Assembly: GCA_020721005.1 (NCBI GenBank)
Contig: DYNP01000007.1
Coordinates: 62,001 to 126,000 of the forward strand
DNA length: 64,000 nucleotides
From: Thiomargarita sp.
GTDB lineage: Bacteria > Pseudomonadota > Gammaproteobacteria > Beggiatoales > Beggiatoaceae
Reading direction: 5' to 3'
The notes under the pieces were generated by a model. It did not search any database and was not told the DNA's origin. It was given only the letters and a program-made list of their open reading frames with translations. Of this stretch, positions 1 through 64,000 are shown one piece after another. The stretch's first letter is position 1. The number at the start of each line of letters is the position of its first letter. Position numbers and translations under genes: made by a program.

Positions 1-23
1 TCTAACACTTCATCAACAACACC

Positions 24-386
24 ATGTTATTACGCCTATTACTGCTACTCATTCTGCTCAGTATCGCTTTCAGCATAATAGGCTATTGGCTATTTGAAAA
101 CAAACTCACGCGCCCCTTTCCCATCATCAACGACACCCACTACTTAGTCCTGCCTGGCAGCCATCTTTCCCAAGTGGCCATGGACCTTATGGAAAAAGAA
201 TTATTAGACTATCCCAGTGCATTAACTTGGGTCACCTTAGCCCGCCTCCAAGACCGGGCTCACCTGATCAAAGCCGGGCACTATATAATCCCGGTGGGCA
301 CCACCCCTCAAAAATTCCTTGACACTCTAATCAAGGGAGCTGTTTATTCCCAACCCATTCGACAACCCCCACCAACCCCCCGCTGA
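24..386 (+). CDS. MltG-like N-terminal fragment (truncated paralogue)
   Basis: The 120-residue product has an N-terminal membrane anchor (about residues 2-24). The rest resembles only the first ~120 residues of the complete MltG encoded just downstream: both share the run around 'IKAG.Y.I.VGTTPQK' and the following 'LI.G'. The catalytic transglycosylase domain is absent, and the reading frame ends in a proline-rich tail. The ATG at 24 has no clear Shine-Dalgarno sequence. The most likely explanation is a tandem duplication of mltG whose 3' part was lost, leaving a remnant. A functional membrane-anchored LysM-like stub cannot be excluded. The DNA has diverged from the intact copy, so the duplication is not recent. 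Confidence 0.55.
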   Translation: MLLRLLLLLILLSIAFSIIGYWLFENKLTRPFPIINDTHYLVLPGSHLSQVAMDLMEKELLDYPSALTWVTLARLQDRAHLIKAGHYIIPVGTTPQKFLDTLIKGAVYSQPIRQPPPTPR

Positions 387-641
387 CCACAGCATATCTG
401 TTTTATAAGTAAATTATAATAAGCACATGTAAGATAGGACTCCTGTTGTTCAATCCATCCCATATATATCTATTTAACCCACCCATAAAAATCCAAAAAT
501 GGTTCTATTGGCACCCTTACCTAAATTTAACTCTGCTCTAAAAGCCTGACAAACCTCCGGTCCCCCCTGCTGACCAAAAAACAGGGAAAACCCTTACCCC
601 ATCGCAACCCCACAAATGACCCTTTTGAAACCTTCAACTAA

Positions 642-1760
642 ATGACGTTAGTACCCCTCTTCTTAAAACAACTTTCCCCCTCGAAAAAACGTATTCTGCT
701 CAGCCTGATGTTGGGAATAATGTTGGGAATTACTATAGCAGGGACCCTTTACTGGACATATCAAGAATACCTGCTCAAACCTCTATCTTTAAGTCGGGAA
801 TGGCGCTATACTTTAGCTCCTAAAGCCACCCTTTCTGACCTTTCCCAAGAACTTATAGCCCAGGGACTGTTACCCCTATTACCTGCCTTAATGTGGGTGG
901 CACTGGCCCGCTTTGAAAACAAAGCCCATCGGATCAAAGCAGGAGAATATGCAATTTCAGTAGGGACCACCCCCCAAAAATTACTTGACCTGCTGATTCA
1001 AGGTAAAACGATTCACTATATCCTTACCATTCCCGAAGGCTGGACATTTCGCCAAATGATGGAAGCCATCCATGCCCATCCTATCCTATCTCACACCCTC
1101 GCTGGCCTAGACGATGCTGCAATCATGAAGAAGATCGGTCATCTGGGACAACATCCAGAAGGACGTTTTTACCCGGACACCTATCATTTTCCCAAGGGCC
1201 GATCCGATGTCGAACTCCTACAACGAGCCTATCGCATGATGGAAAAACAACTGGCCACAGCTTGGAAACAACGACATCGGGACCTGCCCTTGAAAACCCC
1301 TGATGAAGCGCTCATTTTAGCCTCTATTATTGAGAAAGAAACCGGGGCTCCAGAGGAACGTGCCCGAATTGCTGGCGTGTTTGTACGCCGATTACAAAAA
1401 GGCATGTTACTACAAACTGACCCCACCATAATTTACGCCTTAGGCAACCAATTTGATGGGAACATTCGCAAACGAGACCTGAAAGTAAACAGTCTCTATA
1501 ATACCTATGTCAACCCTGGCTTACCCCCCACCCCCATCGCTTTGCCAGGATATGCCGCCTTACAATCAGCCTTACAACCGGAATCGGGAAATGCCCTGTA
1601 TTTTGTCGCCACTGAAAACGGTCGCCACTACTTTTCAGCCACTTATGAGGAACATAACTGTGCTGTAAACAAATACCAGAGAAAGCGGCCGTTGACCAAA
1701 AACTGTCAACGTTACCCACAATTATTAGAAACAGACAAATCCCAACCACCACCTTCCTGA
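642..1760 (+). CDS. mltG: Endolytic murein transglycosylase MltG
   Basis: MltG is an inner-membrane lytic transglycosylase that cleaves nascent glycan strands in the periplasm and helps to end peptidoglycan polymerisation. The 372-residue length is normal for the family. A single transmembrane helix lies at about residues 19-38, a LysM-like region at about 50-130, and the YceG/MltG catalytic domain from about 130 to 350. The active-site segment 'LASIIEKETG' puts the catalytic glutamate at E231 (by analogy with E. coli E218), followed by the typical 'QTDPTIIYALG'. There is no obvious Shine-Dalgarno sequence. The gene converges on pheS with only 4 bases between stop codons. The usual neighbours pabC, tmk and holB are not seen. 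Confidence 0.95.
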   Translation: MTLVPLFLKQLSPSKKRILLSLMLGIMLGITIAGTLYWTYQEYLLKPLSLSREWRYTLAPKATLSDLSQELIAQGLLPLLPALMWVALARFENKAHRIKAGEYAISVGTTPQKLLDLLIQGKTIHYILTIPEGWTFRQMMEAIHAHPILSHTLAGLDDAAIMKKIGHLGQHPEGRFYPDTYHFPKGRSDVELLQRAYRMMEKQLATAWKQRHRDLPLKTPDEALILASIIEKETGAPEERARIAGVFVRRLQKGMLLQTDPTIIYALGNQFDGNIRKRDLKVNSLYNTYVNPGLPPTPIALPGYAALQSALQPESGNALYFVATENGRHYFSATYEEHNCAVNKYQRKRPLTKNCQRYPQLLETDKSQPPPS

Positions 1761-1764
1761 ACGG

Positions 1765-2841
<1,077 letters not shown>

Positions 2842-2908
2842 TTATCTGTCATGGGCTTACAATAGTCAAGTCCTTTTAAAAAATTGAAACATAAAACTAA
2901 AAACAATT

Positions 2909-4042
2909 CTATTGTCCAGTATCCACCAAAGGCAAAGTAAAATAAAATAAACTGCCTTGTTTAGGAACACTTTCTATTCCCACCTCCCCCTTTAACTTCT
3001 CAATCATCTGTTGCACAATGGACAGTCCCAAGCCATGTCCTTCTTCTCGACCGGTATGCAAACGTCTAAACGGGATAAACACCTGACTTTGCGCCTCTTC
3101 ACTCAAACCTTCCCCATTGTCTCGCACCCAAAAACAGGCCTGTCCATTGGGCAATGCAATCACACCCAATTCTATGACCGGGGGACTGCCCCCATATTTC
3201 AAAGCATTGCTGAGATAATTCACCCAAATTTCTTCCACCCAAATGGCTTCTCCCCACACCAAAGGCCATTGATTGGCCAGGATAATTTTTGCCCGATAAC
3301 TGTCGATCATTGTAACCAGCCGTTGCTGAATCACTTGTTTAACAATGTGGCCCATATTTAACTGTTGAATCTCAACTTTTTGCTGACAAGACACTCCCGC
3401 TAACATAAGTAATGCATTGATAATATTGAACATTTTCCTGCTAGAATAAGCCATCATCTGCAATCTTTCCAAAGCCTTGGCATTGCCGGCACATTCACCC
3501 ATCAACACCTCACTTAAACTGACCAATGTGCTGAGTGGATTCTTCAAATCATGAGCCACGGTACGAGCAAAAGCATCCAATTCCTGATTGCGCTTTTCCA
3601 ATTGAGCCACTGATTCCTGCAAAAAATGATTTTGTTGTTCAATGTGTTGCTGCTGCCAACGCAATTGCAAGTGCATGTTTACCCTGGCCAACACTTCTTC
3701 ATGTTGAATAGGTTTGGTAATATAATCTGCTGCCCCCAATGCAAATCCTTTAACTTTATCCAAGGTTTCTGATAAGGCAGTCATAAAGATAATGGGAATA
3801 GATTGAGTGGCCGTTTGAGACTTAAGACGTTGACACACCTCAAATCCATCCAAATCAGGCATCATAATGTCCAATAAAATCAGGTCTGGATGAGCAGAAT
3901 CCACCCGTTTTAATGCTTGTTGACCATTGCGGGCTATCCACACTTCAAAACCATATTCCCGCAAAATATTTAAAAGAACTTTCACATTGTCTGGCGTGTC
4001 ATCCACAATGAGAATTTTAGGCTTACTGGTTGTTGTTTCCAT
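2909..4042 (-). CDS. REC-histidine kinase protein (receiver fused ahead of kinase)
   Basis: This protein is a cytoplasmic signalling protein with reversed hybrid order. A receiver domain comes first (about residues 7-125; phospho-acceptor D58 in '[13 protein letters not shown]'; 'KP' at the beta-5 end). A coiled coil follows, then a HisKA/HATPase kinase with the H-box '[12 protein letters not shown]' (H164), N-box 'NYLSNALKYGG', 'DNGEGL' and 'GHGLGLSIV'. There is no transmembrane segment. The ATG at 4042 is chosen. A TTG nine bases further upstream would overlap the stop of the upstream hybrid kinase, so the two genes are almost certainly co-transcribed and perhaps translationally coupled. 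A close paralogue lies at 12419-13528. No output domain is present, so signalling must pass by phosphotransfer or protein contact. Confidence 0.9.
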   Translation of the reverse strand: METTTSKPKILIVDDTPDNVKVLLNILREYGFEVWIARNGQQALKRVDSAHPDLILLDIMMPDLDGFEVCQRLKSQTATQSIPIIFMTALSETLDKVKGFALGAADYITKPIQHEEVLARVNMHLQLRWQQQHIEQQNHFLQESVAQLEKRNQELDAFARTVAHDLKNPLSTLVSLSEVLMGECAGNAKALERLQMMAYSSRKMFNIINALLMLAGVSCQQKVEIQQLNMGHIVKQVIQQRLVTMIDSYRAKIILANQWPLVWGEAIWVEEIWVNYLSNALKYGGSPPVIELGVIALPNGQACFWVRDNGEGLSEEAQSQVFIPFRRLHTGREEGHGLGLSIVQQMIEKLKGEVGIESVPKQGSLFYFTLPLVDTGQ

Positions 4043-4047
4043 AAAAT

Positions 4048-7000
4048 TCAATAAGTAAGAGGTATAAATTGTTTAACAATATTGGCAATTTGTTCATCTT
4101 TCAAATCATAAGCCAATTGCTGAATCTTTCTGGTAAACGGTTGCAAGTGTTGATCACCGTATTCCAATTGTTCCAGATAATCTAAAATACCAGTGATATT
4201 GCCTCTCATCGCCAATTCAAACAATACACTGGCCTGTTGGGGAGAAGGCATTTTCCCAGTGAAATTTTCAAGCATACCTTGTGAAATCAATGATTTACTT
4301 GTTGATAAAGAATGACTTGCAAACTGCCATTGTAAATGCAAATGCTGTTGTAAACAATCTAACAATTTTTCGGTATGGATAGGCTTGGCGATAAAATCAT
4401 CACAGCCAGCCGCCATACTTTGGGCCTGATGAAAATCGAAAGCACTGGCTGATATCGCAATCACAATGACTTGGGGGAAATTCTTTTTAATCTGCCGAGT
4501 TGCTTCAAAACCATCCATAATGGGCATGACCAAATCCATCAGCACCACTTCTGGCAAAACTTCAGACATCTTGTCCAAACATTCCTGACCATGACTGGCC
4601 TCAATGATCTTAAAATGTAAATCACTGAGTAAATTGACCAACACGGAACGATTTTCCCATTGGTCATCAACTACCAAAATAGTGATCGGTTTTTTCAAGT
4701 GAGGGGTGGGCATTTCATAACCGATGATCAAGGAGTCTTGAGGCTCAAAAATCATGGGGGGTTCCTGAGACACTTCGGGCAATTTCAACTCCATCCAAAA
4801 TAAGGTGCCTCGATTCACTATACTTTCCACATAAAGATGACTGCCCATCAATTCTACCAACTTTTTACTGATGGCTAAACCTAATCCGGTGCCTTGGGAA
4901 TGATAATCTCTTTCAGCAACTTGGGAAAAGGGTAAAAAGATTTTGAGTAAATCGTTGGCTGCAATGCCGATACCGGTGTCTTCCACTTGAAAACGAAGGA
5001 TTTCTTGGTGACGACTGATTTTAAAAGTTACCCCTCCCTGTTGGGTAAATTTAATTGCATTGCTCAAGAGATTGATAAGAATTTGTCGCAATCTAATCTC
5101 ATCCGCGCGGATAACTTTGGGCAAATTGGTCAATATTTGATAATGGAAAGAAATGTTTTTCTGTTCCGCCCGCATTTGGAATAATTCATTGATATTTTTC
5201 AAAAAACTTTCAAGGTAAAAATCTGTAGGAATCAATTCTAAACGATCAGCTTCAATTTTTGACAAATCCAATACATCGTTGATCAAAGTCAGTAAATATT
5301 CTCCACTGCGATGAATCACCGATAAACCATCTTGTTGGGCTGTGGTGAGTGAACTGTCGCGTTTGAGAATTTGGGTATAACCTAGAATGGCATTTAAGGG
5401 TGTGCGCAATTCATGACTCATGTTGGCCAAAAAAGCACTTTTGGCCCGATTAGCCACTTCAGCTGCTTCTTTGGCTTCGCGCAAATCAGTTTCGGTTTGT
5501 TTATGTTGGGTAATGTTGATCACGATGATAATGTAAGCTTGCACCTTGCCAGTTTGAGAATAGATAGCTGTGACTGATAGATCGCCCCAAAACACAGTGC
5601 TGTCCTTGCGAACAAAGCGTTTTTCTTCGCGCAAATACAGAATTTCCCCTTGAGCCAACTGTTCGTAATCTGTGGCATTTAAATGTACATCTTCTGGATG
5701 CACCAATTTTGAAAAATATGTGTTGATCAAATTTTCTTCTGAATAATCAGTCATTTGTATCCATTTATTGTTGACTTGAATTTGTCGCGTTTGATGATCT
5801 GTGAGAATAATGCCTACAGCGGCATTGTCAAAAATGGCTTTGAGACGGATTTCACTGCTTCTTAGAGAATCGACCATTTTTTTACGCTTAGTAATGTCTT
5901 GAGCCGTTCCCACCAAACGTAAAGGTTTGTTACCGGGACCTCGAATAAATTCCCCAAAGGCATGGACATAACGAACACTGTGATCTTGGCGCACGATACG
6001 AAAATCAATTTGATAAGGTTGTCGCCGGGTAATTGCTTGCTCTAAAGCGCAAAGTACCATTTCTCGATCTTCCGGGTGCAATCTCTGCTCAAAGGTCTCA
6101 TAAGTAAAATAGATTTCTTGAGGAGACAGTCCACAAATCCGGATGATTTCATCTGACCATTGTTGTTCTCCAGTAACAAGGTCCCATTCCCAATTGCCTA
6201 AGTGAGCAATTCTCTGGGCTTCAGACAGGCGCAATTGACTTTTTTGCAAAGCTTGCTCTGCTTGTTTTCGATTGGTAATATCTTGCATGATCCCAAGGAT
6301 TTGTTGTGGACAGCCGTTGGGTTGATGATTGAAAATAACTTCTCTGGCCCAAAACCATTGCCATTGACCTTGGATATGTTGTAGCCGATATTCGATTTCA
6401 ATAACTTTGTTTTCTCTCAAGGTGAGAAATTGTTGGTAGTGTTCCCTAAGTTTCGGTTGATCTTCTGGATGCAGCAGTTGGGTCAGTAAATGATAACCCG
6501 TGTTTTGAAAATCGGTTATGGAATGACCCAAAATATTTTTAATTTGAGGGCTCAGATAGGTGTATTTGTTCTCAAGTAAGTCGTAGATGTAGGTGATACA
6601 AGGTAACAAGTGATTGATTTTTTTGACTAAATATAGATTACTTTGACAGTCAATATGATTTTTGCAGCATTGGTTTACTGAGGAATTTTGCAAGAGAGAG
6701 TTGATGGGAATTGATTTAGAGGGAGGAGAATTGATGATTGAGTTAAGAGAAAGGGTTTGGAAGTGTTTTTGTTGGGATTTTTTTTGTTTGGCCAATTTTT
6801 GACGTTGGATGCTCAAGCTCAGCAAATTACTGAAAGTATTGAGAAAATGGAGTTCAGAGGTTGACCATGAGAATGAGGAATCACTGTTTTCAAGACCGAG
6901 TATTCCCCAGGGGATTTTTTTTATTTTGATGGGGAGAATGGCAATAGAGAGAATGTTGAGTTGGGTGAATTCTTCAAGCAATTCCGGAAAATGGTGTCGG

Positions 7001-7338
7001 TCTCCATAGTAGATGGCTTGTTCTCGGGCATGAATATCGAGCCAAAAACGAGTGAGCATCCAAAATCGATTGGATTCTTTGGAAAGGTAGGTGCCTTGGG
7101 GAAAGTGAGGGAGGTGGGTGCCAACAATTTTCCATCCTTGTTCATGTTTTTCAATGAGATAGGTCTGAGTTGCTCCGATGAGATGGTGTAATTCGGTGAG
7201 GATTTCTGGAATAGAATCACGCCAATGTAGGTTTTCGAGTAATTTTTGGGAAAACAGGTGCAGTGTTTCTAACAGGAGGTCGGGGTGGGGTGGATTGGTT
7301 AAGTGAATATCCTTGTTTAACGTGTCTTGAGTTTTCAT
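4048..7338 (-). CDS. GAF-PAS-PAS-PAS hybrid sensor histidine kinase
   Basis: This is a 1096-residue cytoplasmic hybrid kinase. Visible domains in order are an N-terminal GAF-like domain (about 30-180), three PAS/PAC units (about 245-360, 370-485, 495-610), HisKA with '[14 protein letters not shown]' (H642), HATPase with 'LLSNAIKFT', 'EDTGIGI' and 'GTGLGLAIS', then one receiver (about 895-1010, 'MDLVMPIMDGFEATRQ'). An alpha-helical tail of about 80 residues follows, without a recognisable HPt histidine. No membrane helices are present, so the input is probably a cytoplasmic ligand, redox state or light; the cofactor cannot be read from sequence. The start is supported by 'GAGGGGG' 5 bases upstream of the ATG. 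The downstream REC-kinase gene begins at its stop codon. Confidence 0.93.
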   Translation of the reverse strand: MKTQDTLNKDIHLTNPPHPDLLLETLHLFSQKLLENLHWRDSIPEILTELHHLIGATQTYLIEKHEQGWKIVGTHLPHFPQGTYLSKESNRFWMLTRFWLDIHAREQAIYYGDRHHFPELLEEFTQLNILSIAILPIKIKKIPWGILGLENSDSSFSWSTSELHFLNTFSNLLSLSIQRQKLAKQKKSQQKHFQTLSLNSIINSPPSKSIPINSLLQNSSVNQCCKNHIDCQSNLYLVKKINHLLPCITYIYDLLENKYTYLSPQIKNILGHSITDFQNTGYHLLTQLLHPEDQPKLREHYQQFLTLRENKVIEIEYRLQHIQGQWQWFWAREVIFNHQPNGCPQQILGIMQDITNRKQAEQALQKSQLRLSEAQRIAHLGNWEWDLVTGEQQWSDEIIRICGLSPQEIYFTYETFEQRLHPEDREMVLCALEQAITRRQPYQIDFRIVRQDHSVRYVHAFGEFIRGPGNKPLRLVGTAQDITKRKKMVDSLRSSEIRLKAIFDNAAVGIILTDHQTRQIQVNNKWIQMTDYSEENLINTYFSKLVHPEDVHLNATDYEQLAQGEILYLREEKRFVRKDSTVFWGDLSVTAIYSQTGKVQAYIIIVINITQHKQTETDLREAKEAAEVANRAKSAFLANMSHELRTPLNAILGYTQILKRDSSLTTAQQDGLSVIHRSGEYLLTLINDVLDLSKIEADRLELIPTDFYLESFLKNINELFQMRAEQKNISFHYQILTNLPKVIRADEIRLRQILINLLSNAIKFTQQGGVTFKISRHQEILRFQVEDTGIGIAANDLLKIFLPFSQVAERDYHSQGTGLGLAISKKLVELMGSHLYVESIVNRGTLFWMELKLPEVSQEPPMIFEPQDSLIIGYEMPTPHLKKPITILVVDDQWENRSVLVNLLSDLHFKIIEASHGQECLDKMSEVLPEVVLMDLVMPIMDGFEATRQIKKNFPQVIVIAISASAFDFHQAQSMAAGCDDFIAKPIHTEKLLDCLQQHLHLQWQFASHSLSTSKSLISQGMLENFTGKMPSPQQASVLFELAMRGNITGILDYLEQLEYGDQHLQPFTRKIQQLAYDLKDEQIANIVKQFIPLTY

Positions 7339-7487
7339 TAGTCCCCCTCATGAGAATGTTTAGGATAAAAAGGGCTAATGTAAGGTTAAAGTACAGTTGT
7401 GACAGGATTATTACATCTGTTGCGGATATTTGGATGTGTTTCTTTTTTTGTGTCTACAGGGGGGGGTAATAATTTGAGAAACATAGA

Positions 7488-7595
7488 AGTTACGCAGTTC
7501 AAATCTAATTTTCAATTTATTCAAAAAGTTAGTATTTTGAGCGATTTTTCGATATTTCAATAAAATCAATTGAATAACGATTCAACTGCGTAACT
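7488..7595. repeat. MITE-like element with 12-bp terminal inverted repeats
   Basis: The ends are perfect inverted copies: 'AGTTACGCAGTT' at 7488-7499 and its reverse complement at 7584-7595. The AT-rich interior continues with imperfect complementarity, so the whole 108 bases could fold into one long hairpin. No coding capacity is seen. The size and symmetry suggest a miniature non-autonomous transposable element; no clear target-site duplication was found. Confidence 0.5.
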
Positions 7596-7939
7596 CCTAA
7601 AACAATTGGATAATGATGAGGTGAGTTTATTTGCAGCACATTTAATTTTTTCCTTGCAGGAAATTCTATAAATTCTGATTCCGAAAATTAGTATGGTAGG
7701 ATGGGCGGAAGCACGTCGTGAAGTTTGAGTTGGTATGAATTTTGTCACACCGAAGCCTGTCAATGGAGGCTTAGTACTCAGAAATGATGGGGTTTGGTAG
7801 CGGGGGAAGACCGTGGCTAAAATGAAGGTCATGGGCGTGGGTCTACTCATCCTACTGTGCTTAAAAAAAGGAGGGGTTAGGAGTATCTTCGCTTAATTGA
7901 ATGGTATTTATCCTATCTATATAAGGTTATGCGTGCCAA
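7596..7939. other. Intergenic region without a supported gene
   Basis: Between the MITE-like repeat and the nuclease gene I see no credible coding sequence. A minus-strand reading frame at 7566-7850 runs into the repeat and looks like noise. 'GTAGGATG' near 7693 and its reverse complement near 7848 form a weak inverted pair around 160 bases apart, possibly the decayed ends of another small repeat. Confidence 0.4.
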
Positions 7940-8917
7940 TTATTTTGAGAGTTTCTCAATATGGGTCAGGAAATTATTTTCGTTGACCATAGTGACATCA
8001 AAGGTATTGGTCAATCCAGCTACTTTTTCGTCAGGCATTCCCAAAACCAATAGTAATGAATTGATTTTCTCTAATTTCAATTGTTTACGCAATGTGGAAT
8101 ATTTGTTGATGAATTGCCGAAATTCGCCTGATTTACATTCAATCCATAAAGGAATGGTACCGTTGATGAGAAAAAATAGATCAATTTCGTGCTGATCTCC
8201 ATTGGAAAAATAGACTTGAAAACCGCGCAGACATGAAAATTTGACTTTTTTATCAACCAGTAATGTCGCCACCTTCATCAATACATACCATTCTAACCAA
8301 TCGCCATCAAAAAAACGAGTGATTTTAGGCGCTGTTTGCAGCGAAACATGCACTCGTTTATTTGTTTTGTCGTGTGTATACCGAGTGATGAATGCACAGT
8401 CATATAACTCTTTGATAAAATGAGTGATGATCTGAGTGTTTTGTTGGGAATGAGCAGCAAGGTTTAAGGTGAATTTTCCATATTTGTGTTGGGCATGCTT
8501 AATTTTGGCACAGACTTCCCCCAAAATAGCATAATTATCGCCCAGCTCCACTGCGATTTCATCAAAAAAACCACTGATGTCCATTGCCTCATTATTGGGT
8601 TCAGCTTTGATTTGTTTTGCTTTAAACCATTGAATCACAGCATTATAATTTTCAAAAATTGGTGAAGAGGATAAATTGGCAAACGCATAACCACTTTTAG
8701 TTTTAGTCGCTTCATCACAGGTTAAGCGTACATTTTGCTTTAATTGTGAAACCTCTTCACGCAATTGCGATATTTCTTCAGACAAATCAGTCACGAAAGC
8801 GACTGTATCTTGTACATAAAGCAGGGTTTGACATGCAGGACACTTGGTTCGTTTCCCTTCATGTTGGTTGCCAATTTCACGAATAAATTCACAATGTGTA
8901 CATTTTACGATTGCCAT
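7940..8917 (-). CDS. Zinc-ribbon / coiled-coil / PD-(D/E)XK nuclease, Card1 (DUF1887)-like C-terminus
   Basis: The 325-residue product has a short zinc ribbon at its N-terminus (CxxC at C6/C9 and C26/C29), then a coiled coil (about 40-65) and a central helical, probably winged-helix, region. The C-terminal part carries a PD-(D/E)XK nuclease pattern: 'GDWLEWYV' (E209), 'HEIDLFF' (E244, D246) and 'WIECKSGE' (E260, K262). This is the arrangement seen in the nuclease half of Card1/Can2 (DUF1887) CRISPR-ancillary effectors, but no CARF domain precedes it. The start is uncertain: an ATG at 8956 and a TTG at 8983 are also in frame. I chose 8917 because the zinc ribbon begins just after it; none of the three has a good Shine-Dalgarno sequence. 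The gene follows nifA on the same strand. The function is unknown; DNA or RNA cleavage, perhaps in defence, is inference. Confidence 0.72.
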   Translation of the reverse strand: MAIVKCTHCEFIREIGNQHEGKRTKCPACQTLLYVQDTVAFVTDLSEEISQLREEVSQLKQNVRLTCDEATKTKSGYAFANLSSSPIFENYNAVIQWFKAKQIKAEPNNEAMDISGFFDEIAVELGDNYAILGEVCAKIKHAQHKYGKFTLNLAAHSQQNTQIITHFIKELYDCAFITRYTHDKTNKRVHVSLQTAPKITRFFDGDWLEWYVLMKVATLLVDKKVKFSCLRGFQVYFSNGDQHEIDLFFLINGTIPLWIECKSGEFRQFINKYSTLRKQLKLEKINSLLLVLGMPDEKVAGLTNTFDVTMVNENNFLTHIEKLSK

Positions 8918-8998
8918 GTCGGGTACCAGTTGATGTTGTTTGAATACTTGAATCATAGTGTATTCAAACAGGATTGAGGTCAAAGAAGGAATGGTTGC

Positions 8999-10531
8999 TT
9001 AAAGAGTCCTGACCTTAATGTTTAAGGTTTGAATGCGATAAGCAATTTGGCGCGGGGTCATGTCTAATAATCGGGCTGCTTTGGCTTGGACCCAGCCGGC
9101 TTGTTCCAAAGCTGCAATTACTCGTTCTCGTTCATCCAAACTGGGATCTTTCAGGTCCACTTTGGGTTGATTGGTGGAAGAGGTCAGGGGCAATTCATCT
9201 TCCAAACCGGTTAAGTTGATCACGGTGCGATCGATAACGCTTTGTTCGCAGAGAATGGCGGCTCTTTCTAAGCGATTTTCCAATTCCCGAACATTGCCTG
9301 GCCAGTTATGCCGCATGAGTAATCGAATGGCGCTTTCAGTCAGTTCCAAATGGCGTCCTTGTTTCTTGGCGATTTTGTCGACCAGAAAGTGAGCCAGGAG
9401 TGGAATGTCTTCGGGCCGTTCCCGTAAAGGCGGTAAAGTGATAGGCATGACATTGAGCCGGTAATAAAGGTCTTCTCGAAAGCGTCCTTGTTCCACTGCC
9501 GTTTCCAAGTCTGTGTTGGTGGCGGCAATGATGCGAACATCGATTTTTAGGGTACGATTGCCGCCCACTCGTTCAAATTCTCCTTCTTGTAGCACTCGCA
9601 ACAGTTTGGCTTGGAAAGAGGGAGAAATTTCGCCAATTTCGTCCAGGAATAAGGTGCCTCCATCTGCACGTTCAAAGCGTCCTTTGTGTTGATTGAGGGC
9701 ACCGCTAAAGGCACCTTTTTCATGGCCAAACAGTTCGGATTCCAGTAAATTTTCGGGTAGAGAGGCACAATTGACTTTGATGAACTGGTTATGATTGCGA
9801 GGGGAATTGTAATGAATGGCGTTGGCAATCAGTTCCTTGCCGGTACCGGTTTCTCCACGAATGAGCACGGTGGTGTCCCATTTGGCAACTTGTCGAATCA
9901 GTTCAAAAATCTTTTTCATGGGTGGAGATTGCCCAATCATGTTTTCAAATCCATAGTTTCCACGAACTGCGCGCCGCAATCGGTCTCGCTCATCAGTCAG
10001 GTCTTGGCGTTCCTTTTCAATTTCTCGAGCTTCGCGAATGCTTTGGGCAATGAGTTGGGCGACCATTTCGAGGAAACGGGCTCGTTCAGGCAGAAGTCCA
10101 TCGTTACCGGTAATGGGTTGGGCAGTTAATACTCCTATAGGAGCTTCTTCAATATGAATGGGAACGCCTATAAAAGGGAGTTGTGGGTCATAAAGTCCCA
10201 GTCTGCCTAGGAAACGGGGCTCTTCGGATATTTTTTCGATAATCAGGGTTTGCCCACTTTCTAGGACGGTACCAATGATACCTTCTCCTGGTCGATAACG
10301 CAGCATAGTATTGGGAAGTTGTCGTTCTCCACAGTAGATTGCACTGACGGTAAGTTCGCCATTATCGCCTTTTAAACTGACCATGCCATAGTGCATGCCG
10401 GTGCCATCATGCAAGACTTTGAGCACGGTTTCTAAGGTTTCTTGTAATTTGAGTGATCGATTGAGGACTTTACCCACCCTAAACAGGGATTCTAATTCTG
10501 CCTCAATTAAAGCCGCTCGATTAGATAACAT
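8999..10531 (-). CDS. nifA: Nif-specific sigma-54-dependent activator NifA
   Basis: NifA activates nitrogen-fixation promoters together with RNA polymerase-sigma54. Domains are an N-terminal GAF (about 20-165), an AAA+ central domain (about 197-430) with Walker A 'GETGTGKE' (226-233) and Walker B '[10 protein letters not shown]' (291-300), and a C-terminal Fis-type helix-turn-helix ending in '[19 protein letters not shown]', very typical of NifA. The sigma54-contact loop reads 'GAFSGA' (273-278) instead of the near-universal GAFTGA; codon AGC at 9704-9706 encodes the serine. The interdomain linker lacks a CX4C motif, as expected for the oxygen-tolerant class controlled by NifL. The Shine-Dalgarno sequence 'TAAGG' overlaps the nifL stop codon, suggesting translational coupling. 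Confidence 0.96.
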
Positions 10532-10543
10532 AAAGCCGATACC

Positions 10544-12223
10544 TTAAGTTTTGCGCGGATGAATGGTAGGGAATTGTAAAATAATTCGACAGCCTTGTAG
10601 GTAATGGGGGTCGATGTGAATGGTGCCTGCATGGAGATTGACAACTTCCTGAGCGGTACTCAGTCCCATGCCAGTGTGTTTGCTGGCTTTTTTGGTGGTG
10701 AAAAAGGGTTCAAAGGCTTTGAAGCGCAGGTGTTCGGGAATACCAGGTCCGGTGTCTTCAATGGTCACGGTGACAGTGTCTGGAGCACCTTGGGTGAGAA
10801 TTCGCAATTCTCGCAGGCCACGGTGGGCAGCCATGGCTTCAATGGCATTCGACAGCAGTTGTTTGAACAGTCCCCGTAATGGAGTGGGACTGCCCAAAAT
10901 GCTGGGCAAAGCCCAGTCGGGTTTCCAGTCGACCACAATGCCTTCAGCCAGTAGTTGTTGGGTTAAGATGCCCAAAATGTCGCGAAGTAATTCATTGAGA
11001 TTGATCGGATGCTTGGTTTCTTTATTGTTTTCTGGTAAAGGTATGCATTGGCGCAAGTTGTCCAGGGCCTGATTGCTTTTTTCCAGAGTTTCTTGTAGAG
11101 TACTGCACAATGGATCTTGCTGCCCCTTAGCGCGTCGTTTTAAAATGTTGACTGCCGCGGTGATCAGGTTCATCGGACCCTGCAGTTGATGCACTGCACT
11201 GGTTAGGGTTTCTCGCATGCCTTCGCTCAACGCTTCTTCGGCCAATAGGGCTCGCAGGGCATTCATACGCACCTCTTCCTGTTGTTTTTTAAGGGCAGTA
11301 ATTTCATGGGCAACCAGTAGGAAATAGGGGTGTTGAGTGTGTTCAAATAGGTTATTTTGTTGCGTACTCTGTTCAAAAAACCAAGAGCCCGAGCAGACAA
11401 ACCAACGTGGATATTCTCGATCGGGGAGGTCAAATCGCACTTCTTGATCGGTGAAATGAGGAATGGGCCATTTTAAATCGTTCTCAGGAACTTGCCCGGG
11501 AACAGTTTCAATGTCCGCAGAACGCCAAGGATAGCCCAATTGTTCCTCAAATAGTTTGAGAAAGAGAGAGATAGGGGCTTCCGATTTGAGTTCCAGCGCC
11601 AATTTCTTGTATTTTTGGTTGGCGGAAATGATGTGTCCCATTTTATCCAATAGGACGATGATCACAGGAGCACAGTCCACCATGGATTCGATCAAAGTTT
11701 TTTGATTGCGGACTTGTTGGGTTAAACGTTGAACTTCGGTAATATCCCGTTGCATCATCAGGTAATAAGCAATTTCCTGTTGCGGAGTAAGTAACGGAAT
11801 AACGGTAATTTCAGCCAAGTAAGAGGTCCCGTTGTGACGATGATTGACCAAAACTCCTGACCAAGTTTTTTGTTGCCTTAAGGATTCCCATAAGGATTGA
11901 TGGACCGATGGGGAACTGCTGGTATCGGATAAAATAGTTTCAGTTTGACCAATGAGGGTAGATAGACATCCGCCCGTAATTTTTGCAAATTCTTGATTAG
12001 CGTATAAAATAATAGCCTTGGAGTTTGTAATAGAGATAGCAATACTGGCCTGTTCAACTACGGTATAAAATAAACTTGGCGGTAAAAGAGTATTTACTTC
12101 CGCGATTGCCTGACTAAATACGTTGATAATACTCTGAGGAGTACCAGAAGGAGGGGAGGCCAAAAAATTTTGTAAGGCCTCAGTAAAATTATCTAAAGTA
12201 TACGGAGTTATCTGATTGTTCAT
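10544..12223 (-). CDS. nifL: Nitrogen fixation negative regulator NifL
   Basis: NifL is a flavoprotein that inhibits NifA by direct contact when oxygen or fixed nitrogen is present. The 559-residue product has a PAS domain (about 52-165; FAD-binding in characterised NifL), a second PAS (about 175-310), a helical H-region with 'AVHQLQGPMNLI' (H345, equivalent to the conserved but non-phosphorylated NifL histidine), and a GHKL ATP-binding domain with 'LLSNAIEAM', 'EDTGPGIP' and 'GMGLSTAQEVVNLH'. The sequence ends 12 bases before nifA. The nifL-nifA order and spacing match gammaproteobacterial diazotrophs. No clear -24/-12 (TGGC-N8-TTGC type) promoter is visible upstream (12224-12418), so transcription is probably not strictly sigma54-dependent. 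No Shine-Dalgarno sequence is evident at the ATG. Confidence 0.93.
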   Translation of the reverse strand: MNNQITPYTLDNFTEALQNFLASPPSGTPQSIINVFSQAIAEVNTLLPPSLFYTVVEQASIAISITNSKAIILYANQEFAKITGGCLSTLIGQTETILSDTSSSPSVHQSLWESLRQQKTWSGVLVNHRHNGTSYLAEITVIPLLTPQQEIAYYLMMQRDITEVQRLTQQVRNQKTLIESMVDCAPVIIVLLDKMGHIISANQKYKKLALELKSEAPISLFLKLFEEQLGYPWRSADIETVPGQVPENDLKWPIPHFTDQEVRFDLPDREYPRWFVCSGSWFFEQSTQQNNLFEHTQHPYFLLVAHEITALKKQQEEVRMNALRALLAEEALSEGMRETLTSAVHQLQGPMNLITAAVNILKRRAKGQQDPLCSTLQETLEKSNQALDNLRQCIPLPENNKETKHPINLNELLRDILGILTQQLLAEGIVVDWKPDWALPSILGSPTPLRGLFKQLLSNAIEAMAAHRGLRELRILTQGAPDTVTVTIEDTGPGIPEHLRFKAFEPFFTTKKASKHTGMGLSTAQEVVNLHAGTIHIDPHYLQGCRIILQFPTIHPRKT

Positions 12224-12418
12224 GAAAGTGATTATAAATAATGATTTTGAAATTTCAATAGATTAAAATTGTCCTAAGGGTATTGCAATGAACAAATAGC
12301 TTCCTTCTAAACCACCTCTTGCTCTTGGTTATGGTCAATTAATCACTGATTAACGGATTTAAATTATTACATTCAACCATGTTGTGGGAGTAAAAACTGC
12401 CTTTGAGGAATAGGCTAC

Positions 12419-13528
12419 ATGAAAAAAGACACCTTACTGATCATTGATGATATGCCTGACAATGTCATTGTGCTTGTTGAATTTCTTCGCCATGCAGGTT
12501 TCGACGTGCTCTTTGCCTATGAAGGGCCTGAAGGCATTGAAATTGCGAAAATATCATTGCCGGATTTGATCTTACTGGACATCATGATGCCGGATATGGA
12601 TGGTTTTCAAGTCTGTAAAGCCTTGAAAGCTCAAGAGCCCACCCAACATATTCCAATCATCTTCATGACTGCTCTCACCGATACCATCAACAAAATCAAA
12701 GGATTTACCCTAGGCGCCGCCGATTATATCACAAAACCCATTCAATATGAGGAAGTCTTAGCCAGAATCAACACTCATCTAAAAATTCGCAAACAACAAC
12801 ATCACATCCAACAACAAAATCAACAATTACAAGCTACCAATGCAGAATTGGATGCGTTTGCTCACATGGTGGCCCATGACCTGAAAAATCCACTCAATGG
12901 GATCATCGCTCTCAGTGAACTGCTGATGCATGAGGAACACCAAATTCCCATTCAAACTCGTCAACAACATTTACACATGATCCACAGGGCTGGCCAACAA
13001 ATGAGTAGCATTATCAGCTCCTTATTGACCTTAGCTGGAGTTTCCCAACAACTCAAAATCACCTATCAACCCTTGGATATGCAAAGCATTCTCCAACAAA
13101 TTATCCAACATCGCTTAGCCTACATGATTCAAGAATACCAAGCCACCATTTGTTTGCCAACCCGCTGGCCCCCAGTCATTGGATATTCCCCTTGGGTAGA
13201 GGAAATTTGGGCAAATTACCTGATCAATGGCCTAAAATACGGGGGCTGTCCCCCCCATTTGGAACTCGGAGCTGAAATGGGAATTCGTGATAATCAAGTG
13301 CGTTTTTGGGTAAAAGACAATGGGCGTGGACTCAATGAACAAGACAAATCCCGGCTGTTCAAAGCCTTTAGTCGTCTCAATACTCAAAAAGTTGAGGGAC
13401 ACGGTTTGGGACTTTCCATAGTACGCCGTATTACCGAAAAACTTGGGGGAGAAGTGGGCGTTGAAAGTGCCCCAAATCAGGGCAGTTTATTCTATTTCAC
13501 CCTACCCATTGCCCCTTCCAAGCCATAA
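12419..13528 (+). CDS. REC-histidine kinase protein, paralogue of 2909-4042
   Basis: This 369-residue cytoplasmic protein has the same reversed order as the gene at 2909-4042: a receiver (D54 in '[12 protein letters not shown]', '[13 protein letters not shown]'), a glutamine-rich coiled coil (about 122-145), then HisKA with '[12 protein letters not shown]' (H153) and HATPase with '[11 protein letters not shown]', 'KDNGRGL' and 'GHGLGLSIV'. The similarity to its paralogue is high along the whole length, so the pair arose by duplication, now sitting either side of nifLA. The start is supported by 'GAGGAA' 8 bases before the ATG. It is transcribed divergently from nifL and followed after 82 bases by a larger kinase-receiver gene, probably in one operon. 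Confidence 0.9.
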
Positions 13529-13610
13529 TCATGCCCAATTAAGGATATTCCTCACTGTCCAAATCACCCCTTTTGACCCCTGCTTGATCCCTTTTCGTGG
13601 AGAAATAATC

Positions 13611-15620
13611 ATGTCAAATGCACCTAAAATTCTGATTATTGACGACTCTATAGCCAACCTCACCTTGCTAGAAGGTGTTTTAGCAACCAAATTTACTGTA
13701 ATTAAAGCCCAAACCGGTCGACAAGGTTTGGCACTCGCACACAACTGTCACCCAGAACTCATCTTGTTAGACGTGACCATGCCCGATTGGGATGGTTATC
13801 ACACCTGTCAACAAATTAAACAACACCCCGAATTGGCCAAAATTCCCGTCCTATTCATTTCTGCAGTACATCGTCCAGAACACAAAGTGCGAGCATTTGA
13901 AGCTGGAGGAGTCGATTATGTGGAAAAACCCTTTCAACAGAAAGAGTTGTTGGCAAGAATTAACACCCATATTGAACTCTATCGATTGCGAGAAAGTCTA
14001 GAAAAGGCCAAAGAATCAGCGGAAGCGGCCAATCGGGCCAAAAGTCAATTTTTAGCCAACATGAGCCATGAATTGCGCACTCCCATGAATGCAATCATTG
14101 GTTACAGTGAAATGTTACAAGAAGAAACTGAAGAGCTGAATATGCCTGAATGTGGCGATGATTTGGAAAAAATCATTTTGGCGGGAAAACATTTACTCAA
14201 TCTTATCAATGACATATTGGATCTGTCTAAAATTGAATCTGGCAAAATGGAATTACACATAGAAACCTTTGATGTGACCCAATTGCTCACGGAAATTCAA
14301 GGAACTATCCGACCCTTACTGGACAATAAATCCAACACTTTCCACTTACGCATTATTAACACTTTGGGTACCATTCATGCTGATCTCACAAAAACTCGAC
14401 AAATCTTAGTCAACTTACTTAGCAACGCCGCCAAATTCACGGAACAAGGAACTGTTCGTTTGGAAGCACTTCGTAAAAAATCATCTGAAGGAGAATGGCT
14501 TTACTTTCGCATCACTGATGAAGGTATTGGCATGACTCCCGAGCAACAAAAAAAGCTATTTCAACCCTTTACCCAAGTAGATGCCTCAACCACACGCCGA
14601 TTTGGAGGCACTGGTTTGGGACTGACTATCGTCAAAAAATTTTTAGACATGATGGGAGGCAACATCAGTGTCAGCAGCATTTTTGGAAAAGGCAGCACTT
14701 TCACTGTACACTTGCCCGTAATAGTCTCTGCACTGCCCCAAACCGAAGCGCTTCCTCCCTTGTTCGAGGAACCCATGAATGGCTTTATCTTGGTTATTGA
14801 TGACGACCTTATTGTTAGAGAATTGCTACACAGCTATCTCAGTGAACTTGGCTATTCAGTAGCCTGTGCTGCCAGTGGCCAAGAAGGCCTGGAATTGGCC
14901 AAAAAATTGCGCCCCGATGCCATTATTTTAGATGTGATGATGCCAGAGATGGACGGTTGGGCAGTGTTATCAGCCTTGAAAAATAACCCATTGTTAACTG
15001 ACACCCCGGTGATCATGACCTCGTTTGAAGAAAATTTGAGCACTGGTCATGCCACTTTGGAAGCCACCGATTGTTTAGCCAAGCCGGTGGATCCACGACG
15101 TTTGGCTTATCTGCTTAATAAATACAAGATTGGGGAAATTGCCTCCAAAAATTCAGTGATGGTAGTAGACGACAATGAAATTTTGCGAGATATGATGGCA
15201 GAAATGTTAGAAGAAGAAGGTTGGCGAGTTTCTCAAGCGGAAAATGGACGCGTGGCCTTAGAACAATTAGTCACTTTTCAACAAATTCCAGCCTTGATTT
15301 TACTAGACTTAAACATGCCAGAAATGGATGGTTTTGAATTTATCACCCACTTACGAAAAAATCCCATTTGGGAAAAAATTCCAGTAATTGTCATCACGGC
15401 TGCGATTTTAAGTGCCCAAGAGCAAGCCCGTTTACATGGCTATGTGGAAAGCATTTTCCAAAAAGAAACTTATGAGCGAGATGATTTGTTTAAGAGAATT
15501 CGCCAACTGCTCAGCCAAGTGCCACCCATCCAACTCGAAGATCCCCAACAGCAAACGGTATTTACCAAACAATTGTTGGAAAATTTGAAAAATCGTTCTT
15601 TTAAGAAGCCAACCAGTTGA
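13611..15620 (+). CDS. REC-HisKA-HATPase-REC-REC hybrid signalling protein
   Basis: The 669-residue product has an N-terminal receiver (D54), a coiled linker, HisKA with '[14 protein letters not shown]' (H153), HATPase with '[15 protein letters not shown]', 'TDEGIGM' and '[10 protein letters not shown]', then two C-terminal receivers (D441 in '[11 protein letters not shown]' and D566 in '[14 protein letters not shown]'). No membrane segment or sensor domain is present, so it must receive phosphate or a contact signal from another protein, plausibly the REC-kinase just upstream. The start is set at the ATG with 'TGGAG' 8 bases before it; the frame remains open further upstream into the preceding gene but gives a non-homologous extension. 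A stem-loop with a T-run follows at 15698. Confidence 0.9.
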
Positions 15621-15697
15621 TTGGGAGGGAATGTTGATTGGGGGAGAATAGGGAGGGAGAAAGAAAAGACTGTGGGAATTTTCAAGTGGGAAGAGCA

Positions 15698-15733
15698 AAC
15701 TTGCCTGGTTTAAAAACTGGGCAGTTTTTTTTA
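15698..15733 (+). terminator. Probable Rho-independent terminator
   Basis: An imperfect stem-loop (arms beginning AAACTTGCC and ending GGCAGTTT, with a TTTAAAAA-type centre) runs into eight T residues. It lies 78 bases after the stop of the REC-kinase-REC-REC gene and would end that operon. The stem resembles a palindromic repeat seen at 40874-40896. Confidence 0.55.
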
Positions 15734-15789
15734 AGCATGATCTAAATTCGACGCAAAAAATACTGTATCTTGTTAAATACAAGGTTTTT

Positions 15790-15827
15790 ACTCACAAACT
15801 TATCAAGTTTTAAAAACCTGATGTGAG
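15790..15827. repeat. Imperfect palindrome with TTTTAAAAA core
   Basis: Outer arms ACTCAC and GTGAGT enclose an inner imperfect palindrome ATCAAG/CCTGAT around a TTTTAAAAA centre. It lies between the two convergent gene ends at 15620 and 15866 and has no T-run. It probably belongs to the same repeat family as the elements at 15698-15733 and 40874-40896. Confidence 0.4.
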
Positions 15828-15865
15828 TGGTGCCAATTTGTTTGCAGGTTTGGATTCCTGTGTTT

Positions 15866-17989
15866 TTAAAATATATCAAAACACTGGGTATCCATCACCC
15901 ACAGCCCCTGACTCAACGTCTCAAACACATCTCCCCCTTCTGGTGACAAAATCCCAAATAAGCAATATTGCCCAGTGGGTAAGGTGTCCGGCAAAGTCAT
16001 GTCTATCCACGTCACCGGTTGCGTTTGAACACGTCGTGCCCGCCACGGTTTGGGTTCATTCAACGGGGCAAATTCGTTGAGAGTTTTCAAGGTGACAAAG
16101 GTTTGACCATCGGGTAAGAGGACCGCAGTATATAAATCATACCCCCAGCCTAACTCCTCGGTCAAGGTGGCTTTGAACATTTCACCACGTTGGTAACGGT
16201 CTTTCTCCAAGTGAATTTGGACTTGGGCTGTCGTTGGTGGGTCAATGCCATCCATAACAGTAATCACCACGGGCAAGTCGCTACTGGCAATATTGCCTTG
16301 ATTGTCTTCGGCATAGAAGGTCACTTGATAGTCACCGTTATAAATCGCTTCTTGCCAAGTCGTTTCCCAAACATCCTTCTCACTCTTGGAGATACCCAAA
16401 ACTAACCTCGGTAAGACTAGAATTGGGGTGCCGTTGCTATCCATGACCAGATTCATTTTGGGAGGACGAATGACCGCCCACACTCGTTCAATCAGCCCTG
16501 CGGCGAGGACGGCTTTGGCTTTCAGTGGCAATGGGGTGCCGGCGGCTACTGTGGTGGAAGAGGTTAAACTCTCCACCGCCAAGGTCAAATCACCCGCCGC
16601 AAAACTGCCGTTGAGATAAATTTGCTTTAACCATTGGCCCTCGTCACTGCCATCATCAAATCGTGGCACTTGACCAATTTCAATGCTGCTGCCTGTACTG
16701 GCCGTGATCAGTTTCGACATATCACCTAACAACTTGGTTTGTTCACTACCCGCATAACCAAAGGCTTCCCAGAAATTCATCCCTTTGAGTAATCCCGCGG
16801 CAAAGAAGCGATTGAAGCCGCGTTTATCAGTGCGGTCAAAGTAAGCCAAACCGTCGCTGGTGCTACTAATAATGGCACGGTTAGGGGCTTTGAGTTGTTC
16901 TAACAGTTGTCCTGAATGACACGCATCAATGACCATCATCACTTGATTGCCCGTGACCGTTTGATAATCGTCTAACCAGGTTTTCAAGGCGGTGACTTCC
17001 ATGTATTCTAATTTGCTTAACTGGAACTTCTCCGTACCCCCGTGATCCACGAAAAACAGATACAGTGGTTGGTCCAGTTTGCCCAGTCCCTTGGCCCATT
17101 CCAAAGCCAGTCGAACATCTTCTGGGGTAAGAGGACGTTCTGGGTTGGGGGCATCGACAATACTGTCATCTAAGCCATCCCCGTTGAAATCGGCCCAGGA
17201 TTTGGGGGAAAGGTAATAAATCTCATCATTGTCAAAGCCGCGTTTGTTAAAGACTTTGTAAAGGTAACTGGTGATAGCTTCAGTCGTGTCCCAGAGGGTG
17301 TTGGAACTGTCGGCACCTCCACCAGCAATAAGGATAGCGGCACGTTTGTTCGCCCCAGAATTCTCTGTGTTGTAAACGGTCCACTTGTCCTGTCCACTGT
17401 GGTGCGCTAAACCACCATTGGTGCCAATCCACACCCCACCTTGATCGTCACCAAGCAAGGAAAAAATATAGTTACCTGGCAAGTTGTTAGTGTTGATAAA
17501 AATCTGCTGAATTTCTCCCGTTTGGGCATCACGCTGTTCCAAGCCTCCACCCGTCCCTACCCACAAGGTCTTGCCATCTTCCGAAAGGGCTAACGCAGTT
17601 ACCACGTTTCTGTTGGTAAATATCTCCCACTGAGCTTTCTCCGGTGAGAAATCATTGGGCGGAGTGATGACGATTTTAAGCGTAGCCACATTCCCTCCTC
17701 CATCCATTACCGTCACCACATCCAATCCCACTTGCACCGGTGCCACATAAGTCACCTGTGTCGCCGTCCCCTGAATTTGCCCTTTGGCGACCGTCCAAGT
17801 CACTTCTCCACTGGTGTTTGAGACTGACAACGTTATCGATTTTCCCTGTTCGACAATGGGCGTGGTGGGCGTAAAGGTGAGGTCGGAGGCTTGACTGATA
17901 GCTGACAGGAGGAGAAGGAAGAGTCCCAGTAGTGGGGAATGGTGACAGTGATAAAAGGAGAATTGAAAAAAATGTTTTGGTATGTTCAT
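15866..17989 (-). CDS. Secreted caspase-like (C13/CD-clan) peptidase with Ig-like domain and two propeller repeats
   Basis: The 707-residue protein has a signal peptide (hydrophobic core about 19-31, cleavage near 'SQAS'), an Ig-like domain (about 36-108), two two-component-type propeller repeats ('LWVGTGGGL', 'GGVWIGTNGGLAH', about 120-208) and a caspase-like peptidase domain (about 215-440). The catalytic dyad is visible: H316 in 'LFFVDHGG' and C357 in 'VIDACHSG'. A calcium-loop-like 'DFNGDGLDD' (268-275) lies between them and the domain start. Two C-terminal beta-rich regions follow, the last ending '.LPTGQYCLFGILSP'. It is probably exported to the periplasm or cell surface. The organisation is shared with 18265-22140 and the broken gene at 31211-32914. 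Its substrate is unknown. Two propeller repeats cannot close a propeller on their own, so this part is probably a deletion remnant. Confidence 0.87.
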   Translation of the reverse strand: MNIPKHFFQFSFYHCHHSPLLGLFLLLLSAISQASDLTFTPTTPIVEQGKSITLSVSNTSGEVTWTVAKGQIQGTATQVTYVAPVQVGLDVVTVMDGGGNVATLKIVITPPNDFSPEKAQWEIFTNRNVVTALALSEDGKTLWVGTGGGLEQRDAQTGEIQQIFINTNNLPGNYIFSLLGDDQGGVWIGTNGGLAHHSGQDKWTVYNTENSGANKRAAILIAGGGADSSNTLWDTTEAITSYLYKVFNKRGFDNDEIYYLSPKSWADFNGDGLDDSIVDAPNPERPLTPEDVRLALEWAKGLGKLDQPLYLFFVDHGGTEKFQLSKLEYMEVTALKTWLDDYQTVTGNQVMMVIDACHSGQLLEQLKAPNRAIISSTSDGLAYFDRTDKRGFNRFFAAGLLKGMNFWEAFGYAGSEQTKLLGDMSKLITASTGSSIEIGQVPRFDDGSDEGQWLKQIYLNGSFAAGDLTLAVESLTSSTTVAAGTPLPLKAKAVLAAGLIERVWAVIRPPKMNLVMDSNGTPILVLPRLVLGISKSEKDVWETTWQEAIYNGDYQVTFYAEDNQGNIASSDLPVVITVMDGIDPPTTAQVQIHLEKDRYQRGEMFKATLTEELGWGYDLYTAVLLPDGQTFVTLKTLNEFAPLNEPKPWRARRVQTQPVTWIDMTLPDTLPTGQYCLFGILSPEGGDVFETLSQGLWVMDTQCFDIF

Positions 17990-18264
17990 AAAGTCAAGAC
18001 TTTTTTCGCTTAAAGTTTTGATTTGGCATCACAGGACTTTACTCTTAAGTGTGGTAAAGTTAAGGACAATGAATTTGGGAAGAAAATAGATAAACCATAA
18101 CTGATGATCATTTATTCACTTTCCCAATTCATTAGTTTTTGATACAAACTGTGCCATAACTTTACAGATCACAAATTGATAAGGTTAGCGGACGAAACCA
18201 TTCCATAGTACTTGCAGTTTATTTACGTCGATTCCTTGATCCCTAACCTATAATTCAGGGCACA

Positions 18265-21200
18265 TCAAGGTGTTTTGTTCACCACTTCTGCACACCACTT
18301 TACTTCTACTTGTGACGCTTGTGTTTCTGGTGCCGAAAAATCCTCTTTAGCAGGTGATAAAATTCCATAGATACAATATGATCCTACCAAATCTACCAAT
18401 TCCATGTCTATCAAGGTAAGTGGGGTATTGGGACTCTTTTTCCCTGTCCATTTTTTGGCTTGGTTAAAGGGTTGGAACTGATTGGTATCTGTCAAAGTAG
18501 CAAATGATCCGTCTGGAAAAGTTACCATCACATACAGATCATATCCCCAATTTAATTGTTCCGCCAATTGGACAGTTAGGCGTTCTTGCACTTCATAAGT
18601 ATCTTTTTGGGGAATTAACGTTACTTCCATGTTCGTCTCAGAAGGCAAGTCTATACCTCCTGTTACGGTCACAATCACAGGAGAACTGCTGGCACGATTT
18701 TTTTGATTGTCCTCCGCATAAAAAATTAATTCATAATCCCCATTATAAGTTGCTTCTCGCCAAGTTGTTTCCCAAATACCAGCATCCACTGTGGGTAAGA
18801 GAGTTAGAAAAGGTAGATCTAAAATAGGGGTCCCATGCTTATCTAACACCAAGTTGATATGCGGTGGTTTTAAGATTGCCCAAACATGTTGCAAATATCC
18901 TTGAGTTACGTTCACCTGAGCCTTAAGAAGATGTTTTTGACCGGCAGCTAAATTGGTGCTGCCAGAGGAAACCAATTCTTTTATCGACACTGGGTTGGCA
19001 CGAGGAAAATTCCCGTTGACAAATAGGGTCTGCAACCAGTCGTTATTGCCGCTACCGTCACTGAACTTGGGTTCTTGACCCAGTTGTTCGATTGGCTGTT
19101 TAGAGGATTCCGCTATTCTGGGCAGAATTTTTGTTTGTTGCATACTGGCAAATTCAAATGCTTCCTTAAAACTCTTGCCTTCCGACAAGCTATCGGCGAG
19201 GAAACGACTGAAGCCTTGTCGCGCAGGCGGGTAAAAATATGCTTTTCCGGAACCAGTAGTACTGCTGATAATGGCACGATTGGCACTGGGAGAAAGCTCT
19301 TCCATTAAGGAACCAGACCAACAGGCATCTATTACTACTACCATGGATGAAGAGGTAGCAGCGGTATACTCGTCTAAAAAACCTCTAAGTTGGGTAGCTT
19401 CCAATGTTGTCGTATTACTCAACTTAAAGTACAGTTTCTGATTTGAGTCTTCCGCACCATGGTCCACTAAAAAGAAATACAGAGGTTGGTCCAGTTTACC
19501 TCGTCCTTTAGCCCATTCCAAGGCTTGTTGCACGTCGCTGACTTGTAAATTGCCTTCTGGTTGAGGGGCATCCACTGCCCGATCATTGATCCCATCACCA
19601 TTGAAGTCTGCTGAGAGTTTGGGGGAAAGATAATAAATTTCGTCATTCTCAAATCCTCTTTCATACAACATGTGGTAAATGCTATTGATAATGCTTTCGG
19701 TCGTCTCCCAGAGGGTATTGCTATTGTCATTACCACCACCAGCGATGATGATGGCAGCCCGGTTGCCTTTGAGGAGGGCATCACAGGCAGCGTCATCTAG
19801 GTTGGCGTTGTTGCACAGGAAAGCATTTTTACTCAAGGTGAGATAAGCAAGACCAAAGGCAGTTCCTACCCAGATACCTCCTCTACCATCACTTTTCAGT
19901 GCAATCACCTGGTTATCCGGCAGTCCGGAATTTTGGGTATTGAAGATTTCCGTGGTGCCATCTGGATTCAAGTAAACCAAACCACCTTGGTCAAAAGACA
20001 AACTGTTCACGGCCTCCGTGGAACTGCTGTCTGCCGTTATTTGGGACATGTCGATACCTAAAATTCCTGCCCACACGCCATTCCTGTCATCGGCGAGTAA
20101 AGTTTTGATGATACCATTACTGGGTAGTTCCGAATTGCCTTGATTAAATACCTGCCAGGTTCTATCGACTTTCAAATGAGCAATGCCGCTCATCATTGTG
20201 CCCACCCATACACCTCCTTGGTTATCAGATGCCAGGGACATCACAGAATTTTCTGGCAATTGTGAATTACCGATGTTAAAGATCTCCCAAGTTTTATCTG
20301 CCCGTAAATATGCTAATCCCTTGAGGGTGCCTATCCATAAGCCTCCTTGGTTATCGGTTGCCAGAGTAGTAACCCTATTGTCTGGCAATTCCGAACTCTC
20401 CGCATCGAAGAGTTCCCACGTCTGGTGGTCTGCCAACAAATGCGCAATACCGCCACCTTGTTGAGCAGTCTGATCATTTCCAGCTATCCAGACTCCTCCT
20501 GCACCGTCATGAACCACCGTTTGCACTATTGCCAGATTACCCGGCAATTTGGAAGTGTGGGGATTATCAAAGATGCTAAAACCAAAATCGGCTTTGCCGC
20601 TGGGAGGAAAGTGAAGGAGTGCGCCAAAAGTTCCTATCCACATCCCATTTTGACCATCGTTACTGACGGACAAAGCTAATTCGTCATATCGAGTACTCCA
20701 AACACCTTCCGCACTTAAGTGGGCGACGCCACCTTCCCCCAACCTTGCAACGTCTCCTCCAGCTACCCAAAGTCCGCCGTTTTTATCACTGTCGATAGCC
20801 ATGACAATGTTAGACGGGGCATCCTCTTTGACGGACGTTAAAGTATCCCAAGTGCCATCGTTATGTAGATACACTAACCCATTCACAGTACCTATCCAGA
20901 TACCTTCACGATTATCCGCTAAAATGGCCGGGACAGCTGGGTGAGGTAAGGTCGTTTCGGAAGGTGTAAACACTTCCCAAGTGCCATCGGGATGACGATG
21001 CACCAGACCACCGGCTTGGGTGGTGAAATCGTTATTAGTCAACCCGGCCCAAACACCTCCTTGTTTATCTGCAGTGAGTGACCAAACAACATTTCCTGGA
21101 AAAGAGGGAACGTTGCTGGTATTAAACACTTCCCAATTTCCCTGAGCATCGCGATGCACAAGACCTCCGCCACTGTCAACAGGTAAGTTTAGGTTATTCT

Positions 21201-22140
21201 CACCAGTCCCTATCCACAGTCCCCCTTGACCATCCGAAACGAGGCGAACGACACGGTTATCGGGTAACTTGGAATTGGTGGTGTTGAACACTTCCCACTG
21301 TTGATCCGCAAAGAGATGTGCCAGTCCTTGACGAGTGCCTACCCACACTCCTCCTTGACCATCTGGAACGGGGAAATAGGTCCAGGTATCGGGCAATTTG
21401 GAATTGTCGGGAGTCAACAATTCTGCAGGTTTATCAGCATGAAAATGTACTAAACCACTTTCTTGCACTGTTATCCATAAGCCACCTTGACCATCAGCAG
21501 CAAGAGAGTTGATACTTTTACCGGCTGTAAGAGACTGGAGAATTTTATCTTCTTCAATCCATTTTTTGATTTGTCCATCTTGTTGCAAGTACGCTAATCC
21601 GCTTTGAGTACCCAGCCATAGACCACCTTGAGCATCTTCCAGTAAGGTTTGGATAAAGTTGTGGGGCAATCCTTGTTGAGTGGTGTAGACACGGAGGAGT
21701 CGCTGAGTTTTTGCCTCCCGTTGTTCTAGTCCGCCCGACGTGGCTATCCATAGAGTTTCTTTATCCTCCGACAAAAGAAGTCCAGCAATCGTGCGACGGT
21801 TAGTAAACACTTTCCAATTGGCATTTTCAGGCACGAAAGTACCTGCGCGGACCACTATAATTTTGCAGGTGCTACTGTTGCCACTGTCATCGGTGACCAG
21901 GACATAATTTACCCCTGCTTCTGAAGGGGCAGTATAAGTGGCTTGATAGCCCACGGCACTTTGTATTTGACCTTTTGTAGCGCTCCAATTCACGGGACGG
22001 TCAGTACCAGTCATGAAGAGGGTTAGTGGTTTATTCGTCTCGACCACTGCCACAGCAGGAGTGATTTGAAGACCGGTTGCGAATAGATACGGCGTCAAGA
22101 GAAGCAGGCACCATAAACTGTGATGTGTATGATACTTCAT
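18265..22140 (-). CDS. Secreted caspase-like peptidase with 14 propeller repeats
   Basis: The 1291-residue protein has a signal peptide (about 1-23), an Ig-like domain (about 25-97), then about 14 repeats of the two-component regulator propeller type ('GGLWIGT..GL' followed by a 'W.vF' strand) over residues 108-768. That number fits two seven-bladed propellers. A caspase/legumain-like domain follows (about 793-1010) with H894 in 'FLVDHGAE' and C940 in 'VIDACWSG', and an EF-hand-like 'DFNGDGIND'. The C-terminal region matches the paralogue at 15866-17989, including 'GSYCIYGILSP'. Propellers of this class usually sit in sensor kinases of Bacteroidetes-type polysaccharide systems; here they would position a peptidase, perhaps on glycans or surface proteins (inference). 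Confidence 0.88.
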   Translation of the reverse strand: MKYHTHHSLWCLLLLTPYLFATGLQITPAVAVVETNKPLTLFMTGTDRPVNWSATKGQIQSAVGYQATYTAPSEAGVNYVLVTDDSGNSSTCKIIVVRAGTFVPENANWKVFTNRRTIAGLLLSEDKETLWIATSGGLEQREAKTQRLLRVYTTQQGLPHNFIQTLLEDAQGGLWLGTQSGLAYLQQDGQIKKWIEEDKILQSLTAGKSINSLAADGQGGLWITVQESGLVHFHADKPAELLTPDNSKLPDTWTYFPVPDGQGGVWVGTRQGLAHLFADQQWEVFNTTNSKLPDNRVVRLVSDGQGGLWIGTGENNLNLPVDSGGGLVHRDAQGNWEVFNTSNVPSFPGNVVWSLTADKQGGVWAGLTNNDFTTQAGGLVHRHPDGTWEVFTPSETTLPHPAVPAILADNREGIWIGTVNGLVYLHNDGTWDTLTSVKEDAPSNIVMAIDSDKNGGLWVAGGDVARLGEGGVAHLSAEGVWSTRYDELALSVSNDGQNGMWIGTFGALLHFPPSGKADFGFSIFDNPHTSKLPGNLAIVQTVVHDGAGGVWIAGNDQTAQQGGGIAHLLADHQTWELFDAESSELPDNRVTTLATDNQGGLWIGTLKGLAYLRADKTWEIFNIGNSQLPENSVMSLASDNQGGVWVGTMMSGIAHLKVDRTWQVFNQGNSELPSNGIIKTLLADDRNGVWAGILGIDMSQITADSSSTEAVNSLSFDQGGLVYLNPDGTTEIFNTQNSGLPDNQVIALKSDGRGGIWVGTAFGLAYLTLSKNAFLCNNANLDDAACDALLKGNRAAIIIAGGGNDNSNTLWETTESIINSIYHMLYERGFENDEIYYLSPKLSADFNGDGINDRAVDAPQPEGNLQVSDVQQALEWAKGRGKLDQPLYFFLVDHGAEDSNQKLYFKLSNTTTLEATQLRGFLDEYTAATSSSMVVVIDACWSGSLMEELSPSANRAIISSTTGSGKAYFYPPARQGFSRFLADSLSEGKSFKEAFEFASMQQTKILPRIAESSKQPIEQLGQEPKFSDGSGNNDWLQTLFVNGNFPRANPVSIKELVSSGSTNLAAGQKHLLKAQVNVTQGYLQHVWAILKPPHINLVLDKHGTPILDLPFLTLLPTVDAGIWETTWREATYNGDYELIFYAEDNQKNRASSSPVIVTVTGGIDLPSETNMEVTLIPQKDTYEVQERLTVQLAEQLNWGYDLYVMVTFPDGSFATLTDTNQFQPFNQAKKWTGKKSPNTPLTLIDMELVDLVGSYCIYGILSPAKEDFSAPETQASQVEVKWCAEVVNKTP

Positions 22141-22199
22141 ATTGATTTCTCAGTTTAGCTAACAATTCAAAAATTTGGGTCGAACAGTGATCGGGTTTG

Positions 22200-22269
22200 T
22201 ATAGGGTAGGTTTATCGTCACCAAGTCCATGGAATTCACAAGAAGGGGTAATGATTTGCCCACCCTATA
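22200..22269. repeat. Small inverted-repeat element
   Basis: Near-perfect inverted ends (TATAGGGTAGG at 22200 and CCCACCCTATA ending at 22269, one mismatch) enclose a 48-base non-coding core; complementarity continues partially inward. It occupies the gap between the caspase-like gene start and the upstream gene's stop. It resembles the 'TAGGGTGG' end of the repeat near 57010. Confidence 0.4.
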
Positions 22270-22281
22270 CCAGTTATTGGG

Positions 22282-25176
22282 TTACTCTGTTTGCCAGAAT
22301 ACTTCTTTTGTACCATCTGCCTTTATATATAACACTTGTACTGCAGGTTTTCCTGCCCCAAATTCCCCATAACTGTCACAAAACAGAGTTCTAACATCCG
22401 CAATTTGGTTTGAAGATTTTGTGGAAAAGGCACTATAACCTCCGCCTTCATGGTCAATCCAACCGCCTGTCACTGCGCCATATAATGTGTTACCCTTAAT
22501 AAACGTTCCTAATTGACCACGTGGAGAGAGAAGTTCTCCAGTTATCACAACCGCATAAAAACCAGGCTGTAACAACGGAGTAACATAGTTTTTTTCTGGA
22601 ACTGCTGAAGGTTGTTTGAAAATGGTTAACCAGTTGTTTCCAACCTGTCGTATTACCTTTAGATCAAGAGAAGGGTGGTTTTTTAAAAAATCGGATACAG
22701 TTACTTCTACGGCTTCAGTTTCACCAACGGAAAAGCCAATCCAACTGGGAGACAATCCATTTTCGCGCAGTGCCACTCCTGCATAGAATCCACCTGGATA
22801 GGGAATAGCTGTGCCGCGGCTACGGAAGGGTGAGATGGACATGGTATCTACTAACAGACTCCAGACTCCTGGTGGTTGATTGGTTGGCAAAGCAGCTTCG
22901 ACAATGTAGAAGCCTGTGTGCTCTAATGGAATGGTATAATGTTCTTCTTTAGTTTCCCCACATTCGACCCTATCTGCCACATACGTTCCACCGGTTTCCA
23001 TCATGATTTTGCGTTTGATAGCCGTCGCATACTGGTCAAAATTCTGGATGAGGGAGACAAAGCCGCAATTGGTTTGACCGGTGGTGGTGCAAATGGGTTG
23101 GGGTCTGACCATCGCGGTCAATTGGGCCTGGTCCACACCGGTACCCACACCTAACGCATTGATGGCATCGACTCCTTTTGCTATCGCATTAGATGCCGCT
23201 GTTGAAGCATTACTCTGTCCGTCTGTAGAAACATCAATAATTTGTTTTTCGGAAGTGAATTTAAATTGGTCAGTGCAGAAAGTAATGGCGCCACCAATAT
23301 CTGTTCCTGTGCTAATAGGAAACTGTTGGATCCCACGAACTTGAGCTGCCACTGCATCAGCAGTAGCTTGACTGTCTATCAGGGTAGGAGGCACTTCCAG
23401 TTGTGGGGTACCTGAAAATTGCACCACCGAAATCGTGACAGTACCATCTTTGGGGAAGACTGCCGGGTCTTGAATAGCATTGGCTAAACCATCCAACTGT
23501 TTTTGGAAGTTAAGCGGATCACCTCCAGAAAGAGGATCAGTGATGCTACTGGAACCGTCTATAGCGGTGCAAAGTTCGATGGTTTTGGCAGTGATTACGG
23601 GTTGGGCTGGGGGAATTTCTCCAGTTCCTATGCCAGTTACTGAAATTTCCTCCAAAATGGGACTTATTCCGTCTTGTGCGGGTCTCAAAATCACTTCTAA
23701 CTGCAAAAAACGCCCTGACAAAGGGGGATTAATTTCTATACCATTAGATGTTTCCACAAAAGGTTGTTTCCCAAGTCCTGCTTGAGTATCCTCTGATCTG
23801 GAACGAACGGTTATTTTCCCACCATTATCCTGGCTTATCCAACTTATCGTCTTCCAGGCTGTTCCCAGTTGATTGCTGTCATACACAACCATCCAACGAC
23901 CTTGTGGATCGGTATTGCCTAAAGCGATGGTGCCAGTCATATCGCTGTAGTTGTAGGGACCCGCACCCGCACCCAAGTCCACTACCAAATCCACGGTGTT
24001 GGTGGCGGGGTCAATTCGCATGGCGTTGTCGGAATCCAAGTTAGTTATCCAGACTTTACCACGGGCATCTATCGCAACACCAGTGGGTTGCCACCCCTTA
24101 TCCTTGTTCGGTCCCCATCCCTCATCTTGATTCAAATTGATTACTGCCAATTCGTTGCCATCATTATCAAGTCGGGTGATCTGGTTATAACCAGAGTTGG
24201 CTATCCAAACGTGATTATCTGCCGGGTTGACAGCCAGTCCTCTACACGTAAGTTGTTTGCCCTGAAGGAGTTCCTTACCATCATTGGCCACTTTGACAAC
24301 TACGTTTGGACTGTACCGACAATTCCAAATGTTACCCTGTGTGTCTATAGCCAGACCGTAAGAGTCAGGGGATGGAAGACATTGCGCCTGCTTGGTAGCC
24401 GGGTCATAACGTAACAGTTGGCCGGTACTACGGCCAGAAGACCAGAGGACACCGTTTTTATCTACCAATCCACCATAGCCACCACAAGACATGGGAATGG
24501 TCTCAACAACCGTACCGGTGTCGCCCGCTATCAAAGCAAATTGAGGTGTACCATTAATCCCCGCTACCCACACATTATTGTCTGGAGTGATAGATACCGA
24601 CCGTGTGCCACCATTCCCGGCGCGAACATAATGCAAGATGCACTCGTCTTCCGCAGTCGTTATACCACCTTGATTATCCACTCCATCCTTATTGGTCCAT
24701 GGCTTCACATCTCCCAAACCAGTGGAAGTGTCAATTTGACCATTACCGTTACGGTCAACACATTGGAAATTTTCCGCCAGACCAATATGAGTCACGGAAC
24801 CAGTATTGTTTTCCGCTTCGTTACGATTACCCACCCATACGTTCCCATTCTGGTCAACCGTGGTCCGGGAAGGATTACGACCACGCCAATCGGGAGCTGT
24901 ATAATATTCGCCCAAAATTTTGCCAGTCTCCGTATCCACTTTGACCACCGTTCCCTTGTTAGATAGGGCAATCCAAATGTAAGGAAACGTGGTCAAATTG
25001 GCATTTAGTTGCAGTTGGTTAGCAACTACACTGTAATTGAGATTGACGGCTGTACCTTCGTTAAAATCAGCATCAAAAGTATAGACCTTGCTGATGACAT
25101 TCGTGGTTTGTGCCGCCACGCTGGTAATCGCACAGGATAAAACTGCGGCAATTATAGATTTCAGTCCTATGTTCAT
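22282..25176 (-). CDS. Secreted NHL/Vgb-like propeller plus von Willebrand A domain protein
   Basis: The 964-residue protein has a signal peptide (about 1-22, 'TSVAAQ'), then NHL/streptogramin-lyase-like propeller repeats (about 65-400, repeated 'GNVWV..', 'NHVWIANSG', 'GKVWITN'). A calcium-loop-like segment 'DRNGNGQID' sits within it. A small beta domain (about 425-520) precedes a von Willebrand factor A domain related to DUF1194 (about 530-740) with an intact MIDAS start 'DGSSS' (540-544). The C-terminal ~220 residues are beta-rich and unassigned. The ATG has 'AGGAGA' upstream. The vWA region is closely related to that of the next gene (25275-27650), including 'VSTDGQ' and the 'GFVSLIQNF' block. 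A ligand- or matrix-binding surface role is inferred. Confidence 0.84.
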   Translation of the reverse strand: MNIGLKSIIAAVLSCAITSVAAQTTNVISKVYTFDADFNEGTAVNLNYSVVANQLQLNANLTTFPYIWIALSNKGTVVKVDTETGKILGEYYTAPDWRGRNPSRTTVDQNGNVWVGNRNEAENNTGSVTHIGLAENFQCVDRNGNGQIDTSTGLGDVKPWTNKDGVDNQGGITTAEDECILHYVRAGNGGTRSVSITPDNNVWVAGINGTPQFALIAGDTGTVVETIPMSCGGYGGLVDKNGVLWSSGRSTGQLLRYDPATKQAQCLPSPDSYGLAIDTQGNIWNCRYSPNVVVKVANDGKELLQGKQLTCRGLAVNPADNHVWIANSGYNQITRLDNDGNELAVINLNQDEGWGPNKDKGWQPTGVAIDARGKVWITNLDSDNAMRIDPATNTVDLVVDLGAGAGPYNYSDMTGTIALGNTDPQGRWMVVYDSNQLGTAWKTISWISQDNGGKITVRSRSEDTQAGLGKQPFVETSNGIEINPPLSGRFLQLEVILRPAQDGISPILEEISVTGIGTGEIPPAQPVITAKTIELCTAIDGSSSITDPLSGGDPLNFQKQLDGLANAIQDPAVFPKDGTVTISVVQFSGTPQLEVPPTLIDSQATADAVAAQVRGIQQFPISTGTDIGGAITFCTDQFKFTSEKQIIDVSTDGQSNASTAASNAIAKGVDAINALGVGTGVDQAQLTAMVRPQPICTTTGQTNCGFVSLIQNFDQYATAIKRKIMMETGGTYVADRVECGETKEEHYTIPLEHTGFYIVEAALPTNQPPGVWSLLVDTMSISPFRSRGTAIPYPGGFYAGVALRENGLSPSWIGFSVGETEAVEVTVSDFLKNHPSLDLKVIRQVGNNWLTIFKQPSAVPEKNYVTPLLQPGFYAVVITGELLSPRGQLGTFIKGNTLYGAVTGGWIDHEGGGYSAFSTKSSNQIADVRTLFCDSYGEFGAGKPAVQVLYIKADGTKEVFWQTE

Positions 25177-25274
25177 AGCATAGTATCTCCTAATAAAGTT
25201 AATTGAGAACAGTTAATGAAAAGTTTGCAAAACTACATTGGGAATCTAAAACAAGTTCTAGACTCCGGTTGAGT

Positions 25275-27650
25275 TTATTTGATCACTACCACAGTTACGG
25301 GTTGTTCGCTGTGCACTAACATGCCATCTTCTTGCAGCCGATAACCAAAAGTAATTTTGAAAATCCCTGAAAAAAATACACCTTGGTATAAGACCACTGG
25401 TTGAGTAAATGACAGCTCCACGCCATTTTCTAAAGGGACTAAAGTGGCTGGTGTCTGATCCCAAGGCAAAAGATTTCTTTTCGAGTCAAACATTAAATAC
25501 GTTGGTTGATCATCCTCTGAATCCTGATAAGTGGCATAAACTACAATATCCGCTAATTTTCCAACTTGGAGCGGATCTACAGTGATCCGACCATGAATGT
25601 CTATGGAATCAGTTAATTGTTTAACAGTTGCTTCGGTTTGAAATTCTCCTTTATCAATAGATATACCTCCTGATAAAGAGGTTGCAGTAACTGCCATCTC
25701 TCCCGTAGCAGAGATTGCCACTGCACCTAGTGCAGGCAGTTCGGTCGGCATTTGTCCTGACGAATCGACAGTCACCCCTTCTTCTAATTTAACTTTGTCG
25801 CCTAAAATCACACAAGACAAATGACTGCCTTGCTTAACTGTCAAACTTTCTAGACGTGCTGGTGCCTTACAGTCACCTTGAATATTTCCTGCCAAAAGAC
25901 CGCCATAAATACTGGTGTTAGCCGCCAACTGCACATCCTGAAAATAGCCACCAACCCTGCTGATGTTAACAATTGTGCCTCCTAAAATTCCTCCCTTAAT
26001 AGAACGGCCACGAAACACAAAATCCGCCATATAACCCTCATTGCCGATATAACCTGTGACAGTGCCCCCGGTAACTTGAGCCCCCGGCTTGATGGTTAAA
26101 TTAGACACCCAGCCCTCGTTTTGAAGAATACCCTCCACTACTGCATTAGAAAGATTACCTACATTAATCCATTTGTCAGTCGTATTGGCTTGTACATTGA
26201 GATTAATCACAGTGGCACCGCCAGCGTTACAAACCCAATCCATCCAATCTCCGCTAGGTGGACAATCAAAACTCATCATTGGGGTTGTTCCCGTAATTTC
26301 CGCAATCATTTTAGCTTTGATGGCTTGTTGATAATTTTTAAAATTGTTTACCAATAAGAGGAAGCCACATTCGGTGCAAGGAAGTTGCGGTCTAATAATT
26401 TCTTCCAAATTGGTTTTATCGATCCCACTTCCTACCCCAATAGCGTGAATGGCATCCACCCCATTGGCCATGAGGGTTTCTAAAAATTCCTCTGACACTG
26501 CAGCTTGCCCATCTGTAGAGATATCAATAACTTGTTTATCAGCCTTGAAAGTAAATTGTTTGGCACACAATTCAATGCCTGCCTGAATACTGGTACCACC
26601 CTCAAACTTTTTGAAAGCCCGAATCTGATTGGCTACCGTCTGAGCCGTGGTTTGGCTATCGATGACAACAGGAGAAATTCCATATCCTTCATCAATGGTT
26701 GCATTAGAGGAAAATTGCACTACAGACAAGGTTATACTTCTATTTGGAGGAATTACGCCAAGATCCTCAATGGCATTTGCCAAACCATTGAGTTGGAGTT
26801 GAAAATCAGTCGTACTAATGCTACCGGAAGCATCGATGGCAGTACAAAGCTCCACAGTTTTGGATTCCGAATATACTTCAAAAGTAGAAGGGAGGGGAGG
26901 AGTAATTGGCATTGAAGAAGTGATCGGATTAAAACTTTCTCGATATTCCCAACTTAAAATGTCATGATTGCTAAAGGCACCTCCTGTTCCAGAGGTAAAG
27001 CCTACGAAAGCTTGAGTGACTCCACCCAAAATGGCAGGAATGTCCAATTTTTGGCTAAGAGTTGCTTCTGAAGGTCGCACTCCAGTTTGATTGGCACGAA
27101 CCTCCAAAGTAGCACCATCATAATCTATCCAAGAAAACCAAATGTTGCCATCATCCAGTTTAGGTATCGTATTTACAACTCCACCTTCATGATTAACATG
27201 TCCATTTAGATTGATGGCAATATGGCTGGCGCTGATTTCACCATTATCCCAAGTGTCAAACTCTACACCAACACTACTTTCTATCCCTCCATAACCAATT
27301 TGACCCCCAGCACTGCCGAGGTCGGAACTGATAGGTTGTATCACGAATACAATACCATCTGCTCCCCCATCTCCCATACCCCCTGATTCTGTGATGCGAA
27401 ATTTCAAGAAAGAGCTGAAATTAGCTGCATTCAAAGGCACTTGACTAAAAACACTGCCTGCCTGGCTACCGTTGGCAGGAGTCAATCGTAAAACGACACC
27501 GTCAGTAGTCGTTACAGTGGCAGCTGACCCGTTTAACTTTAGGGAAGAAGTATCAGTAAAATTGTTAAAATCCATCAAGGCTAGACAAGGGTTAGCCAAT
27601 GAACAACTCAAAAATATAGCATTTGCGATAAATATCAGTTTTGTATTCAT
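25275..27650 (-). CDS. Secreted lectin-like plus von Willebrand A domain protein
   Basis: The 791-residue protein has a signal peptide (about 1-24). A legume-lectin-like beta-sandwich follows (about 25-240), recognised by 'DGIVFVIQ', 'VGVEFDTWDNGE' and the downstream 'SHIAINLNG'. A DUF1194-type vWA domain (about 265-460) has MIDAS residues 'DASGS' (273-277). After this come short glycine-rich repeats resembling beta-helix rungs (about 490-640). The C-terminal module contains 'VVYATYQD' and 'LPWDQTP', resembling the N-terminal part of the neighbouring C11 peptidase and the C-terminus of the caspase-like proteins. It lies in a same-strand series with the NHL-vWA gene downstream. A carbohydrate-binding, metal-dependent adhesive protein is the most likely role; the ligand is unknown. 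Confidence 0.82.
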   Translation of the reverse strand: MNTKLIFIANAIFLSCSLANPCLALMDFNNFTDTSSLKLNGSAATVTTTDGVVLRLTPANGSQAGSVFSQVPLNAANFSSFLKFRITESGGMGDGGADGIVFVIQPISSDLGSAGGQIGYGGIESSVGVEFDTWDNGEISASHIAINLNGHVNHEGGVVNTIPKLDDGNIWFSWIDYDGATLEVRANQTGVRPSEATLSQKLDIPAILGGVTQAFVGFTSGTGGAFSNHDILSWEYRESFNPITSSMPITPPLPSTFEVYSESKTVELCTAIDASGSISTTDFQLQLNGLANAIEDLGVIPPNRSITLSVVQFSSNATIDEGYGISPVVIDSQTTAQTVANQIRAFKKFEGGTSIQAGIELCAKQFTFKADKQVIDISTDGQAAVSEEFLETLMANGVDAIHAIGVGSGIDKTNLEEIIRPQLPCTECGFLLLVNNFKNYQQAIKAKMIAEITGTTPMMSFDCPPSGDWMDWVCNAGGATVINLNVQANTTDKWINVGNLSNAVVEGILQNEGWVSNLTIKPGAQVTGGTVTGYIGNEGYMADFVFRGRSIKGGILGGTIVNISRVGGYFQDVQLAANTSIYGGLLAGNIQGDCKAPARLESLTVKQGSHLSCVILGDKVKLEEGVTVDSSGQMPTELPALGAVAISATGEMAVTATSLSGGISIDKGEFQTEATVKQLTDSIDIHGRITVDPLQVGKLADIVVYATYQDSEDDQPTYLMFDSKRNLLPWDQTPATLVPLENGVELSFTQPVVLYQGVFFSGIFKITFGYRLQEDGMLVHSEQPVTVVVIK

Positions 27651-27790
27651 GGTATACTATTCTCTAACAGTCGCTAACAAAAAAAACAGTCTGCCCAAAG
27701 ACAAACTGATCTAATAAACTTCTACACCTGACTAACAAACAGATAATCTGAAGACAATCTAAAATCTTGGACCTTTAGTTGATTCGTCGT

Positions 27791-30121
27791 TTAATTACTC
27801 AAATAAACTCCCGATTTGACATTGAGTTTCCGGCATCCTTCATCTCCGCCAGGCGCCGGGTCAAAGTCTTTTTCTTGGCAGAAACAATTTGACAACCCTT
27901 TGTTGTTACACAGTGTATCAAATTGGCGCTGTCCGTTAAGTCCATAATAAGCCACTGCTACCGCGGATTGAGCATCATCGCAATGACGCTTAAGAATGAC
28001 AGTATCGGTATTGACAACAACCAAAGGGTTACCTTGACGGACTTCTAATTGTTGGTCTTGTAAATGTAAAGTGTTGGGAATTACAGTATCTTCTGGATAA
28101 AGAGTATCATCGCGCCCCCAAATCTCATCTGTTTGTGGTGTCATTTGGCAAACTGCCCATTGCCTATCAGTTTCCCAACTCGCCTCATCACCACAGAAGG
28201 AAAGAACGGCAGGAGATTGATTAACTTGAACTTCGGCTAACAATTGGTAACGTTGCGCAGCCATGGGTTGTTTTTTCACAGTAAGATTTTCACACTGTGA
28301 CTCATTGATACAAAGTTGATATTGACAAGCTTCTTTGCCTTCGGCACCAATATTATGGTCCTCTGGATAGTGAGGATATTGAAGTAATGTTTTTACCAAA
28401 TACAGACTCATTTCGGCACTGTCTTTAGCTTGTTGACCATAGTAACCTTCCAGTCCGATAAGTTCGCTGGCAGTAAGGTTAAGCCAATGGGCATCACCAC
28501 AAATAATACCATTCATACAAGTATCCCCATGATCGGACGGTTTAAAATCATCACTTTTGCGTTTTTGACTATAATAGTCTAAAGCCCCTTTAAGTGTCGT
28601 ATAGGCCTGAGGGAGAACTGCAAGATAGGATTTATCTTTGCCAATATCTAAACTAATTCGTCCTGCTTGAGCGTCAATACCCTTCACATTGTCATTGGTC
28701 TCATAGTCAACCACCAATGTTTGAAGTTGTGTGAGGAGACTGTCGGCATGCGTTTTTAATTCAGGAAAATCAGGCAACACCGTTTGCAAAATGTTGTAGA
28801 GATCGACACGTACATTGCGTTTTTGATCCAGGGAACGCAAGAATCGACCTGTGTCTTTAAATGGGTAGCCAGGGGCACGAATAATGCCATGACTTAGCAT
28901 TTCATAACTGAGAAAGGGACTGTTGGTGAAGATTTGGTTAAGTGCCGTGGCAAATTCAGTCAGAGTGTCGGTAACTGTTGGGAGTTTAGTAAGGTCAAGA
29001 ACACTATAGGTAATTTGAGAATTTGCAAACGTTCCCAAGTCTTTAGAGTGTTGAATGTAACCCGTTTTGACAATTTGGCCAAAGGCAACGCCGCTGTCAG
29101 GAGGAGTTTGTTGCAAGGTTTGGAGGAGGTGAGCATAATCAATTCCATGGCCAGGCTCTAATTCAGCGGATGCACTCATAGCATTAGCCAGGGTAGCAGT
29201 CACTTCGGCCACTTCGATGCTGGCCATCAGACAAGCATCGTATACTACGATATCTAAAGGTTGTGCCAATTGTGAGCGAATGGTTTGATAGGCTTGTTGA
29301 AGATCGGTAAGATGGAGGAGACTGTTTTGGCCTGCTGTCGAGGTGTCAAGACCATAACCGTTGACACCGTCGCCATGATTCCAAAGAATCAAAGCATAGT
29401 GTTGAGCAGGAAAGTGAGTCGTAGCCCAGAGCACAAAATCGCTGAGCATGTGCGGCGCAGCTAGACTTTGACTGCCCAAATCTTGGAGGACATGAAATTG
29501 ACCAGTTTGAACCATAGATCGTTTAACAGTGTTCCAACCTTCACGTCTCGAACCACCGGTGGTGAGAACAAGGTTGACCGCGTCATTGGCCACTGACTGA
29601 GTGCCATTTAACATTTCCATCAGATCTTGACTGGCCCAGTGTTGGGGAACAGATTCCAGATTGGAACCGACAATATAAACCATGACAGTCCAAAGACGTG
29701 GAGGTTGTGGTAACGTTGGAAAACTGCCGTCAAAGACACGAGTGTATCTGGTATTGGTGGCAATATCGACGAAATCACTCCCGATGCCCACATAAACGGG
29801 TATGTTCTGTAGGAGAGTTTTAGAGAGAGGTGGAAAACAGGTAGTTTTCAGTCCCAGTTGTTTTTTGATAAAAAAGGAAGGCTCCTGGATGCCATCCCAA
29901 GGAGCAGGTTGATTTTCTGCGTTGATGAAATAAAGTTGATTGCCAATTAGGGCCGCCAGATAGACCTGCCAATCGAGGTTGGAATAGTCTGGGGTAAAGC
30001 AAAATTCAAGTTCATTCTCTGTTGGACGAAGATCTATAGCCAGTTGGTCGTAAAGAGAGTAGCCATTGATCGGAAGTAAGAAACTGAGTAAAACCGAATA
30101 AATTGAGAATTTTATGTTCAT
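27791..30121 (-). CDS. Secreted clostripain-family (C11) cysteine peptidase
   Basis: The 776-residue protein has a signal peptide (about 1-22). A beta-rich module follows (about 25-130, with 'QVYLAALIGNQLYF' and 'PWDGIQEP'), then the Peptidase C11 domain (about 143-540). The catalytic dyad is clear: H249 in 'ILWNHGDG' and C297 in 'VYDACLMASIEVA'. C11 peptidases cleave after basic residues and are usually activated by autocleavage and calcium; these are family properties. A cysteine-rich C-terminal region (about 545-776) may be a binding module. This is the only C11 gene among the caspase-like (also CD-clan) peptidases in the cluster, so the locus encodes two distinct families of the same clan. 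Confidence 0.88.
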   Translation of the reverse strand: MNIKFSIYSVLLSFLLPINGYSLYDQLAIDLRPTENELEFCFTPDYSNLDWQVYLAALIGNQLYFINAENQPAPWDGIQEPSFFIKKQLGLKTTCFPPLSKTLLQNIPVYVGIGSDFVDIATNTRYTRVFDGSFPTLPQPPRLWTVMVYIVGSNLESVPQHWASQDLMEMLNGTQSVANDAVNLVLTTGGSRREGWNTVKRSMVQTGQFHVLQDLGSQSLAAPHMLSDFVLWATTHFPAQHYALILWNHGDGVNGYGLDTSTAGQNSLLHLTDLQQAYQTIRSQLAQPLDIVVYDACLMASIEVAEVTATLANAMSASAELEPGHGIDYAHLLQTLQQTPPDSGVAFGQIVKTGYIQHSKDLGTFANSQITYSVLDLTKLPTVTDTLTEFATALNQIFTNSPFLSYEMLSHGIIRAPGYPFKDTGRFLRSLDQKRNVRVDLYNILQTVLPDFPELKTHADSLLTQLQTLVVDYETNDNVKGIDAQAGRISLDIGKDKSYLAVLPQAYTTLKGALDYYSQKRKSDDFKPSDHGDTCMNGIICGDAHWLNLTASELIGLEGYYGQQAKDSAEMSLYLVKTLLQYPHYPEDHNIGAEGKEACQYQLCINESQCENLTVKKQPMAAQRYQLLAEVQVNQSPAVLSFCGDEASWETDRQWAVCQMTPQTDEIWGRDDTLYPEDTVIPNTLHLQDQQLEVRQGNPLVVVNTDTVILKRHCDDAQSAVAVAYYGLNGQRQFDTLCNNKGLSNCFCQEKDFDPAPGGDEGCRKLNVKSGVYLSN

Positions 30122-30213
30122 GAGTGATTTCTTATTTAAGGGACCAGGAGTCTAAAGTGTCTTTTTGTCTGAATAAAGCTGCACTTTGGACTCCTAGGTT
30201 ATAGTTACATAAA

Positions 30214-30984
30214 CTACCGGATATAGGGATAAACACTCACATAAGTTCTATTCCAACCACAAGACCAAACTGAAGAGGAAGTTTTGCCCCATTTCCCGTT
30301 GTTGACCGCCTCTATATAAACATCTCCACATACGCCGTTAATATTAACATCAAAGTTACCATAAGCATCCGCTGTTGCTGCTCCTACATAAGCCCAGTAA
30401 CCGTCCCAAACCCAGAAATGGACAGCGGCATAGCTGGAATTTCTCCAGCAGTTCCACGAACATCCATAAAGATATTCTTGGACGTTGCCATAAACACGCA
30501 GATAGCCAAACGCACGATCATCGCTGGCACTGGCTTCAGCGGTCAGTTTTTCTGAATCCAAAGTGGCAGACAATTCGTTATTGCCATAAAGGAGTCCGAA
30601 TTTATGTTGGCCTGGGAGTTGGTCGTTGGGAATTTTGACGGTGAGATTGAAACCATCGTCTCTGGATACGATTTCGATCGTGCCATCGGTTTCAAATTGC
30701 TTCATGGCGTCGCTGATATCAGTGCCATCAAAAGTGAATCCTTTGACCTCTTCGAGTTTGAGACCATCAACCTTGATGATGATGAAGTTCTCATCAGAGA
30801 GGTAATAGCTAATCTTGGGGGGGCCACTGTATTTGGCATCCGTTTGGTCTGTGGGAACTCCCTCTATTGGAGTACTGGCATTCGGATCCAAGTCCGAAGG
30901 GACATCCTGTGCCCAAAGAGTCGAATGGAATTGAGTTAACAAAAGGCCTAATGTTGCCGTTGCTAGAAATTTAGATAAGCGCAT
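30214..30984 (-). CDS. Small secreted protein of unknown function
   Basis: The 256-residue product starts with a signal peptide ('MRLSKFLATATLGLLL', cleavage near 'LWAQD'), followed by an acidic segment, a beta-rich middle and a C-terminal domain rich in tryptophan, tyrosine and four cysteines ('YGCSWNCW', 'GVCGD', 'SVWSCGW'), likely disulfide-bonded. I recognise no family. The ATG has 'AGAGGA' 10 bases upstream. About 90 bases of the start region, including the signal-peptide coding sequence, are repeated just upstream in a diverged copy. Its position inside the secreted peptidase cluster suggests a surface or periplasmic partner. Confidence 0.75.
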   Translation of the reverse strand: MRLSKFLATATLGLLLTQFHSTLWAQDVPSDLDPNASTPIEGVPTDQTDAKYSGPPKISYYLSDENFIIIKVDGLKLEEVKGFTFDGTDISDAMKQFETDGTIEIVSRDDGFNLTVKIPNDQLPGQHKFGLLYGNNELSATLDSEKLTAEASASDDRAFGYLRVYGNVQEYLYGCSWNCWRNSSYAAVHFWVWDGYWAYVGAATADAYGNFDVNINGVCGDVYIEAVNNGKWGKTSSSVWSCGWNRTYVSVYPYIR

Positions 30985-31108
30985 AACTTTAGAGTCCTCT
31001 AAGTTTGTGATGAGTGGAAGAGAATTGAGTTAATAAAAGGCTTAGGTGTTGCCAGAAGCCCAGATAGGCACATAATTTAAAATCCTCATAGGTTTGTTAT
31101 GAATGAAG
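30928..31108 (-). repeat. Diverged tandem duplication of a gene start
   Basis: Bases about 30928-31020 (signal-peptide codons, ATG and Shine-Dalgarno of the 256-residue gene) are repeated at about 31021-31108 with perhaps three quarters identity. Both copies start with 'GAATTGAGTTAA' on the plus strand. The upstream copy keeps an ATG with 'GAGGA' before it but would encode only a 24-residue peptide, so it is a decayed leader. Confidence 0.6.
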
Positions 31109-31210
31109 TAGCTAAAGTCGAGTAAGATAGTCCTACCAGAATGAGTTGTGTTGCAAAAACAATTGAAATTAATAAGTTGCGAGTTCTATGAAAATGACAT
31201 TTATCCTCAG

Positions 31211-32914
31211 TTATTGTACCACTTTGAAACATTTTTCATGGGTCACCCATCGTTTTTGATTCGTCAATACATTTTCTTGAGTTGGTGACAAGATTCCCAA
31301 TAGACAATATTGACCTGGTGTCAATCCCACTGGCAGTATCAAATCTAATACCGTCATCGAGTCACCTAATCGCCTATCCACCTCCCATTTGGAAGGTTGG
31401 TTTAGAGGAGCAAATTGATTTAATTGGGTCAATGCAACAAATTGAGGTGAAGGGTCGTCGGAGGGCAAAATAATGGCCACATACAAATCCATTTCCCAAC
31501 TTAACTGTTCTAACACCTCGGCTTTAAATAACTCACCGATTTGATAAACATCCTTCTCCGAAGCTACTTGAATATTCGCCTGGAAAGGAACCTCACTTCC
31601 TATCACTTGTAGTTTCAGGGGATGATTACTGCCAGTTTGTCCCTGCTGATCTATCGCATATAAAGTAACTTCATACTCACTGGGATAAACGATCTCACCC
31701 CAAAGTCCCTCCCACAAATTGGCTTCTGATGTTAATGACAAATTTATCCTTTGCGAAAGACGTGAAGGCCCTGTCTTGTCCAACAACATCTTTAACTCCG
31801 CCCACACTTGTTGCATTTCCCCACTCTAAGCGATGACTTTAGCACGTAAAGACAGTGATGTTCCCAAAATTATTCTGGGTGTTAAGAACACTTTGGATAA
31901 CCACTGACCATCTTGGTTGCTAGAAACACCGTCTCCATTGTCGTCCAACTGCGGCTGTTGTGACTGATAGTTTTTAGAATTGAGTTGAAAAGCTTCCCCA
32001 AATGAACTGCTTTGTAAACCTTTACTACCTGACACCAGAAACTCACTGAAACCTTTAAGTATGGCACCATTTTTATCATCACGACTGAACTGTGCCTCTA
32101 ATTCTGCCGCAGTACTACTGATAATCCCCCGTTGCGCCGCCGCCAGAGATTTCAACAAGGAGCCACTGTAGGAGGCATCCATCACCAATACCACCGAATT
32201 ACCCGTCATATTTTGATAATCATCCAGCCACAGTTTCAAGGTACTGGCATCCAACTTCTGGTTGGAATTTAACACCCACTTGTCCTTTTCTCCATGTCCT
32301 GCGATGAAGAAAATATATAATGGTTGTTCCAATTTCCCCAACGTGTTCGCCCAAGCCAGAGCCTCCTGAATATCTGTCGTGACCAAAGGACGCTCTGGGT
32401 CAGGTGCATCAACGATCACATCTCTTTGCCCATCCTCATTGAAATCCATCCAAACGGTGGGTGACAGATAATAAATTTCAGCATCGCTAAAACCTTTGGC
32501 ATATAGACCTCCATAAACATGTTGCGCAATTACTAGAGTTGTCGCCCAATTTGAATTGGCCTCCTCATTTCCACCCCCCAAAATGAGAATAGCAGCGCGA
32601 GAAAAAGTTAAATTAGTTAGAGTAATAGCTGGTACTACCTGAATGTTCAATATACCCAGATTTCCTTCAGCATCCGATACCATAACCACATCAGTACCTT
32701 CTTGAGCAGGTGCAAAATAAATCACTTGTGAACCACTGTCTTGAATTTGGCCATGCGTTGGCGTCCAAACAACCTCACCATAAGTTCCAGAAACTGTTAA
32801 GGTAAGTTGCTCATCTACAGCAACAACAGGTGTGGCAGGTGTAAACATAATCTCCGTGGCCTGAACCATTGATAAGTAACCAATAAACCACAAATTAAAT
32901 AAGTGAAATCGCAT
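31211..32914 (-). pseudogene. Broken caspase-like paralogue (Cys to Ser, in-frame amber stop)
   Basis: The frame from the ATG at 32914 encodes a signal peptide (about 1-19), an Ig-like domain (about 22-95) and a caspase-like domain without propeller repeats. H207 is kept ('FIAGHGEKD'), but the nucleophile position reads serine (S248, codon TCC, in 'VMDASYSG'). The frame then meets a TAG at 31826-31828. The same frame continues beyond it ('..GEMQQVWAELK') with the conserved C-terminal modules and '.TPGQYCLLGILSP', and stops at 31211. Aligned to the two intact paralogues, the stop replaces a single residue with no frameshift. The calcium-loop motif is altered ('DFNEDGQRD'). The gene is therefore doubly damaged, or makes a truncated 362-residue pseudo-peptidase. 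Confidence 0.8.
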
Positions 32915-33274
32915 TATTATTACCCCTTAATCAACTCATTGGTGAGTGAGCAAATTCCAGCTTTCCTGAAGTCTACGTAGGTCGAAATGTGGTATATTTC
33001 CATGAATACTGACAAATTAAACTTGAGAAACTGCAACCTGGCAAGAGTAACAATAAAAAAATTATGTTAAAAAAATTCTTAACCCACACACTTTTTCTTA
33101 ACTGGTTTTACGATCAATCATTTACTGCCACTTCCTATCTCACCTCATTTAAGATAAAATACCAGACTGAATGCCAGTTCATTGACCCTTTACCCAATAA
33201 ATTACCGTAAATTATGTAGGATTATTTTATATAACCACCCTCTTTACTCACCTAAAAAAGTAGATCTCATCGCC
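32915..33274. other. Divergent intergenic region
   Basis: This AT-rich gap separates the broken caspase-like gene (leftward) from the SARP-NACHT gene (rightward) and must hold the promoters of both. I found no convincing -35/-10 pair or long palindrome. A TTG at 33182 opens the NACHT frame earlier but lacks a Shine-Dalgarno sequence. Confidence 0.4.
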
Positions 33275-36200
33275 ATGTTGACCTTAAAAACCTTTGGGGT
33301 TGCTCAACTTTTCATTTCCAACCAAAAACACCCATTTAAAACTGCTTGGCCCTTCACCATAGCAGCATATACCCTTATTGAGCATAATGGACATGCCACT
33401 TATCAACAACTCAAAGACCGCTTTTATCCCAATCAACCTCTCTGTCCGGAAAATTTTAGTCCACTTGCGTGCAGTTTTTATCGAACGCTGTGGAAGGAAA
33501 TTCTCACCGGACCTGAATCTCCAGATTCGCCGCATCCACACTGTCCACCCGTTTCTAATACTCTAAATGCTGATTATTCCCAAAATTCATGGAAAGAAGC
33601 ACTTCAGCAACTGCAACGCTATCAGCTGATCGATTCCTTTGAAATCACAACCACTGCTTATTCCTATATTCCCTCCAAAGAATTCTGTGCCTATTTACAA
33701 AAACTGGGGCTGGGACATGGCACTCAAAAAACCTTAAATGTTAACCTCAGTAATATCAAGAAGAAAGTTGGACAAGAGCATTGTCTGATCGAACAAAGTA
33801 GTGTTAAATTCACCCAATTTGAGATCGACATCGTCGCTTTAGAACAAGCCTTACAAAACTGCAATTTCAACGAAATCAAACGCATTTATACAGGTCCCTT
33901 CCTATCTGATCTTGAAAAAGAAATACGCAAAGGAGTGTGGATGCCGCCCCTGTTGCTCGACTGGATTTGGAATAAACGGCAATATTTTGCTCAGCAAATA
34001 TCAGACAGTCTCGATATTTTATTGAAGGATTTCCCAGAGCAAAGCACTGAATTAACTCAAGAAATTCAAATGTTTCGTGAACAACATAAACTGTTCTCAA
34101 ATCAACATGTGCAACAACGCTCAACCCCCAACCCTCCAACCCCAACCCCTTCCCAACCAGTGTCCACATTACCCCCGTATTCAGCAACGTTCCCTCATTC
34201 AATTCCCTCAGACAACACCTCAGATTGCCCACAATTACGCATTCATTTATTTCGTAAAATGACTGAAGAATGTGAAATTCGTTTAGACAATATTAGGCAG
34301 CACTGGATTAACCTGCGTGTTTCGGCCAAAAAAACGCGTCTGGACAAACAAACCTCGTTTCTCTTTCAAACTGATCAACTGCTGGATTTTTTAGAAGACT
34401 GTGGCGGATTTGCCGTATTATTGGGGGAGGGGGGAATAGGAAAAAGCATTGCTTTATATGACCTTGCACAACGATTACTTGAACGTGCTAAAACCTCCTG
34501 TACTTTTCCAATTCCACTCATATTCAATTTAGCCAACTGGACAAAAAACCAGTCCCTGCCTGTTTTTTTACAAGAAGAATTGTTGTTAAGATTTGGTTTG
34601 TCTGAAGAAGGGATTGAACAAGAATTTGCCTTATTACTCAAAAACAAAGCCTATATTTTCTTATTGGACGGTTTTGACAATATACCTATTGAATATCGTC
34701 TCGAGGCCTTTTCTAAAATTCAACAATTTATTCAAAAAAAAGGAGAAGTCAATTTGGGAGGCATTTTACTCGCCAGTCGACCGGTTGAGTACTGTCATAC
34801 CAGAGACCTATTTTTGGCTGAAGACACTCAAACTTTCCGATTTTATGGTGAAGTTGCTTTAACAGAATTGGATCAAGAGCATGTGGAAAACTATCTCAAA
34901 AAATATCCAAATTTATCAGTTCAAAAACTGGAACTTCTTTTCCATTCAACGTCCAGCCATCGACTGTTGAACACACCCTTGAGACTGACACTGTTTCTTG
35001 AAAATTTTGACCCCTCTTCCCTTACCGAACATATTGATCACAAAGTAATAGAACAACAACTGATATCCAGCCATGTTAACAAATTACTTGACCGAGCTGA
35101 ACAAGATCATCAGGCACAAAAATCCCCTTACACTCGTGCTCAAGTCAAAACATGGTTACAACAAATTGCTTGCTCAGTTAAAATAGGGGAAACATTTCGC
35201 ACCGAAGCCTTATCCCCTACTATTTTGAACACTCACCTACAACGCCTTTATACAAGATGGTTTGCCTTATTCTTCGGCATGATTTTTGGGTCGATTCATG
35301 GAGCTGCCGGGGGACTTATTTTTGGTAAGCGCATGTCCCAAGAATTTCACCAGGGCTTACCTGCACAATATTACAACAATTCCACACTCAATTTTCTAAA
35401 TGAGACCTTACGCCAATGGATGCAAAGTGATATGGGACTGGAAAAATTATATTTGGTCATCACCTATTCTGCATTTGGTCTACTGTGTGGCACCCTGGCC
35501 AGTATTCTAACGCTTATCCTGTTCAAAAAAATTTTCATCTCTTCTTTCTTATTCATACACTTAACACTGTTTCTCGGTTTGACTGGATTAATTGCAGAAG
35601 GCATGAGTTGGGGTCTGTATATGACATTACTCTATGGTTCTCTTGGTGCATTTTTGGGACAATTTACACAACGTTATGGACACCCTGATCCATTGCAAAT
35701 TGACCTAAGCCAAAACGTTTCCTTGAACTATTCCCTACTTTACAAAAAAATGAAAACATCCTTACCTATTTTCTTAATCATGGCAATTATTGGCGTCCTA
35801 ATTTCACTGCCCTTTACTTTTTCCTCAAAACTCACTGTTTTCGAATTGACAACTCACGGATTATTCATTGGACTCTGCATCACACTGACCCACCTTTTTG
35901 CCACCATCAAAAGGGAAGGAGATTGGTCAAACCGGCTCTTTTTAACACGCCAAAAAATAGGAGCATTGCTCATAACCAATCTTTTAAATTTCCTCATCAT
36001 ATCTTTACTAATAACAACAATCGTTACTTTTTTCGCACACCTTATATTCCGGTTAGACTGGACAGGCAGTTTCAGTCTGGGAATACGTATTGGTGTACCA
36101 ATCGGGCTGATCATCGGTTTTATCGTATGCAAGGGCACGGAAATTCTCAAACACCTGACCCTACGCTGGATAATGTACCAACAAAATCTAGCCCCTTGGC

Positions 36201-36283
36201 GTTACTCTACCTTTTTAAGATACATGACCCAAGTAAACCTCCTGCGATTGGAAGTAGGGGGGGGGGTATGCGTTTCATCATGA
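33275..36283 (+). CDS. SARP/BTAD-NACHT STAND protein with polytopic membrane C-terminus
   Basis: The 1002-residue product combines three parts. The N-terminal ~250 residues resemble a SARP regulator: a winged-helix-like start ('LTLKTFGVAQLF') and a BTAD-type helical region containing 'EIDIVALEQAL' and 'IYTGPFLSDLE'. After a proline-rich linker (about 280-315) comes a NACHT-type NTPase with Walker A 'GEGGIGKS' (384-391) and Walker B 'FLLDGFD' (462-468). From about residue 665 to 960 there are several hydrophobic helices, then a short basic tail. The start is taken at the ATG of 'MLTLKTFG', though without a Shine-Dalgarno sequence. SARP domains usually bind DNA and NACHT modules act as ligand-triggered switches; a membrane-tethered version is unusual. 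It is divergent from the secreted peptidase cluster. Confidence 0.82.
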   Translation: MLTLKTFGVAQLFISNQKHPFKTAWPFTIAAYTLIEHNGHATYQQLKDRFYPNQPLCPENFSPLACSFYRTLWKEILTGPESPDSPHPHCPPVSNTLNADYSQNSWKEALQQLQRYQLIDSFEITTTAYSYIPSKEFCAYLQKLGLGHGTQKTLNVNLSNIKKKVGQEHCLIEQSSVKFTQFEIDIVALEQALQNCNFNEIKRIYTGPFLSDLEKEIRKGVWMPPLLLDWIWNKRQYFAQQISDSLDILLKDFPEQSTELTQEIQMFREQHKLFSNQHVQQRSTPNPPTPTPSQPVSTLPPYSATFPHSIPSDNTSDCPQLRIHLFRKMTEECEIRLDNIRQHWINLRVSAKKTRLDKQTSFLFQTDQLLDFLEDCGGFAVLLGEGGIGKSIALYDLAQRLLERAKTSCTFPIPLIFNLANWTKNQSLPVFLQEELLLRFGLSEEGIEQEFALLLKNKAYIFLLDGFDNIPIEYRLEAFSKIQQFIQKKGEVNLGGILLASRPVEYCHTRDLFLAEDTQTFRFYGEVALTELDQEHVENYLKKYPNLSVQKLELLFHSTSSHRLLNTPLRLTLFLENFDPSSLTEHIDHKVIEQQLISSHVNKLLDRAEQDHQAQKSPYTRAQVKTWLQQIACSVKIGETFRTEALSPTILNTHLQRLYTRWFALFFGMIFGSIHGAAGGLIFGKRMSQEFHQGLPAQYYNNSTLNFLNETLRQWMQSDMGLEKLYLVITYSAFGLLCGTLASILTLILFKKIFISSFLFIHLTLFLGLTGLIAEGMSWGLYMTLLYGSLGAFLGQFTQRYGHPDPLQIDLSQNVSLNYSLLYKKMKTSLPIFLIMAIIGVLISLPFTFSSKLTVFELTTHGLFIGLCITLTHLFATIKREGDWSNRLFLTRQKIGALLITNLLNFLIISLLITTIVTFFAHLIFRLDWTGSFSLGIRIGVPIGLIIGFIVCKGTEILKHLTLRWIMYQQNLAPWRYSTFLRYMTQVNLLRLEVGGGVCVSS

Positions 36284-36419
36284 CACCTTTCAGGAACATA
36301 TTCGAAAATTTGAATTAAAATCAACCAATTCAAATAAACCTCTTGCAAAAGTAAATGATGCAATAAAGATGAGATAGGAAAAAATAAAAGGAAAATCCCC
36401 GTTAGAGTGGAGGCTCTAG

Positions 36420-36530
36420 AAGATAGGTTGGAGTGGAGGCTTTAGCCGGTCAGCCGTAGGCATCACTCCACATACACAAATGGCAAGGGCCGACTGCTGA
36501 CCGGCTAAAGCCTCCACTCCAACCTATCTT
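36420..36530. repeat. Large perfect inverted repeat (35-bp arms)
   Basis: The arms 36420-36454 and 36496-36530 are exact reverse complements around a 41-base loop. A partial direct copy of the arm ('GAGTGGAGGCTCTAG', 36405-36419) precedes the left arm. It sits between the convergent NACHT and yhdP genes, where it could end transcription from both sides, but no T-run is present. Its size and symmetry also fit a dispersed palindromic repeat. The rest of 36284-36599 holds no gene. Confidence 0.75.
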
Positions 36531-36599
36531 AACTGAGGTGCAACTCACAAACAACGCTCACACAATCTACACCGTCTACCAAAACTCTTTATCTATATC

Positions 36600-39500
36600 T
36601 CAATACCGCCTAACTGTAATCTGAGGATCATACCAACTTCCCGTAATCTCATATTCATATCGAAGCAAATGCTCCTTATTTGCCCGCATGATTTGCTGCA
36701 TCACTAAAGCCAATGCCGCTCCTCCACCGCCTCCCAACAAAGCCCCAGCCAATGGCAAAGGATTGGACAAATGGGGAATGACTGTCACCCTCTGCTCATA
36801 ACTCTGATTCATAAAATCAGTCGACCCAACCATCTCAACATACACCAGAGAACTGTTCAACACAAAGCGATCAACCTCAGCCCGACCTTCTTTAATCGTA
36901 AAATAACCCACCACATCCGAAAATCCCAACCCCTTACCCACCACATCCTTAAAATCCAAAGCCAAACGACGCGGCAACGCCTGAATATCAAACAGTCCCA
37001 AAACTCGACCCAACCCAGGCTCCACCACTTTCATCTGCCCTTCCAGCAATAACAAACTGATTCTGCCCTGTAAATTCCGTAAATCCATAGTGTCTGGCGA
37101 CCATTCCAAAGCCACAATCACCTGTCCCAAACGCCCCTCAATTGGTGATTTTTCAAATCCCAAATGCCTAAACATTTCCTCCAAATTTGCACTGTTGAAA
37201 CCCAAATTCACCTGCATCTTCTGCCCATTTTGCCCAATGACCCAATCTATCTGCATGCCCATCTCCAACCCTTTAGTCTGAGAATGCAACATAATCTTTG
37301 ATCCATTCTCCAGTCTGTCACTCGACAAACTGACTTTCCCAAATCGCATAGCCCCCAATCGCAAATCCTGACATTCCAGCGTAAAAATTGGCAACTGTTG
37401 GGGACTGAATGAAAGGGCAGGGACTGTGGACTTTTTGGACAAAGTGGCATTGAATGCTGGCATGGTCAAAGCCAAACGTTTCAACTGCACCTCCAACTGC
37501 CATTGATCAGTGGAAGGGGAACGATGAGCCAACACTTGTCCTTCTAAATGATCGGCAGTCAAAGCCAATTGCCAAGATTGAGCCATCCATTTGCCTTGCA
37601 ACTGTAACCCGGTAAACACTTGAGAAGCCAGCTCAAAACGATGCACTTCAACCTCGATCAGCACAAATTCCTCAGTTCCCAAAAAGCTGCCAACTTCATC
37701 GTTCCCAGTTTGGCCCACCACTTTCTTAGATTGGAATGATTGCCAAGAATCCAACCAAGTGACCAATTTAGGGGTTTGCAACACACTGGACCACTCACTG
37801 CCTGAAAACCCAGCCAAGCGTCCTTTCAAGTCCAAAATTTCTGGTCCCTCGGGCAATGTTGCCAACTCTTGACTGCCCAATAAAATTCCCCCGCGCTTAA
37901 TTTTTTGCTTCTCAAATAAAAATATCCCCTTGAATATGCTGCCATATTCCGCTCGCAAATAAAATTGCTCAACCAATCCAGCGTCCAAAGTCAACTTCAA
38001 TGGTAAACGCTCCTCAGCCACCTTGCCCAAAGGCACTGGCAAGTTGATTCCCATTCCCAATAAATCAGTGCTAAATTCCCAATGATGAAATTCCGCTGGG
38101 GAATGTTGATGATAAATCACCATTTGCAACTGCCAATCAGTTTGACCGAACAAAAAATCATCCACCGGCAAACTGGCTTTGGGACCCAACATATTTGCCA
38201 CAGTCATCAGGGAATGAGCATCCATTTTTCCATTCACAGTTAACGTGGTGCGTTTTTCCAACAATTGGGCTAATAATGACAAAGATACCGGCTGTTTAAG
38301 TGCCTGCCCCTTTAACGTATTAGTTTCTATATGATATTGATCAAAAGACACTTCTCCTGACAACTCAGTAATTGCAATGGGCCAATTTTTAGCTTGCAAA
38401 ACAGCATGTTGCAGCCCCAATTTACCCGAAAATTGACTGTTCCCATGCTTGGACAATGGCAGTTTCAAAAGCAATTCCAAACTCATGTCACCGGTAAAAT
38501 GGTCAATGGTTTCTGACAGATGAATACTTTTTTGCAATGGACTGTGTTGAACAAAATTCAAGCCCTCAGTCACTGTTCCTCGAACCATTCCTTCAATCTC
38601 CAACCACAACAAATCAGCTTTTAAATCAGAGATATGGGCGGTTAAACGTTCGATCTTGGCTCCGGAAATGGTTCCCCGTTGCGCAGTGATCAACAATCCA
38701 CCTTCGGACATGGCCACGGTGGCAGTTAATTGTTGTATGCTTGGCCAGCCTTCTGCATAGTGAAGATCAGTATTCTCAACTTTGGCAGTCAATTGAATTT
38801 GCCCTTCTTTCCACAATTGGGTCAGCGGTCCTTGGACCTTGAGTTGCAATTGGGATAACCATCCTCCTTGAAACGCTTGTTTAAACCAAGCAATTAATTT
38901 ATTTGAAGAATTGTCGGGCAAGTAAGCCAAGATCGGTGCCAATTCCCCAGCGTGTAATTGCAAATTGGCTGTTATCTTGGGAATAGCATTGTCTATGGAA
39001 TTATCCAGTGGCCACTGCAGATGACCGGTGAGGCTTAACTGTCTTTTCAATACTTTAAGTTGTAGAGTTTGAGCAGTCAATTGCCAATGATCTGCTTGCC
39101 GCTGCCAATTGAGTTGAATTTGTAGATCGGTAAGCGGCAAGGTTGTTTGTTTTAATTGAGGTAAGGTTAAGTTGGCAACTCCTTGTTTAATATGTATATT
39201 TCCCTGGTCGGAACTCACCTGAAAATGTCCCTGCAAATGTTCAACACGTCCCTGATCATATTGTAAATAACCTTGTTCCAAACTTCCCTGAGCACTCCAT
39301 TGCCTGCCGATGATTTTCAATTGTCCTTGACGCAATATTCCTCCCCAGTCTTGAATTTCTGATAAGGTCAGATAGGGGTGTAAAATTGCCAATTCTCCCC
39401 GTTGTATGGAAATTGATAACTGGGGTTCGATCTCAGCTTTATTTTTGGAAATTAGGAGGTTACCGACAATTTTGGCTTGTAAACGTGGATCGTTAAGTTG

Positions 39501-40760
39501 CAGATTTTGCAATGAGATCTGCCAATGTTTGGGTTGAGACTGCCACTGAATTTGACCGGTCAATTTGGCCAATTGTAAGGGTTGAGCAGGTAAGTTGATT
39601 TGCAAGGGAATATTTTTAAAACTCAATTGTCCAGAGCGGGAATCAAGTTTAATGTGTCCAGACAATCCAGCGAAACCGGGAATATCAGGGCTGTTACTTT
39701 GATAAGCCAAATTGAGCACATCAGTTTGTAATTGCCAGTGCCCAGGTTGATAGGACCCACGTAGATTTTGTAAGGTCCCTTGTACATCAGTCAAAAATTC
39801 TGGAAAACTGGCGGCTAAAAAGGGAGAAAGTTTGGCCAGCGATCCCTGGGGAATGTGTCCAGTTAGACCTTTGGGACCACTTTGTATTTCGAGTGAGGGC
39901 AGCAAAGTCGTCAGCGTTTGTGTGGAGTCTCCAATAGCAATGTGTTGAAGATGCAACTGCCAATCGGTCAAGGAGGAAATTTGCAGTTGGGTGTCCAGTT
40001 TTAATTTGGGAAGGGTGAAGGTGGTGGTGGGCAGTTTCCAGTGTATTTGGTCAATTAGAAATTGTCCTTGCAAGTTCAGGCGATCAAGATTCAATTCCCC
40101 GGTAAATTCAATAGCTTTGATTTTCAATGAGTTGGAGAGGGGGGAAGTGGCAATTTGAAATTGTGTTTGCAGGTGATGAGTGTAGGCTTGTTTTGACCAG
40201 TTGAGTTGATAGGCTTGCAGAGTCAAGGCGGGATAATGTTGAAATTGCCAGTGCAGGTGCTGAATATTTAAAATAAGGGTGTGTTGTTGAAATAACCAAT
40301 CGGTGAATTGGTTTGGATTGGCAGAGTTGGGTTGGGGAGTGGGGAGTGGGAACAGTTGCCATTGGCCGGATGTTTGTTCGATCAGGTGTATTTCTGGACT
40401 GCGGATGAGAATTTGCCGAGCGATCAATGTTTTTTGTCGAATGGAGGCTAAACTGTCGACTGTGATTTCTAAGTAGTTGAAAGTTAAGGCTGATTTTGGA
40501 GAGCGGGGCGTTTGAATTTGTAGGTGTTGTAAGGCAAGAGTGGGTAATCCTCCATCCCAATAGGTGGATAGGGTGCCTATGGTCACTGGCAATTGCAGTT
40601 GTTGGGTTAACCAGTTCTCAATTTCGGTTTGATAGTTGGGCAGTTGAGCAAAGCCTATGATGCCAATCAGGAGAATCAGGATTGGCAGCAAACTTAGCCA
40701 AAGCACAATTAACCAGAGCAGGCGTAAAGCATTAAGGAAGTGTTGAAATAACAGTAACAT
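36600..40760 (-). CDS. yhdP: AsmA-like envelope protein YhdP
   Basis: YhdP-family proteins (TIGR02099) are anchored in the inner membrane and span the periplasm, where they promote phospholipid transport to the outer membrane. The 1386-residue product has one N-terminal transmembrane helix (about 13-38), then a very long beta-rich body made of repeated amphipathic strands (DUF3971-type), and the diagnostic AsmA-like C-terminal region with 'GSTDFMNQSYEQRVTVIP' and a glycine-rich 'LAGALLGGGGG'. It ends 'YEITGSWYDPQITVRR'. It is somewhat longer than E. coli YhdP. The usual Gram-negative partner genes rng and tldD are not adjacent here. Its neighbour upstream is the large FAD/Fe-S oxidoreductase, separated by a palindromic repeat. 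Confidence 0.93.
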   Translation of the reverse strand: MLLLFQHFLNALRLLWLIVLWLSLLPILILLIGIIGFAQLPNYQTEIENWLTQQLQLPVTIGTLSTYWDGGLPTLALQHLQIQTPRSPKSALTFNYLEITVDSLASIRQKTLIARQILIRSPEIHLIEQTSGQWQLFPLPTPQPNSANPNQFTDWLFQQHTLILNIQHLHWQFQHYPALTLQAYQLNWSKQAYTHHLQTQFQIATSPLSNSLKIKAIEFTGELNLDRLNLQGQFLIDQIHWKLPTTTFTLPKLKLDTQLQISSLTDWQLHLQHIAIGDSTQTLTTLLPSLEIQSGPKGLTGHIPQGSLAKLSPFLAASFPEFLTDVQGTLQNLRGSYQPGHWQLQTDVLNLAYQSNSPDIPGFAGLSGHIKLDSRSGQLSFKNIPLQINLPAQPLQLAKLTGQIQWQSQPKHWQISLQNLQLNDPRLQAKIVGNLLISKNKAEIEPQLSISIQRGELAILHPYLTLSEIQDWGGILRQGQLKIIGRQWSAQGSLEQGYLQYDQGRVEHLQGHFQVSSDQGNIHIKQGVANLTLPQLKQTTLPLTDLQIQLNWQRQADHWQLTAQTLQLKVLKRQLSLTGHLQWPLDNSIDNAIPKITANLQLHAGELAPILAYLPDNSSNKLIAWFKQAFQGGWLSQLQLKVQGPLTQLWKEGQIQLTAKVENTDLHYAEGWPSIQQLTATVAMSEGGLLITAQRGTISGAKIERLTAHISDLKADLLWLEIEGMVRGTVTEGLNFVQHSPLQKSIHLSETIDHFTGDMSLELLLKLPLSKHGNSQFSGKLGLQHAVLQAKNWPIAITELSGEVSFDQYHIETNTLKGQALKQPVSLSLLAQLLEKRTTLTVNGKMDAHSLMTVANMLGPKASLPVDDFLFGQTDWQLQMVIYHQHSPAEFHHWEFSTDLLGMGINLPVPLGKVAEERLPLKLTLDAGLVEQFYLRAEYGSIFKGIFLFEKQKIKRGGILLGSQELATLPEGPEILDLKGRLAGFSGSEWSSVLQTPKLVTWLDSWQSFQSKKVVGQTGNDEVGSFLGTEEFVLIEVEVHRFELASQVFTGLQLQGKWMAQSWQLALTADHLEGQVLAHRSPSTDQWQLEVQLKRLALTMPAFNATLSKKSTVPALSFSPQQLPIFTLECQDLRLGAMRFGKVSLSSDRLENGSKIMLHSQTKGLEMGMQIDWVIGQNGQKMQVNLGFNSANLEEMFRHLGFEKSPIEGRLGQVIVALEWSPDTMDLRNLQGRISLLLLEGQMKVVEPGLGRVLGLFDIQALPRRLALDFKDVVGKGLGFSDVVGYFTIKEGRAEVDRFVLNSSLVYVEMVGSTDFMNQSYEQRVTVIPHLSNPLPLAGALLGGGGGAALALVMQQIMRANKEHLLRYEYEITGSWYDPQITVRRY

Positions 40761-40873
40761 AGCTTGATTGGGTTGGGTACAATTTCTGGGGTTTTCTGTT
40801 TTCAGATTGAGGTAATCCGAGATTTGTAAAGTGCTGTTGTGTCCGAGAGAATTGGGAGTCCAACCGAAAGAGT

Positions 40874-40896
40874 TGCCAAGTTTTAAAAACTTGGCA
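40874..40896. repeat. Perfect palindrome with AAAA/TTTT core
   Basis: Two 11-base arms (TGCCAAGTTTT and its reverse complement) flank a single base. It lies between the oxidoreductase stop and the yhdP start. No T-run follows on either strand, so it is more likely a dispersed palindromic repeat than a terminator. It resembles the stems at 15698-15733 and 15790-15827. Confidence 0.55.
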
Positions 40897-40953
40897 GGTC
40901 TGCGACTCGAAACTTTTTGTTCAACAGGATTGGCAGTTGTCAGTGTTTATTTT

Positions 40954-43900
40954 TTACAATAGAACCTGTTCGATTCCACCGTGTTGAATTTGTTGTATAA
41001 ATTCTCGTTCCCAATTTTTTCCCAAGCGTTGCATGGCCAGTTCCACGACCAGATAGTCGGTGTCAATGGGCACATCTTCTCGATAGCGGGCTAAGCCTTG
41101 TAAACAGGCTGGGCAGGTAGTGAGTAGTTTTACGCGAGGGAATTGGGCAGTGGTTGTGGAGTGCAGTTGTTGTATATTGTTGCGCAATTCTTCTTGTTTG
41201 CGAAATCGCACTTGGGTGGCAATGTCTGGTCTGGCCACGGCAAAGGTGCCAGCTTCGGCACAGCAGCGTTCGGATAGGGGTACTTTTTGGTTTAGGAGGG
41301 TGCTGACCAGGTGGGTAGGTGTATGATGTTTGATGGGACTGTGACAGGGATCGTGATAAAGATAGGCAACATTTTGGTCCCGAGGGGGGGCTGTGATGCC
41401 TTTTTCTAGTAGGTATTCATGGATGTCGAGCAGACGACAGCCGTTGAAAATGTGTTGCCATTGGTAGTTGAGCAGTTGGTCTAAACAGGTGCCACAGGAG
41501 ACTAGGACGGTTTTGATGTCGAGGTAGTTTAGGGTATTGGCAACTCGGTGAAATAGGACTTGGTTGTGGATTGAGATGCGTTGGCCTTGGGATAGGTCTC
41601 CACTGGAAATTTGGGGGTATCCGCAGCATAGGTAACCGGGAGCAATGACTGTTTCCATGCCCAAGTCGTAGAGTAGGGCTAGGGTGGCGAGTCCCACTTG
41701 GGAAAAGAGGCGTTCTGATCCGCATCCAGGGAAATAGAAGACGGCTTCGCTGTGTTCAGCAGTTTTCTGGGAATCACGGAATATGGCTACCATTCTTGGA
41801 TCTTCTATGTTCAATAGGGAACGCAATGGTTGTTTAGGCAGTTGATTGGGAAGGGGTTTTTTGACAAAGTGCAGCATTTGAGCGGGTAAACTGGTTTTGC
41901 CAGTGGTCGCATGCGGAGGATGTTTGTCGTTGACAATGGGCAGACGGAGCGTTTTGGCAATGTGATGACCAAGACGTTGCCCGGCAAAGCCACCTTTTAA
42001 CATGATGGTGCGTAACAGTTTGATGGCTGTGGGGTGTTGGAGGTTTAAAAAGGCGAGGGAACCGGATTTGCTGAGGTTCCACCAACGTTGCCCTTGTTTT
42101 TGGAGAATGGTGCGCATTTTTACGGTGACTTCTCCAAAGTCAATGTTGACTGGGCAGGGGGTTAAACATTGGTGGCAGATGGTGCAATGGTCGGCCAGGT
42201 CATTGAGTTCGGCAAAGTGGCTGGAAGAGATGCCGCGGCGGGTTTGCTCTTCGTATAAAAAGGCTTCTATAATCAGTCCCAATGTGAGAATTTTATTGCG
42301 TGGGGAATAGAATAAGTTGGCTTTGGGAACGTGCGTGCTGCAGATGGGTTTGCATTTGCCACAACGCAGGCAGTTTTTGGTGGCAGCATTTAATTCTCCA
42401 AGTTCACTGGCTTCTAATAACAGGGCTTCTTGTTCTAAGAGGCGTAAAGAGGGGGTGTAAGCATTGTGGAGGTCTGCACCCGGTAACAGTTTGCCTTGGT
42501 TGAAATGACCTTGGGGATCGACTTGTTGTTTGTAGGCGACAAAGGCTTCTGTCAACTCGGGGTCTAGGAATTGTAGTTTGGTCAGTCCGATACCATGTTC
42601 TCCAGAGATAACTCCACCTATGGTTTTGACAAAGGCCATGATTCTAGCTACGGTGCGTTCTGCTTCTTGTAACATGTTGTAATCGTTGGAGTTAACTGGA
42701 ATATTGGTGTGGACATTCCCATCTCCAGCATGCATGTGGGTGGCGACGAATAAACGGCTGCTTAATACGGTGGTGTGTAATTTTTTTAGGGTTTGGCGTA
42801 CAGTGGTGAAATTGCCGCCGAGAAAGAGTTCGGTTAGGGGTTTTTCTATGGCATGGCGATAGGAAATGCGGATGCCTCGTTTTTGAATGATTTCGAGAAG
42901 GGTGTTGCCGGTGGTTTGCCAATGGGGGGCAAGTTGCAGACAGTCTGGGGTGATCAGGTGTTGAAATTGGGTGCTGGGTTTGTCCAAATTGTCCAATAGA
43001 GTTTGCCAAATGATGTGCACTTGTTCCAGGCGTTGTAAGGCAGCTTGTTGTTTATTTTTGACAATGGCACGATTGCCTTCGGATTGGCTATCTGTTTGAA
43101 AACTAGGACTATTTAAGTAGTCAAGTTGCGCTTTGATCAGGCGTAACTTGTTGGTCATCGAGTGTTCGATATTGATTTTTTCAATCTCACTGCTATAATC
43201 GGCTAAGCGTTCCAGGGGAATGACTACGTCTTCGTTGATTTTAAAGGCGTTGGTGTGGGCAGCGATGGCTGCAGTTCGTGCCCGGTCTTTCCAAAATAGG
43301 TGTTGGGCTTCTGGAGTGACTGCAATAAAGCCTTCGGCTTGACGAGATTGGGCGAGTTGGACCAGTTCCGTGGCGGCTTTCCCAACGATGGCTTCTTCTT
43401 CGCCGGCAATGTCAATCAGCAATAGCATTTTGGGTAATTCGGTGCGATTGGCTTTGGTGCTGTATTTGACGGCTCGTAAATATCTTTCGTCCAAGTGTTC
43501 CATGCCTGTTAAAAGCAGTTTGGGACAGTTGTCAATGTGGCGTTTGATTTCTACCAGGGTGGACACGGCTTGATGTAGATCGGGACCAAAAAATTCTAGG
43601 CAGATCGTACGTATATGAGCGGGTTTGGGGTGTAAGATAAAGACGGCTGAGGTGATGAGACCGTCACAGCCTTCTTTTTGCACTCCGGGCAAACCACCCA
43701 GGGCTTTGTTGGTGACGTCTTTGCCCAGTCCAGGTTTGCGAAAAGTGGTGCTGGGAATGCGCAGATATTCAGGTTCCCCAATTTTGGTTTTGCCGTCTTT
43801 TTGGTAACGGGTGAGTTTGAATTCGGCGGTGTCGATCAGGTGAATTTTTCCCAGGTTGGGATTGATTCTTTCTACTTCTAGCCATGTGGCATCAGGGGTG

Positions 43901-44808
43901 ACCATTTTCCATGAGAATAGGTTATCTAGGGCAGTGCCCCAAAGTACGGCTTTTTTGCCACCGGCATTCATGGCAATGTTGCCGCCAATGGTGGAGGAGT
44001 TGAGTGAGGTGGGATCTACGGCAAAAATGAGGTTGTGGGCAATAGCGTGATCAGCGACTTGTTTGGTTACGGTGCCCGCTTCTACTCGCACTGTGGAGAC
44101 TGGTTGTGTAATGCCAGGCAGGGAACGGGTTACAATGGGATCGATTTTGTTCAGTTTTTCGGTGTTAATGATTGCACTGTAGGGAGTTAAAGGCACGGCA
44201 CTGCCTGTATAACCCGTGCCGCCTCCTCTGGGAATTAGGGTGAGTTTGAGTTCAATGCAGGCGGCAACCAGGTCAATAATTTCTGCTTCGTGGTCTGGGA
44301 ATATCACGACTAAAGGGTATTCAACTCGCCAGTCAGTGGCGTCAGTGGCGTGAGAGACCCGAGATAGACCGTCAAAACAAATGTTGTCACGCGCGGTGAT
44401 TTTGAGAAGACGTTGGGTGACTGTGGCCCGCAAGGTTTGGTGTTGGATAAGGTCTTGTTTAAAACGGTCTACAGCGTGTTTGGCTTCGGTAACCAGTTGT
44501 AATACCAGGGGATTTTGGTTGGATCGCAGTTCAATTTGTTGTAAACGATGATAGAGGGCAGCAATGAGGGCAGTTTGGCGTTGTTGGTTGTTGAGTAAAT
44601 CGTCTTGAATAAAGGGGTTGCGTTGGATGACCCAGATGTCACCTAAAACTTCAAATAGCATGCGAGCCGAACGCCCTGTACGTCTTTGTGAACGCAAATC
44701 ATTGAGTATTTGCCAGAGGGCTTCTCCCAAGTAACGGATCACAATTTCCCGATCGGAGAAGGAGGTGTAGTTATAGGGAATTTCTCGAAGTCGAGTGGGA
44801 ATGGACAT
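40954..44808 (-). CDS. FAD-linked oxidase / Fe-S oxidoreductase with DUF3683 (YdiJ/GlcD-GlpC type)
   Basis: The 1284-residue protein is a fusion for oxidation of a 2-hydroxy acid. An N-terminal DUF3683-type region (about 1-140) precedes a PCMH FAD-binding domain ('[15 protein letters not shown]', 193-207) and an FAD-oxidase C-terminal domain ('[11 protein letters not shown]', '[11 protein letters not shown]'). Two 4Fe-4S clusters follow ('[11 protein letters not shown]' and '[12 protein letters not shown]'), then two cysteine-rich CCG domains ('[10 protein letters not shown]'..'CCGYP' and '[10 protein letters not shown]'..'HDPCHSP'..'CC'). The related YdiJ of E. coli is a D-2-hydroxyglutarate dehydrogenase; D-lactate or glycolate are other options. 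Electrons probably leave through the Fe-S part to quinone. It appears to be a single-gene unit. The substrate is not decided by sequence. Confidence 0.9.
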
Positions 44809-45100
44809 AGTGGATTCCAGGTGAATTCAGAGGGTGAAAGAGATAGCGTGAGATGTATTTTTTATTGGGGAGAGAATGAGTTGACGATAGGAAACCCATC
44901 CTACATGTGCTACTGGCTTGATGATACGCCTTAGGCAAAGGAGGATAAATTTCTTGTGATCAAGTGCGGCTTAGCAGTGGGGCAATAGTTGTCATTTAAG
45001 TTCAGCAGGCTTTTTTGGCAAAAGTTGGCTTGCATTTGTTCAGATCCTTCACTTCGGCAAAGTTAAAATTGCATAAATTTTGCACAACTCTGAGGGTCTA

Positions 45101-45128
45101 TTGTTATTACCTATCTTTTTGATATACT
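45101..45128 (+). promoter_or_regulatory. Candidate sigma-70 promoter of the exopolysaccharide operon
   Basis: TTGTTA (45101-45106) and TATACT (45123-45128) are separated by 16 bases, close to consensus. A start site near 45135 would leave a very short leader before the ATG at 45144, so an additional promoter upstream in 44809-45100 is possible. The rest of that gap contains no gene. Confidence 0.45.
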
Positions 45129-45143
45129 TTACAGGTGTTTACC

Positions 45144-45500
45144 ATGGAATTAATTTACCGTTTAATTGGGGACGTACAAATCATCAGTTTGGTCGGAAGT
45201 TTATCCGGAGCGGATATCACTGCCATTCGCCAAAAAGTGTTGGAGAGGATCCAAGATTATTCACCTTATGTTATTATTGATCTCCATTCCTTACATTTTG
45301 TGGATGCACGAGGACTGTCTTTACTGATTTCTGCACTTAAGGTCGCACAACAGCGAGAAGGAGATGTCTTGTTATTGAATCCGACTCCCGAAGTACGAGC
45401 TTTGATCGAATTGACTCGTTTACAACACACTTTCAGTATTTATGCTGATGAAGAAGCTGCGCTTGCCTATTATACACAAACTCTATATCAAGCTACTTAA
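45144..45500 (+). CDS. STAS-domain protein (anti-sigma antagonist-like)
   Basis: The 118-residue product is a single STAS domain of the SpoIIAA/RsbV type, recognised by 'VIIDLHSLHFVDARGLSLL'. In canonical antagonists the serine after the D-S pair is phosphorylated by a partner kinase. Here the corresponding motif is D54-A55-R56-G57, so neither serine is present and control by phosphorylation is unlikely. The ATG at 45144 is used; an in-frame GTG at 45135 would add three residues. The 3' end overlaps the start of the Wza-like gene by 53 bases in another frame. Its place at the head of an export operon suggests a regulatory or scaffolding role in polysaccharide production. Confidence 0.82.
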   Translation: MELIYRLIGDVQIISLVGSLSGADITAIRQKVLERIQDYSPYVIIDLHSLHFVDARGLSLLISALKVAQQREGDVLLLNPTPEVRALIELTRLQHTFSIYADEEAALAYYTQTLYQAT

Positions 45501-46620
45501 TTCTTGGGCGGGATTGGGATCAGTTTTACAAAGTATTGCTATATTCAGTATACTTAGTAGCTGTACTACTGCACGTATTCCTCAAGAATTAATCCCCCCC
45601 AGTCCTCGTGAAGAAGTGCAAATGACTGCGCCAGAACCGTTATTTGCTTTTCAAAATGCGCTGCCAAATACCTCATCAGATTATCAATTGGGCACTGGGG
45701 ATGAAATTACAGTGGAAGTTTGGGGATATCCTGAATTGTCTGGCAAACATATCATAGGTCCAGATGGCAAAATATCCCTACCCCTGGTTGGTGGATTTTC
45801 CGTAATGGACCTGACTCGGGAACGCTCTGCCCAACTGATCAAAACGGCTCTGGAAAATTATTATGAACGTATTTCCGTAGTCATTCGGGTTGATCGCTAT
45901 GCAGCCAATCGCATACTTGTTTTGGGTAGAGTTAAGCGTCCAGGAGAAGTTCAATTTAACATGACAGCCCCCACTCTTTTAGAAGCAATTTCTTTAGCCG
46001 GTGGATTTGCAGAGTCTGCAGGATCTGAAGGTGCCAATACCTTACCCCTAACCCGTTGTGCAATATTTAGGGGACGAGAACAAATCATTTGGATCGAACT
46101 TGAACCCCTATTTTTAGGTAAAGATTTATCCTTAAATCTCAAACTACAACGCAATGATATTGTCTATATTCCAGAACTTGCCGAACGCCTAGTCTATGTG
46201 CTGGGAGAAGTCCATCGGCCAGGCGCTTATCGCCTTAACCCCAACGTTTCTTTCCTAGAAATCTTAGCCAAAGCCGGGGGACCCACTATCGATGCCGCCC
46301 CCAATCGAATCCAAATGATTCGGCCCAGCCAAAATCTCAACTATTCACTGAACTTAGACAAACTGATGGCACCTCGGGAACAATTCAACTTTGCTTTAAA
46401 AGAAGGTGATGTCATCTATGTGCCCACCAATACCATTGCCAAAGTCAACTATGCCCTCCGCTTTCTAACCCCTTTCAGTAGTCTATTGGGAATTTATGCA
46501 GACATTGAATCCATTCGAGCGGATAAGCAACGTCGTCAACTGGATCAAACTGAAGAAGAATTGCGCGCAGAGCAAGCAGCCGTTGAAGCAGAAAAAGCAG
46601 CCAATGCTGGTTTAGAATAA
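45448..46620 (+). CDS. Wza-like polysaccharide export lipoprotein
   Basis: This is an outer-membrane polysaccharide export protein. The 390-residue product has a basic N-terminus, a hydrophobic segment and a lipobox 'ILSSC' (Cys at about 39). The Poly_export domain follows ('YQLGTGDEITVEVWGYPELSG'), then two SLBB repeats ('VLGRVKRPGEVQF' and 'VLGEVHRPGAYRL'). The C-terminus is a charged alanine/glutamate-rich helix rather than a typical Wza amphipathic helix. The start is uncertain: ATG at 45448 or 45442, both inside the STAS gene, with a TTG at 45514 as a weaker alternative. It is followed two bases later by the Wzc-like gene, clearly one operon. Confidence 0.88.
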   Translation: MKKLRLPIIHKLYIKLLNSWAGLGSVLQSIAIFSILSSCTTARIPQELIPPSPREEVQMTAPEPLFAFQNALPNTSSDYQLGTGDEITVEVWGYPELSGKHIIGPDGKISLPLVGGFSVMDLTRERSAQLIKTALENYYERISVVIRVDRYAANRILVLGRVKRPGEVQFNMTAPTLLEAISLAGGFAESAGSEGANTLPLTRCAIFRGREQIIWIELEPLFLGKDLSLNLKLQRNDIVYIPELAERLVYVLGEVHRPGAYRLNPNVSFLEILAKAGGPTIDAAPNRIQMIRPSQNLNYSLNLDKLMAPREQFNFALKEGDVIYVPTNTIAKVNYALRFLTPFSSLLGIYADIESIRADKQRRQLDQTEEELRAEQAAVEAEKAANAGLE

Positions 46621-46622
46621 CT

Positions 46623-48737
46623 ATGCAAACCACCTTCCCTTCCAATCAGGAACAAAGCATTCCCACTGGTCGCTTTAAACCCCTAGTCAGTTTCAAAAAT
46701 CACAAACTACTTGCTTTCTTCACCTTCCTCCTGGTCATTGGTATTGCCCTACCCGTCTCCTATCAACAAGGACAACCGGTATTCAACACCCTGTCGGTCG
46801 TTTTAGTCTCCCCTCGCTTTGTGCCCAACTTAGACGTTGAAAAAGGCATGGATTACCTCAATCGTACCGATTATCAACTGTACATTCAACAACAAACTCG
46901 CACTGCCACTCGTGTTGACGTTCTAAAAGCAGCCTTACAACGTCCTGAAGTGCGTCGATTCTGGTTGCGTCCCACCGAAACTGAAGACATGGCGTTGACC
47001 CGCCTTGCCTTATCAATCAAAGCCGAAAATAAACGCGGCAGTCCCTTTATCACCATCAGCTTAAAAAGTTCAGAAGGAAAAGGCCTAGATACCATTCTCA
47101 ACACCATTGTTGAAATCTATCTTAAACAGTCTCAAGAAGAAAATCTTTATGATCGCGATGTTAGAATTGATATTCTCCAGCAACGTCGAGATGAACTACT
47201 GGATATGATCAACCAACGCCGCAAATTGAGATCTGGGATTGCTGAAGAATTGGGCGTCACCACATTTAAAGAGGATTCCCTCAATCCCTACGATGACTTG
47301 CTGATAGAAAGTACCAAAGCCTACAATTTGGCTCGGCGTGCTCGAGTTGAAATTGAAACCCGTTTTAACACTTTAAAAGAGAGCATTCCCGGTCAACAAG
47401 CTTTCAATGCCCAAATTCAAGAGTTGGTTGCCAATGACAGCACTTTGAACAGACTCAAAAGTACTTTGGGTGACCGGCGTTCGGAACTGATCAGCCAAAT
47501 GTCCGGTCTAACTCCGCAACATATTACCCGACAACGCATTGAAAAAGAAATTCTCCAACTGGACCAAGAATTACAACAAGCCACCCAACGCCTGTTTGCC
47601 GAAATCCAGCAACGTTTATTGGAACAACGCCAAGGAGAAGTGTTTCAAGCCCAACAAATTGAACAAGCCTTGTTCAATGAAATGAGCGATCAACGCAAAA
47701 AAGCCAATCATTATGCGGGCCGCTACAATCAAGCCTTGGTTTTAAATAAAGAAATTGAACGCGCCTATCAACAACTGGACAAAATCGACCAACGAGTTGA
47801 CTTTTTAACCATCGAAGCCTCAGCCCCTGGTTTTGTCCGTTTGGACAGTCCCGCACTGATCCCAATAATAACTGGCAGTCGCAAAAAAATCTTCCTTATT
47901 TTCAGTCTGTTAGGTCTAGGATTGGCCTTTTTATTACCCACCTTGGTTGATCTGTTGGACAAACGCTTACAAACCCCAGGAGAAGTGCACAAAATCCTCG
48001 GCTTTCCCGCCTTAGCCTGGATTTTAAATCGCCGCGATCAACCTACCCGACAATTGGCCTTCGATCACTTACGCCGTCTGGCTCTGACCCTAATTCGAGA
48101 CTATCGACACAACAAAACTCGCCATTTTGTCCTCACTTCAGTCAAATCTGGAGGAGGGTCCACCACTTTAACCTTGGAAATTGCACAAATTCTGATCAGT
48201 TTGGGCGTGCGAACTTTAGCCGTTGAATTAAATGCCTTCAAGCCGGATGCCCGTTATCAAAATGATTCTCCATTGGGACTGGTAACCCTATTAGATCCTC
48301 GCACTGCCAACAGTCTTTCCTTGGATACCGTCATTGTTCCCGCCACCGATCTTCTGCCCCCTCGTCTGCCTTTGGGAACTTGTGCAGAGCGCCATTTATC
48401 CACTCATGGACGGTTGACCGATCTCCTGAGCACTTTAGACAAACGCTATGATCTAATCTTATTGGATGCTCCTCCCCTATTGCTGTCAGCAGATGCGGAA
48501 TTGCTGGGAGAAATTGCCGGTGGTGTATTACTGATCATTGAAGCTGGACACATCACCCCAGGGGAACTTAAACGAGCTGCCCATCTGTTGGAACGTCTCA
48601 ATCCTCCCGTAGTCGGTACCATTCTCAATCGGGTTAAAGTTTACAAAGGAGGAGGCTATTTTGCAGAATTGCTCAAGGAACATACCACTGGGAATAAACC
48701 CCGTAAAGGTTGGTTGAGCCGCTTATTTTGGAATTGA
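46623..48737 (+). CDS. Wzc-like chain-length determinant with degenerate ATP-binding domain
   Basis: The 704-residue protein has two transmembrane helices (about 28-47 and 421-444) flanking a long periplasmic coiled-coil region, as in Wzz/Wzc co-polymerases of the polysaccharide export system. The C-terminal cytoplasmic domain (about 480-680) has the fold of a BY-kinase, but its Walker A reads 'SVKSGGGSTT' (506-515), with serine where the essential lysine belongs. Walker A' lacks its aspartates ('LAVELNAF'), while Walker B 'LILLDAPP' (611-618) remains. No tyrosine cluster ends the protein. It probably acts structurally with the Wza-like protein rather than as a kinase. Start and operon position are firm. 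Confidence 0.88.
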   Translation: MQTTFPSNQEQSIPTGRFKPLVSFKNHKLLAFFTFLLVIGIALPVSYQQGQPVFNTLSVVLVSPRFVPNLDVEKGMDYLNRTDYQLYIQQQTRTATRVDVLKAALQRPEVRRFWLRPTETEDMALTRLALSIKAENKRGSPFITISLKSSEGKGLDTILNTIVEIYLKQSQEENLYDRDVRIDILQQRRDELLDMINQRRKLRSGIAEELGVTTFKEDSLNPYDDLLIESTKAYNLARRARVEIETRFNTLKESIPGQQAFNAQIQELVANDSTLNRLKSTLGDRRSELISQMSGLTPQHITRQRIEKEILQLDQELQQATQRLFAEIQQRLLEQRQGEVFQAQQIEQALFNEMSDQRKKANHYAGRYNQALVLNKEIERAYQQLDKIDQRVDFLTIEASAPGFVRLDSPALIPIITGSRKKIFLIFSLLGLGLAFLLPTLVDLLDKRLQTPGEVHKILGFPALAWILNRRDQPTRQLAFDHLRRLALTLIRDYRHNKTRHFVLTSVKSGGGSTTLTLEIAQILISLGVRTLAVELNAFKPDARYQNDSPLGLVTLLDPRTANSLSLDTVIVPATDLLPPRLPLGTCAERHLSTHGRLTDLLSTLDKRYDLILLDAPPLLLSADAELLGEIAGGVLLIIEAGHITPGELKRAAHLLERLNPPVVGTILNRVKVYKGGGYFAELLKEHTTGNKPRKGWLSRLFWN

Positions 48738-48783
48738 CAAACAGCGTTTTATTCACTAACAATAATACAGGAACAATTAAAAT

Positions 48784-49782
48784 ATGGCGTTACAATTGTC
48801 AATCATTATCATTGGACGAAATGAAGGGGAACGATTGTTACACTGTATTCGTTCAGTGCAAGCGATGGATTTTCCTCGGGAAGCCATGGAAATTATTTAT
48901 GTCGATTCTGCCTCCACCGATGGCAGCCCGGAACGCGCTAAGTCTTTGGGCGTGGACAAAGTGTTGGAAGTGCGCCCGGAACGACCGGCAGCTGCCATTG
49001 GTCGCAATGCCGGCTGGAAGGTGGCACAGGCGCCTTATCTGCTATTTTTAGATGGAGATACCCTATTACACCCGGAATTTGTTAAAGTGGGACTGCGTTG
49101 TTTTGAAGACCCTCAAGTGGCTGTGGTCTGTGGTCATCGTCGTGAAATCACTCCCCCTCGTTCCCTCTATCAACGAGTCTTGGATTTGGACTGGGTTTAT
49201 CCCACTGGGACCACTGCTTTTTGTGGCGGTGATGCGTTGATTCGACACGATGTATTGGACAGCGTGCAAGGTTACGATCCCACTTTAATCGCTGGCGAAG
49301 ATCCAGAATTATGTCATAGAATTCGCAGTCAAGGTTATCAAATAGTGCACTTGGATCAAATGATGACTCAACATGATTTGGGCATTCACACCTGGTCCCA
49401 ATACTGGCGACGTGGCTTGCGCGACGGCCATGCTTATGCCGAAGTTTCCCATCGCTTGCGTCATTCCCCACTGCCCCTGTGGAAGAGAGAATCTCGTAAA
49501 AATTGGCTGCATGCGGGAGGTTTGGTGACGTTAACTATACTTAGTTTAGTAGGTGCAATTGGGCTCAACACAGTGTGGCCGATAGGGCTACTCCTGATAT
49601 TTTTAGCCCTGTTGGCCCTGCGCACTGCGTGGCGAGCCCGTTGGAAATCTACAGACAAATGGACTTTATTACTTTATGGGATACATGCTCATATTCATCC
49701 CATTCCCATCGCCATGGGACAGCTTTCTTATCATTATTACCGTTGGCGAGGGCAACGTAAACAGTTGATTGAATATAAATAA
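48784..49782 (+). CDS. Family 2 glycosyltransferase with membrane segment
   Basis: The 332-residue product begins with a GT-A fold: 'SIIIIGRNEGERLL', 'VDSASTDGSPE', and the metal-binding 'FLDGDT' (DGD at 90-92), then 'GEDPELCHRIRSQGY' as the acceptor-side motif. Hydrophobic segments follow at about 245-280. It would transfer a sugar onto a lipid-linked or polymeric acceptor at the inner membrane. The ATG has 'AGGAA' 9 bases upstream and lies 46 bases after the Wzc-like gene, so it belongs to the same exopolysaccharide operon. The sugar specificity is not readable. No polymerase or flippase is visible next to it; the following gene converges. Confidence 0.87.
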   Translation: MALQLSIIIIGRNEGERLLHCIRSVQAMDFPREAMEIIYVDSASTDGSPERAKSLGVDKVLEVRPERPAAAIGRNAGWKVAQAPYLLFLDGDTLLHPEFVKVGLRCFEDPQVAVVCGHRREITPPRSLYQRVLDLDWVYPTGTTAFCGGDALIRHDVLDSVQGYDPTLIAGEDPELCHRIRSQGYQIVHLDQMMTQHDLGIHTWSQYWRRGLRDGHAYAEVSHRLRHSPLPLWKRESRKNWLHAGGLVTLTILSLVGAIGLNTVWPIGLLLIFLALLALRTAWRARWKSTDKWTLLLYGIHAHIHPIPIAMGQLSYHYYRWRGQRKQLIEYK

Positions 49783-49837
49783 CGTTGATATTCTCATTGG
49801 AATATGGGAACTTGGAAACTTTATTTCGCAAACTTTT

Positions 49838-51169
49838 TCAGGGATACAACAGATATTTTTGGCGCAGCATTTGAAATTGTTGCAATGAGGATTGCCAAGA
49901 GCGTTCAATTTCGGCCACGGTTTGTCCTTGTTGCAAAGCATGGGTAATTTTGTCGGTGCCCATTACCTTATTGAACATGGCCAAGCGGCTGCCCTGACCC
50001 CATAAGTTTTGGGAAGGGTATAAAGTCACTAGGGTTTTCATAAGGTGCAGTCCGGTAACAAAGGGTTTAAATTGATGTATATCAGTCAGATGCAATTGCA
50101 CTCCTTCAGAATGGGTATTTTGATATTTGCCGTAAAATGGTTTGTAATGGGTGGGGCGAAAAAACACGCCTGGCAATTGCAAGCGGTTTAATTGATTGGC
50201 TAATTGTTCCCCATTGATCCAAGGGGCACCGATCAAGCCAAAGGGCAATGTATATCCTATGCCGGTGGATACAGTGCCCAATTCTCCTAAAGTTCCGGTG
50301 GCGCCCATCACGGGAATGGTTTCCCAGGTGGGTACATGAGGAGAGGTGGGAATCCAAGCTAAGCCGGTGTCTTTCCAGGTCATTGATCGTTGCCAATTTA
50401 ATAGGGGAATGACGGTCAGTTGGCTGCGAATGCCAAATTCTTCATTGAATAAACGGGCCAATTCCCCAATGGTCATACCATGTCGGTAGGGAATGGGGTA
50501 GAGTCCGACAAAGGAGAAAAATCCTGCTTCCACCAAATTTCCTTCCACGCCAATGCCACCGATGGGGTTGGGTCTGTCCAGTACAATGACTGGCTTGCCT
50601 TGTTCCGCTGCTGCCTCCATGAGTTTGGCCATGGTGTAAATATAAGTATAACTGCGCAGGCCAATGTCTTGTATGTCCACCATGAGCACATCCACGGTGC
50701 TCAACATGGCCGGTGTGGGTTTCAAAGTGCCTCCATATAAACTGTGCACCGGCAAACGAGTTTTGGGATCGATCTCGTTGGCCACTTTTTCTCCTGCCAT
50801 CACAGCACCCCGAATACCATGCTCGGGGGCAAATAGGGCAGTCAATTGTACGGCTGGACGTTGGGCATAGAGCAGGTCCACTGTGCTTTGTAGCTGTCGA
50901 TTGACGCCGCTGGGATTGGTCAACAGTCCCACCCGTTTGCCCTGCACCAAAGTTAGATAGTTGTGTAAAAAATTGTCTATTCCTAACAAGGTAGATTGGG
51001 AAACTGGAGGTTTCGAGGGCAGTCTTTCTTCTCCAACTGGAGGGGTTACAACGGTTGGGGGATTTGAGGAGGGGGGAAGTTGGTTTGGAGCAGTTGTGCA
51101 TCCCCCTAAAATCAGGAGGATGGTCCCGCAGATTATCTTGGTGGACCTTACAGTTATTTTCATGAACAT
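49838..51169 (-). CDS. DUF1343 lipoprotein, NamZ-type exo-beta-N-acetylmuramidase
   Basis: The 444-residue product is a lipoprotein: 'MFMKITVRSTK', a hydrophobic core, and lipobox 'ILGGC'. After a proline-rich linker comes the DUF1343 domain with 'GKRVGLLTNPSGV', 'LFAPEHGIRG', 'VDIQDIGLRSYTY' and 'DRPNPIGG'. Members such as NamZ of Bacillus release N-acetylmuramic acid from the non-reducing end of muropeptides, so a peptidoglycan-recycling role is likely. The start is set at the ATG with 'AGGAA' 8 bases upstream; the frame remains open for 30 more codons but without a signal. The gene converges with the glycosyltransferase. Confidence 0.9.
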   Translation of the reverse strand: MFMKITVRSTKIICGTILLILGGCTTAPNQLPPSSNPPTVVTPPVGEERLPSKPPVSQSTLLGIDNFLHNYLTLVQGKRVGLLTNPSGVNRQLQSTVDLLYAQRPAVQLTALFAPEHGIRGAVMAGEKVANEIDPKTRLPVHSLYGGTLKPTPAMLSTVDVLMVDIQDIGLRSYTYIYTMAKLMEAAAEQGKPVIVLDRPNPIGGIGVEGNLVEAGFFSFVGLYPIPYRHGMTIGELARLFNEEFGIRSQLTVIPLLNWQRSMTWKDTGLAWIPTSPHVPTWETIPVMGATGTLGELGTVSTGIGYTLPFGLIGAPWINGEQLANQLNRLQLPGVFFRPTHYKPFYGKYQNTHSEGVQLHLTDIHQFKPFVTGLHLMKTLVTLYPSQNLWGQGSRLAMFNKVMGTDKITHALQQGQTVAEIERSWQSSLQQFQMLRQKYLLYP

Positions 51170-51667
51170 GATATTGATTCCTATTGGTAATTGATTAAAC
51201 AACCTGGGTTTTGGCATTCTGCTATATGAACTGGGAATCTCCTCTTTTAAGGTGACCATTTCTTTAAAGGGGAATTGTTATTTGTCACCCGATTGCGACA
51301 ATGAAATTCTTCCTTTTAAAGTAGATAAAGTAAACCTTAAGTTGGATAACGCCTATTTAATTCAATCTTTACTTACGCTTTCCAATGAATGTAATCCCTT
51401 TTACAGTCAATTAAAAGTTAATTCTTTGTTATGGCAGTTTACTCCTCAATTGATCTCCGTATTTTTACCTTAAATAACTTTCTTCTGCAAATTTTTCTTC
51501 AGAAAACTTGACTTGGGCCTTGTATTATCAATTCAAATTTCATATTATATTGAATGTTACCTTGGCAAAGAGGCTGAGGTATTCCACTCATGATCCTTCT
51601 AAACTTCAAAGTTTGTTCGATTAGAGTATTAGGGATCGTTTTGTCAACTTAAAAGAGGAGATTTAAC
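51170..51667. other. Intergenic region upstream of the small membrane peptide
   Basis: This AT-rich gap lies between divergent genes. A GTG-initiated frame (51252-51473, 73 residues) exists but has no Shine-Dalgarno sequence or recognisable family, so I do not call it. The strong Shine-Dalgarno of the 59-residue gene lies at its right end. Confidence 0.35.
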
Positions 51668-51847
51668 ATGGCAGGTGAAACTACCGTAGCCACCACTGCT
51701 GCTGCTCCAGCTATGGGTGCAATGAAAACTTTTGTCATGGCACATCCTATTGGTGTGGCAATGGTTGGGGGTATTGGAGTTGGTATATTAGCCTATTACT
51801 TGGTTAAAGCATTTTCTGGTAAAAAAGCAGAAAAGGCCGCAGCTTAG
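51668..51847 (+). CDS. 59-residue alanine/glycine-rich single-pass membrane peptide
   Basis: A short but well-supported gene: the Shine-Dalgarno 'AGAGGAGA' lies 6 bases before the ATG, and a strong stem-loop follows the stop by 10 bases. The product has an N-terminal threonine/alanine-rich segment, one hydrophobic stretch with two GxxxG-like steps ('VAMVGGIGVGILAYYL', about 30-45), and a lysine/alanine-rich tail. This suggests a helix that packs against itself or a partner in the membrane with the basic tail in the cytoplasm. No family is recognised. The isolated, neatly bounded unit suggests independent and possibly strong expression. Confidence 0.8.
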   Translation: MAGETTVATTAAAPAMGAMKTFVMAHPIGVAMVGGIGVGILAYYLVKAFSGKKAEKAAA

Positions 51848-51857
51848 TCTATTAACC

Positions 51858-51892
51858 AAGAGGGGGGAGGTTTTCACTTCCCCCACTCTTTT
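51858..51892. terminator. Strong stem-loop terminator between convergent genes
   Basis: AAGAGGGGGGAGG pairs with TTCCCCCACTCTT around a short TTTTCAC loop, giving a GC-rich hairpin followed by a T4 stretch on the plus strand. It lies between the 59-residue gene and the convergent GGDEF gene and may serve both. Confidence 0.72.
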
Positions 51893-51898
51893 GGGTAG

Positions 51899-53812
51899 TT
51901 AAATCGGTTGGCTGCCTGTTGAAAAACGATAAGTTCCCTTACCCTCTCGTTTTGCTTGATACATGGCCTGATCGGCCTGCGTGATCAAAGTGTTGGTATC
52001 ATAATTATGTCCATCGAAAAATACAATTCCCATACTAATGCCCACGGTGGCTGATTGACCCCGATAGATTACCGGTGCCTTGAGCGTAGTCAGAATTTTT
52101 TTAGCAATACTGCTTGCATCTTGTTGACGACTGACATTCTCCGCAATCAAAGTAAATTCATCCCCTCCCAATCGACATAAAGTGTCGCTGCTTCGGGTAC
52201 ATTGTTTAAGACGTTGTGCCATCACCTTCAACAATTCATCCCCAAATTCGTGGCCCAATTGATCATTGACTTGTTTAAAACCATCCAGATCAAAGTAGGC
52301 CAAAATTCCCCAACTGCCCTGTTCCCTGGCATGTGCCATGGCTTGTTTTAATTTCAACAGGAATAGGCGACGATTGGCCAAACCGGTCAACGGATCATAA
52401 TGTGCCAACTTCACCCACTGTTGCTCTGCCTCCTTACGCCCGGTAATATCGACCATCGTGCCTTCATAATACAACAATAAGCCCCGATCATCTCGGACAG
52501 CCCGGCTGTTTTCTGCAATTGACATCGTATCTCCCTCCTTACGTAATACCACCGCTTCAAACTCATGAACCGTATTTTGACGGTTCAATTGCTCTTCAAG
52601 AGTGGATCTGGCGGTTGGATCGACAAACAAATCTCGGATATTTTTCACTTCTGCCAACATGTGCTGCGGATTCTCATACCCATACATCCTAGCCAATGCC
52701 GGATTGGCATTCAATAATTGTCCGGAAGGATTCACCCGATAAATTCCCTCAATGGCATTCTCAAAGATACTTTGATATTGCTCACTGCTTTTGCGCAATT
52801 CCTCATTCAGCAACCGCAATTTTTCCGTGCGTTCAATCACCCGTCTTTCCAGTTCAGCATTGGCCAGTTGCAACGCCTGTTGACTGTGTCTTAAAGAATG
52901 TTCTAAATCCCAGCGCTCATTTAACAAAGCGATCAGAAAAAGGGTAGTAATGCTGAGCACGGCCAAAAAACTTTGCAATAAAAATAAAGATTCATACAGT
53001 CTCAATCGTACAAAGGGACCCATATTGTACAAAGTAGCCACAATGGCTACGATCGAAATTAATACGATAACTAACATGGATTCCCGTTGACTGAAGCGAA
53101 ATGCTCCCCAAATTGGGAATAACATTAACAAATAAGTCAAGGGATACACTTGTTGTTCAAGCAGCAACCACTGTCCAAAAATTGTCCAATTGGCTATTCC
53201 CAAACAAATCAGCAATAAAATTGCTTCCACCCACTTGCCAGTCGACCAGGCAATTTGTTTTTGACTCTGCCAAACGATTAAACTGGGTGCCACTCCCAAA
53301 ATGCCTACAAAATCTGCAAAACTCCAGGTCCACCACACTTGAAAAAAGTTTGCAGATTCAAGTTCTTGGTAAAGATATAACAGGCCAACGCCCAACGTTG
53401 ATCCGATTAAAGTGCTGACTGTTCCTCCCACTAGAAATAGGATGAGGCGTTGGCTGGAATTAAACAACTCATTGTCTTGCACCCAGGAACGAATGAGTCC
53501 CACTCCTGCTACCAGAGCCAGGGTATTCTGAGTGGCAGAAGCCAATTCCCGGCGCCACATTATTTCCCCGATCGGTAACGAGCCAAAGAAGAAAACATCC
53601 AGCAATTCTCCTAACCAGATGCTGGGCCATAGGGCAATTCCCCCTAGGAACAAGGAGGCAAAACCAAACCCAGCCGCCGGCCACACGGTGGCCACATTGC
53701 CCTGCACCGCATTGATCATCATGCCCAATTCACTGATCAAGGCATAAATAATTGCCAGTCCCAAAAATTTGAACATTCGTAAACCCAATTGGGCATTGGA
53801 ATGTGTGTTCAT
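51899..53812 (-). CDS. MASE1-PAS-GGDEF diguanylate cyclase
   Basis: The 637-residue protein has a MASE1-type integral membrane sensor (about 12-300, eight or so helices), a coiled-coil linker, a PAS/PAC domain (about 343-462) and a GGDEF domain (about 467-630). The active-site loop is intact ('RLGGDEFTLI', 549-553), as is the upstream inhibitory I-site 'RSSD' (540-543). It should therefore make cyclic di-GMP under product feedback. No EAL domain is present. c-di-GMP usually promotes exopolysaccharide and biofilm formation, which fits the export operon nearby, though a direct link is inference. 'AGGT' lies 10 bases before the ATG. Confidence 0.93.
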   Translation of the reverse strand: MNTHSNAQLGLRMFKFLGLAIIYALISELGMMINAVQGNVATVWPAAGFGFASLFLGGIALWPSIWLGELLDVFFFGSLPIGEIMWRRELASATQNTLALVAGVGLIRSWVQDNELFNSSQRLILFLVGGTVSTLIGSTLGVGLLYLYQELESANFFQVWWTWSFADFVGILGVAPSLIVWQSQKQIAWSTGKWVEAILLLICLGIANWTIFGQWLLLEQQVYPLTYLLMLFPIWGAFRFSQRESMLVIVLISIVAIVATLYNMGPFVRLRLYESLFLLQSFLAVLSITTLFLIALLNERWDLEHSLRHSQQALQLANAELERRVIERTEKLRLLNEELRKSSEQYQSIFENAIEGIYRVNPSGQLLNANPALARMYGYENPQHMLAEVKNIRDLFVDPTARSTLEEQLNRQNTVHEFEAVVLRKEGDTMSIAENSRAVRDDRGLLLYYEGTMVDITGRKEAEQQWVKLAHYDPLTGLANRRLFLLKLKQAMAHAREQGSWGILAYFDLDGFKQVNDQLGHEFGDELLKVMAQRLKQCTRSSDTLCRLGGDEFTLIAENVSRQQDASSIAKKILTTLKAPVIYRGQSATVGISMGIVFFDGHNYDTNTLITQADQAMYQAKREGKGTYRFSTGSQPI

Positions 53813-53968
53813 ACAATAATACCTACCTTTGATACCGCCCGGTCATTGTACTGAATATAAGTCAGTGGCGGTCTACCATGCTGACTTGTATAGGGAAGGT
53901 CGTTGTGAATTTTTCCCTAAATTGGTACTCGGACAGTTTTACACTTTAGAGTGAGCGACTACAAAAAT

Positions 53969-55330
53969 TTAAAATTGCATTCCAGGTGGCAATTTTCCTT
54001 TTAAGTTGCGCATTAAGTTAGAAATTCCTCCCTTGCGCGAAATCTGTTTAACGACTTTTTGCATCTGTCCAAATTGTTTGAGTAAACGATTGACATCTTG
54101 GATTTGAGTGCCGGAACCGTTGGCAATCCGACGTTTGCGCGAGCCCTTGATGATGTGTGGAGACTGACGTTCTAAAGCGGTCATGGAATTGATGATGGCT
54201 TCTAAACGGCGCATTTCTTTGTCATTGATTTGCGACTTGGCTTTTTCGGGAATTTGTTCCATCCCCGGCATTTTATCTATCAAATTGGCAACCCCGCCCA
54301 TTTTACGCATTTGAATCAATTGGTTGCGAAAGTCCTCTAAATTAAAACCCTGCCCTGTTTTTAATTTGATCACCAGTTTGTCAGCTTGTTCCCGATCCAA
54401 GGTGCGTTCTGCTTCTTCAATGAGACTTAAAACATCGCCTTGACCAATGATGCGGGAGGCAATGCGATCGGGATGAAAAGGTTCCAAGGCGGCAGTTTTT
54501 TCACCGGTCCCAATGAATTTGATGGGTTTACCTGTGATATGACGCACGGATAAAGCGGCTCCTCCTCGAGCATCGCCATCGGTTTTGGTGAGAATCACTC
54601 CAGTCAAAGGTAGAGCATCATTGAAGGCTTTAGCTGTATTGGCTGCGTCCTGTCCAGTCATGCTGTCTACGATAAATAGGGTTTCTGTGGGTTGGAGAAC
54701 GGTATGTAAGTTCTTGATTTCATGCATCATTTGCTCGTCAACATGCAAACGCCCGGCGGTGTCCACCAGGAGAACGTCAACAAATTGTTTGCGGGCTTGG
54801 ATCATGGCAGTTTGCGCAATATCAATTGGTTTTTGGCTGGAGTCACTGGGGAAAAAGTGGGCGCCAACTTCAGTGGACAGGGTTTCTAATTGTTTGATGG
54901 CAGCCGGCCGATAAATGTCGCAACTGACTAACATGACTGTTTTTTTCTTGCGTTCAATTAACCAACGGGCTAATTTGGCAATGGTGGTGGTTTTGCCAGA
55001 GCCTTGGAGACCAGCCATGAGTATGATGATGGGACTTGGCGCTTGTAAATTCAATTCATCGCAATATTCTCCCATCAATTGGGTGAGTTCATCTCGCACT
55101 ACTTTGATCAGGGCTTGTCCGGGGGTAAGGCTGGTCATGACTTCTTGACCTATGGCTTTTTGGCGCACTTGTTCAACAAAGTCTTTGACAACCGGCAAGG
55201 CGACATCGGATTCTAATAAAGCTATACGCACTTCACGCAAGGCTTCTTTGATGTTTTTTTCGGTGAGACGTCCGGTACCGCGTAGATTTTTAAACGTTTT
55301 GCCCAAACGTTCAGTTAGGCTTTCAAACAT
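53969..55330 (-). CDS. ffh: Signal recognition particle GTPase Ffh (SRP54)
   Basis: Ffh binds signal sequences as they emerge from the ribosome and, with 4.5S RNA and FtsY, delivers nascent chains to the membrane. The 453-residue length is standard. The N-domain helices start 'MFESLTERLGKTF'. The G-domain has G1 'GLQGSGKTT' (107-115), 'DTAGRLHVD' (G3) and 'TKTDGDARGG' (G4). The methionine-rich M-domain contains 'SRKRRIANGSGTQIQDVN' for RNA binding. It sits 68 bases downstream of the AMMECR1-type gene on the same strand, so transcription could be shared. The rpsP-rimM-trmD genes that often follow ffh are absent here. Confidence 0.97.
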   Translation of the reverse strand: MFESLTERLGKTFKNLRGTGRLTEKNIKEALREVRIALLESDVALPVVKDFVEQVRQKAIGQEVMTSLTPGQALIKVVRDELTQLMGEYCDELNLQAPSPIIILMAGLQGSGKTTTIAKLARWLIERKKKTVMLVSCDIYRPAAIKQLETLSTEVGAHFFPSDSSQKPIDIAQTAMIQARKQFVDVLLVDTAGRLHVDEQMMHEIKNLHTVLQPTETLFIVDSMTGQDAANTAKAFNDALPLTGVILTKTDGDARGGAALSVRHITGKPIKFIGTGEKTAALEPFHPDRIASRIIGQGDVLSLIEEAERTLDREQADKLVIKLKTGQGFNLEDFRNQLIQMRKMGGVANLIDKMPGMEQIPEKAKSQINDKEMRRLEAIINSMTALERQSPHIIKGSRKRRIANGSGTQIQDVNRLLKQFGQMQKVVKQISRKGGISNLMRNLKGKLPPGMQF

Positions 55331-55398
55331 AGTTGTGGTCTCTATAAATTAGGGTTGGAGGGTGTGAGGAGTGTTGGGCACACCAATTGACAATGTGC

Positions 55399-55962
55399 TT
55401 AAGGAGCGGAAATAAATTCTGTAGTATAACGTTGTATGGAAAGGGTGGCGGACCAATAATGGGGTGGCAGTCCCGCTTTTTGTTTAAGATGGCGCAGAAA
55501 TTCTCGAGGTTCCGGGAGCGATTCCCAAACTGAAGGGAGAAAGGTGCTGTGATTTTTACCTTCTCTAAGAATAATACCATCGACTTTGGGACGCAGTTGT
55601 TGGATCAGTTCTTCTTCGGTTTGAAAGTGTAGAGATTCAGGAAAACTGAGGATAGATAAAGTGATGTCTAAGTGGTCGAGTTCGGTGGTTTTTAGGGGAG
55701 GAAAGCGCGGATCGGCAAAGGCAGCGGTGTAAGCGTGGAGAGCAACATCGTCGATCAGTGGGCGCAGGGGAGTGACTGTTCCCATGCAACCTCTTAGATT
55801 ATGATGGCGTTTGAGGGTAACGAAGCTGGCTTGGAAAACTTGCAATTCTGGAGGGTAATTGTGGGAGTCAACTGACAGGGGTTGAGAGTGCAATAGTCCG
55901 TGTTGGATAGATGCGTAAGCGGTCTCATAGAGTATTTGGGAATGTTGTTTAGTGAAAGACAT
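55399..55962 (-). CDS. AMMECR1-domain protein (AmmeMemoRadiSam system protein A)
   Basis: The 187-residue product has the AMMECR1 fold: 'VTLKRHHNLRGCMGTVTP', 'NAFADPRFPPL'-type segment ('AAFADPRFPPL'), 'LSILSFPESL', 'VDGIILREG' and 'STFLPSVWESLPEPREFL'. Its biochemical role is unknown. It forms a conserved trio with a MEMO1-type protein and a radical SAM enzyme. The start at 55962 is preferred because 'AGGA' lies 10 bases upstream; an ATG at 55971 is too close to it. The gene overlaps the MEMO1-type gene by 14 bases. The radical SAM member is not in this window. Confidence 0.9.
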   Translation of the reverse strand: MSFTKQHSQILYETAYASIQHGLLHSQPLSVDSHNYPPELQVFQASFVTLKRHHNLRGCMGTVTPLRPLIDDVALHAYTAAFADPRFPPLKTTELDHLDITLSILSFPESLHFQTEEELIQQLRPKVDGIILREGKNHSTFLPSVWESLPEPREFLRHLKQKAGLPPHYWSATLSIQRYTTEFISAP

Positions 55963-56740
55963 AAGCGCCATATCCTACTACTTGATGTTTGGGACCGGCA
56001 GTATCACCGGAGTTGCGTAAATCTAAAGTGGTTGCTTTGAGCCGATGAGACCGGGCAAAATACAGTAGACCTTTGATGGGAATATGGCCACAGGCATGTT
56101 CGGCTTGGAGGTTTTGAGAGTCGCCCTGTTCGATATGTTTAGAGGTTAATCGATCAAGGCGTTGGGCTGTTGAGTAATCGAGGTAATGGCTAAGGTCGGA
56201 ACTGATGAGAATGAGGGTATTGGATTGTGTCCCTAGTTGTTGTAGTACTTCGGCAATTTGAGGGGGAGTTGCGGTGCCGACTACTAAGGGAATGATTTGA
56301 AATTGGTCTAGGACGGTTTGTAGGAAGGGTAGTTGTACTTCCAAACTGTGTTCCAAGGTGTGAGCTTGTTCTTGGATGGACACTTGGGGGAGTTCAAGTA
56401 GGGTGCGTAAACCAGTTTGATCAACAGGAACTTTACCTAAAGGGGTTAGAAAGTAATCCATTTGGGTGGCGGCAAGGCCAGTCACCGCGACCCGATGAGA
56501 GGGTCCTAAAAGGAGAACGGTGTGAATTTTATGGCGGACTTTGTTGAGTTGTGCATATACGGTGGCGGCAATAGGACCTGAGTATATGTAGCCCGCATGA
56601 GGTGCTATCATCGCTATTGGAGTGGGAATGGTCAGGTCGGTCACTGTTTGTAAGAGTGAATTGAGCGTGTTTTGCAACTCTAAAGGATGGTCGGGATAAA
56701 AGGTACCCGCAAAAGCTGGTGGTCTGATCAAGGGAGTCAT
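55949..56740 (-). CDS. MEMO1-like protein (AmmeMemoRadiSam system protein B)
   Basis: The 263-residue product starts 'IRPPAFAGTFYP' and has the MEMO hallmarks 'APHAGYIYSGPIAATVY', 'LLGPSHRV', 'SSDLSHYLDY' and 'ACGHIPI'. The conserved histidines and cysteine correspond to the metal-binding site described in MEMO1, related to class III ring-opening dioxygenases; the substrate in bacteria is not established. It is coupled by overlap with the AMMECR1-type gene, so the two products are made together. Confidence 0.92.
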   Translation of the reverse strand: MTPLIRPPAFAGTFYPDHPLELQNTLNSLLQTVTDLTIPTPIAMIAPHAGYIYSGPIAATVYAQLNKVRHKIHTVLLLGPSHRVAVTGLAATQMDYFLTPLGKVPVDQTGLRTLLELPQVSIQEQAHTLEHSLEVQLPFLQTVLDQFQIIPLVVGTATPPQIAEVLQQLGTQSNTLILISSDLSHYLDYSTAQRLDRLTSKHIEQGDSQNLQAEHACGHIPIKGLLYFARSHRLKATTLDLRNSGDTAGPKHQVVGYGAYVFH

Positions 56741-56960
56741 CGATTCTCTGCCTTTGAAGTGAACTGTTAAGGATAACAGTATATCACAGTCGAGAAGGGT
56801 TGAGAAAGGGAGTTTGGTTGCTTCCTATCTGTACTTATCGGCTCATCTTACGCAAGAACCCAAGTTGTGGTGGTCAATGGGTAGGTACTCCGATAATCAG
56901 AGCACAGCACGAACTTTTTCCTTCCTTATGAAAGATGGTTAGGGGGGATTGCCAGGCTAT

Positions 56961-57085
56961 GAACCACCCCCTACCCCTCCTTGGCAAGGAGGGGAGTAAA
57001 AAAGGTATCATAGGGTGGATTGACCAACGGGAAGTTCTTTCTACTTATGTTCCCCTCCTTACTAAGGAGGGGTAGGGGGTGGTTC
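56961..57085. repeat. Nested palindromes with 22-bp perfect inverted arms
   Basis: Arms 56961-56982 and 57064-57085 are exact reverse complements. Each arm also forms its own hairpin around CCCCTCCTT/AAGGAGGGG (56974-56994 and 57052-57072). The 81 bases between the arms carry no gene. Similar C-rich palindromes are common dispersed repeats in cyanobacteria and filamentous sulfur bacteria (from memory). It lies downstream of hypC and could stop transcription. Confidence 0.7.
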
Positions 57086-57122
57086 TAAGTGATTGATGGG
57101 CTTCCCGTTGGTCAGCGCATTC
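57010..57122. repeat. Second inverted repeat interlocked with the first
   Basis: GACCAACGGGAAG at 57022-57034 is repeated in inverted form at 57101-57113, and partial complementarity extends outward to about 57010 and 57122. The right arm of the 56961-57085 repeat lies inside this element, so the two elements interlock. The rest of 56741-57166 contains no supported gene. Confidence 0.6.
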
Positions 57123-57166
57123 TACATGTGCCTATTAATCTATCTATGAAATAGATGTACTATGGG

Positions 57167-57391
57167 TTAAGTGGGTGCCATGAGCTGGTCAAGTAATTCC
57201 CAAGTGGTTTGGGCTTCTTGAGAGGTCATTTTTTGTAGAGCATAGCCAACGTGGACCAAGACAAAGTCTCCTACGATTATGGCTTCATCTTGTAGGAGAA
57301 ATAAGTTGACTTCTCGCCGAATGCCTTTGGCTTCACATTGAGCATTATAGCCTTGAATATTAATAATTTGCATGGGAATGCCTAGACACAT
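57167..57391 (-). CDS. hypC: [NiFe]-hydrogenase maturation chaperone HypC
   Basis: The product of 74 residues begins 'MCLGIPMQI', the invariant HypC start; the cysteine after the initiator methionine carries the Fe(CN)2CO group with HypD. The conserved 'VGDFVLVHVGYALQKM' follows. The frame is open for 12 more codons upstream, but the family requires the ATG at 57391, which has 'AGGACT' before it. The gene is 19 bases after pdxJ with no other hyp genes nearby. Its presence implies a [NiFe] hydrogenase encoded elsewhere, in keeping with nitrogen fixation, which releases H2. Confidence 0.94.
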   Translation of the reverse strand: MCLGIPMQIINIQGYNAQCEAKGIRREVNLFLLQDEAIIVGDFVLVHVGYALQKMTSQEAQTTWELLDQLMAPT

Positions 57392-57410
57392 GATGTAGAG
57401 TCCTGTCGAG

Positions 57411-58169
57411 TTAATCTTGGGGGGCAAAGTTAAGTTGTGGGTAGCGCGCAGTTTGCATCAAGCGTTTCATATCTTGTACTGCTTGAATGAGTCCGGTGAA
57501 CAGGGCTCGGGAGATGATGGCATGTCCAATGTTCAGTTCTTGGATGTCAGGAATGTTGGCAATGCTGCTGACATTTTGGTAGTTGAGACCATGCCCAGCG
57601 TGGACTTGCAGTCCTTGAGCACTGGCATAGTTGACGGCTTGAATTAGACGTTGTAATTCTGCCTGACGTTCACCAGAGGTTGAGGCATCGGCAAAATGCC
57701 CCGTGTGTAGCTCAATGACTGGAGCTCCGACTTGTACTGCTTGATCAATTTGGGCTGGGTCGGCATTGATGAATAGGGAAACTTGAATGCCGACAGCAGC
57801 CAATCTTTGACAGGCTTGTTGAACTTGGGTAGATTGAGCCAGGACATCCAATCCCCCTTCAGTGGTTAATTCGGCTCGTTTTTCTGGGACGAGGCAGACT
57901 GCAGTGGGCCGCAGTTTTTCGGCAAAAGTGAGCATATCTTCCGTGATGGCCATTTCTAAGTTAATGGGGGTCAGAGCCAATTCCTTGAGCAGCAATACGT
58001 CTCGTTCCTGAATGTGTCGACGATCTTCTCGCAAATGTAAGGTGATTAAATCAGCGCCGGCTTGTTCCGCTTCAATAGCCGCTTGCAGTGGATCAGGATA
58101 ACGGGTGCCACGGGCTTGTCGAAGGGTGGCAATGTGGTCAATGTTAACGCCTAACCTAATAGGATACAT
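57411..58169 (-). CDS. pdxJ: Pyridoxine 5'-phosphate synthase
   Basis: PdxJ condenses 3-amino-2-oxopropyl phosphate with 1-deoxyxylulose 5-phosphate in the DXP-dependent vitamin B6 pathway. The 252-residue TIM barrel begins '[17 protein letters not shown]' and continues with '[15 protein letters not shown]', 'VCLVPEKR', 'ELHTGHFAD' and '[11 protein letters not shown]'. The ATG at 58169 is chosen; a TTG at 58181 would add four residues. hypC follows at 19 bases, probably co-transcribed. The usual recO/acpS neighbours are not present. Confidence 0.96.
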
Positions 58170-58518
58170 ATTGTGGTCCAAAGATGGGATAAGTCAGTCA
58201 TTAGGGGAAACGAAATTACCCCAAAATAATTTAATGCTATCTTGGGGTGATTATTTGTTACAATTTAGACAATGAGAGCTGGGAAGAAAAAAAGGCATGC
58301 AATCTGCATTATTCAGTCATTAAAAATCGGAGAATTAAGATGATAGCCTGAATTGAAGAGTCCATGACAGTCCCCCATCAAATATTAACTTCATTGCCCA
58401 ATTCTCTCAAAAGGGATAATTTTTTTGGGGAAAGAGTTGTTTTTTTATTCAGGAAACGATATTAAGGTGGCAGATTGATAACAGGAACTTGTCCATCCCT
58501 AAATTAAGGATTTATACT
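58170..58518. other. Divergent intergenic region with a spaced inverted repeat
   Basis: Between pdxJ and the pseudo-receiver gene no coding sequence is supported. ATTACCCCAA (58215-58224) and its inverted partner TTGGGGTGAT (58242-58251; one mismatch) are 17 bases apart, close to the pdxJ start. This could be an operator or a leader hairpin of pdxJ. Confidence 0.4.
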
Positions 58519-59511
58519 ATGCTTGAAACTAAACCTCTGTCTATTACCGCCATTGGTCTCAGTAATACCGATTTTTCAGTACTTAAAGTAGCTACCAGTT
58601 TACTTGAACGCCATGAAAATATGACTGTTCAACTTTTAGAAAAGGAAGATTATCAAGGGGATATCATTTGCATTGATTTGGATAATGAGGGTGGACGAAA
58701 ATTTTATCAAGAGTATACTTATCCGCGTCATCAAGCCTTATTATTGTTGACCAATGACTCTTTGAGTGATCAACGCAATATGGTATTGAGAAAACCTATA
58801 CGAGTCCAAACTCTGCGAAACAGTTTATCCGACCTTTACAGTGGCTTATTTTCCAAACCCACCGACAAAGCCAATCATTTAGAAATTGCAGTATCTGCGG
58901 AAAAGGTAGAGATCACAAAGAGCCTTTTCTATGCTTTATTGACAGCCAAACAACAGCAACAGGCTTATCAAATCTACTGTCCCCCATATTCTCCATTGTT
59001 TGTGGAAGGAAAAGTAGGTATGGTGGCCACTTCCGCCAATCGGGAAATGCTCCGGAAAATCACTCGTGGTCACAATCCTCAGCTACGAAATACGCAACTT
59101 TCAAATACCGATTTTGATGTATTAGCCAAAGGGCAAATGATCATTCCCCTCAATCACTTATTATGGAGTACTGGGTTATACGGTTCATACGGACAAATTA
59201 TTCCCAATCATTCTATTGAAGAGCCCGTTCGTTTAAAAGCCTGGCCCAACTTGTCCCGTTTAGAATTTGAAAGTGATCATATGAAATTAGCCTCAGTCAT
59301 GACCGCAAGAGCAGTGAGTCTCAAGCAAATTCATGAAAAAATCAAGGTGCCTTGGTCAACAATCATTGGTTTTTATAACGCCGCTTGGGCCACTGATTTG
59401 CTAATCACCCATCCTGGCCAATTGCCTACCTACACTGCAACTCACAAATTACCAGCTAAAGAAGGATTGTTTGCCAAAATTGCCAATCGACTCAAAATTG
59501 CTTCTTCTTGA
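58519..59511 (+). CDS. Uncharacterised protein with a pseudo-receiver-like N-terminus
   Basis: The 330-residue cytoplasmic protein has an N-terminal ~110-residue alpha/beta region reminiscent of a receiver: 'IICIDLDNEGG' in place of the phospho-acceptor strand and 'LRKPIRVQTLRNSL' like the conserved lysine-proline switch. The remaining ~220 residues have no family I recognise; the region near the C-terminus is helical ('MTARAVSLKQIHEKIKVPW', 'FYNAAWATDLLI'). It may be a degenerate response regulator with a new output. The start at 58519 has 'AAGGA' 8 bases upstream and is better than a TTG at 58489. It converges with the MBL-fold gene. Confidence 0.72.
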   Translation: MLETKPLSITAIGLSNTDFSVLKVATSLLERHENMTVQLLEKEDYQGDIICIDLDNEGGRKFYQEYTYPRHQALLLLTNDSLSDQRNMVLRKPIRVQTLRNSLSDLYSGLFSKPTDKANHLEIAVSAEKVEITKSLFYALLTAKQQQQAYQIYCPPYSPLFVEGKVGMVATSANREMLRKITRGHNPQLRNTQLSNTDFDVLAKGQMIIPLNHLLWSTGLYGSYGQIIPNHSIEEPVRLKAWPNLSRLEFESDHMKLASVMTARAVSLKQIHEKIKVPWSTIIGFYNAAWATDLLITHPGQLPTYTATHKLPAKEGLFAKIANRLKIASS

Positions 59512-59550
59512 TCGAATTTATCACAAAATAAATGATGAAGATATTCCCAA

Positions 59551-60585
59551 CTAATCCGGATAGTTATGAGCATCTCCAGTCCTCAAAATTCCATAAAACA
59601 TCCCTTCTGGGACTTGAGGCTCCCCATCATAATGATATAACAAACATTTTCTCTGAATCTCTGGTGACAAATTATTAATTAAATCAGAAATATGGGGATG
59701 AACTCTAGAAGGGAATGGTGAAGTTTCACAATCCATATAAATGCGATGAGCCTTACGGTAATGAGATTGCAGCTGGGTAGGCATTATATGTTGAGTATCC
59801 GTGGGCAACAACACATTATAACCTTCAGAATGTTGTAAACTGATCCCATAGCTAGCCATTTCCTCGGAACTGGAAATCACATGCATCGCAAAAATTGGTA
59901 CCATCGTCCAATACCCATTACCATCCTTGAGAATTTGCTTAACGGTTTCCCCTCCTTCCTGTTTGCCAATCAAGTGAATATCAAAATAAGTTTCTATACT
60001 GACATCAGGCACGCCCTGTAAAGTATCTAATCCGGGACCAATCGCCCGTTTCAAAGGCTCTAATACCTTGCGATGAATAAACAAATCAGGTTTAACATGA
60101 TGAGGCGGCCTTGACCACCATTCCGGCTCCAAAAACAATTTATCCGCGATAAATTGGTTATCCAACCATTCCCTTTTAGACTTGGTATACACTGGGTTAA
60201 ACAAAGTGGTCAATCCCAAGTATTCCATGCCCCCAATATGATCATTGTGGGGATGAGAAATATAAATGCCATCGATATCTGCGGAACTTAAGCCAATACT
60301 TTTCAACGCATGTCGAATATCCCCGCCAGCATCCAATAACAAACGATAAGGACCGGGTTTACTCCGTTTGTTAGGCATATCAAATTCAATCAAAAAATTA
60401 GAATGCCATTTGGGAAGATAATAACGTCGACTCCTACTGTTCACCTCAGCCTGCACTTCCTCTTCAGAGATATTTGGAGACTGGATGATTTGAGACACCA
60501 AACTCAACACTTCCTTGGTTAAAACCACCTCCTCATAAGCCCCGGTCGCAAATGCAGAATGAACCCCAATTGCAGTAATTCTCAT
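59551..60585 (-). CDS. MBL-fold metallohydrolase
   Basis: The 344-residue protein has a metallo-beta-lactamase fold: 'LLLDAGGDIRHAL', the metal-binding 'ISHPHNDHIGG' (H111, H113, D115, H116) and further candidate ligands H235, D263 and H318. A long insertion after the HxHxDH motif and 'MDCETSPFPSR.HPH' near the C-terminus distinguish it from RNase Z and glyoxalase II. No signal peptide is seen, so it acts in the cytoplasm. The start has 'AAGGACAATGAG' upstream. It is in the same direction as the chemoreceptor but 310 bases away. The substrate is unknown; a nucleotide or phosphodiester is possible. Confidence 0.82.
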   Translation of the reverse strand: MRITAIGVHSAFATGAYEEVVLTKEVLSLVSQIIQSPNISEEEVQAEVNSRSRRYYLPKWHSNFLIEFDMPNKRSKPGPYRLLLDAGGDIRHALKSIGLSSADIDGIYISHPHNDHIGGMEYLGLTTLFNPVYTKSKREWLDNQFIADKLFLEPEWWSRPPHHVKPDLFIHRKVLEPLKRAIGPGLDTLQGVPDVSIETYFDIHLIGKQEGGETVKQILKDGNGYWTMVPIFAMHVISSSEEMASYGISLQHSEGYNVLLPTDTQHIMPTQLQSHYRKAHRIYMDCETSPFPSRVHPHISDLINNLSPEIQRKCLLYHYDGEPQVPEGMFYGILRTGDAHNYPD

Positions 60586-60895
60586 AACTCATTGTCCTTG
60601 CATGTTTTCAATAAACAACCCCTACTACTTAAAAACAGACCCCATCACTATCCATTCCTATAAAGGAAGGATAGTTTCAATTCCCCTACTACCCAGTTAC
60701 AGAAAATGCTTAAATCCTTTAAGAATCCTTATGAATAGTTTGCACAATTAGTATGACATTTTTTCAAACAAAGTCAAGTAATCCCCCACATTAATCCCCA
60801 TTTCAAACTCAATCCAACGCACAATCCATTTCCCCCCTGACCTTGTGAAACTGCTCCTTTAGGTTATTGGTAACCTCCCTTAACTCCAATCTCTA
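60586..60895. other. Intergenic region between MBL and chemoreceptor genes
   Basis: No gene is supported. A short stem AGGTTA/TAACCT (60861-60876) lies just after the chemoreceptor stop, without a T-run, so termination there is uncertain. Confidence 0.35.
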
Positions 60896-63800
60896 TTAAT
60901 GACGCAATTTAAATTGTTCCAAAGCCGTCTGCAAATAATTTGCCTGCTTACTTAATTCACGGATAGAAGTTGTCACCTTTTCCACCAACAAATTATTCTG
61001 CTGGGTCATTCCGTCAATACGACCCATAGCAACATTCACCTGCTTAATACCTTCCGACTGTTCAACTGATGCCGCAGAAATTTCAGCCACAATATCGGTA
61101 ACCTTTTGAATAGAAAGCAAAATATGATCCATAGTCTCCCCAGCGCCATTCACCAACTGACTTCCCGCCTGCACATCCTTGACTGAAGTTTGAATCAACT
61201 GATTGATCTCCTTAGCAGCAGAAGCTGAACGCTGCGCCAAATTTCTCACTTCAGTAGCTACTACTGCAAATCCTCGACCCTGTTCCCCAGCTCGAGCAGC
61301 TTCCACCGACGCATTCAAGGCCAACAAATTGGTCTGAAATGCAATCTCATTGATCACATCACTGATGGCAGAAATTTTCTGAGAAGAATGATTAATTTGC
61401 TCCATCTTATCGATCACACCGTTGATCACCTGACTCCCCTGTTTTGCAATCTGAGTTGCAGAAGTCGCCAACTGATCAGCAATTTGAGCATTGTGCGCAT
61501 TCTGTTGAACCGTCGCCGTCATCTGCTCCATAGACGCTGCAGTCTCCTCCAAAAAAGCCGCTTGCTCCTCAGTGCGATTAGACAACGCTGCATTCCCCTC
61601 CTCAATTCCTTCCACCTGACTTCGGATCACCCTTACAGTCTCCTTAATCCCCAACAACACTGCCACCAAATTCTCCAAAGCCAAATTGGCATTCAATTTT
61701 ACCTGCTCAAAACATCCCACATACTCAGTCCTAATAGGTTCAGAAAGATCACCATTTTTTAAATTCTCCAACAATATTGAAACATCTCGGGTAAAACGCT
61801 GCTGAATATCCAATAAAGCATTCACCCGACTGCTCAAAGTCTCACTGAACCCACACTTATTCCCCAAATCTATACGGCCATCCAAACTACCGCGGCCAGC
61901 ATTCTCCACAATCAACTCAATCTCCAACAAAATCTTCTGCAAATTACCCATTGTCATTCGAGTGAATTGAGACACCTCAGCATACACTCCTCGATAATTT
62001 TCCTTCATTTGTTGATTCAAGCGCCCCTCTGCCAAGGCTGACATCACCTGCCGAATCTCTTTCATCACCTCATCCATAGTTCCGATCAAAGCATTAATAT
62101 TCTCCCCCAAAGCGTGCATAAAACCCTCTAAAGAATCTGCAGCAATCCGTTGACTTAGATCCCCATTCTTGGCAGCTTCCACCGTTTTTTGCGCATTGGT
62201 GACAATATTCTGCAAAATATAAGATAATTGATAAACTGACTGTTGCATAATCATCACTTCATCTTGACTCTTAGTAACAGGAAAATCCACAGTCTCTGGC
62301 AAACGCCCTTTAGATAAACCATTGACAACAGAGACTATTTTTCTAATAGGACCGATGAGTCCACTGGTTAACCACAAAGCCAGCGTCCCAATCATCAACA
62401 TACCCAAACCAGCCACCGCAGCAATAATCCACTGTAAAGTTTGAATCTTAGCAAAAGCTTCCGTTTTACTCATTTCAGTCACCAAAGCCCAAGTCGTTTG
62501 ACCCACTTTAACCGGTGCATAAGTGGACAACACCGGAATACCTTGATAATTTAAAATCAAATGCTTACCAGAATTTCCCTGCAAAGCCAATTCCACACTT
62601 AGGGTTTTCACCCGACCTTGCTCAGGATTGCTAAAAGAAGCTGACATAGAATGATGAATTTGATCCAAAAAAGTATCTGAACGTAACAAGTGATCTGGAC
62701 CTACCAAATAACTCTCACCCGTCTTTCCCATCCCCGATCGTTCCAACATGATTTTATTGGTGATATTTTTATTCAACTCCAATACAATGATCACCTCAAC
62801 TTCTTCCTTCTCATTTAGCAAAGGATGAGCAATAAACGCGGTAGGTTCATGATGATTGGGAGGATAGGGAACATAATCACTAAAAACAATTTCCTTATTT
62901 TCCAAAACATTATGCACAGATTTGGCCAATTCTGAATTGGACCATTTCCCTGCTAAAATATTGGTGCCATAATCTGCTTTATGCCTGACTGTATAAAAAA
63001 TTTTGCCTGTGGGATGAATTAATAACAAATCTTCATAATTATAATATCGGATATATTTTTCAAGCAGACTCTCTTGTCCCTGCAATTTATTTTCAACTGC
63101 AAATAATTCCTCTAAATTGACAACCGTCAAAATCATCCATCGTAAATTGGGAATGCTCAAGGGACTGTAAATCTTGAATTTTAACTGCTCATTCTCATCC
63201 TCGACCAATAATATTCCGGAATTGCCCGCCAGTCCCAAGCTGGCTTCCGTTCCCAAATATTTTTCACCAATTACCCCTTGTTTATCAAAATTTGAATCAC
63301 TTCGATATAAAATCTTATCTCCCAACTGACCCACCAAAAAATTGTCCCCACTTTTGCCCATGCCTTGACGTTTTTGAGTAATATGATTAATGGCAGTAGG
63401 AGAAAATCGCAGCATCAATACCCCAATGATCTCACCCAATTGAGATAAGGGCGCTGCTATAAAAGCCTGGTAAGTATCTTTGGTTAGCGCATAAGGTGCA
63501 AAATCCTGAATCGCCACTGTTCCAGTAACTGCCTGAGCAAAAGCCAATTTTAACTGAGAATTTTCCAAAACCCCGGTCAACACATTATTCCCCAACTCTG
63601 CACCTTTAAGTATACTGTAAACCACATCCCCCTCTTTATTAATGAGCAACAAATCCTCATAACTATGTTGTTCTGCAGTATATTGAATTAATTTCTGGCC
63701 AATCTGGGTTTCCACAGACGACCATGCCAATCCCCCAATTTGCAGCCCCTCCAACTTAAAGGCCCCATCAAATTGACTGACTGCCTCCACCATAAACTCA

Positions 63801-64000
63801 TCTTGTGACCAAGCCTTAAGATCTCGGTGCCGCTCTTTAAAGTATTCCTCTACTTGGGCTTTTTTATGTTCCTGAACTGCCTGAATTTTTTGTAAAGCTT
63901 GGTGACGGAATGCCTTCAACATATCAGTTAAAGATTGTATATCTCCATCACGTTCAGCTAGGAAATTTTCAAGTTGGGACTTCTTAATTTCCCTCACACT
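60896..64000 (-). CDS. Methyl-accepting chemotaxis protein (5' end beyond window)
   Basis: At least 1033 residues are visible and the frame is open at the window edge; the GTG at 63997 is probably internal, so the N-terminal membrane anchor is missing. Two cache-like sensor regions follow one another (both have 'YEDLLLI' and 'GMGK.G..LVG' blocks, about 90-300 and 310-510), then a transmembrane helix near 530-555 ('[20 protein letters not shown]'). HAMP and HAMP-like linker repeats follow (about 556-760), then the MCP signalling domain with hairpin tip '[19 protein letters not shown]'. A bidentate cache pair usually binds a small molecule such as an amino or organic acid. No che genes are adjacent. 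Confidence 0.93.

Follow-up and report, generated by a model that had tools for sequence, protein, structure and literature searches.

A SARP-NACHT protein with predicted membrane helices inside its winged-helix domain, a putative regulator of secreted proteins in Thiomargarita

Results

The window, that is, the whole stretch of 64,000 nucleotides analyzed here (contig DYNP01000007.1, positions 62,001 to 126,000), belongs to a 4.05-Mb draft genome of Thiomargarita sp. (GCA_020721005.1). A forward-strand gene, whose product combines a SARP head, a NACHT domain and a polytopic membrane region, diverges in it from a cluster of genes for exported proteins (Table 1). The first gene of this cluster is a single gene cut by the in-frame stop codon, and both of its paralogues are intact.

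Table 1. Features of the regulator gene and of the divergent cluster, in window coordinates
Feature	Position	Strand	Remarks
Exported C13-type peptidase	15866..17989	-	Paralogue of 18265-22140 and 31211-32914
Exported propeller and C13-type peptidase	18265..22140	-	
Exported beta-propeller and VWA protein	22282..25176	-	C-terminal part homologous to a cluster protein of G021
Exported L-type lectin and VWA protein	25275..27650	-	
Exported clostripain-type (C11) peptidase	27791..30121	-	
Exported protein, no Pfam family	30214..30984	-	
First divergent gene: signal peptide, C13-type peptidase	31211..32914	-	Interrupted by in-frame TAG 31826-31828
Intergenic region between the divergent genes	32915..33274	.	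Neither the CCAAGA dyad nor a SARP-like direct repeat detected
SARP-NACHT-membrane gene	33275..36283	+	ATG at 33275; 1,002 amino acids; starts of homologues coincide
SARP winged helix, first part	33278..33424	+	Strands 2-5, 11-14, 40-42; helices 24-36, 43-50; model, match to EmbR/AfsR
Winged-helix-like insert, ~90 residues (58-147)	33446..33715	+	Model; separates helix 2 of the SARP winged helix from helix 3
SARP recognition helix and wing (residues 150-184)	33722..33826	+	Model, fold match
BTAD helices (residues 185-275)	33827..34099	+	hhalign to SARP profile; fold match
NACHT domain (residues 381-544)	34415..34906	+	Pfam PF05729, E=1.1e-7
HD1 and first part of WHD (residues 546-652)	34910..35230	+	Alignment with NLRC4, NLRP3, NOD2, Apaf-1
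Predicted block of eight membrane helices within the WHD (residues 662-952)	35258..36130	+	Hydrophobicity, model alignment
WHD, second part	36131..36280	+	Last five codons out of the homologues' frame
G10 tract	36257..36266	+	With nine G, the frame would match that of the homologues
Conserved tail in the other frame (YAFHHDTFQEHIRKFE...)	36267..36377	+	Equivalent of NLRC4 KYKFFHKSFQEYT

Full-length homologues, one in each genome, occur in six further members of the bacterial family, among them G027 (Candidatus Marithrix sp. Canyon 246, Thiotrichaceae), with E values down to 1e-161 and 30 to 37% identity; two of these genes are split by frameshifts. Their presence argues against a chance architecture. 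A seventh genome holds a C-terminal fragment only. When genomes sampled across the class and phylum were examined, the one SARP-NACHT-membrane protein found beyond the family was L068, from another family of the class, in which a canonical SARP head sits on the same NACHT-membrane chassis. A scan of the genome contigs gave no match with the window protein, and with the G027 protein it returned that protein itself only. No paper on SARP-NACHT fusions was found in the literature searched.

The N-terminal part matched none of the Pfam SARP/BTAD or Trans_reg_C families, NCBIfam and PADLOC likewise did not recognize it, and phmmer against the PDB returned nothing. Since no sequence family recognized this region, we built an AlphaFold2 model of residues 1 to 329 from the seven homologues (pLDDT 75.6, pTM 0.73). 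Compared with solved structures, it matched, over residues 1 to 259, both SARPs that the list contained, EmbR (Z 13.3, 2.6 Å over 151 residues) and AfsR (Z 13.2 and 13.0); OmpR-type winged helices came next at Z 6.5. Plain Foldseek also ranked AfsR at the top, but with an E value of 0.16, so the SARP assignment rests on the aligner that gave the Z scores, on the hhalign match of the BTAD part and on the order of the elements. Against a home-made SARP profile, hhalign aligned the BTAD part only (P-value 5.6e-5, probability only 66%), the winged helix staying unaligned because of an insert of about 90 residues. As judged by fold match, the N-terminus displays an OmpR-type winged helix followed by BTAD helices, the arrangement that defines the SARP family. 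The sequence-only reading had called this region a SARP and had agreed in advance to give the idea up if prediction revealed no winged helix in the first 250 residues; the model contains one, and the assignment holds.

The insert is found in all seven homologues and is missing from the canonical SARP head of L068. Its fold (residues 52 to 148) resembles winged helices to a moderate degree, SarA scoring Z 5.8 and several others Z 5 to 6. The loop that joins helix 2 to helix 3 in the winged helix of OmpR-type proteins contacts RNA polymerase; by this analogy, the insert, which lies at the same place, may be functional. Behind the SARP head, a proline-rich linker (residues 279 to 317, pLDDT under 50), whose length differs among the homologues, leads to the NACHT domain.

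The NACHT domain, also claimed at the outset, is recognized by Pfam and retains intact Walker A (GEGGIGKS, residues 384 to 391) and Walker B (IFLLDGFD, residues 461 to 468) motifs. In the full-length model (pLDDT 73.8, pTM 0.54), residues 317 to 1002 align with residues 93 to 444 of NLRC4 (324 residues, Z 21.4, rmsd 5.2), and NLRP3 (Z 19.8), NOD2 (Z 19.3), Apaf-1 (Z 13.4) and, similarly, NLRP9 align as well. The alignment with NLRC4 reveals an NBD-HD1-WHD arrangement, the last part of the WHD being out of frame in the window allele. Since the range shared with NLRs ends inside the WHD and the residues that follow the membrane segments fill that very place, the model puts the eight helices within the WHD. 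The polytopic region proposed from sequence therefore stands, whereas its placement at the C-terminus does not. The true C-terminus is an NLR-type F-x-H-x-x-F-Q-E motif: in an HMMER profile devoid of the membrane block, the tail GGYxFxHDWFQEYF, with which all intact homologues finish, aligns with NLRC4 KYKFFHKSFQEYT, a piece that is not significant when taken alone. Its histidine presumably corresponds to the one with which the WHD of NLRs keeps ADP bound. Repeats are usual, although not obligatory, at the C-terminus of STAND proteins; no superstructure-forming repeats were found at this one, which has a membrane block instead and ends in the WHD tail. The loops carry a net charge (K+R minus D+E) of +13 on the cytoplasmic side and 0 on the other, and the positive-inside rule accordingly predicts an N-in, C-in topology. 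The protein would then combine a membrane segment with a cytoplasmic head of putative DNA-binding capacity, the hallmark of membrane-tethered regulators.

At all seven SARP-NACHT-membrane loci, an upstream gene on the opposite strand encodes a signal-peptide protein, which is the immediate neighbor in 5/7. In G026 a PIN-like gene lies between the two, and in G021 two small, near-identical coiled-coil genes do so, directly upstream of the regulator and on its strand (L026:12088-13587, minus strand). Across the loci, the divergent proteins include C13- and C11-type peptidases and lectin, VWA, LamG and PKD proteins, only partly homologous to each other. NACHT-membrane proteins without a SARP head (L060 to L067), from the same family, show such a divergent gene at one of eight loci (Fisher p=0.0012, or p=0.035 when only immediate neighbors are counted), with signal peptides called by a simple heuristic rule and by eye. 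With its predicted domains and membrane helices, and with secreted-protein genes always divergent from it in the relatives, the protein has the look of a regulator that controls transcription from the membrane.

The DNA between the divergent genes supplies a candidate operator. An inverted repeat, CCAAGA-N4-15-TCTTGG, occurs there in four of the seven loci: G027 (L025), G021 (L026), G026 (L024, with two copies, one near each gene) and G030 (L028). The dyad was first noticed in three loci, and the G030 copy was found blind in a genome scan, which yielded 2 to 11 copies per genome; in those four genomes, nearly all the other copies fall inside coding sequence and almost none are intergenic. A motif-free search over all dyads ranked CCAAGA first at 4/7, while in 300 shuffles no GC-containing dyad exceeded 2/7. 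G023 has a degenerate copy. The dyad is absent from G009 and from the intergenic region of the window, whose best degenerate match lies within the range of the shuffles. The sites described for SARPs to date consist of heptamers repeated directly, not inverted (PMC10972967), and no SARP-type direct repeat rose above shuffles in nine intergenic stretches. A sigma-70 promoter scan of 32800-33400 also returned nothing. The dyad may be a binding site of the regulator, an autoregulatory site or the element of another factor. Upstream of the Marithrix regulator (L025:11991-12299), we also observed a 13-bp inverted repeat, ATCTTGGAAACTT / AAGTTTCCAAGAT, with its arms about 50 bp apart. In G003, which belongs to the genus of G027 but has no copy of the regulator, CCAAGATAAATCTTGG palindromes are paired 39 bp apart at several places and are probably an unrelated repeat.

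These neighbors and the repeat also bear on another reading, namely, that the protein is an NLR-like sensor of defense or cell death of the bNACHT type, whose SARP-like head no longer binds DNA and instead acts as an adaptor between proteins. In these same genomes, NACHT-membrane relatives bear heads that do not bind DNA (trypsin-like, two-helix membrane and other short ones), the wing of the window protein lacks basic character, and NACHT proteins are reportedly common among antiphage proteins (PMC12169576). Still, PADLOC does not match the window protein, and NCBIfam EruA matches its P-loop only, far below the cut-off. The neighbors are secreted proteins rather than defense genes at 7/7 loci, no defense genes were noted beside the window gene, and an intergenic inverted repeat is conserved at homologous loci. 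A defense role thus appears unlikely.

The window allele shifts frame just before the WHD histidine. Its tail is out of frame because the tract has ten G; with nine, the homologous frame would continue as YAFHHDTFQEHIRKFE. This is the longest G run in the window. Three of the seven homologues, the one in the window included, are frameshifted; the break lies near a T6 run in G030 and comes from a tandem duplication of 11 bp in G023. The gene may therefore be dispensable. The tenth G may reflect an error of sequencing, decay of the allele or variation in tract length. Most of the other coding G9-G10 tracts sampled in the genome run through open frames, hence there is no general pattern of phase variation; tracts of G8 and longer are about threefold more frequent than a simple base-composition expectation (127 versus 43 octamers).

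Together with the amber codon in the first divergent gene and the broken homologues of G030 and G023, the frameshift could mean that the locus is decaying and that the system no longer works in this genome. Yet the remaining 1,000 codons of the regulator are open, the out-of-frame tail retains its conserved motif, and the other genes of the cluster are open too; moreover, in a draft assembly, an indel within a homopolymer may stem from faulty sequencing or from phase variation of the tract. We consider decay improbable. Since the window has no dyad and its allele is frameshifted, control of the cluster in this particular strain is only putative.

Discussion

Our analysis characterizes a protein that the sequence-only reading had described as a membrane-tethered SARP-NACHT activator, a description supported in part: the domains and the divergent secreted gene are as proposed, while the tether is not C-terminal. 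The domain content, the nesting within the WHD, the divergent gene order and the intergenic repeat of the relatives are computed results. On their basis, we propose, with a probability of about 0.55, that the product is a membrane-embedded STAND transcription regulator and a putative activator of the neighboring secreted cluster; by analogy with known systems, local control of this cluster is its most likely function.

As to how such a protein may work, we infer that it binds DNA, probably at the inverted repeat where one is present, that it activates rather than represses, and that it is switched by nucleotides in response to a signal. The cytoplasmic SARP head would bind DNA and contact RNA polymerase, while the NBD-HD1-WHD module would act as an NLR-type ADP/ATP switch. 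The eight helices inserted in the WHD, replacing the usual C-terminal repeats, would tie the moving part of this switch to the membrane. A signal from the envelope or the membrane could then turn the WHD, allowing ADP to be exchanged for ATP, and the ATP-bound proteins would cluster, bringing their SARP heads to the promoter that lies between the divergent genes. In this way, expression of the secreted-protein cluster would be turned on, perhaps along with that of the regulator. More tentatively, we speculate that the polytopic domain lets the state of the membrane itself turn the nucleotide switch and that the G tract toggles between an autoinhibited and an altered form.

The activator reading is favored by the SARP fold, the NACHT domain, the alignment with NLRC4, the membrane helices, the divergent gene and the dyad, as well as by the chassis of L068 and the precedent of XssQ discussed below. 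It is weakened by the absence of the dyad from the window and G009, by known SARP sites being direct repeats, none of which was found here, by secreted neighbors that are partly nonhomologous and heuristically called, and by the frameshifts in 3/7 homologues. Furthermore, an activator fixed in the membrane must reach its DNA, which would restrict it to local targets. Release of a soluble SARP part into the cytoplasm, by proteolysis or as an alternative product, would bypass this constraint and could exploit the proline-rich, low-confidence linker, but it is a decidedly unlikely scenario, given that we identified neither a protease gene nor a cleavage motif, that the linker varies in length between homologues and that a membrane block nested in the WHD suggests direct conformational coupling.

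The membrane-embedded activator proposed here shares features with several known systems. The usual picture of an NLR-type switch is that of a soluble sensor ending in a repeat domain. Like the animal NLRs NLRC4, NLRP3 and NOD2, the window protein has the NBD-HD1-WHD module and the F-x-H-xx-FQE motif of the WHD, but it is bacterial and has a putative DNA-binding head and a membrane block inside the WHD instead of LRRs. ToxR and CadC are membrane proteins with a cytoplasmic winged-helix DNA-binding head, reminiscent of the organization predicted here, although these one-component regulators have one membrane helix, a periplasmic sensor and no ATPase switch. XssQ, a STAND protein of Synechocystis with an N-terminal HTH, activates a neighboring extracellular-polysaccharide cluster (PMC8205485); compared by its description, it differs in acting in a two-component cascade and in having no membrane region or SARP head described.

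The protein also resembles the large SARPs (AfsR and the SARP-NB-ARC-TPR proteins of Streptomyces), which are cluster situated and also carry an N-terminal SARP winged helix and BTAD in front of a STAND switch. The window protein is gammaproteobacterial, has NACHT rather than NB-ARC and no TPR repeats, and bears eight helices predicted inside its WHD and an extra winged-helix-like insert in its SARP head; the membrane block stands where large SARPs have their TPR domain (PMC10972967). The SARP-STAND kind is thus already known, and the nested membrane block and the SARP insert are a new variation of it. If our proposal is correct, a membrane block in the switch domain, combined with a DNA-binding activator at the N-terminus, would link the state of the membrane directly to transcription, offering a testable regulator, operator and target set for the control of surface proteins in large sulfur bacteria. 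It would also explain what the common NACHT-membrane proteins without a SARP head may sense. These proteins (L060 to L067) share the NACHT chassis, with membrane helices before a GGGYxFIHR tail, and differ in having no conserved divergent secreted gene and in their N-terminal heads, which appear to be interchangeable and include a trypsin-like one, two membrane helices and others. The trypsin-like head belongs to L063, which also has Sel1-like repeats behind its tail.
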